DNA from: Acidobacteriota bacterium
Lineage (GTDB): Bacteria; Acidobacteriota; Terriglobia; Terriglobales; Acidobacteriaceae
Length of the DNA stretch: 64,000 nucleotides
Direction of reading: 5' to 3'
Assembly: GCA_016196065.1 (NCBI GenBank)
Contig: JACPYL010000012.1
Coordinates: forward strand, 682,001 to 746,000
The notes below the pieces were generated by a model, which saw only the letters and a program-made list of their open reading frames with translations, ran no database searches and was not told where the DNA came from. A program made the position numbers and the translations under genes. This document shows, piece after piece, positions 1 through 64,000 of the stretch (position 1 is the stretch's first letter; each line of letters starts with the position of its first letter).

Positions 1-339
1 TCGGACTTCGGAAAAACCTTTCTGCCAGAATGGCGCTTTCACGCCCAGTTCCTTGCCAGCTCGGAACGCGAATCTGCCCTTGATGAACTGGACAGCCTTC
101 TCAATACTGATCTCGCTTCCCACCGTGAGCAGCATATGAAAGTGGTCTGGCATGACCACGAATTCATGCAGTCGGAACTTCCCCTGTGCGCGATATTCGT
201 AGAGCACTGTGAGAAACAATCCTGCAGCGCCGTTAAATTGAAGCAAGTTGCGTTTGTCCCACGTGGAAGAGGTCACGAAGAAGGTGCGGGCGTTGGATGC
301 GATCTGCTCAGGTTCAGCGTTGCGCGGAGGGATGGACAT
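1..339 (-). CDS. REP-associated (Y1/HUH-type) transposase, 3' end cut by window
   Basis: The minus strand reads open from an ATG at 339 to the window edge (113 codons). It contains the motif VMPDHFHMLL, the H-x-H metal-binding signature of Y1 (IS200/REP-associated) transposases, preceded by the N-terminal stretch TFFVTSSTWDKR typical of the RAYT branch. The catalytic tyrosine helix would lie beyond the window. RAYTs are single-strand HUH nucleases linked to REP hairpins, and two such hairpins lie about 80 bases upstream of this start. The assignment is firm at family level; completeness cannot be judged. Confidence 0.85.
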   Translation of the reverse strand, partial: MSIPPRNAEPEQIASNARTFFVTSSTWDKRNLLQFNGAAGLFLTVLYEYRAQGKFRLHEFVVMPDHFHMLLTVGSEISIEKAVQFIKGRFAFRAGKELGVKAPFWQKGFSEVR

Positions 340-421
340 TGGACGAAGATGAATTGTGGCGGGCTGGGTTGTATGTGACCCGCGTACGAGAGAAATGTGA
401 TGATTCCGAAACGAGCCCCAG

Positions 422-476
422 CGCCTGAAGGCGGGAATCTCTTTGGCGCTGTTGCGGCACGCCTGAAAGGCGTGCC
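422..476. repeat. Pair of REP-like hairpins next to the RAYT gene
   Basis: Two imperfectly related palindromes share the core CGCCTGAA(A)GGCG: a short one at 422-433 (4-bp stem) and a longer one at 456-476 with a 9-bp stem and GAA loop. They sit just upstream of the RAYT gene, the usual arrangement of a REP doublet with its cognate transposase. Confidence 0.7.
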
Positions 477-603
477 CTGATACGAACCTGCGCGGCCAGT
501 TCATCCCATTCTTCAAACCGTGCGGTCCATTCAAACATATCTCCGGATCGCAAAGCCTTCCTAGTTTCATCTTGCAACTTCAATCGTAATCAAGCATCCA
601 ATA

Positions 604-633
604 CTTGACAGCAAGTCACTCAAGTTCTAGCAT
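604..633 (+). promoter_or_regulatory. dnaK promoter overlapped by a HAIR-like HspR operator
   Basis: CTTGACA (604-610), a 7-base spacer and ACTCAAG (618-624) match the HAIR consensus CTTGAGT-N7-ACTCAAG at 12 of 14 positions, with the right arm perfect. The left arm contains TTGACA (605-610), a consensus -35, followed after 17 bases by TAGCAT (628-633) as a plausible -10. Repressor bound here would block the -35. An hspR gene at 7839-8240 supplies the expected repressor. The leader to the dnaK start would be about 57 bases. Confidence 0.7.
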
Positions 634-696
634 GGATTCGAACGCAATCATGTTTACATTGATTATAAAGCACTTATCAGTCTAGGAGGACGCGAT

Positions 697-2634
697 ATGG
701 GGAAGATTATTGGAATTGACCTGGGTACCACCAACTCCTGCGTGGCGGTTATGGAGGGTGGCGAGCCCAAGGTGATTGCCAACGAAGAGGGTGGCCGGAC
801 TACGCCTTCGGTGGTTGGATTCACGAAGACCGGCGAGCGGCTGGTGGGGCAGGTTGCCAAGCGGCAGGCCATTACCAATCCGGAGAACACGATTTTCTCG
901 ATCAAGCGGTTCATGGGACGTCGTTTCGATGAAGTGAATGAAGAAATGAAGATGGTCCCGTACAAGGTCGAGCGCGATGGCGATAACGTCGCGATTGACG
1001 CGCAGGGGAAGAAGTATTCTCCGCCGGAAGTCTCGGCCATGATCCTGCAGAAGTTGAAGAAGGCGGCGGAAGACTATCTCGGCGAGAAAGTGACCGAAGC
1101 GGTCATCACCGTGCCCGCGTACTTCAATGACGCACAGCGGCAGGCGACCAAAGATGCCGGCAAAATTGCCGGACTCGATGTGAAGCGCATCATCAACGAG
1201 CCGACGGCGGCGGCGCTCGCGTACGGGCTCGACAAGGGTAAGGACGAGACGATCGCGGTCTATGACTTCGGCGGCGGCACGTTCGACATTTCCGTGCTCG
1301 AAGTCGGCGAAGGCGTCATCGAGGTCAAGGCCACCAATGGCGACACCCACCTGGGCGGCGACAACATCGACCAGCGGCTGGTGGAGTGGCTAATTGACGA
1401 GTTCAAGAAAGATGAAGGTCTCGACCTGCGCGGCAAGGGCAACGAGATGGCGCTGCAGCGTCTGCGTGATGCAGCCGAGCGGGCCAAGATCGAGCTTTCG
1501 ACCACGATGGAGACGGAAATCAATCTGCCGTTCATTACGGCGGACGCTTCCGGTCCGAAGCACCTGGTGAAGAAGCTGACGCGGGCGAAGCTCGAGTCGA
1601 TGATCGAAGACTTGATTCAGAAGTCTGTCGGGCCTTGCAAGCAGTGCATGAAAGATGCGGGCGTCGATGCCAGCAAGATCAATGAAGTGGTGCTGGTTGG
1701 CGGCCAGACGCGTATGCCGCGCATTCAGGCGCTGGTGAAGGAATTGTTCGGTCGCGAGCCTCATAAGGGCGTGAATCCTGATGAAGTCGTGGCCATCGGG
1801 GCGGGGATTCAGGGTGGCGTGCTCGGCGGCGAAGTGAAAGACCTGCTGCTGCTGGATGTGACTCCGCTGACGCTGGCGATTGAAACATTGGGAGGCGTGG
1901 CAACGCCGATGATCCCGCGCAACACGACGATTCCGACCAAGAAGACGGAAACGTTTTCTACGGCGGCTGACAGTCAGACGTCGGTTGAAGTTCACGTGTT
2001 GCAGGGAGAGCGTCCGATGGCGGGGCAAAACCGGACTTTGGGCAAGTTTCATTTAACCGGACTGCCACCGGCTCCGCGTGGGATCCCGCAGATCGAAGTG
2101 ACGTTTGATATCGATGCCAACGGCATCCTGAATGTCACTGCGAAAGACAATGCGACCGGTAAAGACCAGAAGATCACGATCACGTCGTCTTCCGGCTTGT
2201 CGAAAGAAGAAGTCGAGCGCATGGCCAAGGAAGCGGACGCGCATTCGGCGGAAGACAAGGCGCAGCGCGAAGCGATCGAGGCCAAGAATCAGCTCGACAC
2301 ACTCGTTTACAACATCGAAAAGATGTTGAAGGAGCATGGCGACAAGATCGATGGGTCGGAACGCGGCGAAGTCGAAAACGCTCTGGCCGACGCGAAGAAA
2401 GCCATCGAAAGCGGCGACAAGTCGCAGATGGACTCAGCGCGCGAAAAGCTGACGGCAGCCTCGCATAAGCTGGCGGAGCAGATGTACAAGGCGACGCAAG
2501 CTAGTGCAGCTCCGGGTGCGGGACCTTCGGCGGGCGCTGGGCCGGCTCCGGGTGGAGACGGGCAGGCGTCTTCGCAGAAGAAAGACGAAGGTGTCATCGA
2601 CGCCGAATACGTGGACGTCGAAGACAAGAAGTGA
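697..2634 (+). CDS. dnaK: Molecular chaperone DnaK (Hsp70)
   Basis: The 645-residue protein is a full-length Hsp70. The N-terminal ATPase domain (about 1-380) starts [14 protein letters not shown] and contains the second phosphate loop YDFGGGTFD and the [11 protein letters not shown] segment. The linker [10 protein letters not shown] leads to the substrate-binding domain, then a charged helical lid and a Gly/Ala/Pro-rich tail ending EYVDVEDKK. It binds unfolded cytoplasmic polypeptides in an ATP cycle with DnaJ and GrpE. The start has a strong AGGAGG six bases upstream. dnaJ follows after one small gene; grpE is not nearby. Regulation is likely through HspR at the HAIR-like site upstream. Confidence 0.98.
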
Positions 2635-2666
2635 ACAAACGTCAGGTCCAGAACGTAGCACTTCCG

Positions 2667-2689
2667 TGGGGGCGCGATGGGCGCCCCCA
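2667..2689 (+). terminator. GC-rich hairpin after dnaK
   Basis: A perfect 9-bp stem (TGGGGGCGC against GCGCCCCCA) with a 5-base loop begins 33 bases after the dnaK stop. There is no T-run behind it, so it may be an attenuator or mRNA-stabilising hairpin rather than a classical intrinsic terminator. Confidence 0.45.
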
Positions 2690-2725
2690 ACGTGCATCTA
2701 AATAAGAGAGTGAGGCGTACGGATC

Positions 2726-2929
2726 GTGGAGTCAGAAAGAGGAAACCAATTGAGATTCGAAGTCAATGGCCAGATGTTTTTCGTAAACTTCGTTCCGGAA
2801 GAGGGACGCTGGTATTGCTACGCTCCCACCGGCACAGGAGTGCAGCGGATTCCGGTCTCAATGGATGCGGCGCCCTTTGAGGCGTTCGCGATTCCGATGG
2901 ACGAGCAGGCGAAAGAAGTAGTGGACTAG
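2726..2929 (+). CDS. Small conserved-looking protein between dnaK and dnaJ
   Basis: This is a 67-residue acidic protein with a GTG start at 2726. A TTG at 2750, preceded by AGAGG, is an alternative start giving RFEVNGQMFF. The pattern of short beta-strand-like segments (RFEVNGQMFFVNFV, RWYCYAPTG, RIPVSMD) suggests a small beta-rich fold. I do not recognise a family. It lies co-directional between two chaperone genes and may be transcribed with dnaK, but no function can be assigned. Confidence 0.6.
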   Translation: MESERGNQLRFEVNGQMFFVNFVPEEGRWYCYAPTGTGVQRIPVSMDAAPFEAFAIPMDEQAKEVVD

Positions 2930-2984
2930 AACGAAGTTCTCAGATCCTGGTTCTCAGTTCTCAGTGTTGAAACCTTGCAGAATA

Positions 2985-3063
2985 TGTCATCCTGAGGTCG
3001 CGAAGTGGCAACCGCTTAACTGATGTCGAGGCAAGCGGGTCCTTCGCTTCGCTCAGGATGACA
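2985..3063. repeat. Inverted copies of a dispersed CTCAGGATGACA repeat
   Basis: Two 12-base arms, TGTCATCCTGAG at 2985-2996 and CTCAGGATGACA at 3052-3063, face each other around a 55-base interior. Related single arms occur at about 4370-4395 and 16277-16316. This marks a dispersed intergenic hairpin or MITE-like family. Confidence 0.7.
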
Positions 3064-3100
3064 CTTTCGTATAGGGATGTTTAAGACCGACCGCTAACGA

Positions 3101-4345
3101 ATGGCTACCCAAACCAAAGACTATTACGGCGCGCTGGGCGTAAAGAAATCCGCTTCTACGGACGATATTCGCAAGGCGTTTCGCAAGCTGGCTCGCAAGT
3201 ACCATCCTGACGTAAACCCCAACGACAAAAGCGCGGAAGAAAAATTCAAGACGATCTCCGAAGCGAATGAGGTCCTGAGCGATCCCAAGAAGCGCAAGGT
3301 ATACGACCAGGTTGGTTTTTACTCGGACAATATCGATCCGGCGACGGCCGAGGCATATGCGCGCGGCGGCGGACAGCCCGGCGCGGGCGGATTTGAGGGA
3401 TTTCCGGGTGGGCAGAATCCGGGATCTGCGGGTGCCGGCGGCGTGCATTTTGATTTTGGCGGATTTGATTTTTCCGACATGTTCGAAGGCGCGCGCGGCG
3501 GTGGACGAAAGGCTTCGGGCAGTGGTGGCGGGTTCCGCGATATTTTTTCCAATATCTTCACCAGCGGCGGCGGGCGTCCGGAAGCGTCGCAAGAAGGTCC
3601 CGAGTCAGGCACCGATCTTGAATACCAGGTCAACGTTCCGTTCTGGACCGCAATCCGCGGCGGAGTGATGCGTCTGAATATTGCGCGGCGCGATGTATGC
3701 GGAAGTTGTCACGGAAACGGCTATCTGGAATCGCCGGGAACCTGTCCGCAATGCAAAGGGAAAGGCACCATCGAGCAGACCGGCGGGCGGATGAAGTTCA
3801 ACGTGACTTGTCCGCGCTGCCATGGCTCGGGCAAGAATATTTCTGCGTGTCCTACATGCCATGGCGAGGGCACCGTCGAGCGTACTGATCCGTTGGAAGT
3901 CCGCATCAAAGCGGGAACCCGCGCTGGGCAAAGGATTCGGATAGCCGGCAAGGGAAATGCTGGGATGCGCGGCGGCCCGACGGGCGATCTCTACGTCATT
4001 ATTCGAACCGACGAGCATCCGGTCTTTCGACGCGAAGGGGATGACATCTATGTCACCGTCCCGGTCACAGCATTCGAGGCGGCCCTCGGAGCAAAAATCG
4101 AAGTGCCCACGATTGATGGACGAAGCACGCTGAAGATTCCTCCCGGCACGCAGTCCGGGCAAAAGCTGCGGTTGCGGGAGAAGGGCGTGCCCTCGGCAAC
4201 CAAAGATGGGTTGCGTGGGGATGAGATCGTCGAAGTCAAAGTCACCGTCCCAATGCCCCGCGACGAAAAGACGAAGGAACTGCTCCGCGAACTGGCCAGG
4301 CTAAATCCGGAAGATCCGCGAGAAGAACTTTGGAAGGAAATATAG
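3101..4345 (+). CDS. dnaJ: Co-chaperone DnaJ (Hsp40, type I)
   Basis: The 414-residue protein has all type I Hsp40 domains in order. The J domain has HPD at residues 35-37 (KYHPDVNP). A long Gly/Phe-rich linker spans about 75-170, including [11 protein letters not shown]. The zinc domain has four CxxCxGxG repeats ([32 protein letters not shown]). The C-terminal peptide-binding domains follow. It stimulates DnaK ATPase and delivers substrates. It is somewhat longer than E. coli DnaJ because of the expanded G/F region. The gene is 171 bases from the small gene before it, with a repeat between, so it may have its own promoter. Confidence 0.96.
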
Positions 4346-4369
4346 GAACGCGGCAAGCAAGCACTGCAG

Positions 4370-4395
4370 ATCCCTCGCTCCGCTCGGGATGACAG
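4370..4395. repeat. Single arm of the dispersed GGGATGACA/CAGGATGACA repeat
   Basis: The sequence between dnaJ and the MarR-GNAT gene (CCCTCGCTCCGCTCGGGATGACA) is a diverged copy of the arm seen at 3040-3063. No partner arm is visible. Confidence 0.55.
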
Positions 4396-4413
4396 CTCTT
4401 GATTTTCTATTGA

Positions 4414-4432
4414 TAGTTGACGCAGTCAACTA
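4414..4432. promoter_or_regulatory. Palindromic operator upstream of the MarR-GNAT gene
   Basis: TAGTTGAC and GTCAACTA form a perfect 8-bp inverted repeat around GCA, 42 bases ahead of the ATG at 4474. MarR-family dimers usually bind palindromes of this size next to their own gene, so autoregulation is the simplest reading. The binding itself is inferred. Confidence 0.6.
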
Positions 4433-4473
4433 ATCTTCTTGACTCTATCTGGCCACCCGGTCATACTTCGACC

Positions 4474-5409
4474 ATGCCGTCGACTTCCGCTGTCTCCTCG
4501 CGTATTGACTCAGTCCGACGCTTCAATCGTTTCTACACACGGCAAATCGGAGTGCTAAATGAAGGACTGCTTGAGAGTTCGTTCTCGCTGACGGACGTGC
4601 GGGTCCTCTATGAACTGGCGCACCGGGAGCAGGCCACGGCTGCGGGCCTCTGCAAAGACCTCGGCCTCGATGCCGGATACTTGAGCCGCATTCTGAGGAG
4701 TTTTGAAAAGCAGGGACTGGTCGAAAAGAAGGACTCTCCCTTCGACGCACGGCAGAGTCTGCTGAGTCTGACGAGAAAAGGCAGAAGAGTATTTGATCCG
4801 CTGGATTTGCGGTCGAATGAACAAGTCAGTGAGTTGCTCGGCCGGTTGTCGCCGGCGAAACAAGAGAACCTGATCCACGCCATGCATACGATCACGGCTG
4901 CCCTGGATCCCGAAGTGAAGACCGCAGAGGCCTACCTGCTGCGGCAACATCGTCCAGGAGATATGGGTTGGGTCGTTCAAAGGCACGGCGAACTGTACTG
5001 GCAGGAGTATCACTACGACGAGCGCTTCGAGGCACTGGTCGCCAAGATTGTTGGAGACTTTATCGAGAATCTCGATCCCAGCCGGGAGCGTTGCTGGATC
5101 GCCGAGCGCGATGGCGAGAATGCGGGATCGGTATTCCTGGTGCAAAAATCCAAGGCCGTTGCCAAGCTTCGCCTTTTGTTGGTTGAGCCTTCTGCGCGAG
5201 GACTCGGTATTGGAGCGCGCCTGGTGGCCGAGTGCGTGCGTTTTGCCCGCGAGGCTGGATACAAGAAGATGGTGCTCTGGACCCAGAGTGAACTCATCGC
5301 CGCGCGGGCCATCTACCAGAAAGCGGGTTTCAAGTTGGTCGACCAAAAGAGGCACGACAGCTGGGGTCAGAAGAGCATCGTGGCGGAGACCTGGGAGTTC
5401 ACACTTTGA
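4474..5409 (+). CDS. MarR-type regulator fused to a GNAT acetyltransferase
   Basis: From the ATG at 4474 the protein has 311 residues. An upstream TTG at 4417 would extend it but lies inside a palindromic operator, so it is less likely. Residues 1 to about 140 form a MarR winged helix (ELAHREQATAAGLCKDLGLDAGYLSRIL region). Residues about 155-311 form a GNAT fold with the acetyl-CoA loop RGLGIG followed by ARLVAECVRFARE. This two-domain architecture is known in bacteria; the substrate is unknown. The acetyltransferase may act on a small effector sensed by the regulatory half. Confidence 0.9.
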   Translation: MPSTSAVSSRIDSVRRFNRFYTRQIGVLNEGLLESSFSLTDVRVLYELAHREQATAAGLCKDLGLDAGYLSRILRSFEKQGLVEKKDSPFDARQSLLSLTRKGRRVFDPLDLRSNEQVSELLGRLSPAKQENLIHAMHTITAALDPEVKTAEAYLLRQHRPGDMGWVVQRHGELYWQEYHYDERFEALVAKIVGDFIENLDPSRERCWIAERDGENAGSVFLVQKSKAVAKLRLLLVEPSARGLGIGARLVAECVRFAREAGYKKMVLWTQSELIAARAIYQKAGFKLVDQKRHDSWGQKSIVAETWEFTL

Positions 5410-5463
5410 TAGTTGTGACCACGGAGGATGGCGCCAGCGCCCGTCCTTGAATAGAATTTCCGC

Positions 5464-6063
5464 ATGGCACGTTACGAACGCGCAATCCTCATAGCGTCAC
5501 TTTGTTTTTTCCCCGTTTTCATGGTCGGCGCGCAGGAAAAACAGCGCGATTCGGATTTGCGCGGCAGTGTCGTCGAGGAAAACACCTATCGAAACCCCGC
5601 ATTGGGCATGACGATCAGCTTGCCGTGCAGCTGGCAGTTATTGCAGTCCACAACGCCCACGCCTACCGACCCTTCCTGTACGGGCCCGCTCTGTGGGCCG
5701 CCGGACATTAACGCTGTCTTGGAATCGAAAGCCGGGTCGCAGCCGGCTTACAGGCTCTATCTGTCCGGCTGGAAGCTCTCGCGGCAGTACCTCAACCGAA
5801 GCCGTTATCCCCTCAAATGGTTTGCGGGAATCATGCTCGAAGGAAGCTTGGATCCCAATCTCGTACCAATGGAAAAACAGACATCGATTCAGTTAGACGG
5901 AAAGCCGGCCTTCCGACTCTTGACCGCTGGCCGTGGTGAGAAAAACCCGCGAGTTCTGGGCTACGTCGCGGAAGCCAACGGATTTGTTTTTCTCATGGTC
6001 GGTGCCGCGCCAACGCAGCCTCAGCCAATGCAGTCTGCAATCGAATCGCTGAAGTTCCACTGA
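5464..6063 (+). CDS. Exported protein of unknown function
   Basis: The 199-residue protein starts with a signal peptide (about residues 1-23, cleavage near VGAQ). The mature part has a pattern seen in small secreted proteins with a PsbP/MOG1-like fold (NPALGMTISLPCSWQLL, then a strand-rich body ending MQSAIESLKF), but I cannot assign the family with confidence. Four cysteines (PSCTGPLCGP and others) could form disulfides. It stands alone between the MarR-GNAT gene and a permease gene, with no operon partner. Confidence 0.75.
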   Translation: MARYERAILIASLCFFPVFMVGAQEKQRDSDLRGSVVEENTYRNPALGMTISLPCSWQLLQSTTPTPTDPSCTGPLCGPPDINAVLESKAGSQPAYRLYLSGWKLSRQYLNRSRYPLKWFAGIMLEGSLDPNLVPMEKQTSIQLDGKPAFRLLTAGRGEKNPRVLGYVAEANGFVFLMVGAAPTQPQPMQSAIESLKFH

Positions 6064-6251
6064 CGCTATACTCACGTCCCGGGCAGACGTCCGCCATTAC
6101 CTCCGTACCGAGCTACGTAGACAAAAATTTTCAATAAAAATGTTGCAGCTGTAGAAATTTCCCGTAATCTCATACATGCGAACCAACTTCTCCGCAATGC
6201 TCGGGAAATCGCTGGACACCCGGGAGCCGCGTTCACGTCAAGGGAGACGCG

Positions 6252-7724
6252 GTGGTGAGAGTGAGTCGCTTGAGGAGGAAGCCATCGGAATTGGCAACTG
6301 CAACCGCACCTTCTAATCTCGCACAGCCTCGCTTCAGTCCTGCTGTCGCTCCCCGGAAAAAGTCTATCCGCCTTACGCTGTGGCCCTTGGTGGCCGCGAC
6401 GTTCTTCATGGTCTCAGGTGGTACGTATGGGACCGAAGATATCGTCCACGGCGCGGGCTACGGCAAAGCGATTCTCATCCTGCTGCTCACCCCGCTGCTC
6501 TGGAGCTTGCCCACTGCGTTCATGATCGGCGAACTGTCGAGCGCCCTGCCGCATGAAGGCGGCTATTACGCATGGGTGCGCCGTGCCATGGGGAACTTCT
6601 GGGGATTTCAGGAAGCGTGGCTTTCGCTGATCGCGTCGATCTTCGACATGGCGATCTATCCCACGCTCTTTGTCGCGTATCTCACACGCATGTTCCCGTG
6701 GTTCCAGGAGAACCATCGTGGCGTGCTGGTTGCGCTGGGCGTAGTGATCGTCTGTGCGCTGCTCAACATTGCGGGCGTGAAGGTCGTATCTACGACTTCG
6801 CTCTGGCTGTTCTTCGCGCTGTCGGCGCCGTTTGCGGCGATCTTCGTGCTTGCGCCGATGAAGATTGGCGCTCTGGCCAGTGCAGTCACAAAGCCGACGA
6901 CTTCCCATGTCGACATTCTCGGCGGGCTGCTCATCTGCATGTGGAACTACATGGGATGGGACAACGCTTCGACGATCGCAACCGAGGTTGAGAAGCCGCA
7001 GCATACCTATCCGCGGGCGATGCTGGTGGCAGTTTGCATTGTTTGCCTGACCTACGTTCTGCCGTTTGCGGCCATGTGGATGACCGGCCTTCCGGCCAGC
7101 GCGTGGGAGACCGGCGCATGGGCGGATATCGCGCAGTTGATGGGCGGTCCGGTGTTACGCATCGCGCTGGTTGCCGGCGGGATGATGAGCGGCTTCGGCA
7201 TGTTCAACGCGCTGGTCATGAGCTACTCGCGCTTGCCTCTGGCCATGGCACAGGATGGCATGCTGCCGAAGGTTTTCGCGAAACTGCATCCGAAATCACG
7301 CTCGCCCTGGGTCGCGATTCTGGCTCTGGCGGTGGGATGGGGATTGGCCTTGAATCTCGGCTTCGAGCGGCTGGTCACGATGGACATCATGATCTATGGG
7401 GTCAGTCTGTCGCTGGAGTTCCTGGCTCTGATCTTCCTGAGAATTCGAGAGCCGGAATTGCCCCGGCCATTCCGTGTTCCGGGAGGGATGTTTGGAGCAA
7501 TCGCGGTCGGGATTCCGCCCGTGCTGCTGCTCGGATTCGCGATCGTGCGCAGCCAGAGCGAGACCGTGCTGGGCATGAGTTCGTTTCTGTTTGGGCTGAT
7601 CCTGATTGGCTTGGGCGTCGTGGCGTATGGCATCAACTACGCGCTGAAACCGGGTGGATGGGCTCCGGTGGAACGAAAGCCGGAACTGGCCGCTCAGTTC
7701 GCTTCCGCGGATTCACGCGGATAA
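6252..7724 (+). CDS. APC-superfamily amino acid permease
   Basis: The product (490 residues from a GTG at 6252) is an integral membrane protein with about 12 hydrophobic segments. It begins with TLWPLVAATFFMVSGGTYG, which resembles the first helix of APC-family amino acid/polyamine transporters, and includes ALPHEGGYYAWV in the region of helix 2. A TTG at codon 14, which follows GAGGAGG by 12 bases, is an alternative start; the first 35 residues are polar and not needed for the fold. Substrate cannot be inferred. It is a single gene followed by a strong hairpin terminator. Confidence 0.9.
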   Translation: MVRVSRLRRKPSELATATAPSNLAQPRFSPAVAPRKKSIRLTLWPLVAATFFMVSGGTYGTEDIVHGAGYGKAILILLLTPLLWSLPTAFMIGELSSALPHEGGYYAWVRRAMGNFWGFQEAWLSLIASIFDMAIYPTLFVAYLTRMFPWFQENHRGVLVALGVVIVCALLNIAGVKVVSTTSLWLFFALSAPFAAIFVLAPMKIGALASAVTKPTTSHVDILGGLLICMWNYMGWDNASTIATEVEKPQHTYPRAMLVAVCIVCLTYVLPFAAMWMTGLPASAWETGAWADIAQLMGGPVLRIALVAGGMMSGFGMFNALVMSYSRLPLAMAQDGMLPKVFAKLHPKSRSPWVAILALAVGWGLALNLGFERLVTMDIMIYGVSLSLEFLALIFLRIREPELPRPFRVPGGMFGAIAVGIPPVLLLGFAIVRSQSETVLGMSSFLFGLILIGLGVVAYGINYALKPGGWAPVERKPELAAQFASADSRG

Positions 7725-7753
7725 ACGCGGAATCCAATTCAACCTATTACCGT

Positions 7754-7777
7754 AGAGACGCGGCCTGCCGCGTCTCT
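7754..7777 (+). terminator. Intrinsic terminator after the APC permease, member of a hairpin repeat family
   Basis: An 11-bp perfect stem (AGAGACGCGGC against GCCGCGTCTCT, loop CT) is followed by TTTATTTT. Related GAGACG..GGC hairpins occur at 19232-19254 and 39621-39642, so this terminator may derive from a dispersed repeat. Confidence 0.75.
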
Positions 7778-7838
7778 TTTATTTTGATGCAAGTCCTCCC
7801 AATAGAAATCGGACTCTCGTGTTGTACAGTAATGGGCA

Positions 7839-8240
7839 ATGACGAAGCGCAAGTCCAAGGGCGCGTACATGATCTCGGCGGTGGCGGAGATGTACGACAT
7901 TCATCCGCAGACGTTGCGTTTGTACGAGCGTGAAGGGCTGCTCAAGCCCAGCCGGACCGAAGGCAATACGCGGCTTTACACCGACGAAGATTTGCAACGG
8001 CTGGAGTTCATCCTCAATCTGGCGCGCGACCTGGGCGTGAACATCAGTGGGATTGCCATCATCCTGCAAATGCGGGAGCGGATGGAAGAAACGCAACGGC
8101 AGATCCAGGATTTCGTGCAGTACATCCAGCAGGAAGTGCTGACGCGGGCCAATGCGGCGGCTGATCCTTCCAAGGGCGCGATTGTGCCAATCCGGCGGAC
8201 CGCGATCACGCCGCCAATCGTTCCCGGCAAAAGACGGTAG
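7839..8240 (+). CDS. hspR: MerR-family heat-shock repressor HspR
   Basis: The 133-residue protein has an N-terminal MerR helix-turn-helix. The segment MISAVAEMYDIHPQTLRLYEREGLL closely follows HspR proteins (xxISxAAxLxGxHPQTLRxYxRxGLL). A dimerisation helix (about 85-115) follows, then a basic proline-rich tail. HspR represses dnaK-type operons by binding HAIR inverted repeats, with DnaK as co-repressor in the known actinobacterial case. A HAIR-like site overlaps the dnaK promoter of this window at 604-624, supporting the call. It is separated from dnaK by about 5 kb of other genes, whereas in Streptomyces hspR lies inside the dnaK operon. Confidence 0.88.
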   Translation: MTKRKSKGAYMISAVAEMYDIHPQTLRLYEREGLLKPSRTEGNTRLYTDEDLQRLEFILNLARDLGVNISGIAIILQMRERMEETQRQIQDFVQYIQQEVLTRANAAADPSKGAIVPIRRTAITPPIVPGKRR

Positions 8241-8258
8241 TTCCTTCCGCCCGATTGC

Positions 8259-8774
8259 CTACGGCGTAAAGCCATACTCCACCGACAGATCAGCGTTCAC
8301 CCATAGGGCGCCTTTGCCATCCGTGTTGCGCCGAAATATTACGTAGTATTTCGCGCCGTCGTCCTGGGTGGTGCGGAGAGAGATGCTCACGGTGTGATCG
8401 TGCGACGGCTCGATTGCATAGAGAGATTCGGCGCTGCGATGGTTGATGTAGGCGTCGTATTGGTCTTCGGTCATGACCATCAACTCGATGTCGGCGGATT
8501 CGTCGCTGATGCGCGCTCCTCCGGCTCCTTGCACAAACGAAGAAAAGGTTCCGGTCAGATGGGGCGCGAGGGCGTGTGCCGGTACGTCAAACGACAGTTT
8601 CTGCGACTTGTCGACCTTCGTGAGGCCGTGCGTCACTCGTTGCGGCGCCAGTTTTGGTCCCTGGTTGACGCGATCCAGACTCGAGTCGGGATTCAGGTCT
8701 TTGTTTCCGCGATTGCACCCAAGGACTCCAATCAGTGCCATGCTCACCATGGCTGACATCAGCTGGCGTTTCAT
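8259..8774 (-). CDS. Small lipoprotein of unknown function
   Basis: From the ATG at 8774 (AGGAGA six bases upstream) the protein has 171 residues. It starts with MKRQL, a hydrophobic core and the lipobox LIGVLGC, so it should be lipid-anchored in the periplasm or outer membrane. The mature part is soluble and strand-rich, with no motif I recognise. It converges on hspR with an 18-base gap. Confidence 0.75.
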   Translation of the reverse strand: MKRQLMSAMVSMALIGVLGCNRGNKDLNPDSSLDRVNQGPKLAPQRVTHGLTKVDKSQKLSFDVPAHALAPHLTGTFSSFVQGAGGARISDESADIELMVMTEDQYDAYINHRSAESLYAIEPSHDHTVSISLRTTQDDGAKYYVIFRRNTDGKGALWVNADLSVEYGFTP

Positions 8775-8885
8775 TCCCAATCTCCTGCGTTCGCAATTTC
8801 GTCGGGCGTATCCGGCGTGGATGAATTTACGAAACTTTCATTTGTCCGCAACCACAGATTACTGCCCTCAGCCTAAGTTAGAGCT

Positions 8886-9314
8886 ATGAAACCGGAAAAT
8901 CTAGCTGGCGTCCTGGGTTCGCGGGGCCTCCCTGTTCCGCCGTCGCGGGGCAAGGGACTAAACCTCGATCTGGAGGCGCAGGGCGGAGCGGTTGTGCTGC
9001 ACTGCCAGGGCCGAATTATCTTTGGACCGGAAGCTCGGGCGCTGAGCGACATCGTCGCCGATGTTCTCCCGTCGTCGCGCCGGATGATCGTGGATCTGGC
9101 TGGTATCGAGACTGTGGATAGTGCTGGCTTAGGAGAATTTGTACTTTTGCACATGTGGGCGGAGGCTGCCGGATATTCCCTGAAGTTCGCCAGCCCGCGC
9201 CAACCGGTTCGACGATTACTGGAGTTGACCAATCTGGTGGCCGTATTCGATGCCTACGGCAGCGTCGCGGAAGCGATGGACGCTATGCTCCAGGAAGAAG
9301 TCTGCTCGGCGTAG
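8886..9314 (+). CDS. STAS-domain anti-sigma factor antagonist
   Basis: The 142-residue protein has a single STAS fold (about 30-135). It includes the strand GGAVVLHCQGRII and the conserved loop VDSAGLGEF, whose serine is the phospho-acceptor in SpoIIAA/RsbV-type antagonists. These proteins bind an anti-sigma kinase when unphosphorylated and so release a sigma factor. No kinase or sigma gene is adjacent, so the partner is unknown. The first 30 residues (proline- and glycine-rich) are an extension. Confidence 0.85.
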   Translation: MKPENLAGVLGSRGLPVPPSRGKGLNLDLEAQGGAVVLHCQGRIIFGPEARALSDIVADVLPSSRRMIVDLAGIETVDSAGLGEFVLLHMWAEAAGYSLKFASPRQPVRRLLELTNLVAVFDAYGSVAEAMDAMLQEEVCSA

Positions 9315-9395
9315 AGAAGCATTTCAGCACTCAGCACTGACCAAACGGAGCGGCGACAGGGCACGGGTTGGCTGAGTGCCGACTGCTGCCTCTCC

Positions 9396-10313
9396 TCACT
9401 TTTCCCGCTGGAAGCGATAGTGTCCGCCGCGTTCTTTGGCGAATTGTTCTGCCACTTTCAGGAAGGCGCGTCCGGCGTGGGACACAGTTGACTCCTGCCG
9501 GTAGACGAGGCGCAATTTTCGCTGGAGATGGATTTCGCGTACGGTGATGCGCACCAGTTCCCCTCTAGCGATTTCATTCTCCACGCTGATCGCGGGCACG
9601 AGCGCCACGCCATTCCCCATGCTGACAAAGCGTTTGATGGCTTGCAGCGTAGGCAACTCGACGTCCATGTGAAGGGGAGTCTTGTGTTGGCGAAAGGTCT
9701 CAATGACTTTGTCCCGGTAGGGAGAGGCCACGTTGTGCGCGACAAAGGATTCGGCGCCGAGCTGACGAATACTGACTTCTCCGGCCGATGCGAGCGCATG
9801 TCCCGGCGGCGCGACGAACACCAACTCATCCAGGTACACCACTGCCGAGCGAAGCTGCGGCTCCTGCGGATCGTAGGAGAGGACGCCGATTTCGACGTTA
9901 TGTTTGAGGACGTCGTCGGGGATGGTGCTGCCCAACGAACGACGCACGGCGATGCGGATCATGGGATGCAGACGGCGGAACTCCGCGAGCACCGGCAGAA
10001 GATACAGAGCGGTGAATTCGTTGGCGGCCATTACCAGCCTGCCTTTTTGCAACTCGCGGAGTTCGACCAGCGCTTCCTGCGCGTCCTGTCGCAGATTGAG
10101 GAGCTTTTCGGCATACTCCTGAAGAACACGTCCGGCGTCGGTGAGGACCCCGTCACGCGAGGAGCGGTCGAAGAGAGGCTCGCCGATCTCCAGTTCCAAC
10201 TTGCGGACGGTCTGGCTGACTGCGGACTGAGTGCGGAAAAGCTTCTCGGCGGCGCGGCCAAAGCGGCGCTCACGGGCGACGGTGAGAAATACTTCCAGTT
10301 GAGAGAGGTCCAT
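9396..10313 (-). CDS. LysR-family transcriptional regulator divergent from leuA
   Basis: The 305-residue protein has the LysR helix-turn-helix at the N-terminus (MDLSQLEVFLTVARERRFGRAAEKL, then QSAVSQTVRKLE) and a periplasmic-binding-like effector domain from about residue 90. It is transcribed away from leuA. The AT-rich intergenic region holds two perfect inverted repeats, which suits a LysR regulator controlling both itself and leuA-leuB. The effector is unknown; a leucine-pathway intermediate would fit the context. It is about the usual length for the family. Confidence 0.92.
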   Translation of the reverse strand: MDLSQLEVFLTVARERRFGRAAEKLFRTQSAVSQTVRKLELEIGEPLFDRSSRDGVLTDAGRVLQEYAEKLLNLRQDAQEALVELRELQKGRLVMAANEFTALYLLPVLAEFRRLHPMIRIAVRRSLGSTIPDDVLKHNVEIGVLSYDPQEPQLRSAVVYLDELVFVAPPGHALASAGEVSIRQLGAESFVAHNVASPYRDKVIETFRQHKTPLHMDVELPTLQAIKRFVSMGNGVALVPAISVENEIARGELVRITVREIHLQRKLRLVYRQESTVSHAGRAFLKVAEQFAKERGGHYRFQREK

Positions 10314-10391
10314 AGGTAGATCTCAGTCCAGATTCAGCAATCGACTAGAGCGTGAATCGCACTACATTAATGAATGTCGTGCTGTCCATCA

Positions 10392-10439
10392 ATATTACTA
10401 ATAATAGTAATATATCTAATTATTATGTAAAGATAATAA
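10392..10439. promoter_or_regulatory. Two inverted repeats in the lysR-leuA intergenic region
   Basis: Site 1 (10392-10413) is ATATTACTA-ATAA-TAGTAATAT, a perfect 9-bp dyad. Site 2 (10420-10439) is TTATTAT-6-ATAATAA, a perfect 7-bp dyad. Tandem dyads with a T-N11-A pattern between divergent genes are typical LysR binding and activation sites. The surrounding 60 bases are far richer in A+T than the rest of the window. Confidence 0.6.
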
Positions 10440-10498
10440 ACTTTTCTTTTGCCTCGCCGATTCTTACTCTATAGGAGTAGGTGAGGAGGATGGCATCC

Positions 10499-11842
10499 AT
10501 GGATCGGCCGCGCATCACTATTTTTGACACCACACTTCGGGACGGCGAACAATCACCGGGTTGCAGCATGAACGTGCAGGAGAAGTTGCGCCTGGCACAG
10601 CAACTCGATCGCCTCGGTGTGGACGTCATTGAAGCGGGCTTTCCGATTGCCTCCGACGGCGACTTTGAAGCGGTACAGACAATTTCCGCTTCCGTACGAC
10701 GGCCGATTATTGCGGCGCTGGCACGCGCGGTTAAGGGCGACATCGATCGGGCATGGCAGGCGTTGCAGGGAGCGGCGCATCCGCGGATTCACGTGTTCCT
10801 CGCTACCTCTGACATTCATCTCAAATACAAGCTGCGGATTACGCGCGAGCAGTGTCTGGAGCAGGCGCGGGAAGCGGTGCGGCATGCCAAGTCGCTGTGT
10901 CCGGATGTGGAATTTTCTCCGGAAGATGCGACCCGTACGGACCAGGATTTTCTGTGCCAGGTAGTGGAAGCGGTCGTGGCTGCGGGCGCGACGACGGTCA
11001 ACATTCCGGATACGGTCGGCTACACCACGCCGGACGAATACGGCCGCTTGCTGCGGATCCTGCGGGAGCGAGTTGCGGGGATCGATAAAGTTACGATCTC
11101 GACGCACTGCCACAACGATCTCGGATTGGCGGTGGCAAATTCACTGGCGGGCGTACAAGCAGGGGCGCGCCAAGTGGAATGCACGATCAACGGAATTGGG
11201 GAGCGTGCTGGAAACGCATCTCTCGAAGAAATTGTGATGGCGATGCGCGTTCGGCCCGACCGGTATGCGTTCGAGACGGGCGTGGTTGGCGAAGAGATCT
11301 ATCCGTCGAGCCAGATGCTGGCGGAAATTACGCGGGTCGCAGTCCAGCCCAACAAAGCCATCACGGGACGCAATGCGTTCGCGCACGAGGCGGGCATTCA
11401 CCAGGACGGAATGCTCAAGAATCCGCTGACTTACGAAATCATGACGCCACATTCGGTGGGCGTTCCGGACTCGCGGCTGGTTCTCGGCAAACATTCGGGC
11501 CGGCATGCGCTGGCCTTGCGTTGCGAACAACTGGGCCATCAATTCGATCGCCGGGAACTGGATGAGGTCTATCGCAAGTTTGTAGTTTTGGCGGACCGGA
11601 TCAAGAAAGTTCAGGACAGCCACCTGCTCGAACTGATCCAGGAAGTTTGCACGCAGGGCAAGAGGATTCCTCCAGCGCCTGCATCGATTCCCTTTACACG
11701 GGCGGCTTCGGCCGTCGGGGGATCTCACGAGACTCCGTTACCGTTTCCTGCTCCTGCGCCGAATCACAACGGGCCGGCATCCGTGCCCGTGACGTTCAGC
11801 GATCACCACAGCGAACAGGAAGACTATCTCTGGGGCGTGTAG
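10499..11842 (+). CDS. leuA: 2-Isopropylmalate synthase (lacking the usual C-terminal allosteric domain)
   Basis: From the ATG at 10499 (GAGGAGG nine bases upstream; two earlier starts at 10481 and 10490 are too close to it) the protein has 447 residues. The TIM barrel begins with [16 protein letters not shown] and carries the metal-site segment [15 protein letters not shown], followed by [13 protein letters not shown] and the [13 protein letters not shown] helix. It condenses acetyl-CoA with 2-oxoisovalerate, the first committed step of leucine synthesis. After the linker the family normally has a leucine-binding domain of about 120 residues. Here only a proline-rich tail of about 50 residues follows, ending QEDYLWGV. 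leuB follows; leuC and leuD are not in the window. Confidence 0.92.
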
Positions 11843-12034
11843 CGGGAAGCCTGATCGGCGTCCCGCGTCCCCATACTTCTGCCGGCCACCCGGTCCCATA
11901 GCCACAAATCGGCCTGTGGTTGGCTCGCGCAACGGCTATTTCCTTTCGTTGCGATCTCTTACGAGTAGTGACAGTTTTTCTCACGCCTTGATTCGTTTTT
12001 GGCGTATCCTTGCACATTAATTTTTGAGGATTCC

Positions 12035-13153
12035 ATGCAACTGCGCGTTACTTCCCTGCCTGGCGACGGAATCGGTCCTGAAGTTACTCTGCAAGCGATT
12101 AATGTCTTGAAGGAAGTAGCGGGTGGCTTCGGGCACGTCCTGGAACTAAGCGAAAAGAAAGTGGGTGGCGCGGCTCTGACTGCGGCGGGCGATCCCTTGC
12201 CAGCTGCCACGGTAGAGGCATGTCTTCGTTCCCACGCGGTGTTGCTGGGAGCGGTTGGAGGACCCGCTTTTGATCACTACGCGCGCGAACTTCGTCCCGA
12301 GGCAGGATTGCTCCGCCTACGGCAGGCGTTGGGTGCGTATGCCAATCTTCGCCCAGCCGTTTTCTATCCAGCATTGCGCGACTGCTCACCCTTGCGCGAG
12401 GAGATTGTCAGAGGAACCGACATTCTCATCGTTCGGGAATTGCTGGGCGGGCTCTATTTTGGTCAGCCTCGTTCCATTGCGGGCGAACCCGGGAGCCTGC
12501 AGGCGATCAACACCATGAGCTATGGCGAAGGGGAGATCCAACGAATCGCGCGCACTGCATTTACGCTCGCTCAGAGTCGTCGTAAGCGCCTGTTGTCGGT
12601 CGACAAAGCGAATGTGTTGGAATGTTCGCGCTTGTGGCGGGAAGTTGTGACGAACGTGGGTCGCGACTTTCCGGATGTCCACCTATCGCACATGTATGTA
12701 GACTCGGCGGCCATGACCCTGGTTCTGAAGCCGACAGAATTTGACGTGGTACTTACGGAAAACATGTTTGGCGACATCCTCTCGGATCAAGCGGGAGGCG
12801 TGGTGGGATCACTGGGCCTGCTTGCGTCGGCCAGCATCGGGGGGCCGGTTGGCCTCTACGAGCCGGTGCATGGATCCGCGCCGGATATTGCCGGCCAAGG
12901 CATCGCCAATCCGCTGGGCGCGATCCTGTCAGTTGCGCTGATGTTCCGGCATACCTTCCAGCTACATAAGGAGGCCGCTTGCATTGAGGCCGGCGTGATG
13001 TCGGTACTCAAAGGGGGACTCCGAACGCGGGACTTGGCGCGTAACGGAGAACGCACCGTTACTACCGAAGAAATGGGTTCGCAGATTGCGAGTTTTGTGA
13101 GGGCAGCTGCCAAGACGAATGGCTCGTACCAGGATGTGTCTGCGTCCGCGTGA
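12035..13153 (+). CDS. leuB: 3-Isopropylmalate dehydrogenase
   Basis: The protein has 372 residues from the ATG at 12035 (TGAGGA seven bases upstream); an in-frame start at 11999 adds a non-conserved leader. It carries GDGIGPEV near the N-terminus, DKANVLE, the metal-binding TENMFGDILSDQA, and LYEPVHGSAPDIAGQGIANP near the cofactor site. The enzyme oxidatively decarboxylates 3-isopropylmalate with NAD. It lies 192 bases downstream of leuA on the same strand. Length is normal for the family. Confidence 0.96.
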   Translation: MQLRVTSLPGDGIGPEVTLQAINVLKEVAGGFGHVLELSEKKVGGAALTAAGDPLPAATVEACLRSHAVLLGAVGGPAFDHYARELRPEAGLLRLRQALGAYANLRPAVFYPALRDCSPLREEIVRGTDILIVRELLGGLYFGQPRSIAGEPGSLQAINTMSYGEGEIQRIARTAFTLAQSRRKRLLSVDKANVLECSRLWREVVTNVGRDFPDVHLSHMYVDSAAMTLVLKPTEFDVVLTENMFGDILSDQAGGVVGSLGLLASASIGGPVGLYEPVHGSAPDIAGQGIANPLGAILSVALMFRHTFQLHKEAACIEAGVMSVLKGGLRTRDLARNGERTVTTEEMGSQIASFVRAAAKTNGSYQDVSASA

Positions 13154-13309
13154 TTTGCAACCTGTCCAACAGGTCATTCCCAGTTACTGAAGAAGTTTGC
13201 GGATAGAAGAACTCCAACTGGAGTTCGGCCATGGACCTCCGTGTGGTTTTTCACACAGCCGACGACGAACATTAGTCGTACCATCGGACTATAGATTCCG
13301 AGTCGCCCG

Positions 13310-13564
13310 ATGGTTTCGAAGTGCTCCAACCCGCTCTGTTCTGCCTCGTTTCGCTATCTGCATAGTGGGAAACTCTTTCGCTTCGACACGCCGAGCGGAC
13401 CAATGGAAACGGGGTGGGACGCTCCGAAACCGCCAAAAAGAGTTGAGTTCTTCTGGTTGTGTGAAGCGTGTGGGACGAAATTCACGCTCGTAACGGATAC
13501 TGAAGTTGGTGCTCGTGTCGTTTTACTTCCGGTGAGGGCGCGAGCTGCCGCCGCATCGTTATAA
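13310..13564 (+). CDS. Small cysteine-rich (zinc-ribbon-like) protein
   Basis: The 84-residue protein has two cysteine pairs, CSNPLC near the N-terminus and CEACG at about residue 51, so it could fold as a single zinc ribbon. The rest is basic. I do not recognise the function. Its stop overlaps the 3' end of the convergent glycosyltransferase gene by six bases. Confidence 0.6.
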   Translation: MVSKCSNPLCSASFRYLHSGKLFRFDTPSGPMETGWDAPKPPKRVEFFWLCEACGTKFTLVTDTEVGARVVLLPVRARAAAASL

Positions 13565-14308
13565 CCTTTCGGGAGAAGCCACCGGCGTGCTGCTGTAGGC
13601 CCCCGTTAGAGAATTCCAACGAATCCGCATTACATCCCCAAACATCCGGATGCCGTCGCGAAATGGATGCAGGCGCGTGCCTTCGCTGTGCGCCCAGACC
13701 ACCGGAACCTCAACGGTGCGGAGCTTCCGGCGGCGGGCCAGGAAAAGAATTTCGGGATCAAATCCCCAGCGTTCGATCTTCTGCATCGGGAGAATCTGTT
13801 GTGCGGCGTCGCGGCGAAACGCTTTAAAGCCGCATTGTGTGTCCATGAAATGCAATCCCAGAGCCAGTCGGAGCAGCAGGTTAAAGATTCGCCCGAAGAG
13901 CTGCCGGTAAAGAGGCTGACGCTCGGTTTGCAGTTCTGCGCGAAGCCAGCGGGATCCAATCGCGATGTCGGCTCCATTCCGGATAGCCGTGAATAGCTTT
14001 TCCGCCTCTTCAATGGGAGAGGACAAGTCGGCATCGGTGAACAAACATATCTCGCCGCGAGCGTGCATCATGCCGCTGCGCACGCTGAAACCTTTTCCGC
14101 GGTTTCCCGGATTTCGCACCAACTGGACTTGAGAATGGGAGCGGCTATATTCGCGAACGATTTCGGCCGTGTCATCGCGCGATCCGTCGTCAACGACCAG
14201 AATCTCGACATCCCATTTGTGTTCTTCGACGTAGCGTAGGATTTCGTCAAGCGTGGGACGAATCCGGTTGCTTTCGTTGTACGCGGGGATGACGACGCTG
14301 TAAGTCAT
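13559..14308 (-). CDS. Family 2 glycosyltransferase (dolichyl/polyprenyl-phosphate sugar synthase type)
   Basis: From the ATG at 14308 the protein has 249 residues, beginning MTYSVVIPAYNES. The GT-A fold has VVDDGSRDDT, the metal-binding FTDADLSSP, and the MDTQCGFKAFRR segment typical of polyprenyl-phosphate mannose/glucose synthases. No membrane helices follow, so it is probably a soluble or peripheral transferase. The 19 residues upstream that would extend it to 14365 are unlike the family. The acceptor lipid and sugar are not determined by the sequence. Confidence 0.9.
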   Translation of the reverse strand: MTYSVVIPAYNESNRIRPTLDEILRYVEEHKWDVEILVVDDGSRDDTAEIVREYSRSHSQVQLVRNPGNRGKGFSVRSGMMHARGEICLFTDADLSSPIEEAEKLFTAIRNGADIAIGSRWLRAELQTERQPLYRQLFGRIFNLLLRLALGLHFMDTQCGFKAFRRDAAQQILPMQKIERWGFDPEILFLARRRKLRTVEVPVVWAHSEGTRLHPFRDGIRMFGDVMRIRWNSLTGAYSSTPVASPERL

Positions 14309-14405
14309 GGAACAGTTTCTTAGTTGCCGGTTTCTTGTTTCTGGTCTTCGGTTCCCATCGAACAACTAGAAGGCCGTTTCCGAGAACCGGGAACGGACAA
14401 CTGTA

Positions 14406-15452
14406 CTACGCCACCTGGCTGCGCTGATCTAGCATACGGAAAAATTCGGCGACCAGTTCGTGGTCCCACAGGCCGGCCCGAGATTCTTCGTGCATGGTGA
14501 TGGCGGCCTGTTCGTGTGTGAGTGCGGGCTTGTACGGGCGTGCGGTTCGCAACGCATCGTAGACGTCGACGACCTGCAGGATGCGCGGCAGCAGCGGGAT
14601 TTCATCGTGACGCAGTCCATCGGGATAACCGCTGCCGTCGGAATGTTCGTGATGGCTGCGGATAATCGGCAGCACCAGGCGCAGGGACTTCAGCGGGCGG
14701 CAAATCGTTTCGCCGGTGACGGGATGCTTCTTCATGATCTCCCATTCGGCGGGAGTAAGATTACTGCCTTTTTTCAGAATTTCATCGGGCACCGCAATCT
14801 TGCCGAGATCATGCAGGAATCCGCCGCGCCGCAACGCGACGATGCTGTCTTCGTCTAATTGGAGGTGCCGGCCCATTTCGGAGGCATTCTGGGCCAGACG
14901 TTCACAATGTCCTTCGGTATAGGGATCGCGCGATTCGACGCTCAGGCCGAGGGAGCAGATCACCGACTCGGCAGTCTCCAGTTCGTCGGTAAATTCTTTC
15001 AGTTTCAGTAGCGAACTTACGCGCGCAAAGAGCTCTTCCGGACAGATCGGCTTGCTGAGAAAATCGTCAGCGCCGGCCTCGATACCTTGGAGGCGATCTT
15101 CGCGAGCGCTCAAACCGGTAATCATGACAATTGGAATGAGGCGGGTGAGCGGGTCGCCTTTCAGTTCACGGCACAGTTCGTAGCCAGTTTTTCCGGGCAT
15201 GATAACGTCGAGCAAGATCAGGTCGGGAGGATCGCGACGAATTTCCACTTCGGCCGCGGCGGCATCATGCGCCACAACAATGCGATAGCCGCGAGTTGCG
15301 AGGAGTTCACTTAAGACCGACGCGATTTGCGGATTGTCGTCCACCACCAGGATGGATGACCTTCGCCGGCTTGTAAGCACGTCCCCCATACTCTGATAAG
15401 AGCTAGTCGCGGCAGAAATAGTTGTCCGGCGATGCCCGGGCCGAGGATTCAT
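14406..15452 (-). CDS. Response regulator with HD-GYP phosphodiesterase domain
   Basis: The 348-residue protein has a receiver domain (about 33-150: SILVVDDNP, DLILLDVIMPG with the phospho-acceptor Asp, and a late Lys in DDFLSKPI). An HD-GYP domain (about 170-340) follows, with HDLGKIAVP, HHEHSDGSGYPDGL and VVDVYDALR. Family members hydrolyse cyclic di-GMP, as in RpfG. All key HD and GYP residues are visible. An internal ATG at 15389 (MGDVL) is an alternative start. No sensor kinase gene is adjacent. Confidence 0.93.
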   Translation of the reverse strand: MNPRPGHRRTTISAATSSYQSMGDVLTSRRRSSILVVDDNPQIASVLSELLATRGYRIVVAHDAAAAEVEIRRDPPDLILLDVIMPGKTGYELCRELKGDPLTRLIPIVMITGLSAREDRLQGIEAGADDFLSKPICPEELFARVSSLLKLKEFTDELETAESVICSLGLSVESRDPYTEGHCERLAQNASEMGRHLQLDEDSIVALRRGGFLHDLGKIAVPDEILKKGSNLTPAEWEIMKKHPVTGETICRPLKSLRLVLPIIRSHHEHSDGSGYPDGLRHDEIPLLPRILQVVDVYDALRTARPYKPALTHEQAAITMHEESRAGLWDHELVAEFFRMLDQRSQVA

Positions 15453-15531
15453 AGCTTTAAGTAGTGTAGATCATTCGAGGGAAACCGAACATTTTCGATG
15501 TTCATTCGTCATAGCAGGCTTCCGCCGGACT

Positions 15532-16215
15532 ATGCCACGCTGGCCCACCATGCAGAAAACACTTGTGTTGCTGACCATCGTCCTTGGAGTCGCGGTTAGC
15601 GAGAGTCGCGCGCTTCCCAAGGCCCACGTGATCACGTTTGGCAAGTGGATCGCAGTGAAATGGCCCGATGCTTCCGGCAAGAAATTGCTGGACTTGAAAG
15701 TCCGTCCCTTATTTGTTGATACACGATTGAAGGAATACACCACCGGCACTGCTCACGATTTAACAGACCGGCTGTTTGGCGTGCGCCGCGTATTTCGCGT
15801 GAACGATGCGTTGCCCGAAGACACTGTCGCGCGCTGGCAATGGCAGCGTGGGGGATGGCTGCTGGTGGATCGGGCGAGTGGGAAAGTTTCGCAATTAACT
15901 CTGCCGGAGTTCGATCCGTTCTACTCCACGGCGAGCTGGTATCGCGACTACATCGCGTATTGTGGCGTATCGGAAGATGGAAAGAAACTGACCGCGATGG
16001 TGATGCAGGTCGGCCGCCGGAAACCGGTCCTGAAAAAAGTGTTGGGCGAACCGGACGGCGATGACGAGCCCGATTCGGAATGTCCTGCACCGAAGTGGGA
16101 GCGCGCACCTGCACGGGTAACCTTCGAGCCCGACGACACGCAAAAACTGATGTTTTCCATTCGCGGACGGGTCGTGGATATCGTCAGCGAACCGGATGAG
16201 GAGGGCGAGGAATAG
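15532..16215 (+). CDS. Exported protein of unknown function
   Basis: The 227-residue protein (or 221 from the second ATG at 15550) has a hydrophobic signal segment MQKTLVLLTIVLGVAVSESRA. The mature part alternates short strands (VRPLFVDTRLKEYTTG, RWQWQRGGWLLVDRASG) and ends with a very acidic tail, EPDEEGEE. No family recognised. It stands alone between the HD-GYP gene and a converging GH13 gene. Confidence 0.7.
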   Translation: MPRWPTMQKTLVLLTIVLGVAVSESRALPKAHVITFGKWIAVKWPDASGKKLLDLKVRPLFVDTRLKEYTTGTAHDLTDRLFGVRRVFRVNDALPEDTVARWQWQRGGWLLVDRASGKVSQLTLPEFDPFYSTASWYRDYIAYCGVSEDGKKLTAMVMQVGRRKPVLKKVLGEPDGDDEPDSECPAPKWERAPARVTFEPDDTQKLMFSIRGRVVDIVSEPDEEGEE

Positions 16216-16276
16216 TCAGAGGAGGAACGGTCATCTTCGCCGCATGGCCGGCTTCCTCGGTGCATGACAGGGAATC

Positions 16277-16316
16277 AGATCCTTCCCCCTCGGCTTCGCT
16301 CGGGGTCAGGATGACA
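16277..16316. repeat. Copy of the dispersed CTTCGCTCGGG-TCAGGATGACA repeat
   Basis: This lies in the convergent gap between the exported protein and the GH13 gene. It resembles the arms at 3040-3063 and 4370-4395, with a short insertion before CAGGATGACA. Confidence 0.55.
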
Positions 16317-16334
16317 ATTCTGAGTGTGAGTTCG

Positions 16335-18125
16335 TTACTTGCTGCCACTCGCGACTTTGTAAACTCGAGCCTCCCAGGCCTTCAGATGGAGTTGGCCTGT
16401 CTGTTCTTCCGCCTTGCCTAGGTTCGAAAGTTGCAGTTCGCCGGCGGTAATCCCGCCTGGAACTGTGTATGCGATTTCTTCTTTCGAGAAATTCAGCACG
16501 ACCAGGTACCCATCTTTGCCTGCGGTCCGCGTGTACGAAAAAATGTGCGAATTTGCTGGGTCGAGATCTTTGTAATCTCCGTAGAGGAGGGCGGGAGTTT
16601 TTCGGCGAAGGTCGATCATGCTGCGGTAGTAGTGATAGATGGAGTCGCGATCGGCGAGCGCCGACTTGGCATTGATTTCCGTGTAGTTCGGATTCAAGGC
16701 TAGCCACGGCTTCGCGGCGGCGGTGAACCCGGCGTTCGGCGCGGCGTCCCACTGCATGGGTGTGCGGGCATTGTCGCGGCTGGTCTTGCGCATGTTCGCG
16801 AGGAAGTCTCCGGCGCTGACTTTGTGTCCGAGCACATAATCCTTCCAGGCATTTTTCACGGCGATGTCGTCGAAGTCTTCAATGCCTTTGAAAGGGTAGT
16901 TGGTCATCCCCAACTCATCTCCTTCATAGACAAACGGAGTGCCTTTCAAAGTGAGGATCATGGTCGCCACTAACTTCGCAGACGGCACGCGATGGGCGGG
17001 CGAGTCATCTCCAAATGAAGAGACGATGCGCGGGTTGTCATGATTGGACAGGAAGACAGTGTTCCAGCAATGGGCGTCGAGCGCGGTGTCCTGGCGAGTG
17101 AAGATGGACTTGAGTTCGGGCAAAGTCCAGTTTTTCGAGACTCCGTTCTCCTGATCAATTCTGACCGCGTCGAAGTTGAAGATCATGTTCAGTTCGTGGC
17201 GACGGTCATCGACTAAGAGCGGGGTTTGCTGCAACGTCGTGCCAAACGCTTCGCCCACGGTCATGACGTCATACTTCGACAGCACTTCGCGATTCATTTC
17301 CTGCAGGTACTCATGCATGTGCGGTCCGGCCGCGTAGATGTATTCGGCGTGGCCATCGAAGTTAGCGGGGAAATCGGGGAACTTCTGGTCTTTCGAGACG
17401 AATGGAATGACGTCCATGCGAAAGCCATCGACACCTTTGTCGAGCCAGAATTTCATCAAGTCATACACTTCGTGGCGGACCTTGGGATTGTCCCAGTTGA
17501 GGTCAGGCTGTTTTTCCGCAAACAGGTGCAGATAGTATTCGCCGGTTGCGGGATCCAGCTTCCAGGCTGAGCCGGAAAAGAATGATGTCCAGTTATTCGG
17601 CTCCTTGCCGTTCTTACCGGGCCGCCAGATGTAGTAGTTGCGATATGGACTGTCTTTCGATTTTCGGCTCTCGACGAACCAGCGATGCTCGTCGCTGGTG
17701 TGGTTCACGACCAGGTCGAGCACGAGTCGCATATGCCGCTGTTTGACCGCCCGCAGCAGTTCATCGAAATCTGCCATCGTGCCGAATTCAGTCATGACTT
17801 TGCGATAGTCGCGAATGTCATAACCGTTGTCAGCGTTAGGGGAATCGTAGTGCGGACTGAGCCAGATTACGTTGACGCCGAGCCCTTGAATGTAATCAAG
17901 CTCTGATGTGATGCCTTTGAGATCGCCGATGCCATCGCCGTTCGAATCCTTGAACGAGCGTGGATAGACCTGGTAGACCACCGCTTCTTTCCACCAGCGG
18001 GGCTGATAGTTGTTGATCGATGCGTGCTCCGGAGAGTTTGGCTTAGTTTGAGCGGGTGAATAGATCGAGAACGGTACGAGTATAAGAAAGAAGGTTAGGG
18101 CGAACGAGATTCGGGAACAATGCAC
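16335..18125 (-). CDS. Exported GH13 alpha-glucosidase (oligo-1,6-glucosidase type)
   Basis: The 596-residue protein has a signal peptide (about 1-26) and a full GH13 barrel from YQPRWWKEAVVYQVYPRSF. Catalytic residues are the nucleophile Asp238 (DGFRMDV), the acid/base Glu292 (VGEAFG) and Asp363 (SNHDNPR). The insert QPDLNWDNP is typical of the alpha-glucosidase/oligo-1,6-glucosidase subgroup. It should release glucose from malto- or isomalto-oligosaccharides in the periplasm. The start has GGAGG eight bases upstream. It is monocistronic, with no adjacent regulator. Confidence 0.93.
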   Translation of the reverse strand: MHCSRISFALTFFLILVPFSIYSPAQTKPNSPEHASINNYQPRWWKEAVVYQVYPRSFKDSNGDGIGDLKGITSELDYIQGLGVNVIWLSPHYDSPNADNGYDIRDYRKVMTEFGTMADFDELLRAVKQRHMRLVLDLVVNHTSDEHRWFVESRKSKDSPYRNYYIWRPGKNGKEPNNWTSFFSGSAWKLDPATGEYYLHLFAEKQPDLNWDNPKVRHEVYDLMKFWLDKGVDGFRMDVIPFVSKDQKFPDFPANFDGHAEYIYAAGPHMHEYLQEMNREVLSKYDVMTVGEAFGTTLQQTPLLVDDRRHELNMIFNFDAVRIDQENGVSKNWTLPELKSIFTRQDTALDAHCWNTVFLSNHDNPRIVSSFGDDSPAHRVPSAKLVATMILTLKGTPFVYEGDELGMTNYPFKGIEDFDDIAVKNAWKDYVLGHKVSAGDFLANMRKTSRDNARTPMQWDAAPNAGFTAAAKPWLALNPNYTEINAKSALADRDSIYHYYRSMIDLRRKTPALLYGDYKDLDPANSHIFSYTRTAGKDGYLVVLNFSKEEIAYTVPGGITAGELQLSNLGKAEEQTGQLHLKAWEARVYKVASGSK

Positions 18126-18219
18126 GGATTCCTCCTGCGCGAACGGTTATGAATGTATGTGAGCACATTCTATCGCCCGGTGGAGCCCCACGGCGTACAA
18201 CTCTAACGACGGTTCGTTC

Positions 18220-19167
18220 TTAGTCGCCGGCAGCTTCTACAGGAGGAAGTTCGTCCGCGACGGTGCGAGTCTTGATTTTTGCGCTCGTAACAAGCACAAC
18301 GGAGGTCACGACGATTGCGGTTCCGAGCAGAATGAAATGATCGATGCGCTCGTGTAACACGAGCCATCCCAGAAAAACCGCAACCACGGGATTCACGTAA
18401 GCATAGGTCGCTACTTTGGACGTCGGGACGTGCTGCAGCAGCCAGATGTAGGATGTGTAGCCGATCCAGGAACCGCACACCACCAGATAGAGCATTGCAC
18501 CGATGCCGCGTGCGTTCCAGGTCGCGTCAGAAGTTCTTTCAAACAACATCGCAAAAATGAAGTTACCGATACCTGCGAACGTCACCTGCCAGGCTGTCGC
18601 GCTGAAAGGATCAGCGCTCTGCCATTTTTTCGAGAGCACGGAGCCCAACGCCCAACTGAACGACCCAGCAAGCAGGGCGAACGACCACCATAGTTCGCGG
18701 CGTCCGATGGAAGCGGGAGTGCGTAGTTCAGGCCAAATCAGCACCACAATCCCCGCAATCCCCAACACCAATCCAGCTTTGCCGCGCGGCGAGATGTGGT
18801 GATCCCCAAGCAGCAGGCTGTCGAGCACCATAAACCAGAGCGGGGTCACCGCAATCAGGAGAGCCGAAAGGCCGGTCGGAACCACACGCTCCGCATAGGA
18901 AAGCGTGAGATTGCCGCCCATCAAGAGCAATAGGCCGACCACGGCCATGTGAAATAGTTGGCTCGGAGAATGGAGGACGCGGCGTCCGGTGAGCGCGCAC
19001 CATGCGAGCATCACGACGCCGGCAATCGTAAACCGCGTCGCGCACATCAGGGCAGGTGGAATATGTTCCACCGCAATGCCGATGCCGAGATAGGTCGATC
19101 CCCAGAAGACATAGACCAAGCCGAAGGCAAGGACAATCATCCAGCGACTTGGTTGCGTTGAGGTCAT
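18220..19167 (-). CDS. EamA-family drug/metabolite transporter
   Basis: The 315-residue protein has about ten hydrophobic helices in two EamA repeats. The first starts ILAFGLVYVFWGSTYLGIGIA, a characteristic first helix, and the second half has GSVLSKKW and IGYTSYIWLLQHVPTSKVATYAYVNPVVA. Such proteins export metabolites or take up small solutes; the substrate is unknown. It is a single gene with a repeat hairpin upstream. Confidence 0.9.
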   Translation of the reverse strand: MTSTQPSRWMIVLAFGLVYVFWGSTYLGIGIAVEHIPPALMCATRFTIAGVVMLAWCALTGRRVLHSPSQLFHMAVVGLLLLMGGNLTLSYAERVVPTGLSALLIAVTPLWFMVLDSLLLGDHHISPRGKAGLVLGIAGIVVLIWPELRTPASIGRRELWWSFALLAGSFSWALGSVLSKKWQSADPFSATAWQVTFAGIGNFIFAMLFERTSDATWNARGIGAMLYLVVCGSWIGYTSYIWLLQHVPTSKVATYAYVNPVVAVFLGWLVLHERIDHFILLGTAIVVTSVVLVTSAKIKTRTVADELPPVEAAGD

Positions 19168-19231
19168 GGGAACAGGGGAGAATCAGGATAGCAGAGCGCC
19201 GTGATTTTTCAGCGCCACCAGGAATCAGTCG

Positions 19232-19254
19232 TAGAGACGCGGCTTGCCGCATCC
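19232..19254. repeat. Diverged copy of the GTAGAGACGCGGC hairpin family
   Basis: The sequence GTAGAGACGCGGC-TT-GCCGC matches the left part and loop of the terminator hairpin at 7754-7777, but its right arm has decayed. It lies between the EamA and M20 genes. Confidence 0.5.
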
Positions 19255-19286
19255 CTACTCACCGGTTCGTCGATTCATTGCGAAGA

Positions 19287-20579
19287 TTAGTGAAGCAGAT
19301 TACGCAACGCTGCCACTTCTGCCTTGATACCGGCTCGTATCGCCGGCTCGGCGTCCGGCGCAAAAAACGGAGAGTGGTTGGAGGGCAATCCTCCTTCGAC
19401 GCCCTTGGTCTCGGCGTATTTCTGCGGATCCGCGCCGCCCAGGCTGAAGTAGAGAGAGGGCACGCCCGCCAGAACGAATACGGAGTAGTCCTCGGAGGGC
19501 ATGATTGGCTCGGTGGTGATCACATTCTCTTTGCCAAGCGCAGCTTCGAGGGGCGCGCGCAAGCGCTCGGCAAGCGCGGGATCGTTGTACACCGCGTCAG
19601 TGCCTTCGATCATCTCCACCAGCGGCTCCTTTTGCGCTCCGCCAGCGGCCGCTTCGGCCTTGGTGATTCGTTCGATGGCCGCGAGTATCTGCTTCCGCAC
19701 GTCCGCGTTGCGAGTGCGAACGGTGATGCCGAATTCAGCCTGATCGGGGATGATGTTGTTCTTGGTGCCTGCGCGGATATACCCGACTGAGACTACAGCC
19801 GTAGCGCCCGGCTTTACTTCGCGGGAAACGATCGTCTGCAACGCGAGAATCGTGCGCGCCGCGATCACGATGGGGTCAATCGTCGTATGTGGCATCGACC
19901 CGTGCCCGCCTTTGCCGTAGATCGTGATGCGGACGGAATTGGAACTGGTGTTGTAGACGCCGGGCGTGATCCCGATTTGCCCGGCAGGAAGATTGTTGCC
20001 GACGTGGAGAGCGATACCGACGGACGGCTTGGGGAAGCGCGTGAACAAGCCATCTTTGATCATGTTGGCAGCGCCGCCAACCGTTTCCTCAGCGGGCTGG
20101 CCAATCAGCATGAGCGTGCCGTGCCAACTTTCCTGGCTGTGCGCCATGATGGCGGCCGTTCCAACGAAGGACGCCATGTGCAAATCGTGGCCGCAGGCAT
20201 GCATGACGGGGACGTCGCGTCCGCCGTCGTCCTTGGCATGTACCTTACTCGCGAAGGGAAGCCCGGTTTTCTCTTCAACCGGAAGAGCGTCAAGTTCCGT
20301 GCGAAGCATGATCACAGGCCCGGCCCCGTTCTTCAGGATCGCGACCACTCCAGTGCCGCCGACGTGCTCGGTAACGTCGTAGCCAAGAGTCCGCAAGCGT
20401 TCGGCAACCTTGGATGCGGTCTGCGTCTCATGAGTCGAGAGTTCGGGATTCTGATGAAGGTCGACGTAAAGGTCATGAGCCGCGGGATAAACGGCGTCGA
20501 CTTCTTTGGGAGTCGCTACATTTTGCGCTGCGACCGGTACTGCCAGAGAGAGGAGGAGAAAGAGCTTCGCTGTTTGCAT
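19287..20579 (-). CDS. Exported M20-family amidohydrolase
   Basis: From the ATG at 20579 the protein has 430 residues with a signal peptide (MQTAKLFLLLSLAVPVAAQN). Metal-binding motifs of the M20D amidohydrolases are present: MHACGHDLH, the GQPAEE catalytic pair and a later conserved His in LPSNHSPFF. The dimerisation insert KGGHGSMPH is also there. Related enzymes hydrolyse N-acyl amino acids, hippurate or indole-acetic acid conjugates; which one cannot be told. The protein is periplasmic. Confidence 0.92.
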   Translation of the reverse strand: MQTAKLFLLLSLAVPVAAQNVATPKEVDAVYPAAHDLYVDLHQNPELSTHETQTASKVAERLRTLGYDVTEHVGGTGVVAILKNGAGPVIMLRTELDALPVEEKTGLPFASKVHAKDDGGRDVPVMHACGHDLHMASFVGTAAIMAHSQESWHGTLMLIGQPAEETVGGAANMIKDGLFTRFPKPSVGIALHVGNNLPAGQIGITPGVYNTSSNSVRITIYGKGGHGSMPHTTIDPIVIAARTILALQTIVSREVKPGATAVVSVGYIRAGTKNNIIPDQAEFGITVRTRNADVRKQILAAIERITKAEAAAGGAQKEPLVEMIEGTDAVYNDPALAERLRAPLEAALGKENVITTEPIMPSEDYSVFVLAGVPSLYFSLGGADPQKYAETKGVEGGLPSNHSPFFAPDAEPAIRAGIKAEVAALRNLLH

Positions 20580-20660
20580 AGTCACCGGGATGATATCCGG
20601 CTGATGCCGATCATGCAAAGTGTTTGCGGCCCTCGATTTGAGAAAGAGCGCGATCCGATC

Positions 20661-20687
20661 AAAAAGCCGCCCAGAGATCGGGCGGCT
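20661..20687 (-). terminator. Intrinsic terminator of the outer-membrane protein gene
   Basis: Read on the minus strand, AGCCGCCC-GATCTCT-GGGCGGCT is a perfect 8-bp stem followed by TTTT. It begins about 30 bases after the stop of the gene at 20718-21230. Confidence 0.85.
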
Positions 20688-20717
20688 TCGCTTTCAACTA
20701 CCGTGAGTGTTCCGGGA

Positions 20718-21230
20718 TCAGAAGCGGATCAGAATGCCGGACGAGACGCGCACGTTCTTCTTGGACCACGAACCTTCCGCGTGCAGCCCTTCCCAATCCA
20801 CTTGGGCCAGACGATAGCCCCAGCGGTCGTTGATCTTCGCATCGATGCCGCCGCCGGCGAATATTGCGAATCCGGAGGTGGCAGCACTGAGGCCGAATCC
20901 GCTACCGGAGACATGGAACCCGCCTACCAAAACATGCGCAAACGGAGTGATGCGCTCGTTCTGGCGCGCGGTGAATACCGGGCCGAACGTAAAGGTGTAG
21001 TTCTTGACGTTGACACCGCTGATTGTTTTATAAGCGCCGCTGAAATCGCCAGCTACACCGAACCACTTATTGACATTGCCAGTGAGCGACGCGTTCCAGC
21101 CGTTCAAGTTTTCTCCCTCAGCGTGGGTGAACTGATAGCCGCCGAAAATTTCAGCCTTCGGATAATCCTGCGCCATTACCGGCGTCACCACGACCGCCAG
21201 ACACAGAATGGTAAGGCATAAGAAACGCAT
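20718..21230 (-). CDS. Outer-membrane beta-barrel protein
   Basis: From the ATG at 21230 (AAGGAGG upstream) the protein has 170 residues. A signal peptide, MRFLCLTILCLAVVVTPVMA, is followed by alternating amphipathic strands (AEIFGGYQFTHA, GDFSGAYKTI, YTFTFGPVFTA, AIFAGGGIDAKI, WGYRLAQVDW) and a terminal aromatic residue, VSSGILIRF, expected of an 8-stranded OmpA/OmpW-like barrel. Function unknown. It has its own terminator. Confidence 0.85.
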   Translation of the reverse strand: MRFLCLTILCLAVVVTPVMAQDYPKAEIFGGYQFTHAEGENLNGWNASLTGNVNKWFGVAGDFSGAYKTISGVNVKNYTFTFGPVFTARQNERITPFAHVLVGGFHVSGSGFGLSAATSGFAIFAGGGIDAKINDRWGYRLAQVDWEGLHAEGSWSKKNVRVSSGILIRF

Positions 21231-21523
21231 GACGATCCTCCTTAACTGTATTTGTGCATAGGTTGATTGTCGGAAACAAATGCCAGCTCGGGGTGTGCGT
21301 CGCCCCGGGCGGAAACTACACTTCGGGGGAAGGTGAGATGCACCAATTTCATGCGAACAGGAATCGGCTGCTATTTCAGTGAAGTACGTCACCGAGTCGT
21401 GTGCGGTTTCGAGAAGGACTCTGAAGCAGACGGTGCGTCCGCGCAAATCATGGTGCGAGTTCAGGTTCGCTCTAGTTGTGGGACGTCACTTCGACCAGGA
21501 AAAGCATTGCTGGTGCGAAGACC

Positions 21524-22960
21524 TCACGAACCGGTGGGCCGAATGGCGTCGGCTGAGCCCAAGCCGAACACACTGGACAATTGGTCGGCGGCTTGCGTGC
21601 CCGAGCGCACGCAATCGGGTACGCCGATCCCGCTGAATGCGTTGCCGGCTAGGACGAGTCCGGGGACGTTTTCGCAATGGGCCTGAATTCGCTGAATGCG
21701 TTCCAGATGTCCCACTTCATACTGCGCCATGGCACTGCGCCACTTGTAGACGCGCGCGAAGAGAGGTTCGGCGCTGATCCCGACGATTTCCTGTAATTCC
21801 TTGCGAACGATCCGAAGGATCTCGTCATCTTTGCTGTCGAGGACTTTTTCGTCACGAGCTCCGCCCAGAAAGCAGCGGACAATGGCGCGATTTTCGGGTG
21901 CGCGGTGAGGGAATTTGTTGTGGACGAACGTTGCCGCGAGCATGCGCCGGCCTTCACTGCGCGGAACCAGAAAACCGAATCCGGGTGGCAGTGCCGCTCG
22001 AACTTTCTCGTCGTATCCGAGTGTGACCGTCACGGACGAACTGTAGCGGATTCCGGCCAGTTCGGACGCCAGTTTTTCCTGAGTAAAGCGCAGCAAGTTC
22101 GCGGCCGCGGGCGCCGGAGTGGCGACGATGACGGCATCGAAGTGATCGCTATGGTAGCCGGCGGAGACGGTGAAGCCGCTATTTTCGGCCATCACACTTT
22201 CAACTTTCGTACAGAGACGCAGTGCGCCCGGATCAAGGCGGGCGACAAGAGCGTCCACCATTTGCTGCATCCCAAGCTTTAGCGAAGTGAAAAGTGGAGG
22301 AGCCGGACGGGAGGGACCGCTGGCCATTTTTTTTCGCGCGGCGAGCATGGCCCGTCCCAGGCTGCCATGTTTTGCTTCCATGTCAGCGAAGCGCGCGAGT
22401 ACGGCTCGAACACTTAATTGTGATGCTTCGCCACCGTACACGCCCGAAAGCAGCGGGTCGGCAAGGCGATCGACCATTTCAGGGCCATAGTGGCGCGCTA
22501 CCAATTCGGCTACGGTTTCGTCTTCGGATGCAGTACGCGGCGGATGAAACCACTCTGCCGCCATGCGGATCTTAGTGCGCAGCGAAAATAGCGGAGACAG
22601 CACGGTCGGCATGATCTTCGTCGGGACCATGAACATCAAGCCGTCGGGCATCACGACTAATTTGTTTTTTACAATGATGTACGTCTTGCGCTCGGAATCG
22701 TTGGAGCCGATAAGTTGATCGCCGAGATCGAGTTTCTTGCAGAGTTCAATCGCCCAGGGCTTTTCGGTGAGAAACGAATCCGCTCCCGCTTCCACCAAGC
22801 AATCCTGGACGCGGTCGGTGACAAGCACGCCGCCCAGCCGCCGGCCGGCCTCGAAGAGAACGTATTCCACCGACACTCCCCGCATGCGCCTCTCCTCAAG
22901 CGCGTACGCGGCCGCTAGCCCGGAGATTCCGCCGCCGATGATGGCAATACGTTTGGGCAT
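21524..22960 (-). CDS. hemY: Protoporphyrinogen/coproporphyrinogen III oxidase (HemY/HemG type)
   Basis: The 478-residue flavoprotein begins RIAIIGGGISGLAAAYAL, an FAD-binding Rossmann motif. The C-terminal FAD motif is GLVLAGNAFSGIGVPDCVRSG, characteristic of oxygen-dependent protoporphyrinogen IX oxidases. It removes six electrons in late haem synthesis; in monoderms and some others the same family acts on coproporphyrinogen III, and the two cannot be told apart here. It is the last of three co-directional haem genes (hemE-hemH-hemY), 90 bases after hemH. Confidence 0.93.
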   Translation of the reverse strand: MPKRIAIIGGGISGLAAAYALEERRMRGVSVEYVLFEAGRRLGGVLVTDRVQDCLVEAGADSFLTEKPWAIELCKKLDLGDQLIGSNDSERKTYIIVKNKLVVMPDGLMFMVPTKIMPTVLSPLFSLRTKIRMAAEWFHPPRTASEDETVAELVARHYGPEMVDRLADPLLSGVYGGEASQLSVRAVLARFADMEAKHGSLGRAMLAARKKMASGPSRPAPPLFTSLKLGMQQMVDALVARLDPGALRLCTKVESVMAENSGFTVSAGYHSDHFDAVIVATPAPAAANLLRFTQEKLASELAGIRYSSSVTVTLGYDEKVRAALPPGFGFLVPRSEGRRMLAATFVHNKFPHRAPENRAIVRCFLGGARDEKVLDSKDDEILRIVRKELQEIVGISAEPLFARVYKWRSAMAQYEVGHLERIQRIQAHCENVPGLVLAGNAFSGIGVPDCVRSGTQAADQLSSVFGLGSADAIRPTGS

Positions 22961-23050
22961 TTGACAGTCCGTACTTGGCAGTTAGCACCTAGCTTCGTGC
23001 CGCGTGGGTGAAGCGCTTCGAGCTACGAGCCACGAGCCAAAAGCTGCGAG

Positions 23051-24037
23051 CTAAAGGCTAACAGCCGTTCTTCTGCTTCTTACCAACTCGGCCAGGGCTG
23101 CGGTCAGGGTTGGCGATCCATTCAGCGATTCGGCGCGCCAAAGGCGCATGCCTTCTTTCTCCGCAAAAGCTTTGAAGAAGATGTCGATATCGTAGAGTAC
23201 TTCGACGTGATCGCAAAGAAAACCGATGGGATGAACGAAAACGCCGCGATGACCTTTCGCCTTCAGACCAAGAATCGTTTCTTCGACCGTCGGGCCAATC
23301 CAGGCGCCGCCCGACATGCCTTGACTCTGAAAAGCAAAAGTCCAGTCACCGGCAGACAAGCCCGCTTCTTTCGCGACGAACGCGGCCGTCTCTTTCGACT
23401 GCGCCTCATAGAGATCGCCATCGGTAATCGTGCGCTGGGGCACGCTGTGCGCGGTGAAGATGATCGGCAGCCTGCCGCCGTACTCGGCACTTGCTTTCTC
23501 GTGACCGGTCCGCAGTTTTTCCGCGAACGCCTTTGCGAGCAGAGGTTGATCGTGCCACTCTTCGACAAAATCCAATGTGAAGGGCAGTTTACGTTCGCCC
23601 AGCACGGCGCTGCGATAGAGTCCCACGCTGGTGCGCGAATTCTGCGGCGCGAGACAGACCGCGATGACGCGCTCGAAACCCTCATCCGCAATGGCTTTCA
23701 CTGTGTCGGCAATGAAGGGCTGCCAATTTCTCATGCCTGCAAACACGGGCATCTGCAGAGCGTGCGATAGTTGATCCGCCTGCAGTAGAGTCCAGCAGGC
23801 GAGCGGTGAAAATCCGATCAAGGAATAACGGTGGCGAATTTCTTCGATCACCTGAGCCGGCAGAGGGCGTCCGCCGGTGACGTAGCGTAAGTATTCAGGG
23901 ATCTGGCCGGGATTTTCGGGAGTACCGTGCGCCAGCAACAGGACAGCAGTCCTCGACGCTGGGCCTGGGAATGAACTGACGCGATTTGCGCAGTAGCATC
24001 GGTCGCCGCGACCGAGTGCGCAGTCGGCGTGTTTCAT
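23051..24037 (-). CDS. hemH: Ferrochelatase
   Basis: The 328-residue protein inserts iron into the porphyrin ring. The family start TAVLLLAHGTPENP lies at about residue 31 after a cysteine-rich leader (CALGRGDRCYC). The conserved histidine motif FTAHSVP and the later FQSQGMSGGAWIGP and GVFVHPIGFLCDHVE are present, with the His and Glu metal-channel residues. Its ATG overlaps the hemE stop by four bases (ATGA), which indicates translational coupling. A start nearer residue 28 is possible but would break the overlap. Confidence 0.93.
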   Translation of the reverse strand: MKHADCALGRGDRCYCANRVSSFPGPASRTAVLLLAHGTPENPGQIPEYLRYVTGGRPLPAQVIEEIRHRYSLIGFSPLACWTLLQADQLSHALQMPVFAGMRNWQPFIADTVKAIADEGFERVIAVCLAPQNSRTSVGLYRSAVLGERKLPFTLDFVEEWHDQPLLAKAFAEKLRTGHEKASAEYGGRLPIIFTAHSVPQRTITDGDLYEAQSKETAAFVAKEAGLSAGDWTFAFQSQGMSGGAWIGPTVEETILGLKAKGHRGVFVHPIGFLCDHVEVLYDIDIFFKAFAEKEGMRLWRAESLNGSPTLTAALAELVRSRRTAVSL

Positions 24038-25077
24038 TTCTTGAACTCCGCAGAATGATCACGTACGAAATCGCACAGCGACTTCACATTCTCGACCGGA
24101 GTTTCCGGCAGAATTCCGTGACCCAGGTTGAAGATATGTCCGGGCCGTCCGGCGGCCGCGTGGAGAATTTCCTCTGCGCGCGATTTGAGGAATTTCCAAT
24201 CCGCAAACAAAAGGACAGGATCGAGATTGCCCTGCACTGCGCCGCGATAGCCCAGGCTCTGCCATCCCGCGTCGATCGGAGTACGCCAATCCACGCCGAT
24301 CACCTCCGCGCCGCTCTCTTTCATCGACGGGAGAAGAGTCGCGCTATCCGTGCCGAAGTAAATGATAGGCACGCCAGTCTTTTGGAGCCGCTTCACCAGG
24401 TCGGTGACGTGCGGTAGAGCGTAGCGGCGATAATCTTCGACGCTCAAGCATCCAACCCAGCTGTCGAATATCTGAATCGTGTCCGCACCCGCGCGTACTT
24501 GCTCCGCGGAATACTCAGCGGTTACCGAAACCAGTTTGCCCATCAGTTCAGACCACGCGTCCGGCGCGGAATACATCAACTTTTTGGTGAACACGTAGTT
24601 CCGCGAGCCGCCCCCTTCGATCATGTAGCTGGCGAGCGTAAAAGGTGCTCCGCAAAATCCGATGACGGGCAGATTGTTGCCAAAGTGTTTGCAGACTAAT
24701 TTGACGGCTTCCGAAACGTATCCGAGATCGGAGGCCTGATCAGTGCGCAGAGCGGCAATATCCTGCGGCGTGCGAATCGGCTTTTCGATCTTCGGTCCTT
24801 CGCCGGCAGAGAAGTGAAACGGCAGGCCCATGACCTCGAGTGGCAGGAGCAGGTCCGCAAAAATAATCGCTGCGTCGACTTGCAGGATCTCTGCGGCTTC
24901 GATGGTCACCTGGGCAGCGATCTCTGGTTTCTTGCAGATCTCAATCAGGGAGTAGTTCTTGCGGATCGCCCGGTACTCGGGCATGTAACGCCCCGCCTGG
25001 CGCATGAACCAGACCGGCGTGCGCTCGGTGGTTTGCGCTTTCGCAGTTCGTACAAAGAGGGAATTGGGGGCCGACAT
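24034..25077 (-). CDS. hemE: Uroporphyrinogen decarboxylase
   Basis: From the ATG at 25077 the protein has 347 residues; a start at 25095 adds six residues and has a poorer ribosome site (GGAAGG lies just ahead of 25077). Signatures are PVWFMRQAGRYMPEYR near the N-terminus, GFCGAPFTLASYMIEGGGS and the later GVDWRTPID. It decarboxylates the four acetate side chains of uroporphyrinogen III to give coproporphyrinogen III, the step before the two genes that follow. First gene of the haem operon. Confidence 0.96.
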   Translation of the reverse strand: MSAPNSLFVRTAKAQTTERTPVWFMRQAGRYMPEYRAIRKNYSLIEICKKPEIAAQVTIEAAEILQVDAAIIFADLLLPLEVMGLPFHFSAGEGPKIEKPIRTPQDIAALRTDQASDLGYVSEAVKLVCKHFGNNLPVIGFCGAPFTLASYMIEGGGSRNYVFTKKLMYSAPDAWSELMGKLVSVTAEYSAEQVRAGADTIQIFDSWVGCLSVEDYRRYALPHVTDLVKRLQKTGVPIIYFGTDSATLLPSMKESGAEVIGVDWRTPIDAGWQSLGYRGAVQGNLDPVLLFADWKFLKSRAEEILHAAAGRPGHIFNLGHGILPETPVENVKSLCDFVRDHSAEFKK

Positions 25078-25187
25078 GACCTTCCAATGTAGCATTTTCA
25101 GGGCATGGACAGCTTGCTTTCGCGGTAGCCGGCATTGCGTCTTCGCCCTGCGCTCAGCGACAATGGCTGGCAGGATAAGGAAGACTC

Positions 25188-25628
25188 ATGACATCCAGCG
25201 AACGCGGGAAGACCCTAGCGTTGTTTCTGGTTTTGTTAGCGATATCCGCCACACTGCTCCAGGCGCGCCAGGGGCAGGTGAAACCGGCCTCGTCCTCGGC
25301 CCACAATCCGTTTGAAGGCGCGGAAATTTTTCGTCAGTACTGCGCTTCTTGTCACGGAGCGGACGCGCGCGGCCACGGGCCAGCGGCGGTGGCTTTGAAG
25401 CATGGAGCGCCCGATCTGACGCGTATTTCACAACGCAACAAAGGCGCATTCCCCGCGGAACGTGTGAAGAAATTGATCGAAGGGAAAGATGCCGGGCCAG
25501 TTGCGCATGGTGATCGTGAAATGCCGATCTGGGGTCCGATCTTTCACGAAGTGGAATCAGATCAGGATTTGGGCGAGGTACGCTTGGAAGCAATCACGAA
25601 ATATGTGGAGTCATTGCAGCAGAAGTAG
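25188..25628 (+). CDS. Exported class I cytochrome c
   Basis: The 146-residue protein has an N-terminal signal helix (TLALFLVLLAISATLLQA). One haem-binding motif, CASCH, lies at about residue 52, with a distal methionine ligand candidate in DREMPIWGP. It is periplasmic or membrane-tethered. It lies 69 bases upstream of pcaH and co-directional, but no role in protocatechuate cleavage is known for such proteins; the haem operon starts divergently 110 bases upstream. It may simply be an independent gene. Confidence 0.92.
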   Translation: MTSSERGKTLALFLVLLAISATLLQARQGQVKPASSSAHNPFEGAEIFRQYCASCHGADARGHGPAAVALKHGAPDLTRISQRNKGAFPAERVKKLIEGKDAGPVAHGDREMPIWGPIFHEVESDQDLGEVRLEAITKYVESLQQK

Positions 25629-25697
25629 GCACAAGCGACTGCTTGACACTCCGCGGCTGCTTGCATACATTCGCTTTGCTTCCTCACGTCCATCGTC

Positions 25698-26402
25698 ATG
25701 AAATTTGTCGCCGGTTACCGGCCGCCTGATCCTGGAACCCAGCCCGATCATCTCCATCCGGCATACGTGTCGTCGATCAAGCGGTCGCCAACGCAGCCGC
25801 AGGTCAAGATTCCTTACACGCTCTCAGAGATCACGGGGCCGTCATTTGATGCGGGATTAGTTTCGCCGGCAGCCCACGATCTGACCCGCCAACATCATGG
25901 AGAACCACTCGGGGAAAGGATCGTTATCAGTGGGCGAGTGTTGGATGAGGACGGCCGTTCGCAGTCGAACACGCTGGTAGAAATCTGGCAGGCGAACTCC
26001 GCCGGACGCTATCTGCATGAAGCGGATCAGCATGACGCTCCGCTTGATCCAAACTTCACCGGATGTGGGCAAGTCGTTACCGATTCCGAAGGCCGGTACC
26101 GCTTCGTCACGATTCGTCCGGGAGAGTATCCGTGGCGCAACCATCACAATGCGTGGCGTCCAGCCCATATACATTTTTCGCTCTTTGGCCCGGCGTTCGC
26201 CACGCGGCTGGTTACGCAAATGTTTTTTCCGGGAGATCCCCTGCTGCCGTTTGATCCCATTTTCAATTGCACTGCCGATGAAGCTGCACGCAACCGCCTG
26301 ATCTCGACCTTTGACTGGGAGACGACCATGCCACTGCAAGCGCTCGGATACCGGTTCGATATTGTGTTGCGGGGACGCGATGCCACCCCGATGGAGAAAT
26401 AA
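25698..26402 (+). CDS. pcaH: Protocatechuate 3,4-dioxygenase beta subunit
   Basis: The 234-residue subunit carries all four ligands of the non-haem Fe(III) site: Tyr105 (AGRYLH), Tyr144 (PGEYPW), His157 and His159 (RPAHIHF). The N-terminal extension (PPDPGTQPDHLHPAYVSSIKRSP) is the beta-type leader. With PcaG it opens protocatechuate between its hydroxyls to 3-carboxy-cis,cis-muconate. It starts a tight run of six genes, pcaHGBDC-pobA. Length is normal. Confidence 0.96.
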   Translation: MKFVAGYRPPDPGTQPDHLHPAYVSSIKRSPTQPQVKIPYTLSEITGPSFDAGLVSPAAHDLTRQHHGEPLGERIVISGRVLDEDGRSQSNTLVEIWQANSAGRYLHEADQHDAPLDPNFTGCGQVVTDSEGRYRFVTIRPGEYPWRNHHNAWRPAHIHFSLFGPAFATRLVTQMFFPGDPLLPFDPIFNCTADEAARNRLISTFDWETTMPLQALGYRFDIVLRGRDATPMEK

Positions 26403-26975
26403 TTGCGTCTTCAAACGACAACATCGCAGACAGTCGGCCCCTATTTCAAGATCGGCATGCAATGGCTCGACCAGAACAATCTGGCTGCCGCTGCTGTTCC
26501 CGGCGAGCGTGTGACCGTTCAAGGCCGAGTGCTGGACGGAGATGGCCTTCCCGTTCCCGATGCTGTGTTGGAGATCTGGCAGGCGAACAGTCATGGTAAA
26601 TACGCGCATCGCGAAGACGCACAGGACAAGCCCTTGGAAAACGGCTTCACGGGCTTTGGGCGCGTGCCAACGGATCAAGACGGCGTATTTCGGTTCGCTA
26701 CCATCAAGCCCGGCTCCGTGCCCGGACCGAATGGGGTGGAACAGGCTCCGCATCTGGTGATCTCGATCTTTATGCGTGGACTGCTGAAGCGACTAGTGAC
26801 ACGGATGTACTTTCCCGATGCGCGAACTGCGGTGGATCCGATCTTGCATCTGGTGGATCCCACGCGCCGCATGACACTGGTCGCGCATGCCACAGCTGGC
26901 GGCGCTGGCGTTCTCGAATGGAATGTCGTTTTGCAAGGAGCCCACGAAACGGTATTCTTCGACGTGGGATTGTGA
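26403..26975 (+). CDS. pcaG: Protocatechuate 3,4-dioxygenase alpha subunit
   Basis: The 190-residue protein begins with TTG directly after the pcaH stop; GGAG inside the end of pcaH serves as ribosome site. It shares the dioxygenase fold (TSQTVGPYF, VLEIWQANSHGKYAH, GFGRVPTDQDGVFRFATIKPG). As expected of the alpha subunit it lacks the iron ligands of PcaH: the H-x-H position reads HLVIS. It forms the active alpha-beta heteromer. Translational coupling to pcaH is likely. Confidence 0.94.
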   Translation: MRLQTTTSQTVGPYFKIGMQWLDQNNLAAAAVPGERVTVQGRVLDGDGLPVPDAVLEIWQANSHGKYAHREDAQDKPLENGFTGFGRVPTDQDGVFRFATIKPGSVPGPNGVEQAPHLVISIFMRGLLKRLVTRMYFPDARTAVDPILHLVDPTRRMTLVAHATAGGAGVLEWNVVLQGAHETVFFDVGL

Positions 26976-26985
26976 TCTCGCCCCG

Positions 26986-28329
26986 ATGACCTTGCTCGAT
27001 CCACTCTTCGGTTCGGCTGCGATGGACGACGTCTTCTCTGACGGCGTCCGCCTGCAGCGCATGCTCGATTTCGAAGCCGCACTTGCCATGGCCGAAGCTC
27101 GCTGCGGCATGATGCCTGTCGCTGCGGCGCAGGCCATCACGGCAAAATGCAAGGCGAGTTTGCTCGACTTGGATGCGTTGGCGAACGCGACGGCACTTTC
27201 TCTGAACCCTGCCATTCCATTGGTCAAGCAGCTTACCGCGCTGGTGGCGAAAGATGATGCGGATGCCGCCCGGTTCGTCCACTGGGGCGCGACCAGCCAG
27301 GATGCTAATGACACTGGGCTGGTTCTGCAGATGCGACAGGCCTTCGAACTACTCGATGCCGATCTGAATTCACTGCGCAGCAGCCTGGTTCAGTTGGCAC
27401 AGAAACATCGTTCGACGCCGATCGCTGGCCGCACTCTCATGCAGCACGCGCTTCCTACAACTTTCGGAGCGAAGGTCGCAGGTTGGCTGGACGCGTTGAA
27501 TCGCCACCGCGAACGTCTCGCCGAAACGCGAAAGCGCGCGCTGGTCCTGCAATTTGGAGGTGCAGTTGGAAATCTGGCTGCATTGCAGGACAAAGGATTG
27601 CAAGTTGCACAGGCGTTGGCGAATGAACTTCACCTGGACTTGCCGGTCACGCCCTGGCATGCGCATCGCGACCGGGTTGCGGAAGGAGCAACCACGTTGG
27701 GGCTGTGCGTCGGAACCCTGGGCAAGATCGCTCGCGACATTTCTCTGCACATGCAGACTGAGATTGCCGAAATTTCCGAACCCTCCGCGGAAGGGCGCGG
27801 CGGTTCTTCGACCCTGCCGCACAAACGAAATCCAGTAGGCGCAGGAATCGTGCTGTCGGCAGCGACACGAGTGCCGGCATTAGTCAGCACCATGTTGAGC
27901 GCAATGGTGCAAGAGGATGAACGCGGCCTCGGGAACTGGCATGCAGAGTGGGAAACGCTCCCACAGATATTTCGATTAGCTGGTGGCGCACTTCACCAGA
28001 TGGCGTCGATTGTTCCCCGCCTTGCGATCGATGCGGATCGAATGCGAAGAAACCTCGATGCAACGCATGGCCTGATTTATGCCGAAGGTGTTGCGACGGC
28101 ACTCGGGCGCCACATGGGCAAATCCGCCGCGCATTCTTTGGTCGAAACGGCCAGCAATCAGGCGCGCGAATCGGGGAAGCATCTGCGCGAGGTTCTGGCA
28201 CAGTCGAAATCCGTTACGGAGAATTTGACGGCATCAGACTTGGACCGCCTATTTGCGCCCGAATCCTATCTGGGCTCTGCCGAGCAATTTGTCGATCGCG
28301 TGATCGCCGATACGAGTTTTAGTAAATAG
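26986..28329 (+). CDS. pcaB: 3-Carboxy-cis,cis-muconate cycloisomerase
   Basis: The ATG at 26986 gives 447 residues beginning MTLLDPLFGS, like other PcaB proteins; upstream in-frame starts overlap pcaG and are not conserved-looking. The fumarase/aspartase-superfamily signature GGSSTLPHKRNPVGAG is present, as is the WGATSQDANDTGL segment of PcaB. It cyclises 3-carboxymuconate to 4-carboxymuconolactone. It follows pcaG by ten bases. Confidence 0.95.
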   Translation: MTLLDPLFGSAAMDDVFSDGVRLQRMLDFEAALAMAEARCGMMPVAAAQAITAKCKASLLDLDALANATALSLNPAIPLVKQLTALVAKDDADAARFVHWGATSQDANDTGLVLQMRQAFELLDADLNSLRSSLVQLAQKHRSTPIAGRTLMQHALPTTFGAKVAGWLDALNRHRERLAETRKRALVLQFGGAVGNLAALQDKGLQVAQALANELHLDLPVTPWHAHRDRVAEGATTLGLCVGTLGKIARDISLHMQTEIAEISEPSAEGRGGSSTLPHKRNPVGAGIVLSAATRVPALVSTMLSAMVQEDERGLGNWHAEWETLPQIFRLAGGALHQMASIVPRLAIDADRMRRNLDATHGLIYAEGVATALGRHMGKSAAHSLVETASNQARESGKHLREVLAQSKSVTENLTASDLDRLFAPESYLGSAEQFVDRVIADTSFSK

Positions 28330-28338
28330 AGAGACGTC

Positions 28339-29125
28339 ATGCCGTTTGCCCAAATCGGAGATATACAGACTCGATACGATCTCACCGGCGAGAACGGACC
28401 GGTACTCGTGCTCTCCAATTCTCTCGGCACGAACTTCTCGATGTGGGACCCGCAGATGGCAGAGCTTGCGAGAAGTTTTCGCATCCTGCGCTACGACACG
28501 CGTGGACATGGCCAGACCTCGGTCACGGCGGGTGACTACACGATCGAACAGCTTGGGAGCGACGTCCTCGCACTACTCGACCATTTGCAACTGGAGCGCA
28601 TTCATTTCTGCGGCCTGTCGATGGGCGGCATAATCGGCCTGTGGCTGGGGGTGCATGCGCCTGACCGATTGCACAAGTTGATTGTCAGTAACACGGCGGC
28701 GAAAATCGGTACCGCGGAGATGTGGAACGCTCGCATTGCAACCGTCCGCAAAGATGGGATGAAAGAAGTCGCTGCGGCGGTGATTCAGCGCTGGTTCACT
28801 CCCGAGTTTCGCGCGACATCGCCGGATCAAATTGCGCGGGCACAAGCGATGCTCGAGGCCTCGCCACCCGCGGGATATGCGGCATGTTGTGCCGCCATTC
28901 GCGACATCGATCTGCGCGACGCAGTGAGCTCGATCAGAGTCCCAACGCTGGTGAGCGGCGGCTCGAAGGATCCGGTCACTTCCATGGCGGACGCTCAATA
29001 TCTGACCGAGCGTATCCCCGGATCCGTGCTGGCGGAACTCAACGCTGCGCATCTTTCGAACGTCGAGCAGGCGGGCGCGTTCACCAATGCGGTAGCCGAT
29101 TTTCTGTCCAGGAAGGGAATGCACA

Positions 29126-29133
<8 letters not shown>
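28339..29133 (+). CDS. pcaD: 3-Oxoadipate enol-lactonase
   Basis: The 264-residue alpha/beta hydrolase has the nucleophile elbow CGLSMGG (Ser at about 97), an oxyanion region SNSLGTNFSMWDPQ and a late His in NAAHLSN. The N-terminal sequence ENGPVLVLSNSLGT is typical of PcaD. It hydrolyses 3-oxoadipate enol-lactone to 3-oxoadipate. In some bacteria it is fused to PcaC; here the two are separate, with pcaC starting eight bases inside its end. Confidence 0.94.
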
Positions 29134-30738
<1,605 letters not shown>

Positions 30739-31197
30739 CTAGCGGCGGTTTCGCGCGGATTTCTTCCCAGCCTTCTTGTGCTTATCAGAAAGGCTTTCGA
30801 TGACTTCCTTCGGCAGAGGCAAGGCTTTCATGCGGTTGGGTTCCGTCGGATGAGCCGCAGCCCAAACTCTCGTCTCACGTCCTTCGAGTAACAGCACCTT
30901 GCCGTGGAAAAATTTGTGTGTGATCACGAAACTGCTCTTGCGGATTTCTGCAACGCTCGATTCGACGAGCAATTCGTCTCCATGGGTGGCGGGAGCGAGA
31001 AACTGCGCGGTTGCCTCCACGACGGGAATGCCGAGGACTTTATGAGATGGGAAAAGTTCACGGATCGGGAGCCCGGCCGCCAGAAAAAGCGCGGTCGTGC
31101 AGTCGTCAAACCAGCGAAAGTAGTTCGCGAAGAAAACGATATGAGCGGGGTCGCAATCTCCGAATTCAACCAGAATACGTCTGCGGTTCACGAGCAT
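30739..31197 (-). CDS. Hotdog-fold acyl-CoA thioesterase (4-hydroxybenzoyl-CoA thioesterase type)
   Basis: The 152-residue protein carries the 4HBT signature FGDCDPAHIVFFANYFRWFD, with the catalytic Asp. It is the right length for the subfamily, apart from a lysine-rich tail (KHKKAGKKSARNRR). It ends one base after the pobA stop on the opposite strand. If it acts on 4-hydroxybenzoyl-CoA it would supply the substrate of PobA. It also lies 39 bases downstream of the GH29 gene and may be read from that operon. The specificity is inferred. Confidence 0.85.
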   Translation of the reverse strand: MLVNRRRILVEFGDCDPAHIVFFANYFRWFDDCTTALFLAAGLPIRELFPSHKVLGIPVVEATAQFLAPATHGDELLVESSVAEIRKSSFVITHKFFHGKVLLLEGRETRVWAAAHPTEPNRMKALPLPKEVIESLSDKHKKAGKKSARNRR

Positions 31198-31236
31198 GTT
31201 GGAATGCGCCTCTTCGTCATGTTCTTTCGCGGCTTG

Positions 31237-32874
31237 CTAGTCAAACAAAATTCGGAACGAGTAAGCATAGTTGCCCGGCGCGCGATCCGGTAGCTGCAAA
31301 TGCAGACCGTCCGACTCCTGTTGCCACGGAATCTTCGCGTCCGAGCCAAGCAAACTGACACTGCGCACTTTCTGACTGCCGAGAGCTTCGCTAGTCAGCG
31401 AACGAATGATCACCCGGCCGTCCGCGGGCCATCCGAATTCGATCGCATAAAGAGTAGAGCCGTGCGTAGTGAAGCGAAAGTCCGCCGGAGTGTAGGGCTT
31501 GCTCGCAGTATCGTGAAACGCACCACCGACCACTACCGTTGGCCCCTCACCGAAATGTTTCCAGGGCCGCGTTCCGTAAATGGCTTCGCCGTTGACCTTG
31601 AGCCAGTCGCCCACCGAGAGCAGGATAGTCTTTTCTTCTTCGGGGATCGTGCCATCAGGGCGCGGAGTGATGTTCAAGAGAAGATTCCCATTCTTGCTGA
31701 CGACATCGACAAGCTGGTGAATGATGAACTCAGGGGATTTGTAAGTGTCGTTCGGCACATATCCCCAGGACGCGTTGCTGATGGATGTATCCGTCTGCCA
31801 GTGCAGAGGCCGAATCTCGGATAACTGTCCACGCTCCACGTCGAAGGTCGCAGTGCCTTCCTGAAAAGCGTTTTGCTTGTAGTTAATGACAGCTGTGCCG
31901 CCACGCTTTGCTGCCTGGTTGTAGTAGTAGGCAGCAAAGCGGCTCACATAGTCGCGAAATGAAGGCTGGCCGATCCACCAGTCGAAGTACAAAAGGTCGG
32001 GATGATATTTCTCTGTTATTTCCGCCGTGCGCGCGAGCCAATCATCCTTGAATTCCGGCGAAACGTACGTCCAATCTTCCAGCAGATTCTCGTCGCCATT
32101 CCGCATCTGGCGAGGATGCGCGGGGCCGTAAAACGCCGCATAGCGAGGGTCGTTGACGTCGGAATCGAACTTGCGGCCGCCATCAAAGAACCAGTCATGC
32201 TCGGCGCGATGCGACGACAATCCCAAATGCAGCCCTTCGGCTCGAAGCGCTTTTGCCAGGTCTCCCACCACATCTCGCTTCGGGCCCATCTTCCCGGCGC
32301 ACCAGTCGGTGAGGCTCGAGTCGTACATCGGAAATCCATCATGATGTTCTGCCACCGGGACGACGTACTTCGCACCCGCGGCGCGAAAGAGCCGCGCCCA
32401 CTCGGCCGGATCAAAGTGCTCGGCCCTGAACATCGGGATGAAATCTTTGTAGCCAAACTGTTTTTGCGGACCGTAAGTCGCCACGTGATGCTTGAACTCG
32501 GGCGTGCCTTCGACATACATGTTGCGCGAGTACCACTCGTTCGCAAACGCTGGGACCGAATACAGTCCCCAATGGATAAAGATTCCGAACTTCGCGTCCT
32601 GATACCAATCGGGCGCACGATACCCCTGCAGTGATTCCCAGTCCGGGCGGAAGGGTCCGTTCGCCGCCTGCTCGTCCACCTTCTTGAGGAAGCCTGCGCG
32701 CGCATCGTCGTATTTGCGGTTCGCTTCTTGCCAGATGCGGTCGGTGGCAACAGGATCCAACGGAGTGGCCTGTGCTCGGCATTCACCGCCGGCCAGTAGC
32801 GCCGTCAGACACCACGCCGCGACACAAGGCAAATAGGTGCGCCAGCGGTACGCTGCGATTGCGAAATTATTCAT
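31237..32874 (-). CDS. Exported GH29 alpha-L-fucosidase
   Basis: The 545-residue protein has a signal peptide (about 1-34, LTALLAGGECRAQ) and a GH29 barrel from about 80. The family stretches WYQDAKFGIFIHWGLYSVP, EHHDGF and the nucleophile Asp298 (DLLYFDWW) are visible. It should remove terminal alpha-L-fucose. A C-terminal strand-rich region resembles the accessory beta-sandwich of this family. It is the last glycosidase in the GH31-GH42-GH29 operon, 12 bases after GH42. Confidence 0.92.
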   Translation of the reverse strand: MNNFAIAAYRWRTYLPCVAAWCLTALLAGGECRAQATPLDPVATDRIWQEANRKYDDARAGFLKKVDEQAANGPFRPDWESLQGYRAPDWYQDAKFGIFIHWGLYSVPAFANEWYSRNMYVEGTPEFKHHVATYGPQKQFGYKDFIPMFRAEHFDPAEWARLFRAAGAKYVVPVAEHHDGFPMYDSSLTDWCAGKMGPKRDVVGDLAKALRAEGLHLGLSSHRAEHDWFFDGGRKFDSDVNDPRYAAFYGPAHPRQMRNGDENLLEDWTYVSPEFKDDWLARTAEITEKYHPDLLYFDWWIGQPSFRDYVSRFAAYYYNQAAKRGGTAVINYKQNAFQEGTATFDVERGQLSEIRPLHWQTDTSISNASWGYVPNDTYKSPEFIIHQLVDVVSKNGNLLLNITPRPDGTIPEEEKTILLSVGDWLKVNGEAIYGTRPWKHFGEGPTVVVGGAFHDTASKPYTPADFRFTTHGSTLYAIEFGWPADGRVIIRSLTSEALGSQKVRSVSLLGSDAKIPWQQESDGLHLQLPDRAPGNYAYSFRILFD

Positions 32875-32886
32875 GTCCCTTTCAGC

Positions 32887-34986
32887 CTACTGCGAGTCCG
32901 ACAGAACCTCGACGCCGTAGGGAGGCAATTCAATCTTGTCCGCCTGCCGGTTTGCCAATAACGCCTTCATGGGATGCGGCAGTTTTACTTCGCGCTGTTC
33001 ATGCGCATAGTTGATGAGGATGAATACTTTCTTCCCACCGCCCACCCTCCGGCTCACTTCCACACCGTCCGGCACCGGGCCGAACGCTGCGGTGACATGG
33101 CTCTGCTGTGCCATCCATTCGGCCGCGGACGAAGTGAGCTTGTCGTCGAGAACGGCGCCGATGTAGGTGATGCGCCCCTTGCCAAACTTGCGGCTGATTG
33201 CTGCTGGTTGATCATCGAGCCAGCCGTTGCTCTTGCCATATTTCAGAAGCACTTCAGAGTCCGGCGTCATGTTCTTCAGCTGTTCAGCCCAGATGCTGGC
33301 GATGCCACTGCCCCACGAGCCGGATACCGGGAAGTCTTTTTCGAGCGCGTAGTACTGTTCCACCCTGCCTCCCAATGCATCCACCAGGAATCCGGGTTGT
33401 CGTTGAGGCAACAGGCCATTGAACTCATCTTTCATGCCGGAGCGAGGTCCGAGCACCAGGTGGCCGCCCTGTCGCACATAGTCCAATAGATGGTCTGCGA
33501 GATCTTTGGGAAGTACGTTCAGGCTGGGAGCGACAACCAACTTGTAGCTGTCAAGCGGAGCATAGGCGCTGATGACGTCCACGGATTGGGAGATCTGGCG
33601 CAAGGCCCGGTAGTAATTCTTCAGGAGGCCGATGTCGTCGTATTTGTCGGTGTGCTTCTGAAACTGGACTGCCCAGTGGCTGTCATAGGAGTACAGCAGC
33701 GCGACTTCGGAGACTGGAACTGTATCGCGGAAGGCACCTTCGACTTGAGCAAATTCATGAGCCGTCTGGCTCACCTCATCATAAAAAGGCACGGGCGTTC
33801 CATCTGGACCGACGAGGACGCCGTGAATCTCCTCCTGCCCGTTGAGAGCACTGCGCCACTGCCAATAGTTGACGTCGTCGGCGCCATGGCCGATGGCTTG
33901 CCATGCCATAGCGCGGGCTTCGCCGCGATCCAGAAAATTGTTCAGAGACGACCAGTTCACCGCTCCGGGCTGCGTTTCCATTACCCAGAAATTCTTCCGC
34001 TTGAACCCTCGCGTCAGGTCGTGCGCGAGCCCGTTGTAGGTCGCATCGACATGCCCGGTGCCAACGTAGTCGTCCCAAGAAGCGAAGCTTAGCGCTTCGG
34101 TGATGGGATAGTGATCGAACCCATCAAAGAAGCCCATCAGGTTTCCGGTGATGAACTGGCGTGGATCCGCGTGCTGCCGGATCACGTCAACCTGAATTTG
34201 TTGATAGGAATTCCAGCTGGCTGTGACAAAACGTTTCCATTCGAGCATCAGGCCAGGGTTGTGACCTCCGATCGGGATTGGTATCTCAGTCCAGTTGTCG
34301 TAGGTCTGGCTCCAATAGGAAGTTGTCCAGCGGGTGTTCAGGTTGTCGAGAGTTTTGTATTTGCTGTGCAGCCAATCTTGAAACTGGTGTCGCGTGACAT
34401 CGTCGTAGGACATCAGCGCGTAACCGTATTCATTGTCGATCTGCCATCCGACAACGTTGGGGTTATGACCGAAGCGAAGCGCCATCTGTTCGGCGATGCG
34501 GCGGCAGAAATCACGGTAGCGCGAAGATGTCGCTGACGCGTGCGCGCGATTGCCGTGGGCCACGCGCTGGCCGTCGGTCTCGACGCGCAGCGTGTCAGGA
34601 TATTTCTGTGTGAGCCATGCGGGCGGCGTTGCCGTAGGTGTCCCCAGGACTGAAACAATATGATGTTTGGCCGCCAAGCTGACGGCGCGTTCCAGCCAGT
34701 CCAGATCGTAGTGGCCTTCGGAAGGCTCCATGCGGCTCCAGGCGAACTCCGCGATGCGAACGACTTTCAAATTCGCAGCTTCCATCAATCGCAGATCTTC
34801 TTCCCAGCGGGATTCGGGCCACTGCTCGGGATACCACGCGACGCCGATCAAAATCGCGTTCTTGCCCGGGATCTGGCTCGGGACGCCTTGGTTGGGAGTG
34901 CTGCTTGAGTTTTGAGCAGACGCAGAGATAAGGCATGACAATACGATCGTCGAAGATATACGTGCGAATAGTCTGGATAAGGACAT
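32887..34986 (-). CDS. Exported GH42 beta-galactosidase
   Basis: The 699-residue protein has a signal peptide (about 1-24) and then GVAWYPEQWPESRWEEDLRLM, typical of GH42. The acid/base Glu186 is in WQIDNEYG and the nucleophile Glu337 in WVMETQPGAVNW. A trimerisation domain (VALLYSYDSHWAVQ) and a small C-terminal beta domain follow. It removes terminal beta-galactose. It sits 15 bases after GH31 and 12 before GH29 in one operon. Confidence 0.94.
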   Translation of the reverse strand: MSLSRLFARISSTIVLSCLISASAQNSSSTPNQGVPSQIPGKNAILIGVAWYPEQWPESRWEEDLRLMEAANLKVVRIAEFAWSRMEPSEGHYDLDWLERAVSLAAKHHIVSVLGTPTATPPAWLTQKYPDTLRVETDGQRVAHGNRAHASATSSRYRDFCRRIAEQMALRFGHNPNVVGWQIDNEYGYALMSYDDVTRHQFQDWLHSKYKTLDNLNTRWTTSYWSQTYDNWTEIPIPIGGHNPGLMLEWKRFVTASWNSYQQIQVDVIRQHADPRQFITGNLMGFFDGFDHYPITEALSFASWDDYVGTGHVDATYNGLAHDLTRGFKRKNFWVMETQPGAVNWSSLNNFLDRGEARAMAWQAIGHGADDVNYWQWRSALNGQEEIHGVLVGPDGTPVPFYDEVSQTAHEFAQVEGAFRDTVPVSEVALLYSYDSHWAVQFQKHTDKYDDIGLLKNYYRALRQISQSVDVISAYAPLDSYKLVVAPSLNVLPKDLADHLLDYVRQGGHLVLGPRSGMKDEFNGLLPQRQPGFLVDALGGRVEQYYALEKDFPVSGSWGSGIASIWAEQLKNMTPDSEVLLKYGKSNGWLDDQPAAISRKFGKGRITYIGAVLDDKLTSSAAEWMAQQSHVTAAFGPVPDGVEVSRRVGGGKKVFILINYAHEQREVKLPHPMKALLANRQADKIELPPYGVEVLSDSQ

Positions 34987-35001
34987 AGGAATCTCTCGAA
35001 T

Positions 35002-37356
35002 CTAACGAGTTATTGTGAGTGTCTTTCCCGTGTAACTAACGATGCGGTCTGGTGTCGCGAAGGGCGCGATACCTGCTCCGTGAGCTTCGGTCACGAAAAC
35101 GACACGGAATGTGTGATTCGTCAGCATGCCGGGAAACTGACCCTGGCGCTCGCCGATCGTCAGCGTCTGTTTCCCTTCGTCCCAATGCAGCGGGATCGTC
35201 GCGTATGCGCCTTTCTCGTAGTTGTAATTGTCGTTTTCGTCTTCGTAGAGAGTAAAGTCGCCGTCCGCTCCACGGTAGACGCGCAGTTCGATTGGATCCG
35301 CTGCGACTTGCGTGGACCACTCGACGTCGGGTCCGAGCGGCACGATTGAGCCTGCCCGAACGAATAACGGAAGACGGTCGAGCGGTGCATCGGCCGTAAT
35401 TTGTTTTCCACCTTCTGCGGTCACTCCGCTCCAGAAGTCGTACCACGTTGCGGCCGGCAGATAGACCGGGCGACCTGTGGCCGATGGCTCCGTTACTGGA
35501 TTGACGAGGAACGCGGGACCGTACATGAATTGGTCCCAGGTGTTCTGGGCGCGCACATCTGTGCGGAAGTCCATCACCAGCGGCCGCATGGGTGTGTAAC
35601 TCCGGTGGGTTGTCTGCCACGCCAGGGAATAGATGTAAGGAAGTAACCGATAGCGGAGGCGGTCGAAGCTAACCAGAATCTTCTGGGCGTCTGGTCCGTA
35701 GGACCACAACTCGTTCTGGTCAGTTTTGCGCGTGCCGTGAACTCGTAGAATCGGGTTGAACGTTCCGTACTGAAACCAGCGAACAAATAGTTCCCGGTAG
35801 GCTGGATCGTCGGGGTCTCCGAAAACGAAGCCTCCAATGTCGGTCGTCCAATATGGAATCCCTGAGAGCGCAAAGTTGAGGCCCGCCGGAATTTGCCTCC
35901 GATAACTGAACCAGTCGGAGTTGATGTCTCCGGACCACGCCGTCACCGCACTGCGCTGCGATCCGGCAAATGCGGAACGGGACAAGATGTATACACGCTT
36001 CTTGTCAGAGGCGCTGCGCTGGCCATCGTAGACGGCGCCCGTGGTGAGCATCGGAAAGAGGTTCACGTAGCGGTCGCCGCTCCCGGCGGCCAGTTTGTGG
36101 CCGAGTTGAATATTTTCTTCCTGACCTTCGGTCTCGGGCTCGGTCGTATCCATCCACCACGCATCGACACCGAGGCTGAACAGGCCCTGATTCACCTGGT
36201 CCCAATAAAACTTGCGTGCCCCGGGGCTGGTTGCGTCGTACGCAGCCATGGCGTCAGTGTGATAAGGCGGCTTCGCATACTTGAACTTGTCGACGAACCA
36301 ACCCTGCTTGTCCATGAAGTCGTAATTGGCAGAGCCCGGCTCAAAGAATGGCCAGATCGAAATCATCAGGTGAAAATTGTCGTGGTGCAGTTCGTCGACC
36401 ATGCCCTTGGGGTCGGGATAGTTCTTGTTGAAGACGAACTCGCCCTTGCGGTTCCACCAGAACCAATCCTGAACAATGTTGTCGACGGGGATGTGCAACT
36501 CGCGGTATTTACGGGCCACTCCAAGAATTTCTTCCTGAGACTTGTAACGGTTCTTGCACTGCCAGAAGCCATAGGCCCATTTGCCGAACAGTGGAGCTTG
36601 TCCGGTAAGGTCGCGGTAGCCCGCAATGACCGCGTCGAGTTCAGGGCCATAAAAAAAATAGTAGTCAACGACGTCCGCAACTTCGGAACTGATGTACAGG
36701 TAGTTGGCAAAGCGGTTGTTGAAGCGGCTGCGGGAAGCGTTGTTCCAGAAGATCCCGTAGCCGTTGCTGGAAACGAGGAACGGTACGGCGATGCTGGTGT
36801 TGTCCTGCGAAATGTCGACCGACTCACCACGATAGTTCCAGACACCGGACTGATGCTGTCCAAGCCCGTAGAGGCCTTCCCTGGATCCGTAGATGTTGAG
36901 GAAGGACTCCGCGCGATAGGTGTCTTCGCCATTGACGCGGACCGGAGTCAATTTCCGGGACTCTTCCTTTACCAACTGCTTGTCGTTGAGGTCGCGGTAG
37001 GTAATGGCGCCGTTCTTGCGGGCGACGACCACTTTGAGGCGTGCGGTGGTGAGAGTGAAATCTTCGGGATTCGACTGCATCGTCCACTTAACAGCGGGCC
37101 AGTCTTTCTTCATGATGACGGGGTCGAATCGCTCTGGGAAAGAAGCTGTACGGGAATAGAGAACATGAACGGCCGAGTCCGAGCAGACAAGAATTTTCAA
37201 GAAACCCGTCTTCATCGTGAAAACGACACCGTCCGCCTGTTGCTGGCTTCCGGTGACGGGATTCATGGGAGTCCACTGGGCCATCGCTGCCGAAACCAAT
37301 CCCAACAGGATCGCGACGGTCAGGGACGCACGCTTGGATTGCGTTTTGAGCCACAT
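35002..37356 (-). CDS. Exported GH31 alpha-xylosidase/alpha-glucosidase
   Basis: The 784-residue protein has a signal peptide (about 1-26). The GH31 catalytic core includes the acidic pocket around LGQHQSG, the substrate region VQDWFWW and the nucleophile Asp403 (GVDAWWMDTTEPE). The WxxD-type tail TTEPE and the neighbours (beta-galactosidase, alpha-fucosidase, xylulokinase) favour alpha-xylosidase over alpha-glucosidase, though the sequence alone does not prove it. A C-terminal GH31-type beta domain follows. First gene of the glycosidase operon, divergent from the symporter. Confidence 0.92.
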   Translation of the reverse strand: MWLKTQSKRASLTVAILLGLVSAAMAQWTPMNPVTGSQQQADGVVFTMKTGFLKILVCSDSAVHVLYSRTASFPERFDPVIMKKDWPAVKWTMQSNPEDFTLTTARLKVVVARKNGAITYRDLNDKQLVKEESRKLTPVRVNGEDTYRAESFLNIYGSREGLYGLGQHQSGVWNYRGESVDISQDNTSIAVPFLVSSNGYGIFWNNASRSRFNNRFANYLYISSEVADVVDYYFFYGPELDAVIAGYRDLTGQAPLFGKWAYGFWQCKNRYKSQEEILGVARKYRELHIPVDNIVQDWFWWNRKGEFVFNKNYPDPKGMVDELHHDNFHLMISIWPFFEPGSANYDFMDKQGWFVDKFKYAKPPYHTDAMAAYDATSPGARKFYWDQVNQGLFSLGVDAWWMDTTEPETEGQEENIQLGHKLAAGSGDRYVNLFPMLTTGAVYDGQRSASDKKRVYILSRSAFAGSQRSAVTAWSGDINSDWFSYRRQIPAGLNFALSGIPYWTTDIGGFVFGDPDDPAYRELFVRWFQYGTFNPILRVHGTRKTDQNELWSYGPDAQKILVSFDRLRYRLLPYIYSLAWQTTHRSYTPMRPLVMDFRTDVRAQNTWDQFMYGPAFLVNPVTEPSATGRPVYLPAATWYDFWSGVTAEGGKQITADAPLDRLPLFVRAGSIVPLGPDVEWSTQVAADPIELRVYRGADGDFTLYEDENDNYNYEKGAYATIPLHWDEGKQTLTIGERQGQFPGMLTNHTFRVVFVTEAHGAGIAPFATPDRIVSYTGKTLTITR

Positions 37357-37453
37357 ATTTATGAGGACCTCACGGAAATATTGGGAATTGCCGTCATGTC
37401 ATTGCGAGGAAACTCTGGCATCCACCTTGTGTTCTGTCAAACGCTCGAGGCAC

Positions 37454-37465
37454 GTAAACGCTAAC
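37454..37465. promoter_or_regulatory. Candidate LacI-type operator on the GH31 side
   Basis: GTAAACGCTAAC matches the pattern GTnAACGTTnAC, shared by the two stronger sites of this locus, at 11 of 12 positions. It lies about 100 bases upstream of the GH31 start. The rest of the 332-base gap to 37689 holds the symporter promoter and no other gene that I can see. Confidence 0.5.
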
Positions 37466-37564
37466 GGCGTCCTGAGCCTCGAAAGTCGTCTCAGCCGGAG
37501 CCGGAAAACCCCGACTGGCCTGCGTCATCACCATGAAATATTGGCCCGGACGCGACAATAGAAC

Positions 37565-37624
37565 TTGACAAGCCCTGCAATAGAGAATAAACACTCAATC
37601 GGCGGGACCGTCAACGTTTACGGT
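37565..37624 (+). promoter_or_regulatory. Symporter promoter with LacI-type operator
   Basis: TTGACA at 37565-37570 and TAAACA at 37588-37593 are separated by 17 bases. Just downstream, 37607-37624 is an 18-bp palindrome, ACCGTCAACGTTTACGGT, with eight of nine pairs matching and the CG centre typical of LacI-family operators. Its core is shared with the site before lacI. A repressor there would block initiation of the symporter operon. Confidence 0.65.
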
Positions 37625-37688
37625 GCGGCTATCTTTCAGATGACGACTTCATGGAAGGACATGCACTCCACTCGCTGACCTCACACGC

Positions 37689-39389
37689 ATGATGGCTATC
37701 GCTCTTCTTCTCCCGCAACGACTGGTCCATTTGTCGACCGTCGATTCGATCATCATCGTCTTCTACTTCGCGCTGGTGCTTGCGATTGGCTGGTACCTGA
37801 AAGGACGGGCCAACACCGGCGAAGACTTCTTCATGGCGGGCCGCGAGATGACAGCCTGGGTGGCAGGCTTGAGTTTTCTGTCGGCGAATTTGGGAGCGCT
37901 GGAACTGATGGGCTGGGCGGGATCGGCCTACCAGTACGGCATTCTGGCGACACACTGGTATTGGATCGGGGCCATTCCGGCGATGCTGTTTCTGGCGCTG
38001 GTGATGATGCCGTTCTACTACATTTCCAAGACCCACTCGGTACCCGGTTATCTGAAGCTGCGTTTCGGAGAACCCGCCCGCGCACTGTCTGCGGTCTCGT
38101 TTGCCTTCATGACCGTGCTCATGAGCGGCGTCAACATGTTCGCCATGGCCAAGGTGATGCAGATCGTCCTGGGGTGGGACATCAACTTCAGCATCTGGGT
38201 GTCGTCGCTCACCGTTGCGGTGTATGTCACGTTGGGTGGGTTGCGTTCTGCCATTTTCAATGAAGTCCTGCAGTTCTTTCTGATCTGGGCCGGAGCGCTA
38301 CTGATTCCGATTCTCGGACTCTATGAGGCGGGTGGCTGGGGGCATCTGAAAGTTCTGATCGCACAACGGGCATCCGAGCAATATGTACATCTCTGGTCAG
38401 GCCTGGGATCGTTCACCGCCAACCCAATGGGCATTCACTGGACGGGCATCGTCTTCGGACTGGGCGCGATTATTTCGATGGGCTACTGGACCACTGACTT
38501 TCTGGTGGTGCAGCGCATCTTGGCTGCGAAAGACATGCGCAGCGCGGAATTGGCTCCCATTATCGGCGCCGGATTCAAGATGATGGTGCCGTTCATCGTG
38601 ATCCTCCCCGGCCTACTCGGTCTCGGGTTGCTGCCCGAGAAGTTGGTTCCGGAATCGGTGGCTACGGTCACCGGAGGTCATAGTTACAACGACGTGCTCC
38701 CGCTGATGCTGGCCCGTTATTGTGGGCCGGGTTTACTCGGGCTGGGAGTGACTGCTCTGATCGCCGGCTTCATGTCGGGCATGGCCGGGAACGTCAGCGC
38801 GTTTACGACGGTTTGGACTTACGACATCTACAAGCCACTGTTCAACAGCAAGGGCACGGACCATCACTACGTCAACATGGGACGCTGGACGACGGTGGTC
38901 GGGGTGCTGATCAGCGTGGGCACGGCGTATCTGGTGATGCGGTCGGCGAGCATCATGGATTACGTGCAGGCGTTGTTCAGTTTCTTCATCGCGCCTTTGT
39001 TCGGCACGGTCGTACTCGGCATGCTCTGGAAGCGGGCGACGGGGCCCGGCGGATTCTGGGGATTACTCTGCGGAACGCTATCTTCGATCTCGATGTGGGC
39101 GTGGGTAAAAATCGATCCTTCCGCGCTGCGCTATGTGGCGCTCTCACCCAATGCCAAGGCGCTGGCGCAGGATATGTACCAGGCGCTCTGGTCGTTCGTG
39201 GTGTGCGTGATCGTGACCGTGACGGTCAGCTTGGCCACCAAGCCGATGCCGCACTCGGCCCTGGCCGGACTGGTTTATGGGGAAACGGAAATCCCATCGA
39301 TTGAGAATGTGCCTATGTATCAGAAGCCGCTGTTCTGGGCGGCAGTAGTGACAGTGGTTTTCTTTATCTTAAACATCATTTTCTGGTAG
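37689..39389 (+). CDS. Sodium/solute symporter (SSS family, sugar type)
   Basis: The 566-residue protein has about 14 hydrophobic segments. The N-terminal part (DSIIIVFYFALVLAIGWYLKGRANTGEDFFMAGREMTAWVAGLSF) carries the first SSS helices and the R-M-xxW helix, and NLGALELMGWAGSAYQYG follows, as in the SGLT sugar branch. It is the likely importer of the released sugar. A 67-residue protein and a FucI-like isomerase follow in the same direction. It is controlled by the LacI-type palindrome upstream. Confidence 0.92.
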   Translation: MMAIALLLPQRLVHLSTVDSIIIVFYFALVLAIGWYLKGRANTGEDFFMAGREMTAWVAGLSFLSANLGALELMGWAGSAYQYGILATHWYWIGAIPAMLFLALVMMPFYYISKTHSVPGYLKLRFGEPARALSAVSFAFMTVLMSGVNMFAMAKVMQIVLGWDINFSIWVSSLTVAVYVTLGGLRSAIFNEVLQFFLIWAGALLIPILGLYEAGGWGHLKVLIAQRASEQYVHLWSGLGSFTANPMGIHWTGIVFGLGAIISMGYWTTDFLVVQRILAAKDMRSAELAPIIGAGFKMMVPFIVILPGLLGLGLLPEKLVPESVATVTGGHSYNDVLPLMLARYCGPGLLGLGVTALIAGFMSGMAGNVSAFTTVWTYDIYKPLFNSKGTDHHYVNMGRWTTVVGVLISVGTAYLVMRSASIMDYVQALFSFFIAPLFGTVVLGMLWKRATGPGGFWGLLCGTLSSISMWAWVKIDPSALRYVALSPNAKALAQDMYQALWSFVVCVIVTVTVSLATKPMPHSALAGLVYGETEIPSIENVPMYQKPLFWAAVVTVVFFILNIIFW

Positions 39390-39398
39390 GGAGGGGTC

Positions 39399-39602
39399 AT
39401 GATTTCGATCTGGTTTTTCATCGGCGTTTCGCTGCTGGGAAATGGTCTGTTGATTTTTGGAGCCGGCCTCTACCAGATTGCGCATCCCCCAGAGAACGCG
39501 GTCGTGTTGTTCAATTTGCACGCGAGCGTGTGGTGGGGCGCATTGCTGGCGATCTTGGGCGCGGTGTATTGCTATTTTTCCCGGCCGGGACGGGCGGCCT
39601 AA
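39399..39602 (+). CDS. Small two-helix membrane protein
   Basis: The 67-residue protein has two hydrophobic segments, WFFIGVSLLGNGLLIFGAGLYQI and ASVWWGALLAILGAVYCYF, joined by a polar loop. It starts ten bases after the symporter stop with GGAGG ahead, so it is translated from the same message. Its function is unknown; a role as a small accessory to the symporter is a guess from context. Size and hydrophobicity resemble small subunits found beside transporters in other bacteria. Confidence 0.8.
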   Translation: MISIWFFIGVSLLGNGLLIFGAGLYQIAHPPENAVVLFNLHASVWWGALLAILGAVYCYFSRPGRAA

Positions 39603-39620
39603 CCCGGTTCATCGGCGAAG

Positions 39621-39642
39621 GAGACGAGGCAAGCCTCGTCTC
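39621..39642. repeat. GAGACGAGGC hairpin between symporter operon genes
   Basis: A perfect 10-bp stem (GAGACGAGGC against GCCTCGTCTC) has loop AA. It is related to the terminator at 7754-7777. It has no T-run, so it may act as a partial attenuator before the isomerase gene. Confidence 0.6.
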
Positions 39643-39712
39643 TACAGATGATTTCTTTACAGAATTTCTTCACACGGTTTTCTGCAGAGCACTTTTTCGA
39701 GAGAGCACTCTT

Positions 39713-41149
39713 ATGTCGAACTCCAAAAAAAGAATGACAGTTGGACTGATTGTTGGAACGCGCGGTTTCTTTCCCGATCACCTGGCAAAATCCGGACGGG
39801 AGGAGATGCTGCAGGTTCTTGATCAGGCAGGATTTGATGTCGTCGCGCTTAGTCCCGAACAGAGCAAACATGGTGCGGTTGAAACGCACGACGAGGCCAA
39901 GCGCTGCGCCGCATTATTTCGGTCGAAGAATGAACAGATCGACGGCGTCATCGTCAGCCTGCCCAACTTTGGCGATGAACGCGCTGTCGCGGATACATTG
40001 CGCCTTGCTCATCTGAATGTTCCGGTGCTGGTGCAAGCGACGCCGGATAATTCCGGCAAGATGACCATCGCCTACCGGCGCGACAGTTTCTGTGGCAAGA
40101 TTTCGGTCTGCAATAACCTTCGCCAATACGGCATCCCGTACACCTTGACGGCGAACCATACGGTGAGCCCCACTTCCCCAGAATTTCGCGCGGACCTGGA
40201 CAGGTTTGCTGGCGTCTGCCGCATCGTGAATGGACTAAAGAACCTTCGGGTGGGCAGTATTGGCGCGCGCCCGACTGCTTTTAATACGGTCCGCTACAGC
40301 GAAAAGATTTTGGAATCGAACGGCATCTCGGTCGAAACGCTGGATCTTTCGGAAGTACTCGGCCGGATCAGCCGCATGAAAGATAACGACGATGCTGCAG
40401 TTCAGAAGCTGCAGGCGATCAAGAAGTACGTCCCGACCACCAGCATTCCAGAGCCTGCGCTGGTGAAGATGGCCAAACTGTCGGCGGTCGTCGAACAGTG
40501 GATGAAAGCTACCGACGTTCAGGTCAGCGCGGTGCAGTGCTGGACATCGATTGAAGAAAATCTCGGTGTCGTGCCGTGCACGATGATGAGCATGATGAGC
40601 GACAACCTTCTCTCCAGCGCCTGCGAGGTGGACGTCTGCGGCGTCGTGAGCATGCACGCCCTGCAACTTGCTTCGGGAACACCAAGTGCGCTGCTCGACT
40701 GGAACAACAACTACGGCGACGATCCCGACAAAGCGGTCTGCTTCCATTGCAGCAATCTGCCCAAGCATTTCTTCCGCGACGTGCGCATGGACTTCCAGGA
40801 AATCATCGCCGGCACGCTGGGCAAAGAGAATACGTTCGGAACCTGCGTGGGCCGCGTGAAAGCGGGAGCGATGACGTATGCCCGCTTCTCCACCGACGAC
40901 ACGGCCGGCACGGTTCGCGGTTACATCGGGGCGGGAGCCTTCACGGACGACGACCTGAACACGTTCGGCGGGGCTGGTGTCGTGAAGATCGAGCAGATGC
41001 AGAAACTCCTGCACTACATTTGCGAAAACGGCTTTGAACATCACGTCGCCGCAAACTTCTCGACCGTCGCAGACGCCATGCACGAAGCAGCGACTCGTTA
41101 TCTCGGCTGGGCGACCTACTGGCACGGGAGAGACGGAGCCGGCTGCTAG
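39713..41149 (+). CDS. L-fucose/L-arabinose isomerase-family protein
   Basis: From the ATG at 39713 the protein has 478 residues, beginning MSNSKKRMTVGLIVGTRGFFPDHLAKSG. It belongs to the FucI/AraA superfamily (COG2407-like): the N-terminal Rossmann-like domains contain DGVIVSLPNFGDERAVADTLR, and the C-terminal part has the VSAVQCWTSIEENLGVVPCT and HCSNLPKHFF segments. It probably interconverts an aldose and a ketose. L-fucose from GH29 or a pentose would fit; the xylulokinase nearby favours a pentose or branched use. Specificity cannot be read from the sequence. Confidence 0.82.
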   Translation: MSNSKKRMTVGLIVGTRGFFPDHLAKSGREEMLQVLDQAGFDVVALSPEQSKHGAVETHDEAKRCAALFRSKNEQIDGVIVSLPNFGDERAVADTLRLAHLNVPVLVQATPDNSGKMTIAYRRDSFCGKISVCNNLRQYGIPYTLTANHTVSPTSPEFRADLDRFAGVCRIVNGLKNLRVGSIGARPTAFNTVRYSEKILESNGISVETLDLSEVLGRISRMKDNDDAAVQKLQAIKKYVPTTSIPEPALVKMAKLSAVVEQWMKATDVQVSAVQCWTSIEENLGVVPCTMMSMMSDNLLSSACEVDVCGVVSMHALQLASGTPSALLDWNNNYGDDPDKAVCFHCSNLPKHFFRDVRMDFQEIIAGTLGKENTFGTCVGRVKAGAMTYARFSTDDTAGTVRGYIGAGAFTDDDLNTFGGAGVVKIEQMQKLLHYICENGFEHHVAANFSTVADAMHEAATRYLGWATYWHGRDGAGC

Positions 41150-41184
41150 CTGCCGGTCCTCAGCGCCGCGACTAACCCTGTCGT

Positions 41185-41709
41185 TCAGTTTTGTTTTTTG
41201 TGCCACTCTGCATCGACCGCCGGTGGCAGAGATTCAAGACGGCTCAGAAACGTGGCCACTTTCCAGATGTTGTTGTCCGATACGGCCGCGTCATTTTGCC
41301 ACTGCTGGTCAAATGCCGACATGCCGGAATAGCGTACTCCGTTGCGAATGATCCAGAACAGCTGGTAGTCGGGAAGGCGCGGCGGAGTTTTCGCAAATTG
41401 TGGAACGTTAGGATAAAAACTAGCACCGTAGTCGCTGGTGCCGTTCGGATCGCCATGACAGCCGGCACAGCCGTCTCTGAAAATTTTCATTCCAGCCAGC
41501 AGGTTTTCGTCAGTTAAGGGGAGTGGATTCTGCGTGCGTGGAGCATGTCGCGCCACATAGTTGTTCAACGCCATCTGCGCAAATGCCTTCTCCCACGCCG
41601 GTGGAGCCGTCTCAGCCTGGGTGGGCAAGAATCCAAGCCAGGCGGTTCCAAAAATGACTGCCGGAACCGTGACGACTCCGAGCACCCAGCCTGTCAGAAG
41701 CTTGCGCAT
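41185..41709 (-). CDS. Exported cytochrome c
   Basis: From the ATG at 41709 (GGGAGG just upstream) the protein has 174 residues. It has an N-terminal membrane or signal helix (WVLGVVTVPAVIFGTAWLGF) and one haem motif, CAGCH, at about residue 82. A Met ligand is possible in YSGMSAF. It stands between the isomerase and xylB, converging on the isomerase, and has no obvious link to sugar metabolism. The family includes small mono-haem cytochromes of unknown partner. Confidence 0.9.
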   Translation of the reverse strand: MRKLLTGWVLGVVTVPAVIFGTAWLGFLPTQAETAPPAWEKAFAQMALNNYVARHAPRTQNPLPLTDENLLAGMKIFRDGCAGCHGDPNGTSDYGASFYPNVPQFAKTPPRLPDYQLFWIIRNGVRYSGMSAFDQQWQNDAAVSDNNIWKVATFLSRLESLPPAVDAEWHKKQN

Positions 41710-41809
41710 AGCCACCTCCCGGTGTGTCGTATAGACGGGGCGGAGGTGAATTGGTCTCGGCTAATGACGAATATTGCCGTTCGGGTGGGCTCGGCTGCTG
41801 GCGCTAACG

Positions 41810-43303
41810 CTAGCCCGCAATCTGTCGCAACGCCGGATAAATCCGTCGATAGGCGCTGTATCCTTGATTGAGAGTCGTCACATCCCGCAGGTTCGGCTCG
41901 ATCTCCAGCGCCGTTCTGACGACCGCGTCACAGGCTTCATCCACTGATTTCCAGGATCGCGCGCCGACTCCGGCCAGGATTGCCGCTCCGTAGGCAGCGC
42001 CCTCTTCAGCCTCGACAATCTCGACCGCGTGGCCGTAGACATCGGCTTGAATCTGCCGCCATAGCGGGGATCGTGCGCCGCCGCCGCCCAATCGAATGCG
42101 GTTCACAGGAACTTTCATCTCCGCAAAAATCGTGAAGCTATCGCGGAGACTGAAGGCGACGCCCTCGAGAATCGCACGGACGATATGCGCTCGAGTGTGG
42201 GTCGCAGCGAGACCGAGCAACGCGCCGCGAGCATTCGGATCGCAGTGCGGCGTGCGCTCGCCCATCAGATAAGGCGCCCATAACGCGCCGTCCGAACCAA
42301 CGGGGGCAGTGGCCGCCTCTTCCGATAAATGCTCGTACGGATCGCGTCCATCATCGGCTCCGGCTCCGAAGCGGTCCCGAAACCAACGCAGAGATAAGCC
42401 TGCCGCTTGCGTCACTCCCATCACGTGCCAGCGCTGCGGGATGGCATGGCAGAAAGTATGAAGACGTCCTTGCGGGTCGAGTGCCGGACCGTCCGTGGCC
42501 GCAAAGACGACACCGGACGTGCCAATCGTCGCGCTTACCGTTCCGGGACGGACGATGCCCATGCCCACCGCGCCTGCAGCTTGATCACCTGCTCCCGCGA
42601 CTACGGGAGTGCCCGCCTTCAGGCCCGTGGCCGCCGCTCCCTCCGCGGAGATTTTTCCGCAGACGTCTGGCGATTCTCCGAGCGCAGGCAGCAACTCGCG
42701 ATCGATCCCGGTCTTGCTCAGCACTTCTGCCGACCAGGCGCGCCGGGCAACGTCGAGCATCAGCGTGCCGGAAGCGTCGGCCATATCGATTGCGCGTTCC
42801 CCAGTCAAGCGGAAGCGAACGTAGTCCTTCGGCAACATCACATGTCGAACTCGCTGCCAGTTGTGCGGCTCGTTTTCGCGAACCCAAAGCAGCTTGGTGA
42901 GCGTGAAATTCGTGAGTGGAGGGTTACAGGTGAGCTGGATCAGTCGTTCGGTCCCGAAAAGATCCGATAACTCTTGCACCTGCTTTTCGGTGCGCTGATC
43001 GCACCAGATAAGAGCAGGCCGTACGACCTCGTCTTGTGCGTCGAGCAGAACGGCGCCGTGCATCTGCCCGGAGAAGCCGACGCAGCCGATTGCTCCTCCA
43101 CCCGCGCCGAGTTTCGCAAGAGCCTGAGTGACGGCGTGCCCGCAGGCCTTCCACCAATCGCGCGGGTCCTGCTCCGCCCACCCGATCTGCGGAGATTGAA
43201 AGGGTATGTGCTCCGCGTTTCCGGATGCGATTACCTTTCCACGCTCGTCAATGATCAGCGCGCGCGTTCCGCCTGTACCGACGTCGATTCCTAGGAAGTA
43301 AAT
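41810..43303 (-). CDS. xylB: Xylulokinase (FGGY kinase), with a probable non-canonical start
   Basis: The family N-terminus is encoded in frame upstream of the first ATG (43063): YFLGIDVGTGGTRALIIDERGK, then QIGWAEQDPRDWW and CVGFSGQMHG. The frame opens after a TGA inside the end of lacI and contains no ATG, GTG or TTG before this sequence. The best start is an ATT at 43303, preceded by GGGGG, giving 497 residues, the normal FGGY length. It phosphorylates D-xylulose or a related ketose. It follows lacI by 32 bases. Confidence 0.88.
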   Translation of the reverse strand: MYFLGIDVGTGGTRALIIDERGKVIASGNAEHIPFQSPQIGWAEQDPRDWWKACGHAVTQALAKLGAGGGAIGCVGFSGQMHGAVLLDAQDEVVRPALIWCDQRTEKQVQELSDLFGTERLIQLTCNPPLTNFTLTKLLWVRENEPHNWQRVRHVMLPKDYVRFRLTGERAIDMADASGTLMLDVARRAWSAEVLSKTGIDRELLPALGESPDVCGKISAEGAAATGLKAGTPVVAGAGDQAAGAVGMGIVRPGTVSATIGTSGVVFAATDGPALDPQGRLHTFCHAIPQRWHVMGVTQAAGLSLRWFRDRFGAGADDGRDPYEHLSEEAATAPVGSDGALWAPYLMGERTPHCDPNARGALLGLAATHTRAHIVRAILEGVAFSLRDSFTIFAEMKVPVNRIRLGGGGARSPLWRQIQADVYGHAVEIVEAEEGAAYGAAILAGVGARSWKSVDEACDAVVRTALEIEPNLRDVTTLNQGYSAYRRIYPALRQIAG

Positions 43304-43335
43304 AACGCCCCCAGTTGATCCCGGAAAATTTGGAG

Positions 43336-44451
43336 CTAGCCGAAGAACTCAGCGAGTTCGGGCGGTGCCGCCCGGTGTTTGGCACCTTTTTCCACGTTTG
43401 ACTCCAGCGATTGCCGTTGCAGAAAGAAGTCCAGATTTCCTCGCATCACGAGATGCGGCGCGAGCGTCACCTGGAAGGAAGGGCATTCCCCTTCCACCAG
43501 AAACTCATGGAGAACGCGGAATGCGATCCGTCCCTGCGTCCGGGGCCTCTGATAAATCGTCGCCGCCACGGCCCTCGATCGGATCTCGGAAACCAGGGCT
43601 GGAAAAAGATCGGTAGTGATGATGGTCAGCCGGTCCAGCATGTTCGCGTCGCGAGCCGCATTCAGGACGGGGATCGAAGCTTCCGTTGTCACGTATACTC
43701 CGGCCAGATCCGGATGCTTATCAAAGAGCTTCCGGCATTTTTCATACGCCTCGTTCTCCACATCGTGGTCTTCGATCGGTTCCTGCAGCATCATCTCCGG
43801 ATAGAGCTTTTGCAGCGTGCTCTCGAACGCTTTGTATTTCTCGGCATGCTCGGTGATCGCGAGAGCGCTCATGGTGACCGCAACCTTACCTGCGCCCCGC
43901 AGCAGGCTTCCCATGAGGTCGGCCGCCAGGGATCCGCTGGCCATTGTGTCAATCGATACCACGGCAAGTCGACCGGTATGCGGAGCGTCCGTCGCCACGC
44001 AGACGACAGGGATACTGTTCCGCGATGCCCGCCGCATCCAGGAGTGCAGGCCCTGGGGCCTGCTCGGGAACGTGATGATGCCATCGACTCCAGCTTTCAA
44101 CGCGGCGTCGAATGCTTCTTCTTCGCCTTCTCCCAGACTGGGGTAAGTGCGGAACTCGATTTCCACGTTTTCCATGACGAGCGTACGAGCTTCTTCATTG
44201 ATGCCTTCCCGTACTTCGTCCCAAAACGAGGTTGTTCCCTGCAACGTGTTGACCGAGACGCGGAGATTACGCTGTGAAGAGAGGTAGCGTGCGGCGAGGT
44301 TGGGACGATAGCCAAGATTCTTGGCCATCTGCTGTACCCGGGCCTTGGTCATGGCATTGACGCCGGCATGATTGTGCAAGGCGCGATGAACAGTGCCCGT
44401 GGATACGCCGAGAGCCTCGGCGATATCAATCAGTTTGACTTTTCGGCTCAT
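43336..44451 (-). CDS. LacI-family transcriptional repressor
   Basis: The 371-residue protein begins with the LacI helix-turn-helix and hinge (KVKLIDIAEALGVSTGTVHRALHNHAGVN, then LGYRPNLAARYLSSQRN). A periplasmic-binding-like sugar domain runs from about 60 to 340. A palindrome shared with the symporter/GH31 promoter lies 96 bases upstream of its start, so it should regulate itself, xylB and the divergent sugar genes. The effector is probably a sugar released by the enzymes. xylB follows on the same message. Confidence 0.93.
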   Translation of the reverse strand: MSRKVKLIDIAEALGVSTGTVHRALHNHAGVNAMTKARVQQMAKNLGYRPNLAARYLSSQRNLRVSVNTLQGTTSFWDEVREGINEEARTLVMENVEIEFRTYPSLGEGEEEAFDAALKAGVDGIITFPSRPQGLHSWMRRASRNSIPVVCVATDAPHTGRLAVVSIDTMASGSLAADLMGSLLRGAGKVAVTMSALAITEHAEKYKAFESTLQKLYPEMMLQEPIEDHDVENEAYEKCRKLFDKHPDLAGVYVTTEASIPVLNAARDANMLDRLTIITTDLFPALVSEIRSRAVAATIYQRPRTQGRIAFRVLHEFLVEGECPSFQVTLAPHLVMRGNLDFFLQRQSLESNVEKGAKHRAAPPELAEFFG

Positions 44452-44543
44452 GGCAGTGACGGACCGATCACGCTGCGAATCGAAGACCTGAGGAATAGGC
44501 CCGCTGCGGGCGGATTGGAGGAGATCGACAAAATCACGTAAAA

Positions 44544-44561
44544 ACCGTAAACGTTCACGAA
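44544..44561. promoter_or_regulatory. Candidate LacI-type operator before lacI
   Basis: ACCGTAAACGTTCACGAA shares the core ACCGT(A/C)AACGTT(C/T)ACG with the site at 37607-37624. The palindrome is imperfect (six of nine pairs). It lies between the divergent lacI and M20 genes, so it could also affect the latter. Confidence 0.6.
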
Positions 44562-44680
44562 ACTACGCTGCCCGACCAGCGCTGTCAACTGGTTTGTCAG
44601 CAACCGGATGCCTACGATGCCCCTATCTAGCCTCGGATTGTGAGGGTTGCGGCAAAACCCCTGTCATGGAAGAATGCCGC

Positions 44681-46072
44681 ATGGTTCGATCCCTGCTTCC
44701 GGTTTTTCTGCTGCTGAGCGCGCTCGCGTCGAGCGCTCAGACCATGGCGCCACCCGCTGATAAACAACTTGCCCACGATATCTACAAGGAATTCGTGGAG
44801 ATCCAATCCGGATTTACGACCGGCTCGACGACACCGGTTGCCGAAGCTGCGGCGGCTCGTCTGCGAGCGGCTGGATTTTCCGACTCCGACATCTTTGTGG
44901 GCGGACCAAATCCCAAGAAGGCGAACCTGGTCGTGCGCTACCGCGGCACCGGGAAGGCGCGCCCAATCCTTCTTCTCGCTCACGAGGATGTGGTGGAAGC
45001 GAAGCGCGAAGACTGGAGCATGGATCCTTTTCAATTCATCGAGAAGGACGGTTTCTTCTACGGTCGCGGCACCGGCGACGACAAGGCTCAGGCGGCAGTC
45101 TGGATTGCGAATCTCATCCGTTACAAGCGCGAAGGATTCAAGCCGGATCGCGACATCATCGTCGCGCTGACCGCTGACGAAGAAGGAGGCGGTCCCTTCA
45201 ACGGCGTGGATTGGCTGCTCAAGAACCATCGTGACCTGATTGACGCGGAGTTGTCGCTCAATGAAGGCGGGTGGGGAGAATCGTCGGGAAACAAGAAGAT
45301 CGCGAACTACCTGCAGGTGAGCGAGAAGTACGTGATCAATTTTCGCTTCGAAGTGCGCAACAAGGGCGGGCACAGTTCGCTTCCGGTTGCGGACAATGCG
45401 ATCTACCATCTGGCCGCCGCACTCGACCGGCTTGCGCATTTTGGATTTCCACTGAAAACGAATGAAGTGACGGCCGCGTATTTCGCGCAGATGGCGAAGC
45501 TTGAAACCGGCCCGATCACCGCCGACCTTGTCAGAATTGCAGATGGTTCGCCGGATGCGATGGAGAGAGTTGCCGCTGCCGCTCCACGGTGGAACGCGAC
45601 TCTGCGGACGACTTGCGTGGCCACCGAACTGGAAGGAGGCCACGCCAAAAATGCCCTGCCGCAACTGGCGGCCGCCAATGTCAATTGCCGTGTCCTTCCC
45701 GAGGATTCGGCGGACTATGTACTCAGCACTTTGCGAAAGGTCGTAGCCGATGACCAGGTTGCAATCACAATTAACGGAGACGCCGGTAGAGGGCCAGCCT
45801 CCGCGATGCGGCCCGATGTCCTCAGTGCGGTGAAACGCGCAACCGAATCGCAGTGGCCAGGCGTGCCCGTTGTGCCCACCATGGTGATGGGAGCGACCGA
45901 TGGCAGATCGCTTCGCGAAGCCGGCATTCCAACCTACGGTGTCCAGGGCTTCTTCATCGACCGGGACGATATCCGTTTTCACGGGCGAGATGAACGAATG
46001 GGCGTGCAGTCGTTTTATGAAGGCCAGACTTTCCTGTATGAACTGGTCAAGACTCTGGCCAAGACGCAGTGA
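44681..46072 (+). CDS. Exported M20-family peptidase (dipeptidase/carnosinase-like)
   Basis: From the ATG at 44681 (GGAAG eight bases upstream) the protein has 463 residues with a signal peptide (MVRSLLPVFLLLSALASSAQ). M20 metal ligands are in LLLAHEDVVEA, YGRGTGDDKA and TADEEGGG; the lid insertion RNKGGHSSLP is also present. Starts at 44594 and 44666 give extra non-signal residues and are less likely. It should hydrolyse small peptides or acyl-amino acids in the periplasm. The D-aminoacylase gene follows 109 bases later. Confidence 0.9.
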   Translation: MVRSLLPVFLLLSALASSAQTMAPPADKQLAHDIYKEFVEIQSGFTTGSTTPVAEAAAARLRAAGFSDSDIFVGGPNPKKANLVVRYRGTGKARPILLLAHEDVVEAKREDWSMDPFQFIEKDGFFYGRGTGDDKAQAAVWIANLIRYKREGFKPDRDIIVALTADEEGGGPFNGVDWLLKNHRDLIDAELSLNEGGWGESSGNKKIANYLQVSEKYVINFRFEVRNKGGHSSLPVADNAIYHLAAALDRLAHFGFPLKTNEVTAAYFAQMAKLETGPITADLVRIADGSPDAMERVAAAAPRWNATLRTTCVATELEGGHAKNALPQLAAANVNCRVLPEDSADYVLSTLRKVVADDQVAITINGDAGRGPASAMRPDVLSAVKRATESQWPGVPVVPTMVMGATDGRSLREAGIPTYGVQGFFIDRDDIRFHGRDERMGVQSFYEGQTFLYELVKTLAKTQ

Positions 46073-46181
46073 CGGTGCGGGTCCGGGAGCGGCACGATGC
46101 GACTCACCTGGCAGACGGCAAGGAGAGGTGTCTTCTGCGCTATGTCGCTATAATGCCTGAACTCCAGCCTCCGGGGCCGCC

Positions 46182-47888
46182 ATGATAGTAAGACATCGAG
46201 TATTTTCATCCCTGCTACTCGTCGCGGTGCTATTTGCCACCGTGTCCGGTTGTGCACAAACTACCAACTACGATTTCGTCATCGAGCGGGCCCACATCGT
46301 CGATGGCACTGGTGCTGCGTGGTTCGCCGGGGACGTCGGTATCATTGGCGACCGCATCGCTGCCATCGGCGATCTTCACGATGCCCCAGCCAAGAAACGC
46401 ATCGACGCAAGTGGTCTGGTAGTGTCACCGGGTTTTATCGACACTCTCGGCCAATCGGAATTCAATCTCCTCGTCGACAACCGCGCGGCCAGCAAGATTA
46501 CGCAGGGCGTGACTACTGAAATTACGGGGGAAGGCACTTCTGACGCACCCCTCAATGATCGTGTAGTCGATGCTCTGGATCTCAAAGCCCAGGCGGAGCA
46601 GTATCACGTCGCCCTCGATTGGCACACGTTCGACGAATTTTTGCGTCGTCTGGAGCGCGCCAAGCCCGCCATTAATCTGGGCATGTTTGTGGGTGCTGGA
46701 GGTTTGCGCTCCTACGTAATTGGCAACGATAACCGTCCGGCCACGCCCGCGGAACTGGCGCAAATGCGTCAGTTGGTCGCGCAGTCTATGCAGCAGGGAG
46801 CGCTGGGCCTGAGTTCGGCTTTGCAGTACTTGCCCGATAACTACGCCTCCACGGACGAGATTGTTGAACTCGCCAAGGTCGCGCGTGGCTACGGCGGTGT
46901 TTATTTCACGCACCAGCGTTCGGAAGGAGACCGCATATTCCCGTCGCTGGACGAAGTTTTCACTATCTCGCAACGCGCCAACATCTCGACCACGATCTGG
47001 CACCTGAAAACCATGTTCCCTGAGAACTGGGGAAAAATGCCGGAGGTTCTCAAAAGAATCGAGGCAGCGCGGGCGCGAGGAGTTGACGTCGCCGCGAGCG
47101 TGGAGTCGTACACGCGGGGCGAGAACGGCCTCAACACATGTTTTCCACCCTGGGTATTGAGCGACGGTACCCCCAAGATGCTGGAACGCCTGAAGGACCC
47201 CGTCCAGCGCGCCCGCGTTAGGAAGGAAATGAATGAGCCCGCCGCTGATTGGGAGAACTACTGGCTTGGTTCCGGCGGAGGTCAGGGCATCCAGCTCATT
47301 CAGGCGATGCACCCGGAGCTGCACAAGTACGAAGCCATGAACTTTGCCGAGATTGGACAAAAGATGGGCAAGGATCCCACGGACGCTGCTATCGATTTTG
47401 CGATCGCCGATGAAGGCCTTAGCGAGGTAGTGATGGCAACTATGTCGGAGGATGACGTGCGCGCCGCCGTTTCAAACCCGCTCTCGACCTATGGTTCTGA
47501 TTCCGCTGCCCAGGCGGAGGATGGGCCATTGAGCAGGGTGAAGGCACATCCTCGTGCCTTCGCCACGTTTCCCCGTGTGCTGGCACAGTATGTCCGCACT
47601 GAGCACACGATGAGCCTGGAGGAGGCCATTCGCAAAATGACCTCGTTTGCCGCAAGCCGAGTCGGAATCATGGATCGGGGAATTCTGCGGCCTGGCATGA
47701 TGGCCGACATTGCTGTCTTCGACCTTGGTGCGGTCCAAGAAGTGTCCACCTACCAAGACCCTCTCCATTACGCGACAGGGATGAAATATGTTTTTGTAAA
47801 TGGAGAGCCGGTTGTGCTTGATGGCAAGATCACCGGGGACCGCCCAGGACGCGCCTTGAGGGGCCCTGGATACACACAGGCTCGATAG
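46182..47888 (+). CDS. Lipoprotein of the N-acyl-D-amino-acid deacylase family
   Basis: The 568-residue protein starts with a signal peptide and lipobox VSGCAQ. The amidohydrolase body matches D-aminoacylases: FVIERAHIVDGTGAAWFAGDVGIIGDRIAAIGDL, then VSPGFIDTLGQSEF and GVTTEITGEG. The usual metal pair HxH is not evident: the segment reads IDTLGQSEF, where many relatives have IDVHTHSD. The later TTIWHLK and GGVYFTHQRSEGD segments are family-like. Its substrate is not known, and the altered metal site suggests either divergence or a mononuclear enzyme. Probably periplasmic. Confidence 0.85.
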   Translation: MIVRHRVFSSLLLVAVLFATVSGCAQTTNYDFVIERAHIVDGTGAAWFAGDVGIIGDRIAAIGDLHDAPAKKRIDASGLVVSPGFIDTLGQSEFNLLVDNRAASKITQGVTTEITGEGTSDAPLNDRVVDALDLKAQAEQYHVALDWHTFDEFLRRLERAKPAINLGMFVGAGGLRSYVIGNDNRPATPAELAQMRQLVAQSMQQGALGLSSALQYLPDNYASTDEIVELAKVARGYGGVYFTHQRSEGDRIFPSLDEVFTISQRANISTTIWHLKTMFPENWGKMPEVLKRIEAARARGVDVAASVESYTRGENGLNTCFPPWVLSDGTPKMLERLKDPVQRARVRKEMNEPAADWENYWLGSGGGQGIQLIQAMHPELHKYEAMNFAEIGQKMGKDPTDAAIDFAIADEGLSEVVMATMSEDDVRAAVSNPLSTYGSDSAAQAEDGPLSRVKAHPRAFATFPRVLAQYVRTEHTMSLEEAIRKMTSFAASRVGIMDRGILRPGMMADIAVFDLGAVQEVSTYQDPLHYATGMKYVFVNGEPVVLDGKITGDRPGRALRGPGYTQAR

Positions 47889-48310
47889 CATTTCTCAACT
47901 GGCGAAAAAACGCGATTTCACTAACAACCCTGGCCGGTTCTTCTTCTGTTCAAGTCCGCCAATTCTCAGTGCCGCACGACGCTTGGAGATGGACGAAAAA
48001 CGCATAGCCGGGGATGTTCCGATCCCATCGGACACCATTGGGACACCAAATCGCGCTTTTTCTGTAGGGCCATCTACGGCGAAGGGTGTGCGACAGGTAG
48101 ATAAGTGGTTGGGATCGACAGACTGGCGGAGAGGGAGGGATTCGAATCCGCATGACAACAACGATTCAACAACATACAGGGACACGGATGGCGCCGAAGT
48201 ACATGAAAAGCAGCGGTAGACCGACAAACGGATTGCGAACGGATCGCAGATTTCCGAACAGCACTCCAGCACGACTCCTTTCTGGACAATGTTATTACTC
48301 TGCTGTGTAA
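47889..48310. other. Left flank and left end of the tRNA-Ser island; no certain gene
   Basis: There is no supported complete gene here. The plus-strand frame through 47983-48180 reads DTIGTPNRAFSVGPSTAKGVRQ into DWRRGRDSNPHD, where it crosses the tRNA end fragment at 48124-48146; the first part looks faintly like the tail of an earlier integrase, but it cannot be proved. The segment 48147-48310 is the first part of the island and contains the likely promoter of the FG-GAP gene. Confidence 0.4.
48124..48146. repeat. Left attachment repeat (att) of the tRNA-Ser island
   Basis: These 23 bases are identical to 60336-60358, the 3' end of the tRNA-Ser gene (acceptor stem, CCA and T-arm). The identity stops at 48147, where one base differs and the sequences then diverge. 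Such a partial tRNA 3' end is the standard mark of integrase-mediated insertion. Confidence 0.85.
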
Positions 48311-48319
48311 TTGCTGCGA

Positions 48320-50773
48320 ATGATTGTTGTTCGTCAGTTGATGTGCGTTAGCCTCGCGGTCGCAATATTTGCACTGTGCGCTTGCGGCGGGGGCTCTGGC
48401 GGGTCAGGTGGAGGCGGTGGGGGAGGTGGCGGCGGTAGTAGCCCGACAATCAACCGTCTGGCACCTTCTAGCCTGATGGTGAATGTGCCGCTTGGCACTT
48501 TGCTTGTTACCGGGGCGAATTTCAAAGGTGATGCTCTGGTCGCGATTGACGGGCAGCCAGTACCAACCTTCCTATTCGACGCGCATACGCTGGAAGCCGA
48601 AATTAGTTCGGACTTTGACACTACCGCCGCTAACCATCAAATCACGGTACAGCAGAGCACTGGTACTTCCAACGCCATTCGTCTTGCGGTTTATGCGCCC
48701 CAGCAGGGTCCGTTTGTTATGAATGCGATCCCTGGTTTTCTGGTAGGCCCGGAGAGCAGTCCGCTCTGGATCGCGGTCGCTGACATTGAAGGTGACGGCT
48801 TCGCTGATGTGCTCATGCCCAACGATGTCCCGAACGGTTCTGGTGGGATTGCGATCTTGAAGGGCCGCTCGGATGGCTCCCTCGCTCCTGCTGCCGTCCT
48901 CTCGATACAGACTCCATACGCGCTTTTGATCGGCGATATTGACGGAGACGGCATCGCTGACCTGGTTTCGGTCACCCAAGTTGGGAACAACAGCCTGGTA
49001 ACAGTTCTGCGCGGCGATGGACACGGCAATTTCCAACCACTCGCCTCGTCGGAGGTGCCTTATCTCGGTGTCCTCATCACCGAGTATCTGTCGGACCTGG
49101 ACGGGGATGGACTCCTGGACCTCGTCGTCACGGGTGCGGACGGCTCAGGAGCAACTAGCGACCTGCAATGGCTGCGAAATACGGGTGGAGGGAACTTCTC
49201 TTCCGGAGTATCGCTGGCCACGATCAATACGTTCAGCTACTTCACTCTTGGCGACCTCAATCGCGACGGGAAGCCCGACATTGTTTATTCGACACAGACT
49301 TCGCCGACAGGTCCGATTGTTGTTCACACCTTGATGAATCTGGGATCGGGCCACTTCTCCGACAGCGTGACGCCTGGGCTCAACGGGGTCGGCGGCCTGG
49401 CTACTGTCGGCGACTTCAATCTGGATGGAATTCCAGACTTGGTGGTGCAGGCAGTTCAAAACACCGTTCTCCAGCTCTATTCTTTCGCAGGCAAGGGAGA
49501 CGGGTCGTTTCAGCAGCTTGGCAGCGTAACGATCTCCCCGCCTGGATATAAGGTCTATCAGCTTGTGGTCGGAGACTTCGACCATGATGGTTTCCCCGAC
49601 TTGGCTGGCACAGACGGCGAGACCGAGCCGTCGCATATTCTCTACTTGTTCGGCGACGGACGCGGAAACTTCACGCCCCAGCAAGTCGTCGGGCCACAAG
49701 GAGGTCCTTCTGTCACAGCAGACATCAACGGCGATGGCCTGCCTGACTTGATTGTCCCGGATCGTTTCAACTTCGTGTCGGTGGCGCTCGGGCGAACTGA
49801 CCGCAAGTTTCCCTCGGCACTTGCCTTGGCTCCGCCACTGGCTTCACCTCCGTATGCAGGCGACATCAATGGCGACGGCCTGCCCGAAATCTTCTTTGGC
49901 GGATTTCCCGACACTATCTTCGGGAATGTCTTTCAGAACCAAGGCCACAATGCATTCCAGTTGGCAGCCAGCACAGACCCGCGTGGTTTCATGGTGGCGG
50001 ACCTGACGGGAAGAGGCGTGGTTGATCTGATCGGATTTTCAGACAGCGGAATGATTATCTGGCCAAACAATGGGAGTTTCAATTTTTCGTCGTCCCCGAT
50101 TACCCTGCCACCGATCAGCGGCCCAATCATGATTGCTGACATGGACGGTGATGGGCACCCTGACATTGTTGGCTCTGGTCAAATCTTCTTCGGCAACGGA
50201 GCGTACCAGTTCACGCCGGTTGCCACGCAAAACATTTCTTCTGGACCCTATCTCATTGGCGATTTCAACGGCGACGGCAGGCTGGATATTGCTATCGGCG
50301 GAGCGACCTTGCTCAATGCAGGCAATCGGACATTCAATCTTGTGACCAGCGAAGCGCTACCACTGGTCAACGGAGCAGTCGCTGCTGTCGCAGACTTCAA
50401 CGGAGACGGCAAAGACGATGTCGCGATCTCTGACGGCGGACAAAGCGTGGGTATCTTTTACAGCCAAGGTGACGGCACTTTTTACGTGGCCACCGAACTC
50501 GACACAGGAGGATTTGTAGGCGGAGTGGCGGTGGGAGACTTCAATGGCGATGGCCGCATCGATATTGCGGCGGGTCTGATGTTCGCCCAACAGGCAGTGA
50601 TTCTGTTCAACAATGCCAACGGCCAGTTCAGCCGGTCTTTCTTTGCTTCTGGGGCAGATACCGCGTCAATGACCTCTGCCGACCTTAATCACGGCGGGAA
50701 GAGCGACTTGATTTTCTCGAACTTTGAATTGGACTTTCGGCCGCCCAATGCGAATGTGGTGTTTCACAAGTAG
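48320..50773 (+). CDS. Lipid-anchored FG-GAP/VCBS repeat protein
   Basis: The protein (817 residues from the ATG at 48320; a TTG at 48311 adds three) has a signal peptide and lipobox FALCAC followed by a glycine/serine linker. An IPT/TIG-like domain (about 45-135, INRLAPSSLMVNVPLGTLLVTGANF) precedes about 14 FG-GAP-type repeats with calcium-binding DxNGDGxxD loops, for example VGDFNGDGRIDI. These form one or two seven-bladed beta-propellers. It is likely outer-surface exposed and adhesive. It is the first gene after the left att repeat. Confidence 0.88.
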   Translation: MIVVRQLMCVSLAVAIFALCACGGGSGGSGGGGGGGGGGSSPTINRLAPSSLMVNVPLGTLLVTGANFKGDALVAIDGQPVPTFLFDAHTLEAEISSDFDTTAANHQITVQQSTGTSNAIRLAVYAPQQGPFVMNAIPGFLVGPESSPLWIAVADIEGDGFADVLMPNDVPNGSGGIAILKGRSDGSLAPAAVLSIQTPYALLIGDIDGDGIADLVSVTQVGNNSLVTVLRGDGHGNFQPLASSEVPYLGVLITEYLSDLDGDGLLDLVVTGADGSGATSDLQWLRNTGGGNFSSGVSLATINTFSYFTLGDLNRDGKPDIVYSTQTSPTGPIVVHTLMNLGSGHFSDSVTPGLNGVGGLATVGDFNLDGIPDLVVQAVQNTVLQLYSFAGKGDGSFQQLGSVTISPPGYKVYQLVVGDFDHDGFPDLAGTDGETEPSHILYLFGDGRGNFTPQQVVGPQGGPSVTADINGDGLPDLIVPDRFNFVSVALGRTDRKFPSALALAPPLASPPYAGDINGDGLPEIFFGGFPDTIFGNVFQNQGHNAFQLAASTDPRGFMVADLTGRGVVDLIGFSDSGMIIWPNNGSFNFSSSPITLPPISGPIMIADMDGDGHPDIVGSGQIFFGNGAYQFTPVATQNISSGPYLIGDFNGDGRLDIAIGGATLLNAGNRTFNLVTSEALPLVNGAVAAVADFNGDGKDDVAISDGGQSVGIFYSQGDGTFYVATELDTGGFVGGVAVGDFNGDGRIDIAAGLMFAQQAVILFNNANGQFSRSFFASGADTASMTSADLNHGGKSDLIFSNFELDFRPPNANVVFHK

Positions 50774-50837
50774 CTATCCCCGCCTCTATAGTCCCGAAAT
50801 CGCGAACAACAGAGTGCACCGTCTCTCACTTTAAGGT

Positions 50838-51266
50838 TTACGGCAGAGCCCAAGTTGAACCATCCTCGAACTCAACCTGCGTTACAACCAAACTCGCTCT
50901 CCTCTTCTGCACGCACTCCAGTTTTTCGTCCACTATGCTGTCAAGAGTACCCGATGTAATTGTGCTCCCAGAATCAATTTGAATCGCCACTGCAGGAAAC
51001 AGGTGTCGGATGCTAAACGCGCCCTTCGCACGGAGCGCACACGCGAGTCGGTATCCAGCAATTCGTCTTTCGGAAGTATTTCTCAAGTCGAAACCATTTC
51101 CATAGGTCGTCAGCTTCAAGGGGCACGTTCTTGTATTAATTGACCACGATTTGGGTTGAGGTACAGGTAGTACACCCGACTCTTTTGTTTGTCCGTACAA
51201 ATGGCTCATGGGCAACATAAGAGAGCCGATCTGGCTGATCATCACCAACAGCATTGTCCGTTTCAT
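50838..51266 (-). CDS. Small exported protein next to the RHS gene (possible immunity)
   Basis: The 142-residue protein has a signal peptide (about 1-25, VMISQIGSLMLPMSHLYGQ) and two cysteine-containing segments, RTCPLKLT and YRLACALRAKG. It starts nine bases after the RHS stop and is clearly cotranscribed with it. No family recognised. Its position right after a polymorphic-toxin-like gene suggests an immunity role, with export to the compartment where the toxin would act; this is inference from layout only. Confidence 0.7.
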   Translation of the reverse strand: MKRTMLLVMISQIGSLMLPMSHLYGQTKESGVLPVPQPKSWSINTRTCPLKLTTYGNGFDLRNTSERRIAGYRLACALRAKGAFSIRHLFPAVAIQIDSGSTITSGTLDSIVDEKLECVQKRRASLVVTQVEFEDGSTWALP

Positions 51267-51275
51267 CGCACAGTC

Positions 51276-54200
51276 CTATTTTGGGCTTGGGTTGTCTTGA
51301 ATCAATTTTTCCTGTACTTCTTTTTCAGCGTCTTCCTCTGTCATCGAGTTGGGTTCTTTGCCGGAGTTCTCGACGCTGGCGGCATCATTCTCCATTCTGT
51401 CCTGAACCGCTTTGTCCCCGTGTTGATATTGCTTGGCGTCTTCCGGCGAGTCTTCTATTTGAACTCCGTGGTGGATCTCATGGCGGGTAACGGCCGATTG
51501 GTCATCCTTATAGTCTCCACCCAATCGCGTTAGGTCAAAGCTGATTGTGTTCTTCTTCAGATCAGCCTTCCCGTCCTTGTTGGTTTCGATCTTAGGATCA
51601 TTCGTGCCGAGCACAGTGTGCCAAATTGGTGTTCCGGGGACCTGGCTATCCTTCGATCGAAGGTCCTTATTGCCTATTTCGTGAACGGTCTTGCTGTCAG
51701 ACAGTTTGTTGAAGTCCTTTCGGAACGACTCCTTCATATATTCTTTAGCGATCATCTTTACGAGCTGATCGTACTGCTGTCCCTGTAGGGGTGTACGAAC
51801 CTCACGCCCGTCCGGGTCGACAAATGCGAGGGGATTGTTCCTGGTGTACGAGTACATGTTCCACTGCTGAGGATCACGGACTCTTTGTTTCGTGATGCTC
51901 TTCGGATCGGCAGAATTGAACCGAGCCATACCTGACCCGTAGTACCGCGCACCGAGGTAGTCTAGGCCAGATTCGGAATCCCGTTCTTTACCCGTGAACT
52001 TGTAGTTCTGGGCACAGGTATTTGTGTAGGCGTGTTCCCCGCCAAAAGGTTCGAAATCAGCGTCGTAGCAGAACACCGTCTGCCCTCCCTGAACGATCGC
52101 TCGTGAGGTGCCCAGTTGGTCCGCCAGATAGTAAAACACATTGTTCGACGAATCACGCCGGGCGATGCGATTTCCGCCAAAGAACACGTATTCATTGAAA
52201 CTGCCATTTGTGACGCTTCCCGTCAGATCGGTTTCGTCCAAAACTTCGCTGCCTGCATACCAGTAAATCTTGCTGCCAGACTTTTCCACTCGATTGCCGT
52301 CGCCATCATAGATGTACTGGGTACTCGAATTCGAGGTCGAGGTCATCTGGTTTTCGGTGTTGAATACATAGGTAGCCCCGCCCGTGCCCGGTATGGTCAT
52401 CAGGTTCCCGGCAGCGTCGTAGGTGTCGGTGGAAATCTGGTTCTTCGTGGTCACGCTGACGCTGAGACTCCCCTGCGTGCATCCAGTGTAGGCCGACGAC
52501 GACCCGGCAATCGAGAGTAGGTTGCTCCAGTTGCCAGTGGAATCGTAGCCGAATGCCTGCCCCCAGCAAAGGGTGGGATCGCTGGCGTGACTCCCCGTGG
52601 TTTGAGCGGTCGAGACGCGATTCAACTGATCGTAGGCGAACGTCTGGCCGCGGCCTGAAACGCGATTGTTCGCGATGCTGACAGGATTCCCGTTGTCCGT
52701 TCCAAGGTTGAAGTTGTATTTCAGGTCCAGCATGTTGGCGGTGGTCGCCGTATCTGTGCATAGACGACTGGTAGCCAGGGCTGTTCCAGTGGTTGAATAC
52801 ATCCAGCAGGGCTGGAGCCGCTTGTTGTAGATATGAGTAGACACCAGCGATGTCCCGTTCTGGAGGAGCGCCGTTGCCCCTTGCGGCGCGTAGCAGGCCC
52901 CATTCCCTAGGATGCCGTTGGCACAGGTGCCCGTTGCGTAGTAGACGCTCGTAGTGTTGTCCTTGGCGTTGCTCAGGCGTCCGGCAGTATCGGGCGTGTA
53001 CGTGATGATGCGCCCGCTGGGATAGGTCAGAGTGGCTACTGAGCTATCGAGATTGTAGGTGTAATTCGTAGTCTTGGTTTTCGTGGCGGTCGTACGTGAC
53101 TGGACAACGGTTCGTCCCACTTGATCGTATGCCCAAGACTCCGAACCCGCCGGGTCCGTCATCCCGGTGCGATGCCCAATGTTGTAGCACGAGGCCTGCC
53201 CCAGACAGCCGCTCCCGTCATAGGTGTAGGTCGCGACGGGAGTGGACATAGTGCCTGCGGTACATGCCTGCACTCCATATCCCTTGGCCGTCAGCCGATT
53301 CAGCGAGTCATAGCAATAGCTAATCGCTGTGGTGGTAGCCGGATTGGTCTGGTTCTGCAACGGGGTTGTCTTGGTGGTCACATCCCCGTCGGCGTCGTAG
53401 GTATACGCCAGATGGCCGGATTCTGGATTGTCGGCAGTGAGGATGCGCGATAGTGAATCATACGAAAAGCTGCGTGCGCGGGAACCGGCTTGAAGGACGC
53501 CTATGAGGTTGCCCAGCGTGTCGTAACCGTATGTCGTGACCCAGATTGGTTCACTGGTTCCAGGACAGCCGTTAGCGTTAACGGTTGCCGTCGTCGAATT
53601 GGGCTCGTCCACTTCAATCAAACGGCCTAATCCGTCAACGATGCTACGTCGCCAGTGGCCTGCTTCATCGGTAACCAGGGTCGAATTTCCACAATACGCC
53701 GTCTTAAGAAGCGAGCCATCTGCCTGGGTGACCTGCGTCCCGCGGTGCAGGGCATCATAGGCGTTGGTGGTAATTCCGTATGTCGTGTCGGATGTCGTGC
53801 GATACGGATTCGTGGTAGTGGACTTGTTTCCCGCTGCATCGTAGGTATCGTCGGCATAGACGACGCCCTCGGGATCGGAATTTAGCTGGGTATGCGCCAG
53901 CCTTCCCATGCCGTCCACGATGGCAGTAGCGGTCTCGTTGACCGTGCTCGTGATCGCCTTTGTAATCACGACTTGATACGGTGCGCTGCCTTGACTACAC
54001 GTGGAACCGCCAAGGTCGGTGTAGCAGAACGACGTTTGCCCGCCGCCCGCCGGGCGGCTGACGTTCGTCAGACGAGAAACTACGTCGTAGCTGTTCGTGG
54101 TGATTTGACCGTTCGGGTCGGTGGTCGAGATTAACAACCCCGTGTTGTAGTCGTAGTTGGGATAGCTGCTCTGGTTTAACGCGTTTTTGATCTGAGTCGC

Positions 54201-56030
54201 ATACGCGCCTTGGAACGTGCTCGAATATTGGTAGGTCGTTGGATTGAGCAAAGGGTCTTTGGCGACAGACGGCATTCCAGTGTCGTAGTACGTCGTGGTA
54301 CTGGTCAGGGTTTGCACCGACGGCAGATTCCGCCAGCGATTCACGGAGGTCCGATTTCCACGATAGAGACCTGTCCAAGGTGCGGTATCGAGATTCTGAG
54401 CGGCACTCATTCCCGAGGCAATCGTGGCCGTTTCGTCGTACCCGTATTGGGTGAACGCCTTTTGACTCGTCCCGTCCGTGATCTGGCTTGAGTAAACCAG
54501 ATTCAGCATGTTGTTGCTGAGATAGTTGGAAAAGTGCGGATTGGGGCTTTGCCAGACGTAGCTGGTGTTCGTTTGGCGTAGCAGAGGCCCCGGCACGCCA
54601 GAGCTAGTGCCGTAGTCGTATTCTTTTTGCGTTATGACTTTGCCGTAGAGCCCGGTGTAGCCTGCCCCGCTCCCTGTGGGGTTTGGAAAGGTGAACCCAG
54701 AATCGTAGCTCATGGTTACTTGGCTGGTCTTGCCATTTGCCCAGGTAGTAGTCGTTTGGGTTGGCAATATGTTCATGTAGATTGCAGGTCCTCCCGGGCC
54801 ACCAAATGGACCAAGGGTACTGGCGTATGTTGTTGAAACAGTCTTGAGCAGGTTCGCGGCTAGGACAGCGCCTTGGTAGTACTGGACTTTTGTCGTGTAG
54901 AGGGAACAATTGGACAAAAGGGTATTCGTATAAACAGTGTTATTCCCAAGGGGGTCGGTGACAGTGGGATTGGAACTAGCGGAATACGTCCAAGTATGGT
55001 TTCCGGTTCCATCGTTGGCGTTTACTGTCCGCGAAGCTACTGCACGGGGGTCGATTAGCGAAGTTGAACAACCGGCTCCGTCGCGCCACGCATAAGAGAT
55101 CGTGCCTCCAGTAGGAAATGTAATCTGAGTAAGATCAGCATTTCCGTCGTTGCTATATTGAAATATCCAGGCAGTGCCGTTCGGCAGTACTACACTCTGG
55201 AGGTAGTTCGCATTCCGAGTCTGCTGTGTTCCTTGGGTTATGTTGTAGGAGAAAATCTCAGTGACCTGCGCCCAACAGAACCAAAACGTCTGCGATCCAC
55301 CATTTGGCCCGGGTATCACCCATTGAGCAGATAAATTGACCGGGAGCGGGCCGCTTGGACAATTGCCTGGCCCACTGGATCCTAATGACGAGGATGGCGG
55401 ACTGGCTATGGACCTACCGACCGTATCCGTCACACTGAGCTGATTTCCGTTGGCGTCTTCCGATACTCTGTTCCCGTCCGCATCTGTGACGACCGGGCTT
55501 CCGCTCGTGGGAATGTAGGCTTGTATCGCGGTTCCATCCACGGTTTCATAGTTCGTTGAGGTTAGTGCTGCCAGTTGATGGCTGGCCCCATCGGGGGTGG
55601 CCACGGAGTAGCTCGTGAACTTAAGATTTCCGAAATTGTCGTTAACTGGTGCGGACTTAATTGCAAACGCTCGCTCGGGGAGTGGCATTAGCCCCCCTGC
55701 ACCATTGAAGAAAGGAAATGATGTGTCCGGGACCATGAACATGGTACAGCCGTTCATGTTGCAAATGTTTTTTTGCTTAAATGGCCTTCTGTTATAGATG
55801 AGCTTAAATCCTAGCTTTAGGTTCCCGCGCTGCGGGTAAGAACCCAGCGGAACGTCTACAATCAGATTCCCGTTTGTCATGCTCACGGAATCAATCTCAC
55901 CGCCACGATAGCTTCCATAGGCTTTGATTCCCAGTTGAATGTCGTCGGGGTCTTGTGCTACTGATTTGACATTTAAAATAAGGACACTAACAAAAATTAT
56001 CCCGAGATAGAAGGCGGTTCGCCAAGTCAT
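51276..56030 (-). CDS. Secreted RHS/YD-repeat protein with zincin-like C-terminal tip
   Basis: The 1584-residue protein has an N-terminal signal peptide (LGIIFVSVLILNVKSVAQ), a region with wall-associated beta repeats, and many YD repeats (YDGDGNRVEK, YDALNRL-like) through about residues 650-1350. The RHS core end is LDYLGARYYGSGMARFNSADP and NPLAFVDPDG. After it a unique tip of about 176 residues (1409-1584) begins REVRTPLQG. The tip holds HEIHH at 1517-1521, in the context TRHEIHHGVQ, an HExxH zinc metallopeptidase motif, with an acidic C-terminus. RHS shells often enclose toxin tips; this one may be a protease. It overlaps the upstream gene by four bases. Confidence 0.93.
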   Translation of the reverse strand: MTWRTAFYLGIIFVSVLILNVKSVAQDPDDIQLGIKAYGSYRGGEIDSVSMTNGNLIVDVPLGSYPQRGNLKLGFKLIYNRRPFKQKNICNMNGCTMFMVPDTSFPFFNGAGGLMPLPERAFAIKSAPVNDNFGNLKFTSYSVATPDGASHQLAALTSTNYETVDGTAIQAYIPTSGSPVVTDADGNRVSEDANGNQLSVTDTVGRSIASPPSSSLGSSGPGNCPSGPLPVNLSAQWVIPGPNGGSQTFWFCWAQVTEIFSYNITQGTQQTRNANYLQSVVLPNGTAWIFQYSNDGNADLTQITFPTGGTISYAWRDGAGCSTSLIDPRAVASRTVNANDGTGNHTWTYSASSNPTVTDPLGNNTVYTNTLLSNCSLYTTKVQYYQGAVLAANLLKTVSTTYASTLGPFGGPGGPAIYMNILPTQTTTTWANGKTSQVTMSYDSGFTFPNPTGSGAGYTGLYGKVITQKEYDYGTSSGVPGPLLRQTNTSYVWQSPNPHFSNYLSNNMLNLVYSSQITDGTSQKAFTQYGYDETATIASGMSAAQNLDTAPWTGLYRGNRTSVNRWRNLPSVQTLTSTTTYYDTGMPSVAKDPLLNPTTYQYSSTFQGAYATQIKNALNQSSYPNYDYNTGLLISTTDPNGQITTNSYDVVSRLTNVSRPAGGGQTSFCYTDLGGSTCSQGSAPYQVVITKAITSTVNETATAIVDGMGRLAHTQLNSDPEGVVYADDTYDAAGNKSTTTNPYRTTSDTTYGITTNAYDALHRGTQVTQADGSLLKTAYCGNSTLVTDEAGHWRRSIVDGLGRLIEVDEPNSTTATVNANGCPGTSEPIWVTTYGYDTLGNLIGVLQAGSRARSFSYDSLSRILTADNPESGHLAYTYDADGDVTTKTTPLQNQTNPATTTAISYCYDSLNRLTAKGYGVQACTAGTMSTPVATYTYDGSGCLGQASCYNIGHRTGMTDPAGSESWAYDQVGRTVVQSRTTATKTKTTNYTYNLDSSVATLTYPSGRIITYTPDTAGRLSNAKDNTTSVYYATGTCANGILGNGACYAPQGATALLQNGTSLVSTHIYNKRLQPCWMYSTTGTALATSRLCTDTATTANMLDLKYNFNLGTDNGNPVSIANNRVSGRGQTFAYDQLNRVSTAQTTGSHASDPTLCWGQAFGYDSTGNWSNLLSIAGSSSAYTGCTQGSLSVSVTTKNQISTDTYDAAGNLMTIPGTGGATYVFNTENQMTSTSNSSTQYIYDGDGNRVEKSGSKIYWYAGSEVLDETDLTGSVTNGSFNEYVFFGGNRIARRDSSNNVFYYLADQLGTSRAIVQGGQTVFCYDADFEPFGGEHAYTNTCAQNYKFTGKERDSESGLDYLGARYYGSGMARFNSADPKSITKQRVRDPQQWNMYSYTRNNPLAFVDPDGREVRTPLQGQQYDQLVKMIAKEYMKESFRKDFNKLSDSKTVHEIGNKDLRSKDSQVPGTPIWHTVLGTNDPKIETNKDGKADLKKNTISFDLTRLGGDYKDDQSAVTRHEIHHGVQIEDSPEDAKQYQHGDKAVQDRMENDAASVENSGKEPNSMTEEDAEKEVQEKLIQDNPSPK

Positions 56031-56833
56031 CGCGATCCTCCCTGCGGATCGAAAGTATTCGGGGAGACACCTGAATTGAAAGTGACCGCACCGATGCTAA
56101 TAACCTCACTTGACGAGTCGTTAAAGTAGGAAATCGTCTGTGGGATCATCACACTGTTGACTACAACGAATTGCGACATGTCATAGGTTGCAGTTTCGTA
56201 ACTGGCTGCGTTCTCATTGGCTGGCTCACGAACCTGGACTCGCACCGGCAGAAACGAGACCGGATCGAAATACCATTCCTGCGGCGTCACGAGCGTTCCC
56301 ATCGGGTCCGAATCGTCGCTGATATGAACCTGAACAACCTTTGCGCCATTCAGGGAGACAACGCCAATGTATTTAAGCGTATATACAGGATTGTTCAGTT
56401 CTTGTAGCAGCACATACGGCGGCAGGTAAAAAGGGAGATTCGCCCTCGCCATGTAGGGATTTAGAGAGGAGGTCTTTCTCTTAAAAATCCAGGCGGGTGA
56501 GCCATGCCCACTAAGGAAAACATTGGTCCCTCCATCCGCCGTGGCTACCTCTATTCGAAATTCGCTCGCTGCGGTCGTCCAGGTAAATGATCTATTCGTG
56601 CCATCGCTGTTTAGTATTGACCCGGTCACAACGCAGTCCTGAATAGCCGCCAAAGCATCAGCGCCGCCAGAAGCAGCGACGGCACTCTGCAAAGTCTTGA
56701 TAGCCGCATTGTCACGCTGAGGAGTTGCGGCAAGCGCTGGTATGGCCAGTCCGATGATGACAACGATCACGGCGATGGCAGATACCGCCATATAATTGGT
56801 TTTCCTCGAATCTGTAATAGCTAAATTCGTCAT
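56027..56833 (-). CDS. Exported or membrane-anchored protein upstream of the RHS gene
   Basis: The 268-residue protein has an N-terminal hydrophobic segment (YMAVSAIAVIVVIIGLAIPALA) that could be a signal peptide or anchor. The rest is strand-rich (DCVVTGSILNSDGTNRSFTWTTAASEFRIEV) with the layout of a LolA-like, lipid-binding type fold, but I cannot assign it. Its stop overlaps the RHS start (ATGA), so the two are translationally coupled. It may help export or assemble the RHS protein; that is context only. Confidence 0.75.
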   Translation of the reverse strand: MTNLAITDSRKTNYMAVSAIAVIVVIIGLAIPALAATPQRDNAAIKTLQSAVAASGGADALAAIQDCVVTGSILNSDGTNRSFTWTTAASEFRIEVATADGGTNVFLSGHGSPAWIFKRKTSSLNPYMARANLPFYLPPYVLLQELNNPVYTLKYIGVVSLNGAKVVQVHISDDSDPMGTLVTPQEWYFDPVSFLPVRVQVREPANENAASYETATYDMSQFVVVNSVMIPQTISYFNDSSSEVISIGAVTFNSGVSPNTFDPQGGSR

Positions 56834-57045
56834 GTCTGGTTCCTTTCCATCAGCGTGCTCGCTTGAGGCATGGTGACCTGATGGGTCTTATCAGAGGACT
56901 TGCCAGCGAGGGTGCCCAGAACAATCGGGCGGTCAAGATGACCTTCAGAAAGCGCGAGGGAGCAAATTCCAGCCGGTGGCTTTGTCATCTTGTTCCATTC
57001 CGCCACTAGCTGTGACGGCATTCGGAAGTTCTCTACCCTCAGCAA
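56830..57045 (-). CDS. Possible 71-residue leader protein of the RHS operon
   Basis: The frame ends four bases inside the next gene (ATGA-type overlap), as its neighbours do. The product is basic and hydrophilic with no family match. Codon use is unremarkable and there is no strong ribosome site, so it may be spurious. The 220 bases upstream (57046-57265) contain no gene and probably hold the promoter of the RHS operon. Confidence 0.4.
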   Translation of the reverse strand: MLRVENFRMPSQLVAEWNKMTKPPAGICSLALSEGHLDRPIVLGTLAGKSSDKTHQVTMPQASTLMERNQT

Positions 57046-57261
57046 GTCACGCCTCCCGCGCCCCCTCAGGGCGGGATTTGTTTGTTGGGTAGACTCGCCA
57101 AACTACGCGCTACATCAGGGAAGTGTCAAGTACGAAACCAGACACGGTCAGTTCTTTACACACCATTCACCAACAGCCGATAGTGTTCAGACACCGCCAT
57201 CGGTCTAGCAGTCTTTGGTTAAAGGACAGTCGATTTCCCGCGTGAAGGATACGCGGATACT

Positions 57262-57285
57262 AACGTTACGTACGTACGTAACGTT
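57262..57285. repeat. Perfect 24-bp palindrome at the 3' end of the ImmA-like gene
   Basis: The sequence reads AACGTTACGTAC and its exact complement. The core alternates ACGT. It encodes the last residues (YVRT) and stop of the ImmA-like gene. No T-run follows in the gene's direction of transcription, so it is not a typical terminator. Confidence 0.75.
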
Positions 57286-57877
57286 GGCGGTCGATTTCGG
57301 CGGCGATGTTTTCCATCTGAGGCAGAAAAATACAATCAAAAAAATAAGCGACACCGAAAACAGCTATAAGGGAATAAGCAATATAGCGAGGCCATTTCCT
57401 TTCCACACTTCTGGCCATTTTAATAAAAGCGGGTAATTCACGTTCAGCTGCTTTCATTCGGCAGGACATCGCAAAATGCTCGGCGTGCTCTTCCAAGTCC
57501 TTCGGACCGATAGTTGGCTGTCCAAGTTCACCAAACTCGTGTTCGATCATCTCCCGAAATTCATGTAAGAGAGTGTGCAGGTCAGAAAATGGAGCCATCG
57601 CAGTTTCGCTTATGACAATTTCCCTCTTATCTTGAAATGTGCAATTAACGCCGCGAACATCTTTTGGAAGGGATACAAAGGATAGATTCACGCCTTTGGA
57701 GCGGCACAATTCCTTCATGGCGTCTTTTGTGAGAAAGGAACTTAAGCCCAGCCAGTTTACAAACTGTCGTGCCAAGACTTCTTCTGCGGGTGGCCAGTTC
57801 TCGCCATGTTCGGAAATTACGGTCAGACAAAAACCCAAGAGTGGTTTTTTCTCACTTCCATCTGTGAGTAATTGCAC
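57266..57877 (-). CDS. ImmA/IrrE-like metallopeptidase with C-terminal membrane helix
   Basis: The 203-residue protein has the ImmA layout: LLHEFREMIEHEF at about 105, followed by EEHAEHFAM in the place of the conserved EANRFA segment. The usual zinc motif HExxH reads HEFRE, so the second zinc histidine is missing or moved to the next His in IEHEF. A hydrophobic segment at about 170-190 (YIAYSLIAVFGVAYFFDCIFL) would anchor it to the membrane. ImmA-type proteases cleave a partner XRE repressor; the XRE gene lies four bases upstream. Confidence 0.72.
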   Translation of the reverse strand: MQLLTDGSEKKPLLGFCLTVISEHGENWPPAEEVLARQFVNWLGLSSFLTKDAMKELCRSKGVNLSFVSLPKDVRGVNCTFQDKREIVISETAMAPFSDLHTLLHEFREMIEHEFGELGQPTIGPKDLEEHAEHFAMSCRMKAAERELPAFIKMARSVERKWPRYIAYSLIAVFGVAYFFDCIFLPQMENIAAEIDRQRYVRT

Positions 57878-57881
57878 GATT

Positions 57882-58277
57882 TCAGGCCCCTTTCAGCAGG
57901 CTTCGTCGCGTTAACTTCTCGTACATTTCCACAATAAAGCGCTTCGTTTCCAGACTGACGTGCGTTCCCTTTAGCCGAGTACCCTGTTTAAAGGTGGGGT
58001 CAGTCCTGACGTGTTCGTATGCTTCCTCGATCTGCCTTCTCTTGGCGGTTTCCGCCGAATCCTCTTCCAGGTACCCGGCTGCAATCAAAAGCTCACGATG
58101 CTCCACATCGTAGGACTTCGCCAGCCGTTTCAAAATGTCAGGGTGCGGCGGTCTGCGCAGTCCCCGCTCGATCTGAGAAATATAGGCATTCGAGACTTTG
58201 GCCTGGGTTTCGACCTGTTTTAAGGTCAAACCCCTCGATTTCCGCAATCGGCGCATGTAGCTTCCGAAGGTTTCCAT
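57882..58277 (-). CDS. XRE-family transcriptional repressor of the island
   Basis: The 131-residue protein has an N-terminal HTH_3 domain (about 5-65: YMRRLRKSRGLTLKQVETQAKVSNAYISQIERGLRRPP) and a helical C-terminus. It pairs with the ImmA-like gene behind it, as in ICEBs1 ImmR-ImmA. It is transcribed away from the excisionase/integrase operon, and an inverted repeat lies in the shared intergenic region, so it probably represses that operon until its partner protease or another signal removes it. Confidence 0.88.
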   Translation of the reverse strand: METFGSYMRRLRKSRGLTLKQVETQAKVSNAYISQIERGLRRPPHPDILKRLAKSYDVEHRELLIAAGYLEEDSAETAKRRQIEEAYEHVRTDPTFKQGTRLKGTHVSLETKRFIVEMYEKLTRRSLLKGA

Positions 58278-58330
58278 AGCTCATCCATCATAGCACGATA
58301 TTAACAATTGCAAGAGTATTCGTTGTGGTG

Positions 58331-58388
58331 TTGACAGGCCGGTGAGCGTATTGCACAATCAATACTGTTGTTAGATTGTGTTAACAAC
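58331..58388 (+). promoter_or_regulatory. Promoter and operator of the recombinase operon
   Basis: TTGACA (58331-58336) is followed after 17 bases by CACAAT (58354-58359), a weak -10. Downstream, GTTGTTA (58367-58373) and TAACAAC (58382-58388) form a 7-bp inverted repeat with an 8-base spacer. A related TTAACAAT lies at 58301-58308, closer to the XRE gene. This suits an XRE repressor controlling both directions. Confidence 0.5.
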
Positions 58389-58400
58389 TGGAGTGCTCAC

Positions 58401-58775
58401 TTGCCTCTCACCTTGACTCCACAACCGGCGCTGTTTCCTTGTCCCCTCTGCGCCAAGGGCCTCGACGTGCGCCAGACCAAGAAAAAGAAGCCGTACGTTA
58501 TCTGTGATCCTTGCGGCGTCCAATTGTTTATTCGCAGCAAGGCTGGAATGCAGACCTTCAACCACCTGGTCGCAGATGCAGAACAGCGCAACATCTGGAA
58601 GAGGCTGAACGATTTGCAGGCTCGGTATCTTCGAAAGTGCCCGGACTGCAAGAAGGACTTTTGGATTGTCCCCGACCAGCTTAAAACCAGCTGGGTGGAC
58701 GGCAAGTTTGAGGGATATCGCTGCCCGGAACGCGGATGCAAGGGCGTTGCTGGTTGGGAAAAAGAGAAAAAATGA
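58401..58775 (+). CDS. Small zinc-ribbon protein in the recombinase operon
   Basis: From the TTG at 58401 (TGGAGTG just upstream) the protein has 124 residues. A TTG at 58368 would extend it but lies in the operator. Two zinc-ribbon-like pairs are visible: CPLC with CDPCG, and CPDCKKDF with CPERGCKG. Such proteins occur in phages and islands; function unknown. It overlaps the next gene by four bases. Confidence 0.7.
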   Translation: MPLTLTPQPALFPCPLCAKGLDVRQTKKKKPYVICDPCGVQLFIRSKAGMQTFNHLVADAEQRNIWKRLNDLQARYLRKCPDCKKDFWIVPDQLKTSWVDGKFEGYRCPERGCKGVAGWEKEKK

Positions 58776-58906
58776 AGATCACAATGCTTGGAGTGCTGGG
58801 CTTCATCGCGATTGCTACGCTGCTGGTCTATGCCGGATATGAGTTGGGCAGAATGCCAGAGAAGCCGCAGTCACCACTGAATCCCACGTTGCCGCCGAAC
58901 TCATGA
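58772..58906 (+). CDS. 44-residue single-helix membrane protein
   Basis: The short frame (ATG at 58772 overlapping the previous stop, TGA at 58904) encodes a hydrophobic helix, MLGVLGFIAIATLLVYAGYELG, and a proline-rich tail. The overlaps with both neighbours make it a convincing real gene despite its size. Function unknown. Confidence 0.65.
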   Translation: MKITMLGVLGFIAIATLLVYAGYELGRMPEKPQSPLNPTLPPNS

Positions 58907-59166
58907 CCACAACGCCGTCACAAGTCGATGCAGGTTTGACTACCGAATGGTTCACGGCTGCCGAGGCCGCTCTATATCTCAAAGTCAAGGTTCGCACACT
59001 CTTGCTCTGGGTCCGGCAAGGCAGAGTGAAAGCGTTTGCACTGTCCGGCATAAAACGCCACGTGTGGCGCTTCCGTCAGCGAGACTTGGACGCTGCCCTT
59101 CTGGGATCTCCCGTGCTACTCTGCCAGACGCCATCCGTGCGCCCTGCGGAAAGGACGGAGCAATGA
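58903..59166 (+). CDS. Excisionase-like DNA-binding protein (HTH_17)
   Basis: The 87-residue protein has the short winged helix of excisionases (EWFTAAEAALYLKVKVRTLLLWVRQGRVKAFAL, then KRHVWRFRQRDLDAAL). It precedes the recombinase gene with a four-base overlap (ATGA), the typical xis-int layout. It would bend DNA at the att sites and direct excision. The tail after residue 65 is unordered-looking. Confidence 0.85.
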   Translation: MTTTPSQVDAGLTTEWFTAAEAALYLKVKVRTLLLWVRQGRVKAFALSGIKRHVWRFRQRDLDAALLGSPVLLCQTPSVRPAERTEQ

Positions 59167-60290
59167 AAAGGGCAGCACGGCACAAAACGGGAAGTGTAGT
59201 TTTCGACAAAAGACGCAAAACGTGGAATTACTTATGGTGGGAGGACGGCCAAAGGCGGTCCAAGCAGATTGGCACCCTGAAAGAGTTTCCAACCAAGGGT
59301 GCTGCTTGGCACTCCGCTCAGTCCATCCAGGCTGAGGCTTTCGAGCCACTGGCTAGCTCAAGCAAAGTGGAAGGAACCACGGTGAGAGCACTGGCAGAGC
59401 GTTACGAGCAGGATCGATTGCCTTCGCGCCATTCCACGGCGCGGATGTATCGTTCCTGGTTGCGTAATCACATCTTGCCTAAATGGGGTGACGAGTCGAT
59501 TCGCGCTATACAACCACGAGCAGTCGAACTGTGGTTGCGAGAGTTGGATTTGTCGCCCAAAAGCAAGTCTCATGTGCGGGGCATGTTGCACCTGCTCATG
59601 GAGTTTGCCATGTGGAGCGGAGCACTGGAAATTTCGCGAAATCCCATTGATCTTGTCGTAGTCAAAGGGGCGACCAAGCGTACACGCCAACCGCGTAATC
59701 TCACTGTGGATGAGTTCCGAAAGTTTGTGAAGCATCTTGAGGAACCCTTCCGCACAGTTGCGCTGCTTTCGGTGTGTTTCGGTTTGCGAATTAGCGAATG
59801 TCTGGCTCTGAGGTGGAGTGACGTGGACTGGTTGAACGGCAAGTTGCGAATTGAACGGGCAATTGTCCGGCAACATGTCGATGACGTGAAAACAGTCTAC
59901 TCGCAGAAACAGATGAGCATTGATCCCGAACTATTGGCAAGGCTGAAAGCGTGGAAACAACTTTCACAGTTCTGCGCCGAGGGAGATTGGCTCTTTGCAT
60001 CTCCGGTTCAGCTTGGACGCTTGCCCTGGTCCTACCCTTGGATTTTAAGGGTCTTTCACAAGGCAGGCGACAAAGCCGGGATCGGTAAACTGCCAACTCA
60101 CACCCTGCGCCACAGCTATCGTTCGTGGCTCGATGCCGTGGGAACATCAATCGCCGTGCAGCAGAAGCTGATGCGACATAGCGACATTCGCACGACCATG
60201 AATCTTTACGGAGATGTGGTCACGGATGAGATGTCTCAGGCTCACTCCAAGGTAGTTGGCTTGGCACTCGCACCACAAAGTTCCAACTAA
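59163..60290 (+). CDS. Tyrosine recombinase (island integrase)
   Basis: From the ATG at 59163 the protein has 375 residues; an upstream start at 58947 would run through the excisionase gene in another frame. An N-terminal arm-binding segment (KTWNYLWWEDGQRRSKQ) precedes the SAM-like domain and the catalytic domain: Arg in FGLRISECLALRW, HTLRHSYRSW, MRHSDIRTT and the nucleophile Tyr in MNLYGDV. It integrates DNA at the 3' end of the adjacent tRNA-Ser gene, 46 bases downstream. Last gene of the operon. Confidence 0.95.
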   Translation: MKRAARHKTGSVVFDKRRKTWNYLWWEDGQRRSKQIGTLKEFPTKGAAWHSAQSIQAEAFEPLASSSKVEGTTVRALAERYEQDRLPSRHSTARMYRSWLRNHILPKWGDESIRAIQPRAVELWLRELDLSPKSKSHVRGMLHLLMEFAMWSGALEISRNPIDLVVVKGATKRTRQPRNLTVDEFRKFVKHLEEPFRTVALLSVCFGLRISECLALRWSDVDWLNGKLRIERAIVRQHVDDVKTVYSQKQMSIDPELLARLKAWKQLSQFCAEGDWLFASPVQLGRLPWSYPWILRVFHKAGDKAGIGKLPTHTLRHSYRSWLDAVGTSIAVQQKLMRHSDIRTTMNLYGDVVTDEMSQAHSKVVGLALAPQSSN

Positions 60291-60334
60291 CGGATTGCAG
60301 GTGCGGATTGCAGTTCGCGTAAATCCTTGAAACT

Positions 60335-60429
<95 letters not shown>

Positions 60430-60450
60430 GACCTTTTTAAAACGTGGGAC

Positions 60451-61554
60451 TTACGCGGAACTGCTCGACTCCTCGCGGCCTGCATTCGCGGGCCTATTCA
60501 CGGCCCGCTCCAGCGTTTGCATTGCGGCTTCGACTTTCGGGTCACGCACCTTCACGTATCTATCCCTCGTAATCGAAACCCGGCTGTGCCGGAGGATTCG
60601 CTGTACCACTTTATCACTCACTTCCAACTCAAACAAATTCGAGGCGAGTCCGCGCCGGAACGAATGCCACCCGCGCCACGTCAAACCGACCGTCTTCATT
60701 GCGGCCTTGATAGGCCCGCGTCCGGCATTCTCTAGAGACTCGGAGAACAGACGCCCAGAGACGGGAGCGGAGCGGCGATACTCATTCAGTATATCGCGGA
60801 GCGCGGGAATGACCGGAACGAAGCTGCCGGATGCCTTGGACTTCGGCGGAGAACGATAACCGCGCCACTCCGTCTCTTCGACCGTAAGCGCGTCGTCCGC
60901 GTAACAGTCCCACGTCAGCCCTTGAATCTCCGCGAGCCTGAGCCCAGCGTACCCGGCGATAGCGACCGCTGCCCGGTGTTCCAGGGTGAGGAGAGGAAGG
61001 ATTTGCTCAATCTCCTCCAGTGTGTAGACGCCGGTTTCCCGCGAAGCCAGAGCGCGGGCGGGAAGGAATACCCCGGTCACTGGGTTCGCCTCCGTATAGA
61101 AGCCGTAATTGCGAGCGTGGTTGAAGATCACGCTGAGGAAGGCTTTGAGGTGCGAGTACGTGGTGCGCCGGAGTGTTCGTTTGCGATCTGCTGCAATCTC
61201 GTTGAGCAACTGCTGAATGTGATACGGACGGATCACCCACAGCCGGATTCCAGCGCGTTCTTTTAGGTATCGCTCGAACAGCCCCTTATACCCGGCATAG
61301 GTGGATGGGCGAAGGCGCGGCTCCACTTCGGGAAGGTAGTGATGCTCAATGTAGTTCGCGAGCGTCATGCCCAAACGGTCTGCATCGACGGCGAGCCGCA
61401 GGCGGGCGCGTTCTTCCTCAGCCCTTGGGCGAATCAGCCGCAGGGTAGGGAAGTCCTCTAGACGACCCAGCCAAATCTTCTTGCGCTTTTTCCCTTCGTA
61501 GTAGCGGAGGTACCACGCGCCGTGATCCTTTGTGAGAGTTCCGTTCTGACCCAT
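60451..61554 (-). CDS. Second tyrosine recombinase, beside the tRNA-Ser 5' end
   Basis: The 367-residue protein has an N-terminal arm-type segment (GAWYLRYYEGKKRKKIWLGRLEDFP), a SAM-like core domain (about 85-170) and a catalytic domain with Arg in AGLRLAEIQGL, HSFRRGLASN, LRHSRVSITRDRYVKV and the nucleophile Tyr in RDRYVKV. It is not closely similar to the island integrase. It lies 22 bases upstream of the tRNA 5' end on the same strand, so it probably belongs to another element extending to the right. Its AGGAG site before the ATG is good. Confidence 0.93.
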   Translation of the reverse strand: MGQNGTLTKDHGAWYLRYYEGKKRKKIWLGRLEDFPTLRLIRPRAEEERARLRLAVDADRLGMTLANYIEHHYLPEVEPRLRPSTYAGYKGLFERYLKERAGIRLWVIRPYHIQQLLNEIAADRKRTLRRTTYSHLKAFLSVIFNHARNYGFYTEANPVTGVFLPARALASRETGVYTLEEIEQILPLLTLEHRAAVAIAGYAGLRLAEIQGLTWDCYADDALTVEETEWRGYRSPPKSKASGSFVPVIPALRDILNEYRRSAPVSGRLFSESLENAGRGPIKAAMKTVGLTWRGWHSFRRGLASNLFELEVSDKVVQRILRHSRVSITRDRYVKVRDPKVEAAMQTLERAVNRPANAGREESSSSA

Positions 61555-61605
61555 GTGTACTCCTTAGTAAACAGCCGGGAGATCATAGCGCGGATCGTTG
61601 AGAGG

Positions 61606-61923
61606 TCAAAATCGTCTATACCGAGCGATATTTTCTTTGCGCACTCCTATCTTCCGCGCTCTACGCTGCCAATGCGGGCCGTGACCGGGTGAGCCGAGAG
61701 CGTGCGCAATCTCGTGGCGTATCACGTCACGGATTAACGACCAAGGTGCCCGCTCAATAAGCTCCTCATCGAGAAGAATGGCCTGCACATCGTATTCACA
61801 CTGGCCCAAAATTTTTGTACCCGGTTCGCTCGGTATCGGCTGAATCGCAACAACCCAACCGGCCACGTCTAGGCCGTACTTCGCCAAGAGACGCCACGCG
61901 TAGTTCCACGCACGATCTTCCAT
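61606..61923 (-). CDS. SprT-like zinc metalloprotein
   Basis: The 105-residue protein carries HEIAHAL and a following HGPHW, the metal-binding pattern of SprT-like (WSS1/Spartan-type) metalloproteases. The N-terminal part is strand-helix (DVAGWVVAIQPIP). It starts with a strong GAGGAGG. Its small size suggests a minimal catalytic core. It is upstream of the recombinase in the same direction. Confidence 0.85.
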   Translation of the reverse strand: MEDRAWNYAWRLLAKYGLDVAGWVVAIQPIPSEPGTKILGQCEYDVQAILLDEELIERAPWSLIRDVIRHEIAHALGSPGHGPHWQRRARKIGVRKENIARYRRF

Positions 61924-61986
61924 GTTGCCTCCTCGTCCTTGAAGGAATAGAAGCGCCCCAGCGCGAAGTCGAGGCGCTTGGTGGGG

Positions 61987-62238
61987 TTAGTTGGCGAACT
62001 GTTGCTTGCGAATCCGGTCCGCGTCCGCTACCCGTTCTGGAAAAGGCGGGAAAGCGTATACAACATCCACGGCGGCTTCGAACAGCTCAACGATTCGTTC
62101 ATCAGTGATGTTGAACGAACGAGCGCGGCTAGCGGCTCTATAGAGGAGACGATCTAACTCCTCATCCACAGCGCATTCGTTACAAGAAAAGTTAGGCATG
62201 TCAGACGGACGTTCTTCACAAAAGGGACAGATTGGCAA
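61987..62238 (-). CDS. Small zinc-ribbon-like protein
   Basis: The 83-residue protein begins with a TTG at 62238 (AGGAGG nine bases upstream). It has CPFCEERP and SCNEC, enough for one zinc ribbon, and a long helical segment, EELDRLLYRAASRARSFNITDERIVELFEAA. Function unknown. It seems to be cotranscribed with the SprT-like gene. Confidence 0.7.
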   Translation of the reverse strand: MPICPFCEERPSDMPNFSCNECAVDEELDRLLYRAASRARSFNITDERIVELFEAAVDVVYAFPPFPERVADADRIRKQQFAN

Positions 62239-62519
62239 TTGAATCCTCCTTTAGAGCGCCGTCGCGACGATGGATTCGGAGCGCGAGCGGGCGCAATACG
62301 GCCTAGTTTTTTGGGGTTTTTGGCGTAGCAGGTAGTCCGCTATGACCAGTTGAATCGGGACGAGCAGCGCCAGACTCTGGAGAACTGCGTTCTGGCTTGA
62401 GCGGTATAGGCTCCCGTAGGAAGCTCAGTGACCAGTTACAGATTGTCACACGAACTTACTCACGTCAATGACAAAGATTGTCAAGGTCGAAGCAAAGGAC
62501 GGTGGTGACTTAGAGCCGC
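62239..62519. other. Intergenic segment with no certain gene
   Basis: There is no supported gene. A 38-codon plus-strand frame (62468-62584, MTKIVKVEAKDGGDLEPPKNP) exists, but it overlaps the end of the next gene and has no ribosome site. CCCGTAGGAAGCTCAGTG near 62413 and the T-rich GTTTTTTGGGGTTTTTGG near 62308 may be parts of a promoter or terminator. Confidence 0.3.
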
Positions 62520-62960
62520 CTAAAAACCCAGTTGTCTACAAAGCGCCAGAAGATTGGTCATTCCTCGTTCCGCCAGATAGTTGAGCAAAGCTTCTCTGGG
62601 AGGTTGATTGCTGCGATAGGGAGTGCTGCTCGGACCTGTATAGCGACCGCCTCCCGGTCCCGTGTAGAGCCCACCGCCCGGTCCCGTATACAGTCCTCCA
62701 CCTGGTCCTGTGTACATACCGCCTCCAGGCCCAGTGTAGAGTCCTCCACCGGGCCCAGTGTAAAGACCTCCGCCCGGACCCGTGTACATACCGCCTCCGG
62801 GTCCGCTATACATTCCACCGCCCGGACCTGAGTACGCTCCACCACCGGGACCGGTGTACATTCCACCGCCCGGACCTGTATACAAGCCTCCGCCCGGTCC
62901 AGTGTAAAAATCGCGCGGCCAAGTACCTTCTTCATCCTCATTCCTATTACGCATATACAA
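62520..62960 (-). CDS. YTGPGGG tandem-repeat protein
   Basis: The 146-residue protein has a short charged head (MYMRNRNEDEEGTWPRDF), eleven copies of an eight-residue unit YTGPGGGx (x mainly L or M; two copies have YSGPGGGx) plus a degenerate twelfth, and a C-terminal domain of about 32 residues (PPREALLNYLAERGMTNLLALCRQLGF) that looks helical. The repeat is low-complexity and glycine-rich and could be flexible or phase-separating. The family is found as unannotated proteins in several bacteria, as I recall; no function is known to me. Confidence 0.85.
   Translation of the reverse strand: MYMRNRNEDEEGTWPRDFYTGPGGGLYTGPGGGMYTGPGGGAYSGPGGGMYSGPGGGMYTGPGGGLYTGPGGGLYTGPGGGMYTGPGGGLYTGPGGGLYTGPGGGRYTGPSSTPYRSNQPPREALLNYLAERGMTNLLALCRQLGF
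62643..62906. repeat. 24-bp tandem repeat array coding for YTGPGGGx
   Basis: Eleven 24-bp units in frame, differing by synonymous or conservative changes. There are no spacers, so this is not a CRISPR array. The repeat lies wholly inside the gene 62520-62960. Confidence 0.85.
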
Positions 62961-63093
62961 ACACTCCTCAGCTTGTTATGATAACACAGCGGCGAACAAA
63001 TGCCGAAAGACTGTGGCGGTCACTTAACAACACTTACTGATGACCTTCACAATTCCTGACGTGGGTACGCGCCAATATGTTCTGGTCAATTGA

Positions 63094-64000
63094 GTGACTG
63101 ACGAATTCAAAGAGATTGCCCATAGCGGCGGTCGCCTCACTATCCGTATAGGAACGGACGACAAGAATCGACGAGGCTACCAGTTAAGTTGGCATCACGA
63201 ACGGCCTGTGGCAGCAGGCATCTTTGCCGTGTACGCTCTTCCCCAAGGAGTCGCGGTTGGACAAATGGATCTCGGAGGAATTGGATCTGTCCCTAATCCG
63301 CCTCCCGTTCGAGGGTGTTTTCAAGTCTTCATTGGCTCGGACAGCGAGGGGAGATACGGTCACGAATGCCCCCTCTGCCAAGGCTACTGGAGAGATCGAG
63401 CGGGAACTCACTTCTGTCCGTATTGCGGTGTCCGTCAAGAAGTACACAACTTTTTGACAAAAGCGCAGAGGTCATACGTTGAGCAATACTGCGCAAAGAT
63501 GCGGGAAGTTCTGGAAGCTGACGTGGACGGAGACTATGTAATTGACATGGACGCGGTTGCGGATGCCGCTGGGAAGGACGGAGAGAAGCCGCCTTTCTAC
63601 TACACCGAGGAGAGCCAACAAAACAAATTCGACTGCAATGCTTGCGGCGCTTTCAACGACATTCTCGGCAAATTTGGATACTGTTCGCGTTGCGGTACGA
63701 GGAACGATCTACAAGAACTAGGCGACAAGATCATTCCCGCGCTACGTGAGCGGATCAATTCCGGCACCGGAGCCTTTGAGACGTGCGTCAAAGAAGTCGT
63801 CGCAGCGTTCGACTCGTTTGTTGGTCAATATGCAGCGCAACTCGTGAATCTTGTTCCACTGACGCCGGGTCGCAGGAACAGACTGACAGAACGACGGTTC
63901 CACAATTTAGAAAACGTCGCAGCGGACATTAAAGAGATATTTGATATTGACATACTCGACGGGATCGACGCTGCCGATCTAGCGTTTGCCAAGCTGATGT
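63094..64000 (+). CDS. Double zinc-ribbon protein, truncated by window end
   Basis: A GTG at 63094 opens a frame that runs to the window edge (302 codons). It has a strand-rich N-terminal domain (about 1-85), a first zinc ribbon CPLC/CPYCG (about 91-113), a helical segment, a second zinc ribbon CNACG/CSRCG (about 179-198) and then a long helical region ending FHNLENVAADIKEIFDIDILDGIDAADLAFAKLM at the edge. It starts divergent from the YTGPGGG gene. The helical tail resembles HEPN-type domains in layout, but the diagnostic RxxxxH motif would lie beyond the window, so no family is claimed. Confidence 0.7.
   Translation, partial: MTDEFKEIAHSGGRLTIRIGTDDKNRRGYQLSWHHERPVAAGIFAVYALPQGVAVGQMDLGGIGSVPNPPPVRGCFQVFIGSDSEGRYGHECPLCQGYWRDRAGTHFCPYCGVRQEVHNFLTKAQRSYVEQYCAKMREVLEADVDGDYVIDMDAVADAAGKDGEKPPFYYTEESQQNKFDCNACGAFNDILGKFGYCSRCGTRNDLQELGDKIIPALRERINSGTGAFETCVKEVVAAFDSFVGQYAAQLVNLVPLTPGRRNRLTERRFHNLENVAADIKEIFDIDILDGIDAADLAFAKLM

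Follow-up and report, generated by a model that had tools for sequence, protein, structure and literature searches.

Accessory genes are a known feature of P2-like prophages, with old and tin as examples, and the parts of one report drawn on here describe a cI-int hotspot in P2-related phages of Vibrionaceae (PMC9122126). We set against such systems a small gene from the window, by which we mean the whole 64,000-nucleotide stretch of Acidobacteriota DNA analyzed, that encodes a protein made largely of YTGPGGG repeats. The repeat gene is well shown to be a mobile cargo of phages, phage-satellite-like elements and plasmids. Our literature searches found no description of a YTGPGGG-repeat family, and with neither a Pfam nor an NCBIfam match to hand we could not find that the family has been described before. 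It is unusual for an eight-residue unit to stay near-identical, in set number and register, over ten phyla and on phages and plasmids in a protein that has no match in Pfam or NCBIfam and no paper that our searches found.

The repeat gene lies on the minus strand at 62520-62954 and encodes 144 amino acids from an ATG at 62954, or 146 from a TTG at 62960 (ORF 62520-62960), with the ATG appearing the likelier start and GAGGAG standing upstream of it. Just upstream of the gene, a promoter-like site on the same strand (62978-63006, TCGGCA-17-TATCAT with a TG ahead of the second hexamer) is a match to consensus only. The protein runs from a charged N-terminus through a WPRD cap into 11 full units of eight residues each (YTGPGGGx) and a partial 12th (RYTGPSST), ending in the C-terminal cap PYRSNQPPREALLNYLAERGMTNLLALCRQLGF. 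Counted from the ORF, the array occupies 62622-62909 (minus strand), with the full units at 62646-62909 and the partial one at 62622-62645, and Tandem Repeats Finder placed it at 62646-62906 with scores at periods of 24, 48 and 72. The cap and stop codon take up 62520-62621 (minus strand), where two helices are predicted. The eleven near-perfect glycine-rich units noticed in a preliminary description of this DNA are thus real, and so, by prediction, is its helical C-terminal domain; the repeats precede that domain, however, rather than flanking it on both sides. By eye the protein has no signal peptide. It had no Pfam match above cut-off (one sub-threshold match to DUF3432, E 0.13) and no NCBIfam match, being the only member scanned there, and a Pfam scan of five members (window, L077, L078, L081 and L091, where L numbers denote loci) returned only sub-threshold DUF3432 or DUF4774 matches.

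Comparison of unit with unit in the window gene gave a pS of 0.751 and a pN of 0.028, and eight other repeat genes chosen for this test gave pN/pS values of 0 to 0.09. Because synonymous divergence between units is high and nonsynonymous divergence low, the units are old, and their amino acids are what has been maintained, by selection on the protein. The same two values rule out a slippage artefact as the source of the array. One whole unit is missing from the gene of E. coli RM10466 (375 versus 399 bases), indicating that slippage does occur.

AlphaFold2 modelling of the window protein gave helices at residues 120-129 and 133-141 with block-mean pLDDT values of 87-94, and left the repeats unusable (block means 29-42). 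A second model, with the secreted L081 protein first, was of moderate confidence (mean pLDDT 72.8, pTM 0.46), and its early and middle repeats, with block means of 80-87, formed neither helix nor strand. This model had no match in PDB or BFVD at E 0.001, and the matches listed were short, most of them 20-25 columns. Sequence searches of PDB gave low-complexity matches only (the best to a rhoptry neck protein, E 2.6e-7), and the hairpin as query found designed proteins only. L081 carries one cysteine just before its W cap and another just before its SNxPP cap, the only two behind its presumed signal peptide; if they are paired, the ends of this one protein would meet.

The family shares a plan consisting of a W[P/V]R[D/N] cap, about 11 units of the form [LMA][YS]TG[PV]GGG, an alanine opening unit 4 and an SNxPP helical hairpin. 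Across 37 aligned members, no variation was seen at W12, R14 or P118-P119, and the alanine at the start of unit 4, Ala40, had a conservation of at least 90%. Of the 58 members parsed (L058 yielded none), 18 were set aside as near copies or cut sequences, and exactly 11 units were counted in 26 of the 40 remaining members and 10-12 in 35. Members came from a scan of named genomes (54 loci), an IMG/VR scan (4 relatives) and a DNA pattern search (13 IMG/VR stretches, 9 of them new records). Within the window's own phylum, 3 of 396 genomes matched: its own, that of a full member (G105) and a partial match that was not counted as a member. Among the own and related genomes 4 of 101 matched, the three besides the own one weakly. 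The gene occurs in 18 of 5426 E. coli genomes, and DNA of an E. coli relative's gene matched 21 of 72,556 plasmid records, all eight of those opened encoding the repeat protein, one without the N-terminal cap. By contrast, tblastn with the window protein found no match in the plasmid collection, and with L021 found C-terminal pieces only (E 0.4 or worse); low-complexity masking probably hides the family from protein searches. Members are present on IMG/VR viral contigs despite the absence of any match, by tblastn or DNA, among 50,697 phage records.

In the tree, 32 of 37 rows could be placed in ten phyla by NCBI titles, and four well-supported sister pairs cross phyla, joining Bacillota with Pseudomonadota (L037, L057), Ignavibacteriota with Pseudomonadota (L030, L032), Minisyncoccota with Acidobacteriota (L029, L044) and Pseudomonadota with Actinomycetota (L028, L034). 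As read from this tree, which was built from 140 mostly repeat columns and is weak in detail with 15 of its 34 inner branches open, the family has moved between phyla. The phylum labels need 15 changes on it, compared with a minimum of 9 and a shuffled mean of 19.9, indicating that the phylum signal is not wholly lost. The rows nearest to the window member are Bacteroidota, on a branch without strong support. Two IMG/VR members with signal peptides by eye, L077 (6014-6412, minus strand) and L078 (6938-7348, minus strand), have paired cysteines in CxGYTGPGGPCYTGPGGG and are without the SNxPP cap; a search for further secreted relatives returned the queries alone.

The preliminary description had placed the gene in an accessory region beside a recombinase, and both points were borne out. 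The window gene is the cargo of an element of about 11.0 kb bounded by a 40-nt direct repeat from the 5' end of tRNA-Ser, and its relatives sit on phages, on plasmids and near defence-type genes. One att copy (60391-60430, minus strand) comprises 39 nt from the start of tRNA-Ser(gct) and one further base, and the second lies in the same orientation beyond the window, at about 71435-71474 on the window scale. The recombinase is the tyrosine integrase of the element (60451-61554, minus strand, PF00589). Between it and the repeat gene are a gene for an SprT-like metallopeptidase (61606-61923, minus strand, PF10263, E 7.6e-9) and one for an 83-residue CxxC protein (61987-62238, minus strand), and elsewhere between the att copies are genes for DUF5906 and Terminase_6C proteins and one that occupies the small-terminase position. 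Among the element's ORFs, of which all but several small ones were scanned, no gene for a capsid or tail was seen, as would suit a phage satellite or a prophage in decay. Divergent from the repeat gene, a double zinc-ribbon gene (63094-64248, plus strand) runs past the window end at 64000 and is whole in another stretch of the same genome (L018), encoding 384 amino acids with two CxxC...CxxC pairs as had been described. It is not a conserved partner of the repeat gene, BLAST finding no relatives of it among the ORFs of 57 clustered loci. The protein also contains an RRHVYEHRGG motif that we take to be HEPN-like, with no Pfam or PDB support for a HEPN assignment. A search of 58000-64000 against Rfam found tRNA only. 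A second integrative element (48124-60358), with a tyrosine integrase gene (59085-60290) and an HTH_17 gene (58903-59166), appears to exploit this same tRNA-Ser at its 3' end, from which 23 nt recur at 48124-48146, so that two elements would flank a single tRNA gene. Inside this second element, 51276-56030 encodes a 1584-residue protein that is of RHS/YD-repeat type by eye.

In the four E. coli records opened, from the 18 genomes, the repeat gene lies between int and rcdA of P2-like prophages; one of the three records opened first is a plasmid with the prophage and its rcdA flank, the fourth is RM10466, and the LR-51 prophage has a full P2-type gene set. The five sibling prophages opened have an int of about 76% identity that stops some 100 bp from rcdA, and all five lack the repeat gene; a related int is present in 108 genomes. 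The repeat gene is thus an optional cargo, absent from otherwise alike P2-like prophages. When aligned with the siblings, the gene together with its flanks forms an additional stretch. Because sequence corresponding to the 3' end of int in the siblings stands behind the repeat gene, gain within the int-att interval appears likelier than loss. A stem-and-T stretch behind the gene looks terminator-like by eye. The int allele at 99% identity or above and the repeat-gene allele, including the one-unit deletion, were each found in 17 genomes, three of which were opened. In a P2-like phage, genes that follow cI and int in the same direction lie on the lysogen side, and P2 cI and int share one transcript. 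Since the E. coli repeat gene is on the same strand directly behind cI and int, the lysogen probably makes the protein. Between cI and int of E. coli P2-like prophages, L091 has an AAA ATPase and DUF4276 pair (6093-7826) that looks like a defence pair. As for annotation, RefSeq leaves the repeat gene of LR-51 unannotated, and in L091 (9001-9399) the annotated start is later, at 9035 instead of about 9001; the L090 gene spans 8998-9399.

Other phage and plasmid sites are varied. The parts of PMC9122126 drawn on here also give P2-like phages a gpA-gpQ accessory hotspot, and we take the site in L088, where the repeat gene lies directly behind a phage portal gene (PF04860), for one end of that hotspot by eye. 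In L017 the gene sits between terminase small-subunit-like and HNH-like genes, and in L060 and L087 it follows ordinary neighbours, a guaA-like gene and a phage tail-like gene (all four named by eye). The Weissella plasmid pJY33 (2,365 bp) has, in PLSDB's incomplete table, only rep and the repeat gene. On plasmids of E. faecium and Aerococcus, a YjzC gene (5782-5949 in both L094 and L095; Pfam match for L094) lies 51 bp upstream of the repeat gene. In L097, HTH and ImmA/IrrE genes are upstream at a distance of more than 600 bp.

Genes found upstream on the same strand with small gaps encode YaaC (L015, L047), an IetS-type subtilase (L020), PDC-S46 (L044), HTH and IrrE-Fic proteins (L038 and its group), a ResIII helicase (L035), an MqsA-HTH-Panacea protein (L059), an XRE protein (L040) and HEPN_Toprim_N (L066), and nearby genes include DUF4062 (L042), an Eco57I-type methylase (L069), a deaminase (L024), GmrSD_N (L062), DUF3800 (L032) and DUF5343 (L026). 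Several close neighbours, such as those upstream in L026, L029, L031 and L055, had no match at all. Neighbours were clustered over 57 loci, with near-duplicate and redundant loci omitted, and seven clusters reached three or more loci. HTH genes were present in 16 loci, IrrE genes (some with Fic) in 15, tyrosine integrases in 7, ABC proteins in 6 and serine recombinases in 5. A ZIP-like transporter (named by eye) and an unknown gene were each present in three, the latter in L047 at a distance of 7 kb and in L055 and L056, which are near-copies. With the largest cluster in 16 of 57 loci, a single conserved partner gene is ruled out. IrrE-Fic is not an obligate partner either: besides the query's own, all six homologues at 59% identity or above have a repeat gene downstream (five of their genomes having been picked for it), and none was found in the stretches examined around those of 36-39% (L115, L116 and L117, L116 ending at a contig end) or around Fic-only matches of 27-29% (L110-L112). 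The preliminary description would have been undercut by random genomic positions with no linked genes; there is indeed no single linked gene, but many of the sites are mobile-element or accessory slots.

Defence-type names turn up in any list of bacterial genes, so we tested for enrichment by running PADLOC (cut-off E 1e-5) on neighbours and control genes. The nearest gene matched in 7 of 20 loci, a gene some 5.5 kb distant from it at those loci in 5 of 20, and at most 6 of 37 control genes from the first 47.5 kb of the window did so, an upper bound since families were reported. The enrichment was not significant (Fisher p 0.73 for near versus far, 0.18 for near versus control and 0.18 for near plus far versus control). 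The 20 loci were drawn from 46 pairs, whose selection had passed over 23 named loci and others that offered no suitable pair; 31 pairs had a G+C under 0.56, a limit set because our simple gene caller invents frames in G+C-rich DNA, and nine viral, plasmid or E. coli records as well as L050 and L072 were removed from these. The defence-type neighbours therefore represent a trend and not proof. A defence role, which had been raised as possible, is plausible by position (behind the portal gene in L088, downstream of cI and int in the E. coli prophages, and next to genes such as those for IetS, PDC-S46, a restriction helicase, the IrrE-Fic fusion and GmrSD_N) but is not backed by the enrichment test.

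Because of where the repeat gene sits, our best guess, held with a little less than even confidence, is an anti-phage or exclusion activity, for which we can only propose a mechanism. The repeats would form a single rigid, glycine-rich module whose length is set, its caps would provide a binding surface through which a rival phage or mobile element is excluded or aborted, and the toxin- or nuclease-like genes alongside may be optional partners or mere fellow cargo. We count in support of such a conflict tool the within-array selection in nine genes, the fixed plan, the cross-phylum pairs, the tRNA-bounded element, the optional prophage cargo, the site behind the portal gene in L088, the pJY33 plasmid with its two listed genes and the neighbours that have conflict-type domains; against it we count the non-significant PADLOC test, the ordinary-gene neighbours, the phage records without a match and the failed repeat fold. 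A more specific version, possible but doubtful, is a new single-gene immunity or exclusion protein, a non-helical, non-strand, fixed-length glycine-rich module with its caps maybe side by side, working by itself when carried by plasmids and phages but capable of joining diverse toxin or nuclease genes. Could the repeat protein instead be the toxin of toxin-antitoxin pairs, neutralised by varying antitoxins encoded just upstream? The MqsA-HTH-Panacea gene 15 bp upstream in L059, the XRE gene in L040 and the overlapping or nearly touching HTH and IrrE-Fic genes of the L038 group would suit this, and the sections of PMC10440598 used here present Panacea and ImmA as partner-swapping antitoxins in NetFlax. 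However, no antitoxin-like gene is annotated beside it in pJY33 or the LR-51 prophage, and other upstream genes encode integrases, a portal protein or an IetS-type protease, leaving a toxin improbable. We also consider it rather unlikely that the protein is a counter-defence cargo shielding its phage or plasmid from a host system: a single small gene on plasmids and phages is what one would see, but it also lies beside chromosomal defence-type genes, and its P2-like prophage position would be lysogenic rather than early-lytic.

Position next to integrases raises the further idea of a directionality factor helping integration or excision, given that the gene follows int in E. coli and L086, has int close by in the window, and is adjoined by convergent integrase genes in L029, L046, L048 and, by eye, L083. 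With an integrase cluster in only 7 of the 57 loci and sibling P2-like prophages having int without the repeat gene, we regard such a helper as highly improbable. GPGGX-type repeats are silk-like, and secreted relatives exist (L033, L077, L078 and L081), both of which would speak for a silk- or adhesin-like structural protein. Silks are variable in length, unlike the fixed unit number and register here, and signal peptides are rare by eye, clear in one of the 58 parsed members (L033), so that this structural role is very unlikely for the family. It was rejected as the main reading for the window member, whose unit number is fixed and whose charged N-terminus by eye has no signal peptide; the suggested adhesion thus falls away there, even though some relatives are secreted. 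If the preferred anti-phage or exclusion activity is correct, the E. coli, Weissella and Bacillus members would be testable at once, and the fold would interest structural biologists.

Compared with known systems, the closest likeness is to the accessory genes of P2-like phages, which the repeat gene resembles in position (behind the portal gene in L088 and behind int in the E. coli members, one allele of which also lies downstream of an AAA and DUF4276 pair), in its lysogen-side orientation and in being a small optional cargo. The E. coli int-att slot is not among the hotspots described in the parts of PMC9122126 drawn on here, and is likened to them by position, orientation and cargo size. 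The Panacea/NetFlax network, as far as it is set out in the portions used of PMC8832971 and PMC10440598, is similar in having one small conserved gene beside many toxin- or nuclease-like genes. By contrast, the repeat protein has no Panacea domain by Pfam and can stand alone, the Panacea domain in L059 belonging to the upstream neighbour. YjzC (PF14168) is likewise a tiny glycine-containing protein, with GKYKEVGPRGG, but it has one such motif and no tandem array, so the two are set side by side by features and not by homology. Finally, the beta-flower folds (PF21784-PF21786), in what the consulted parts of PMC10584680 say of them, are also small bacterial proteins of repeated elements, whereas the repeat protein matches none of these three families and its moderate-confidence L081 model contains no strands.
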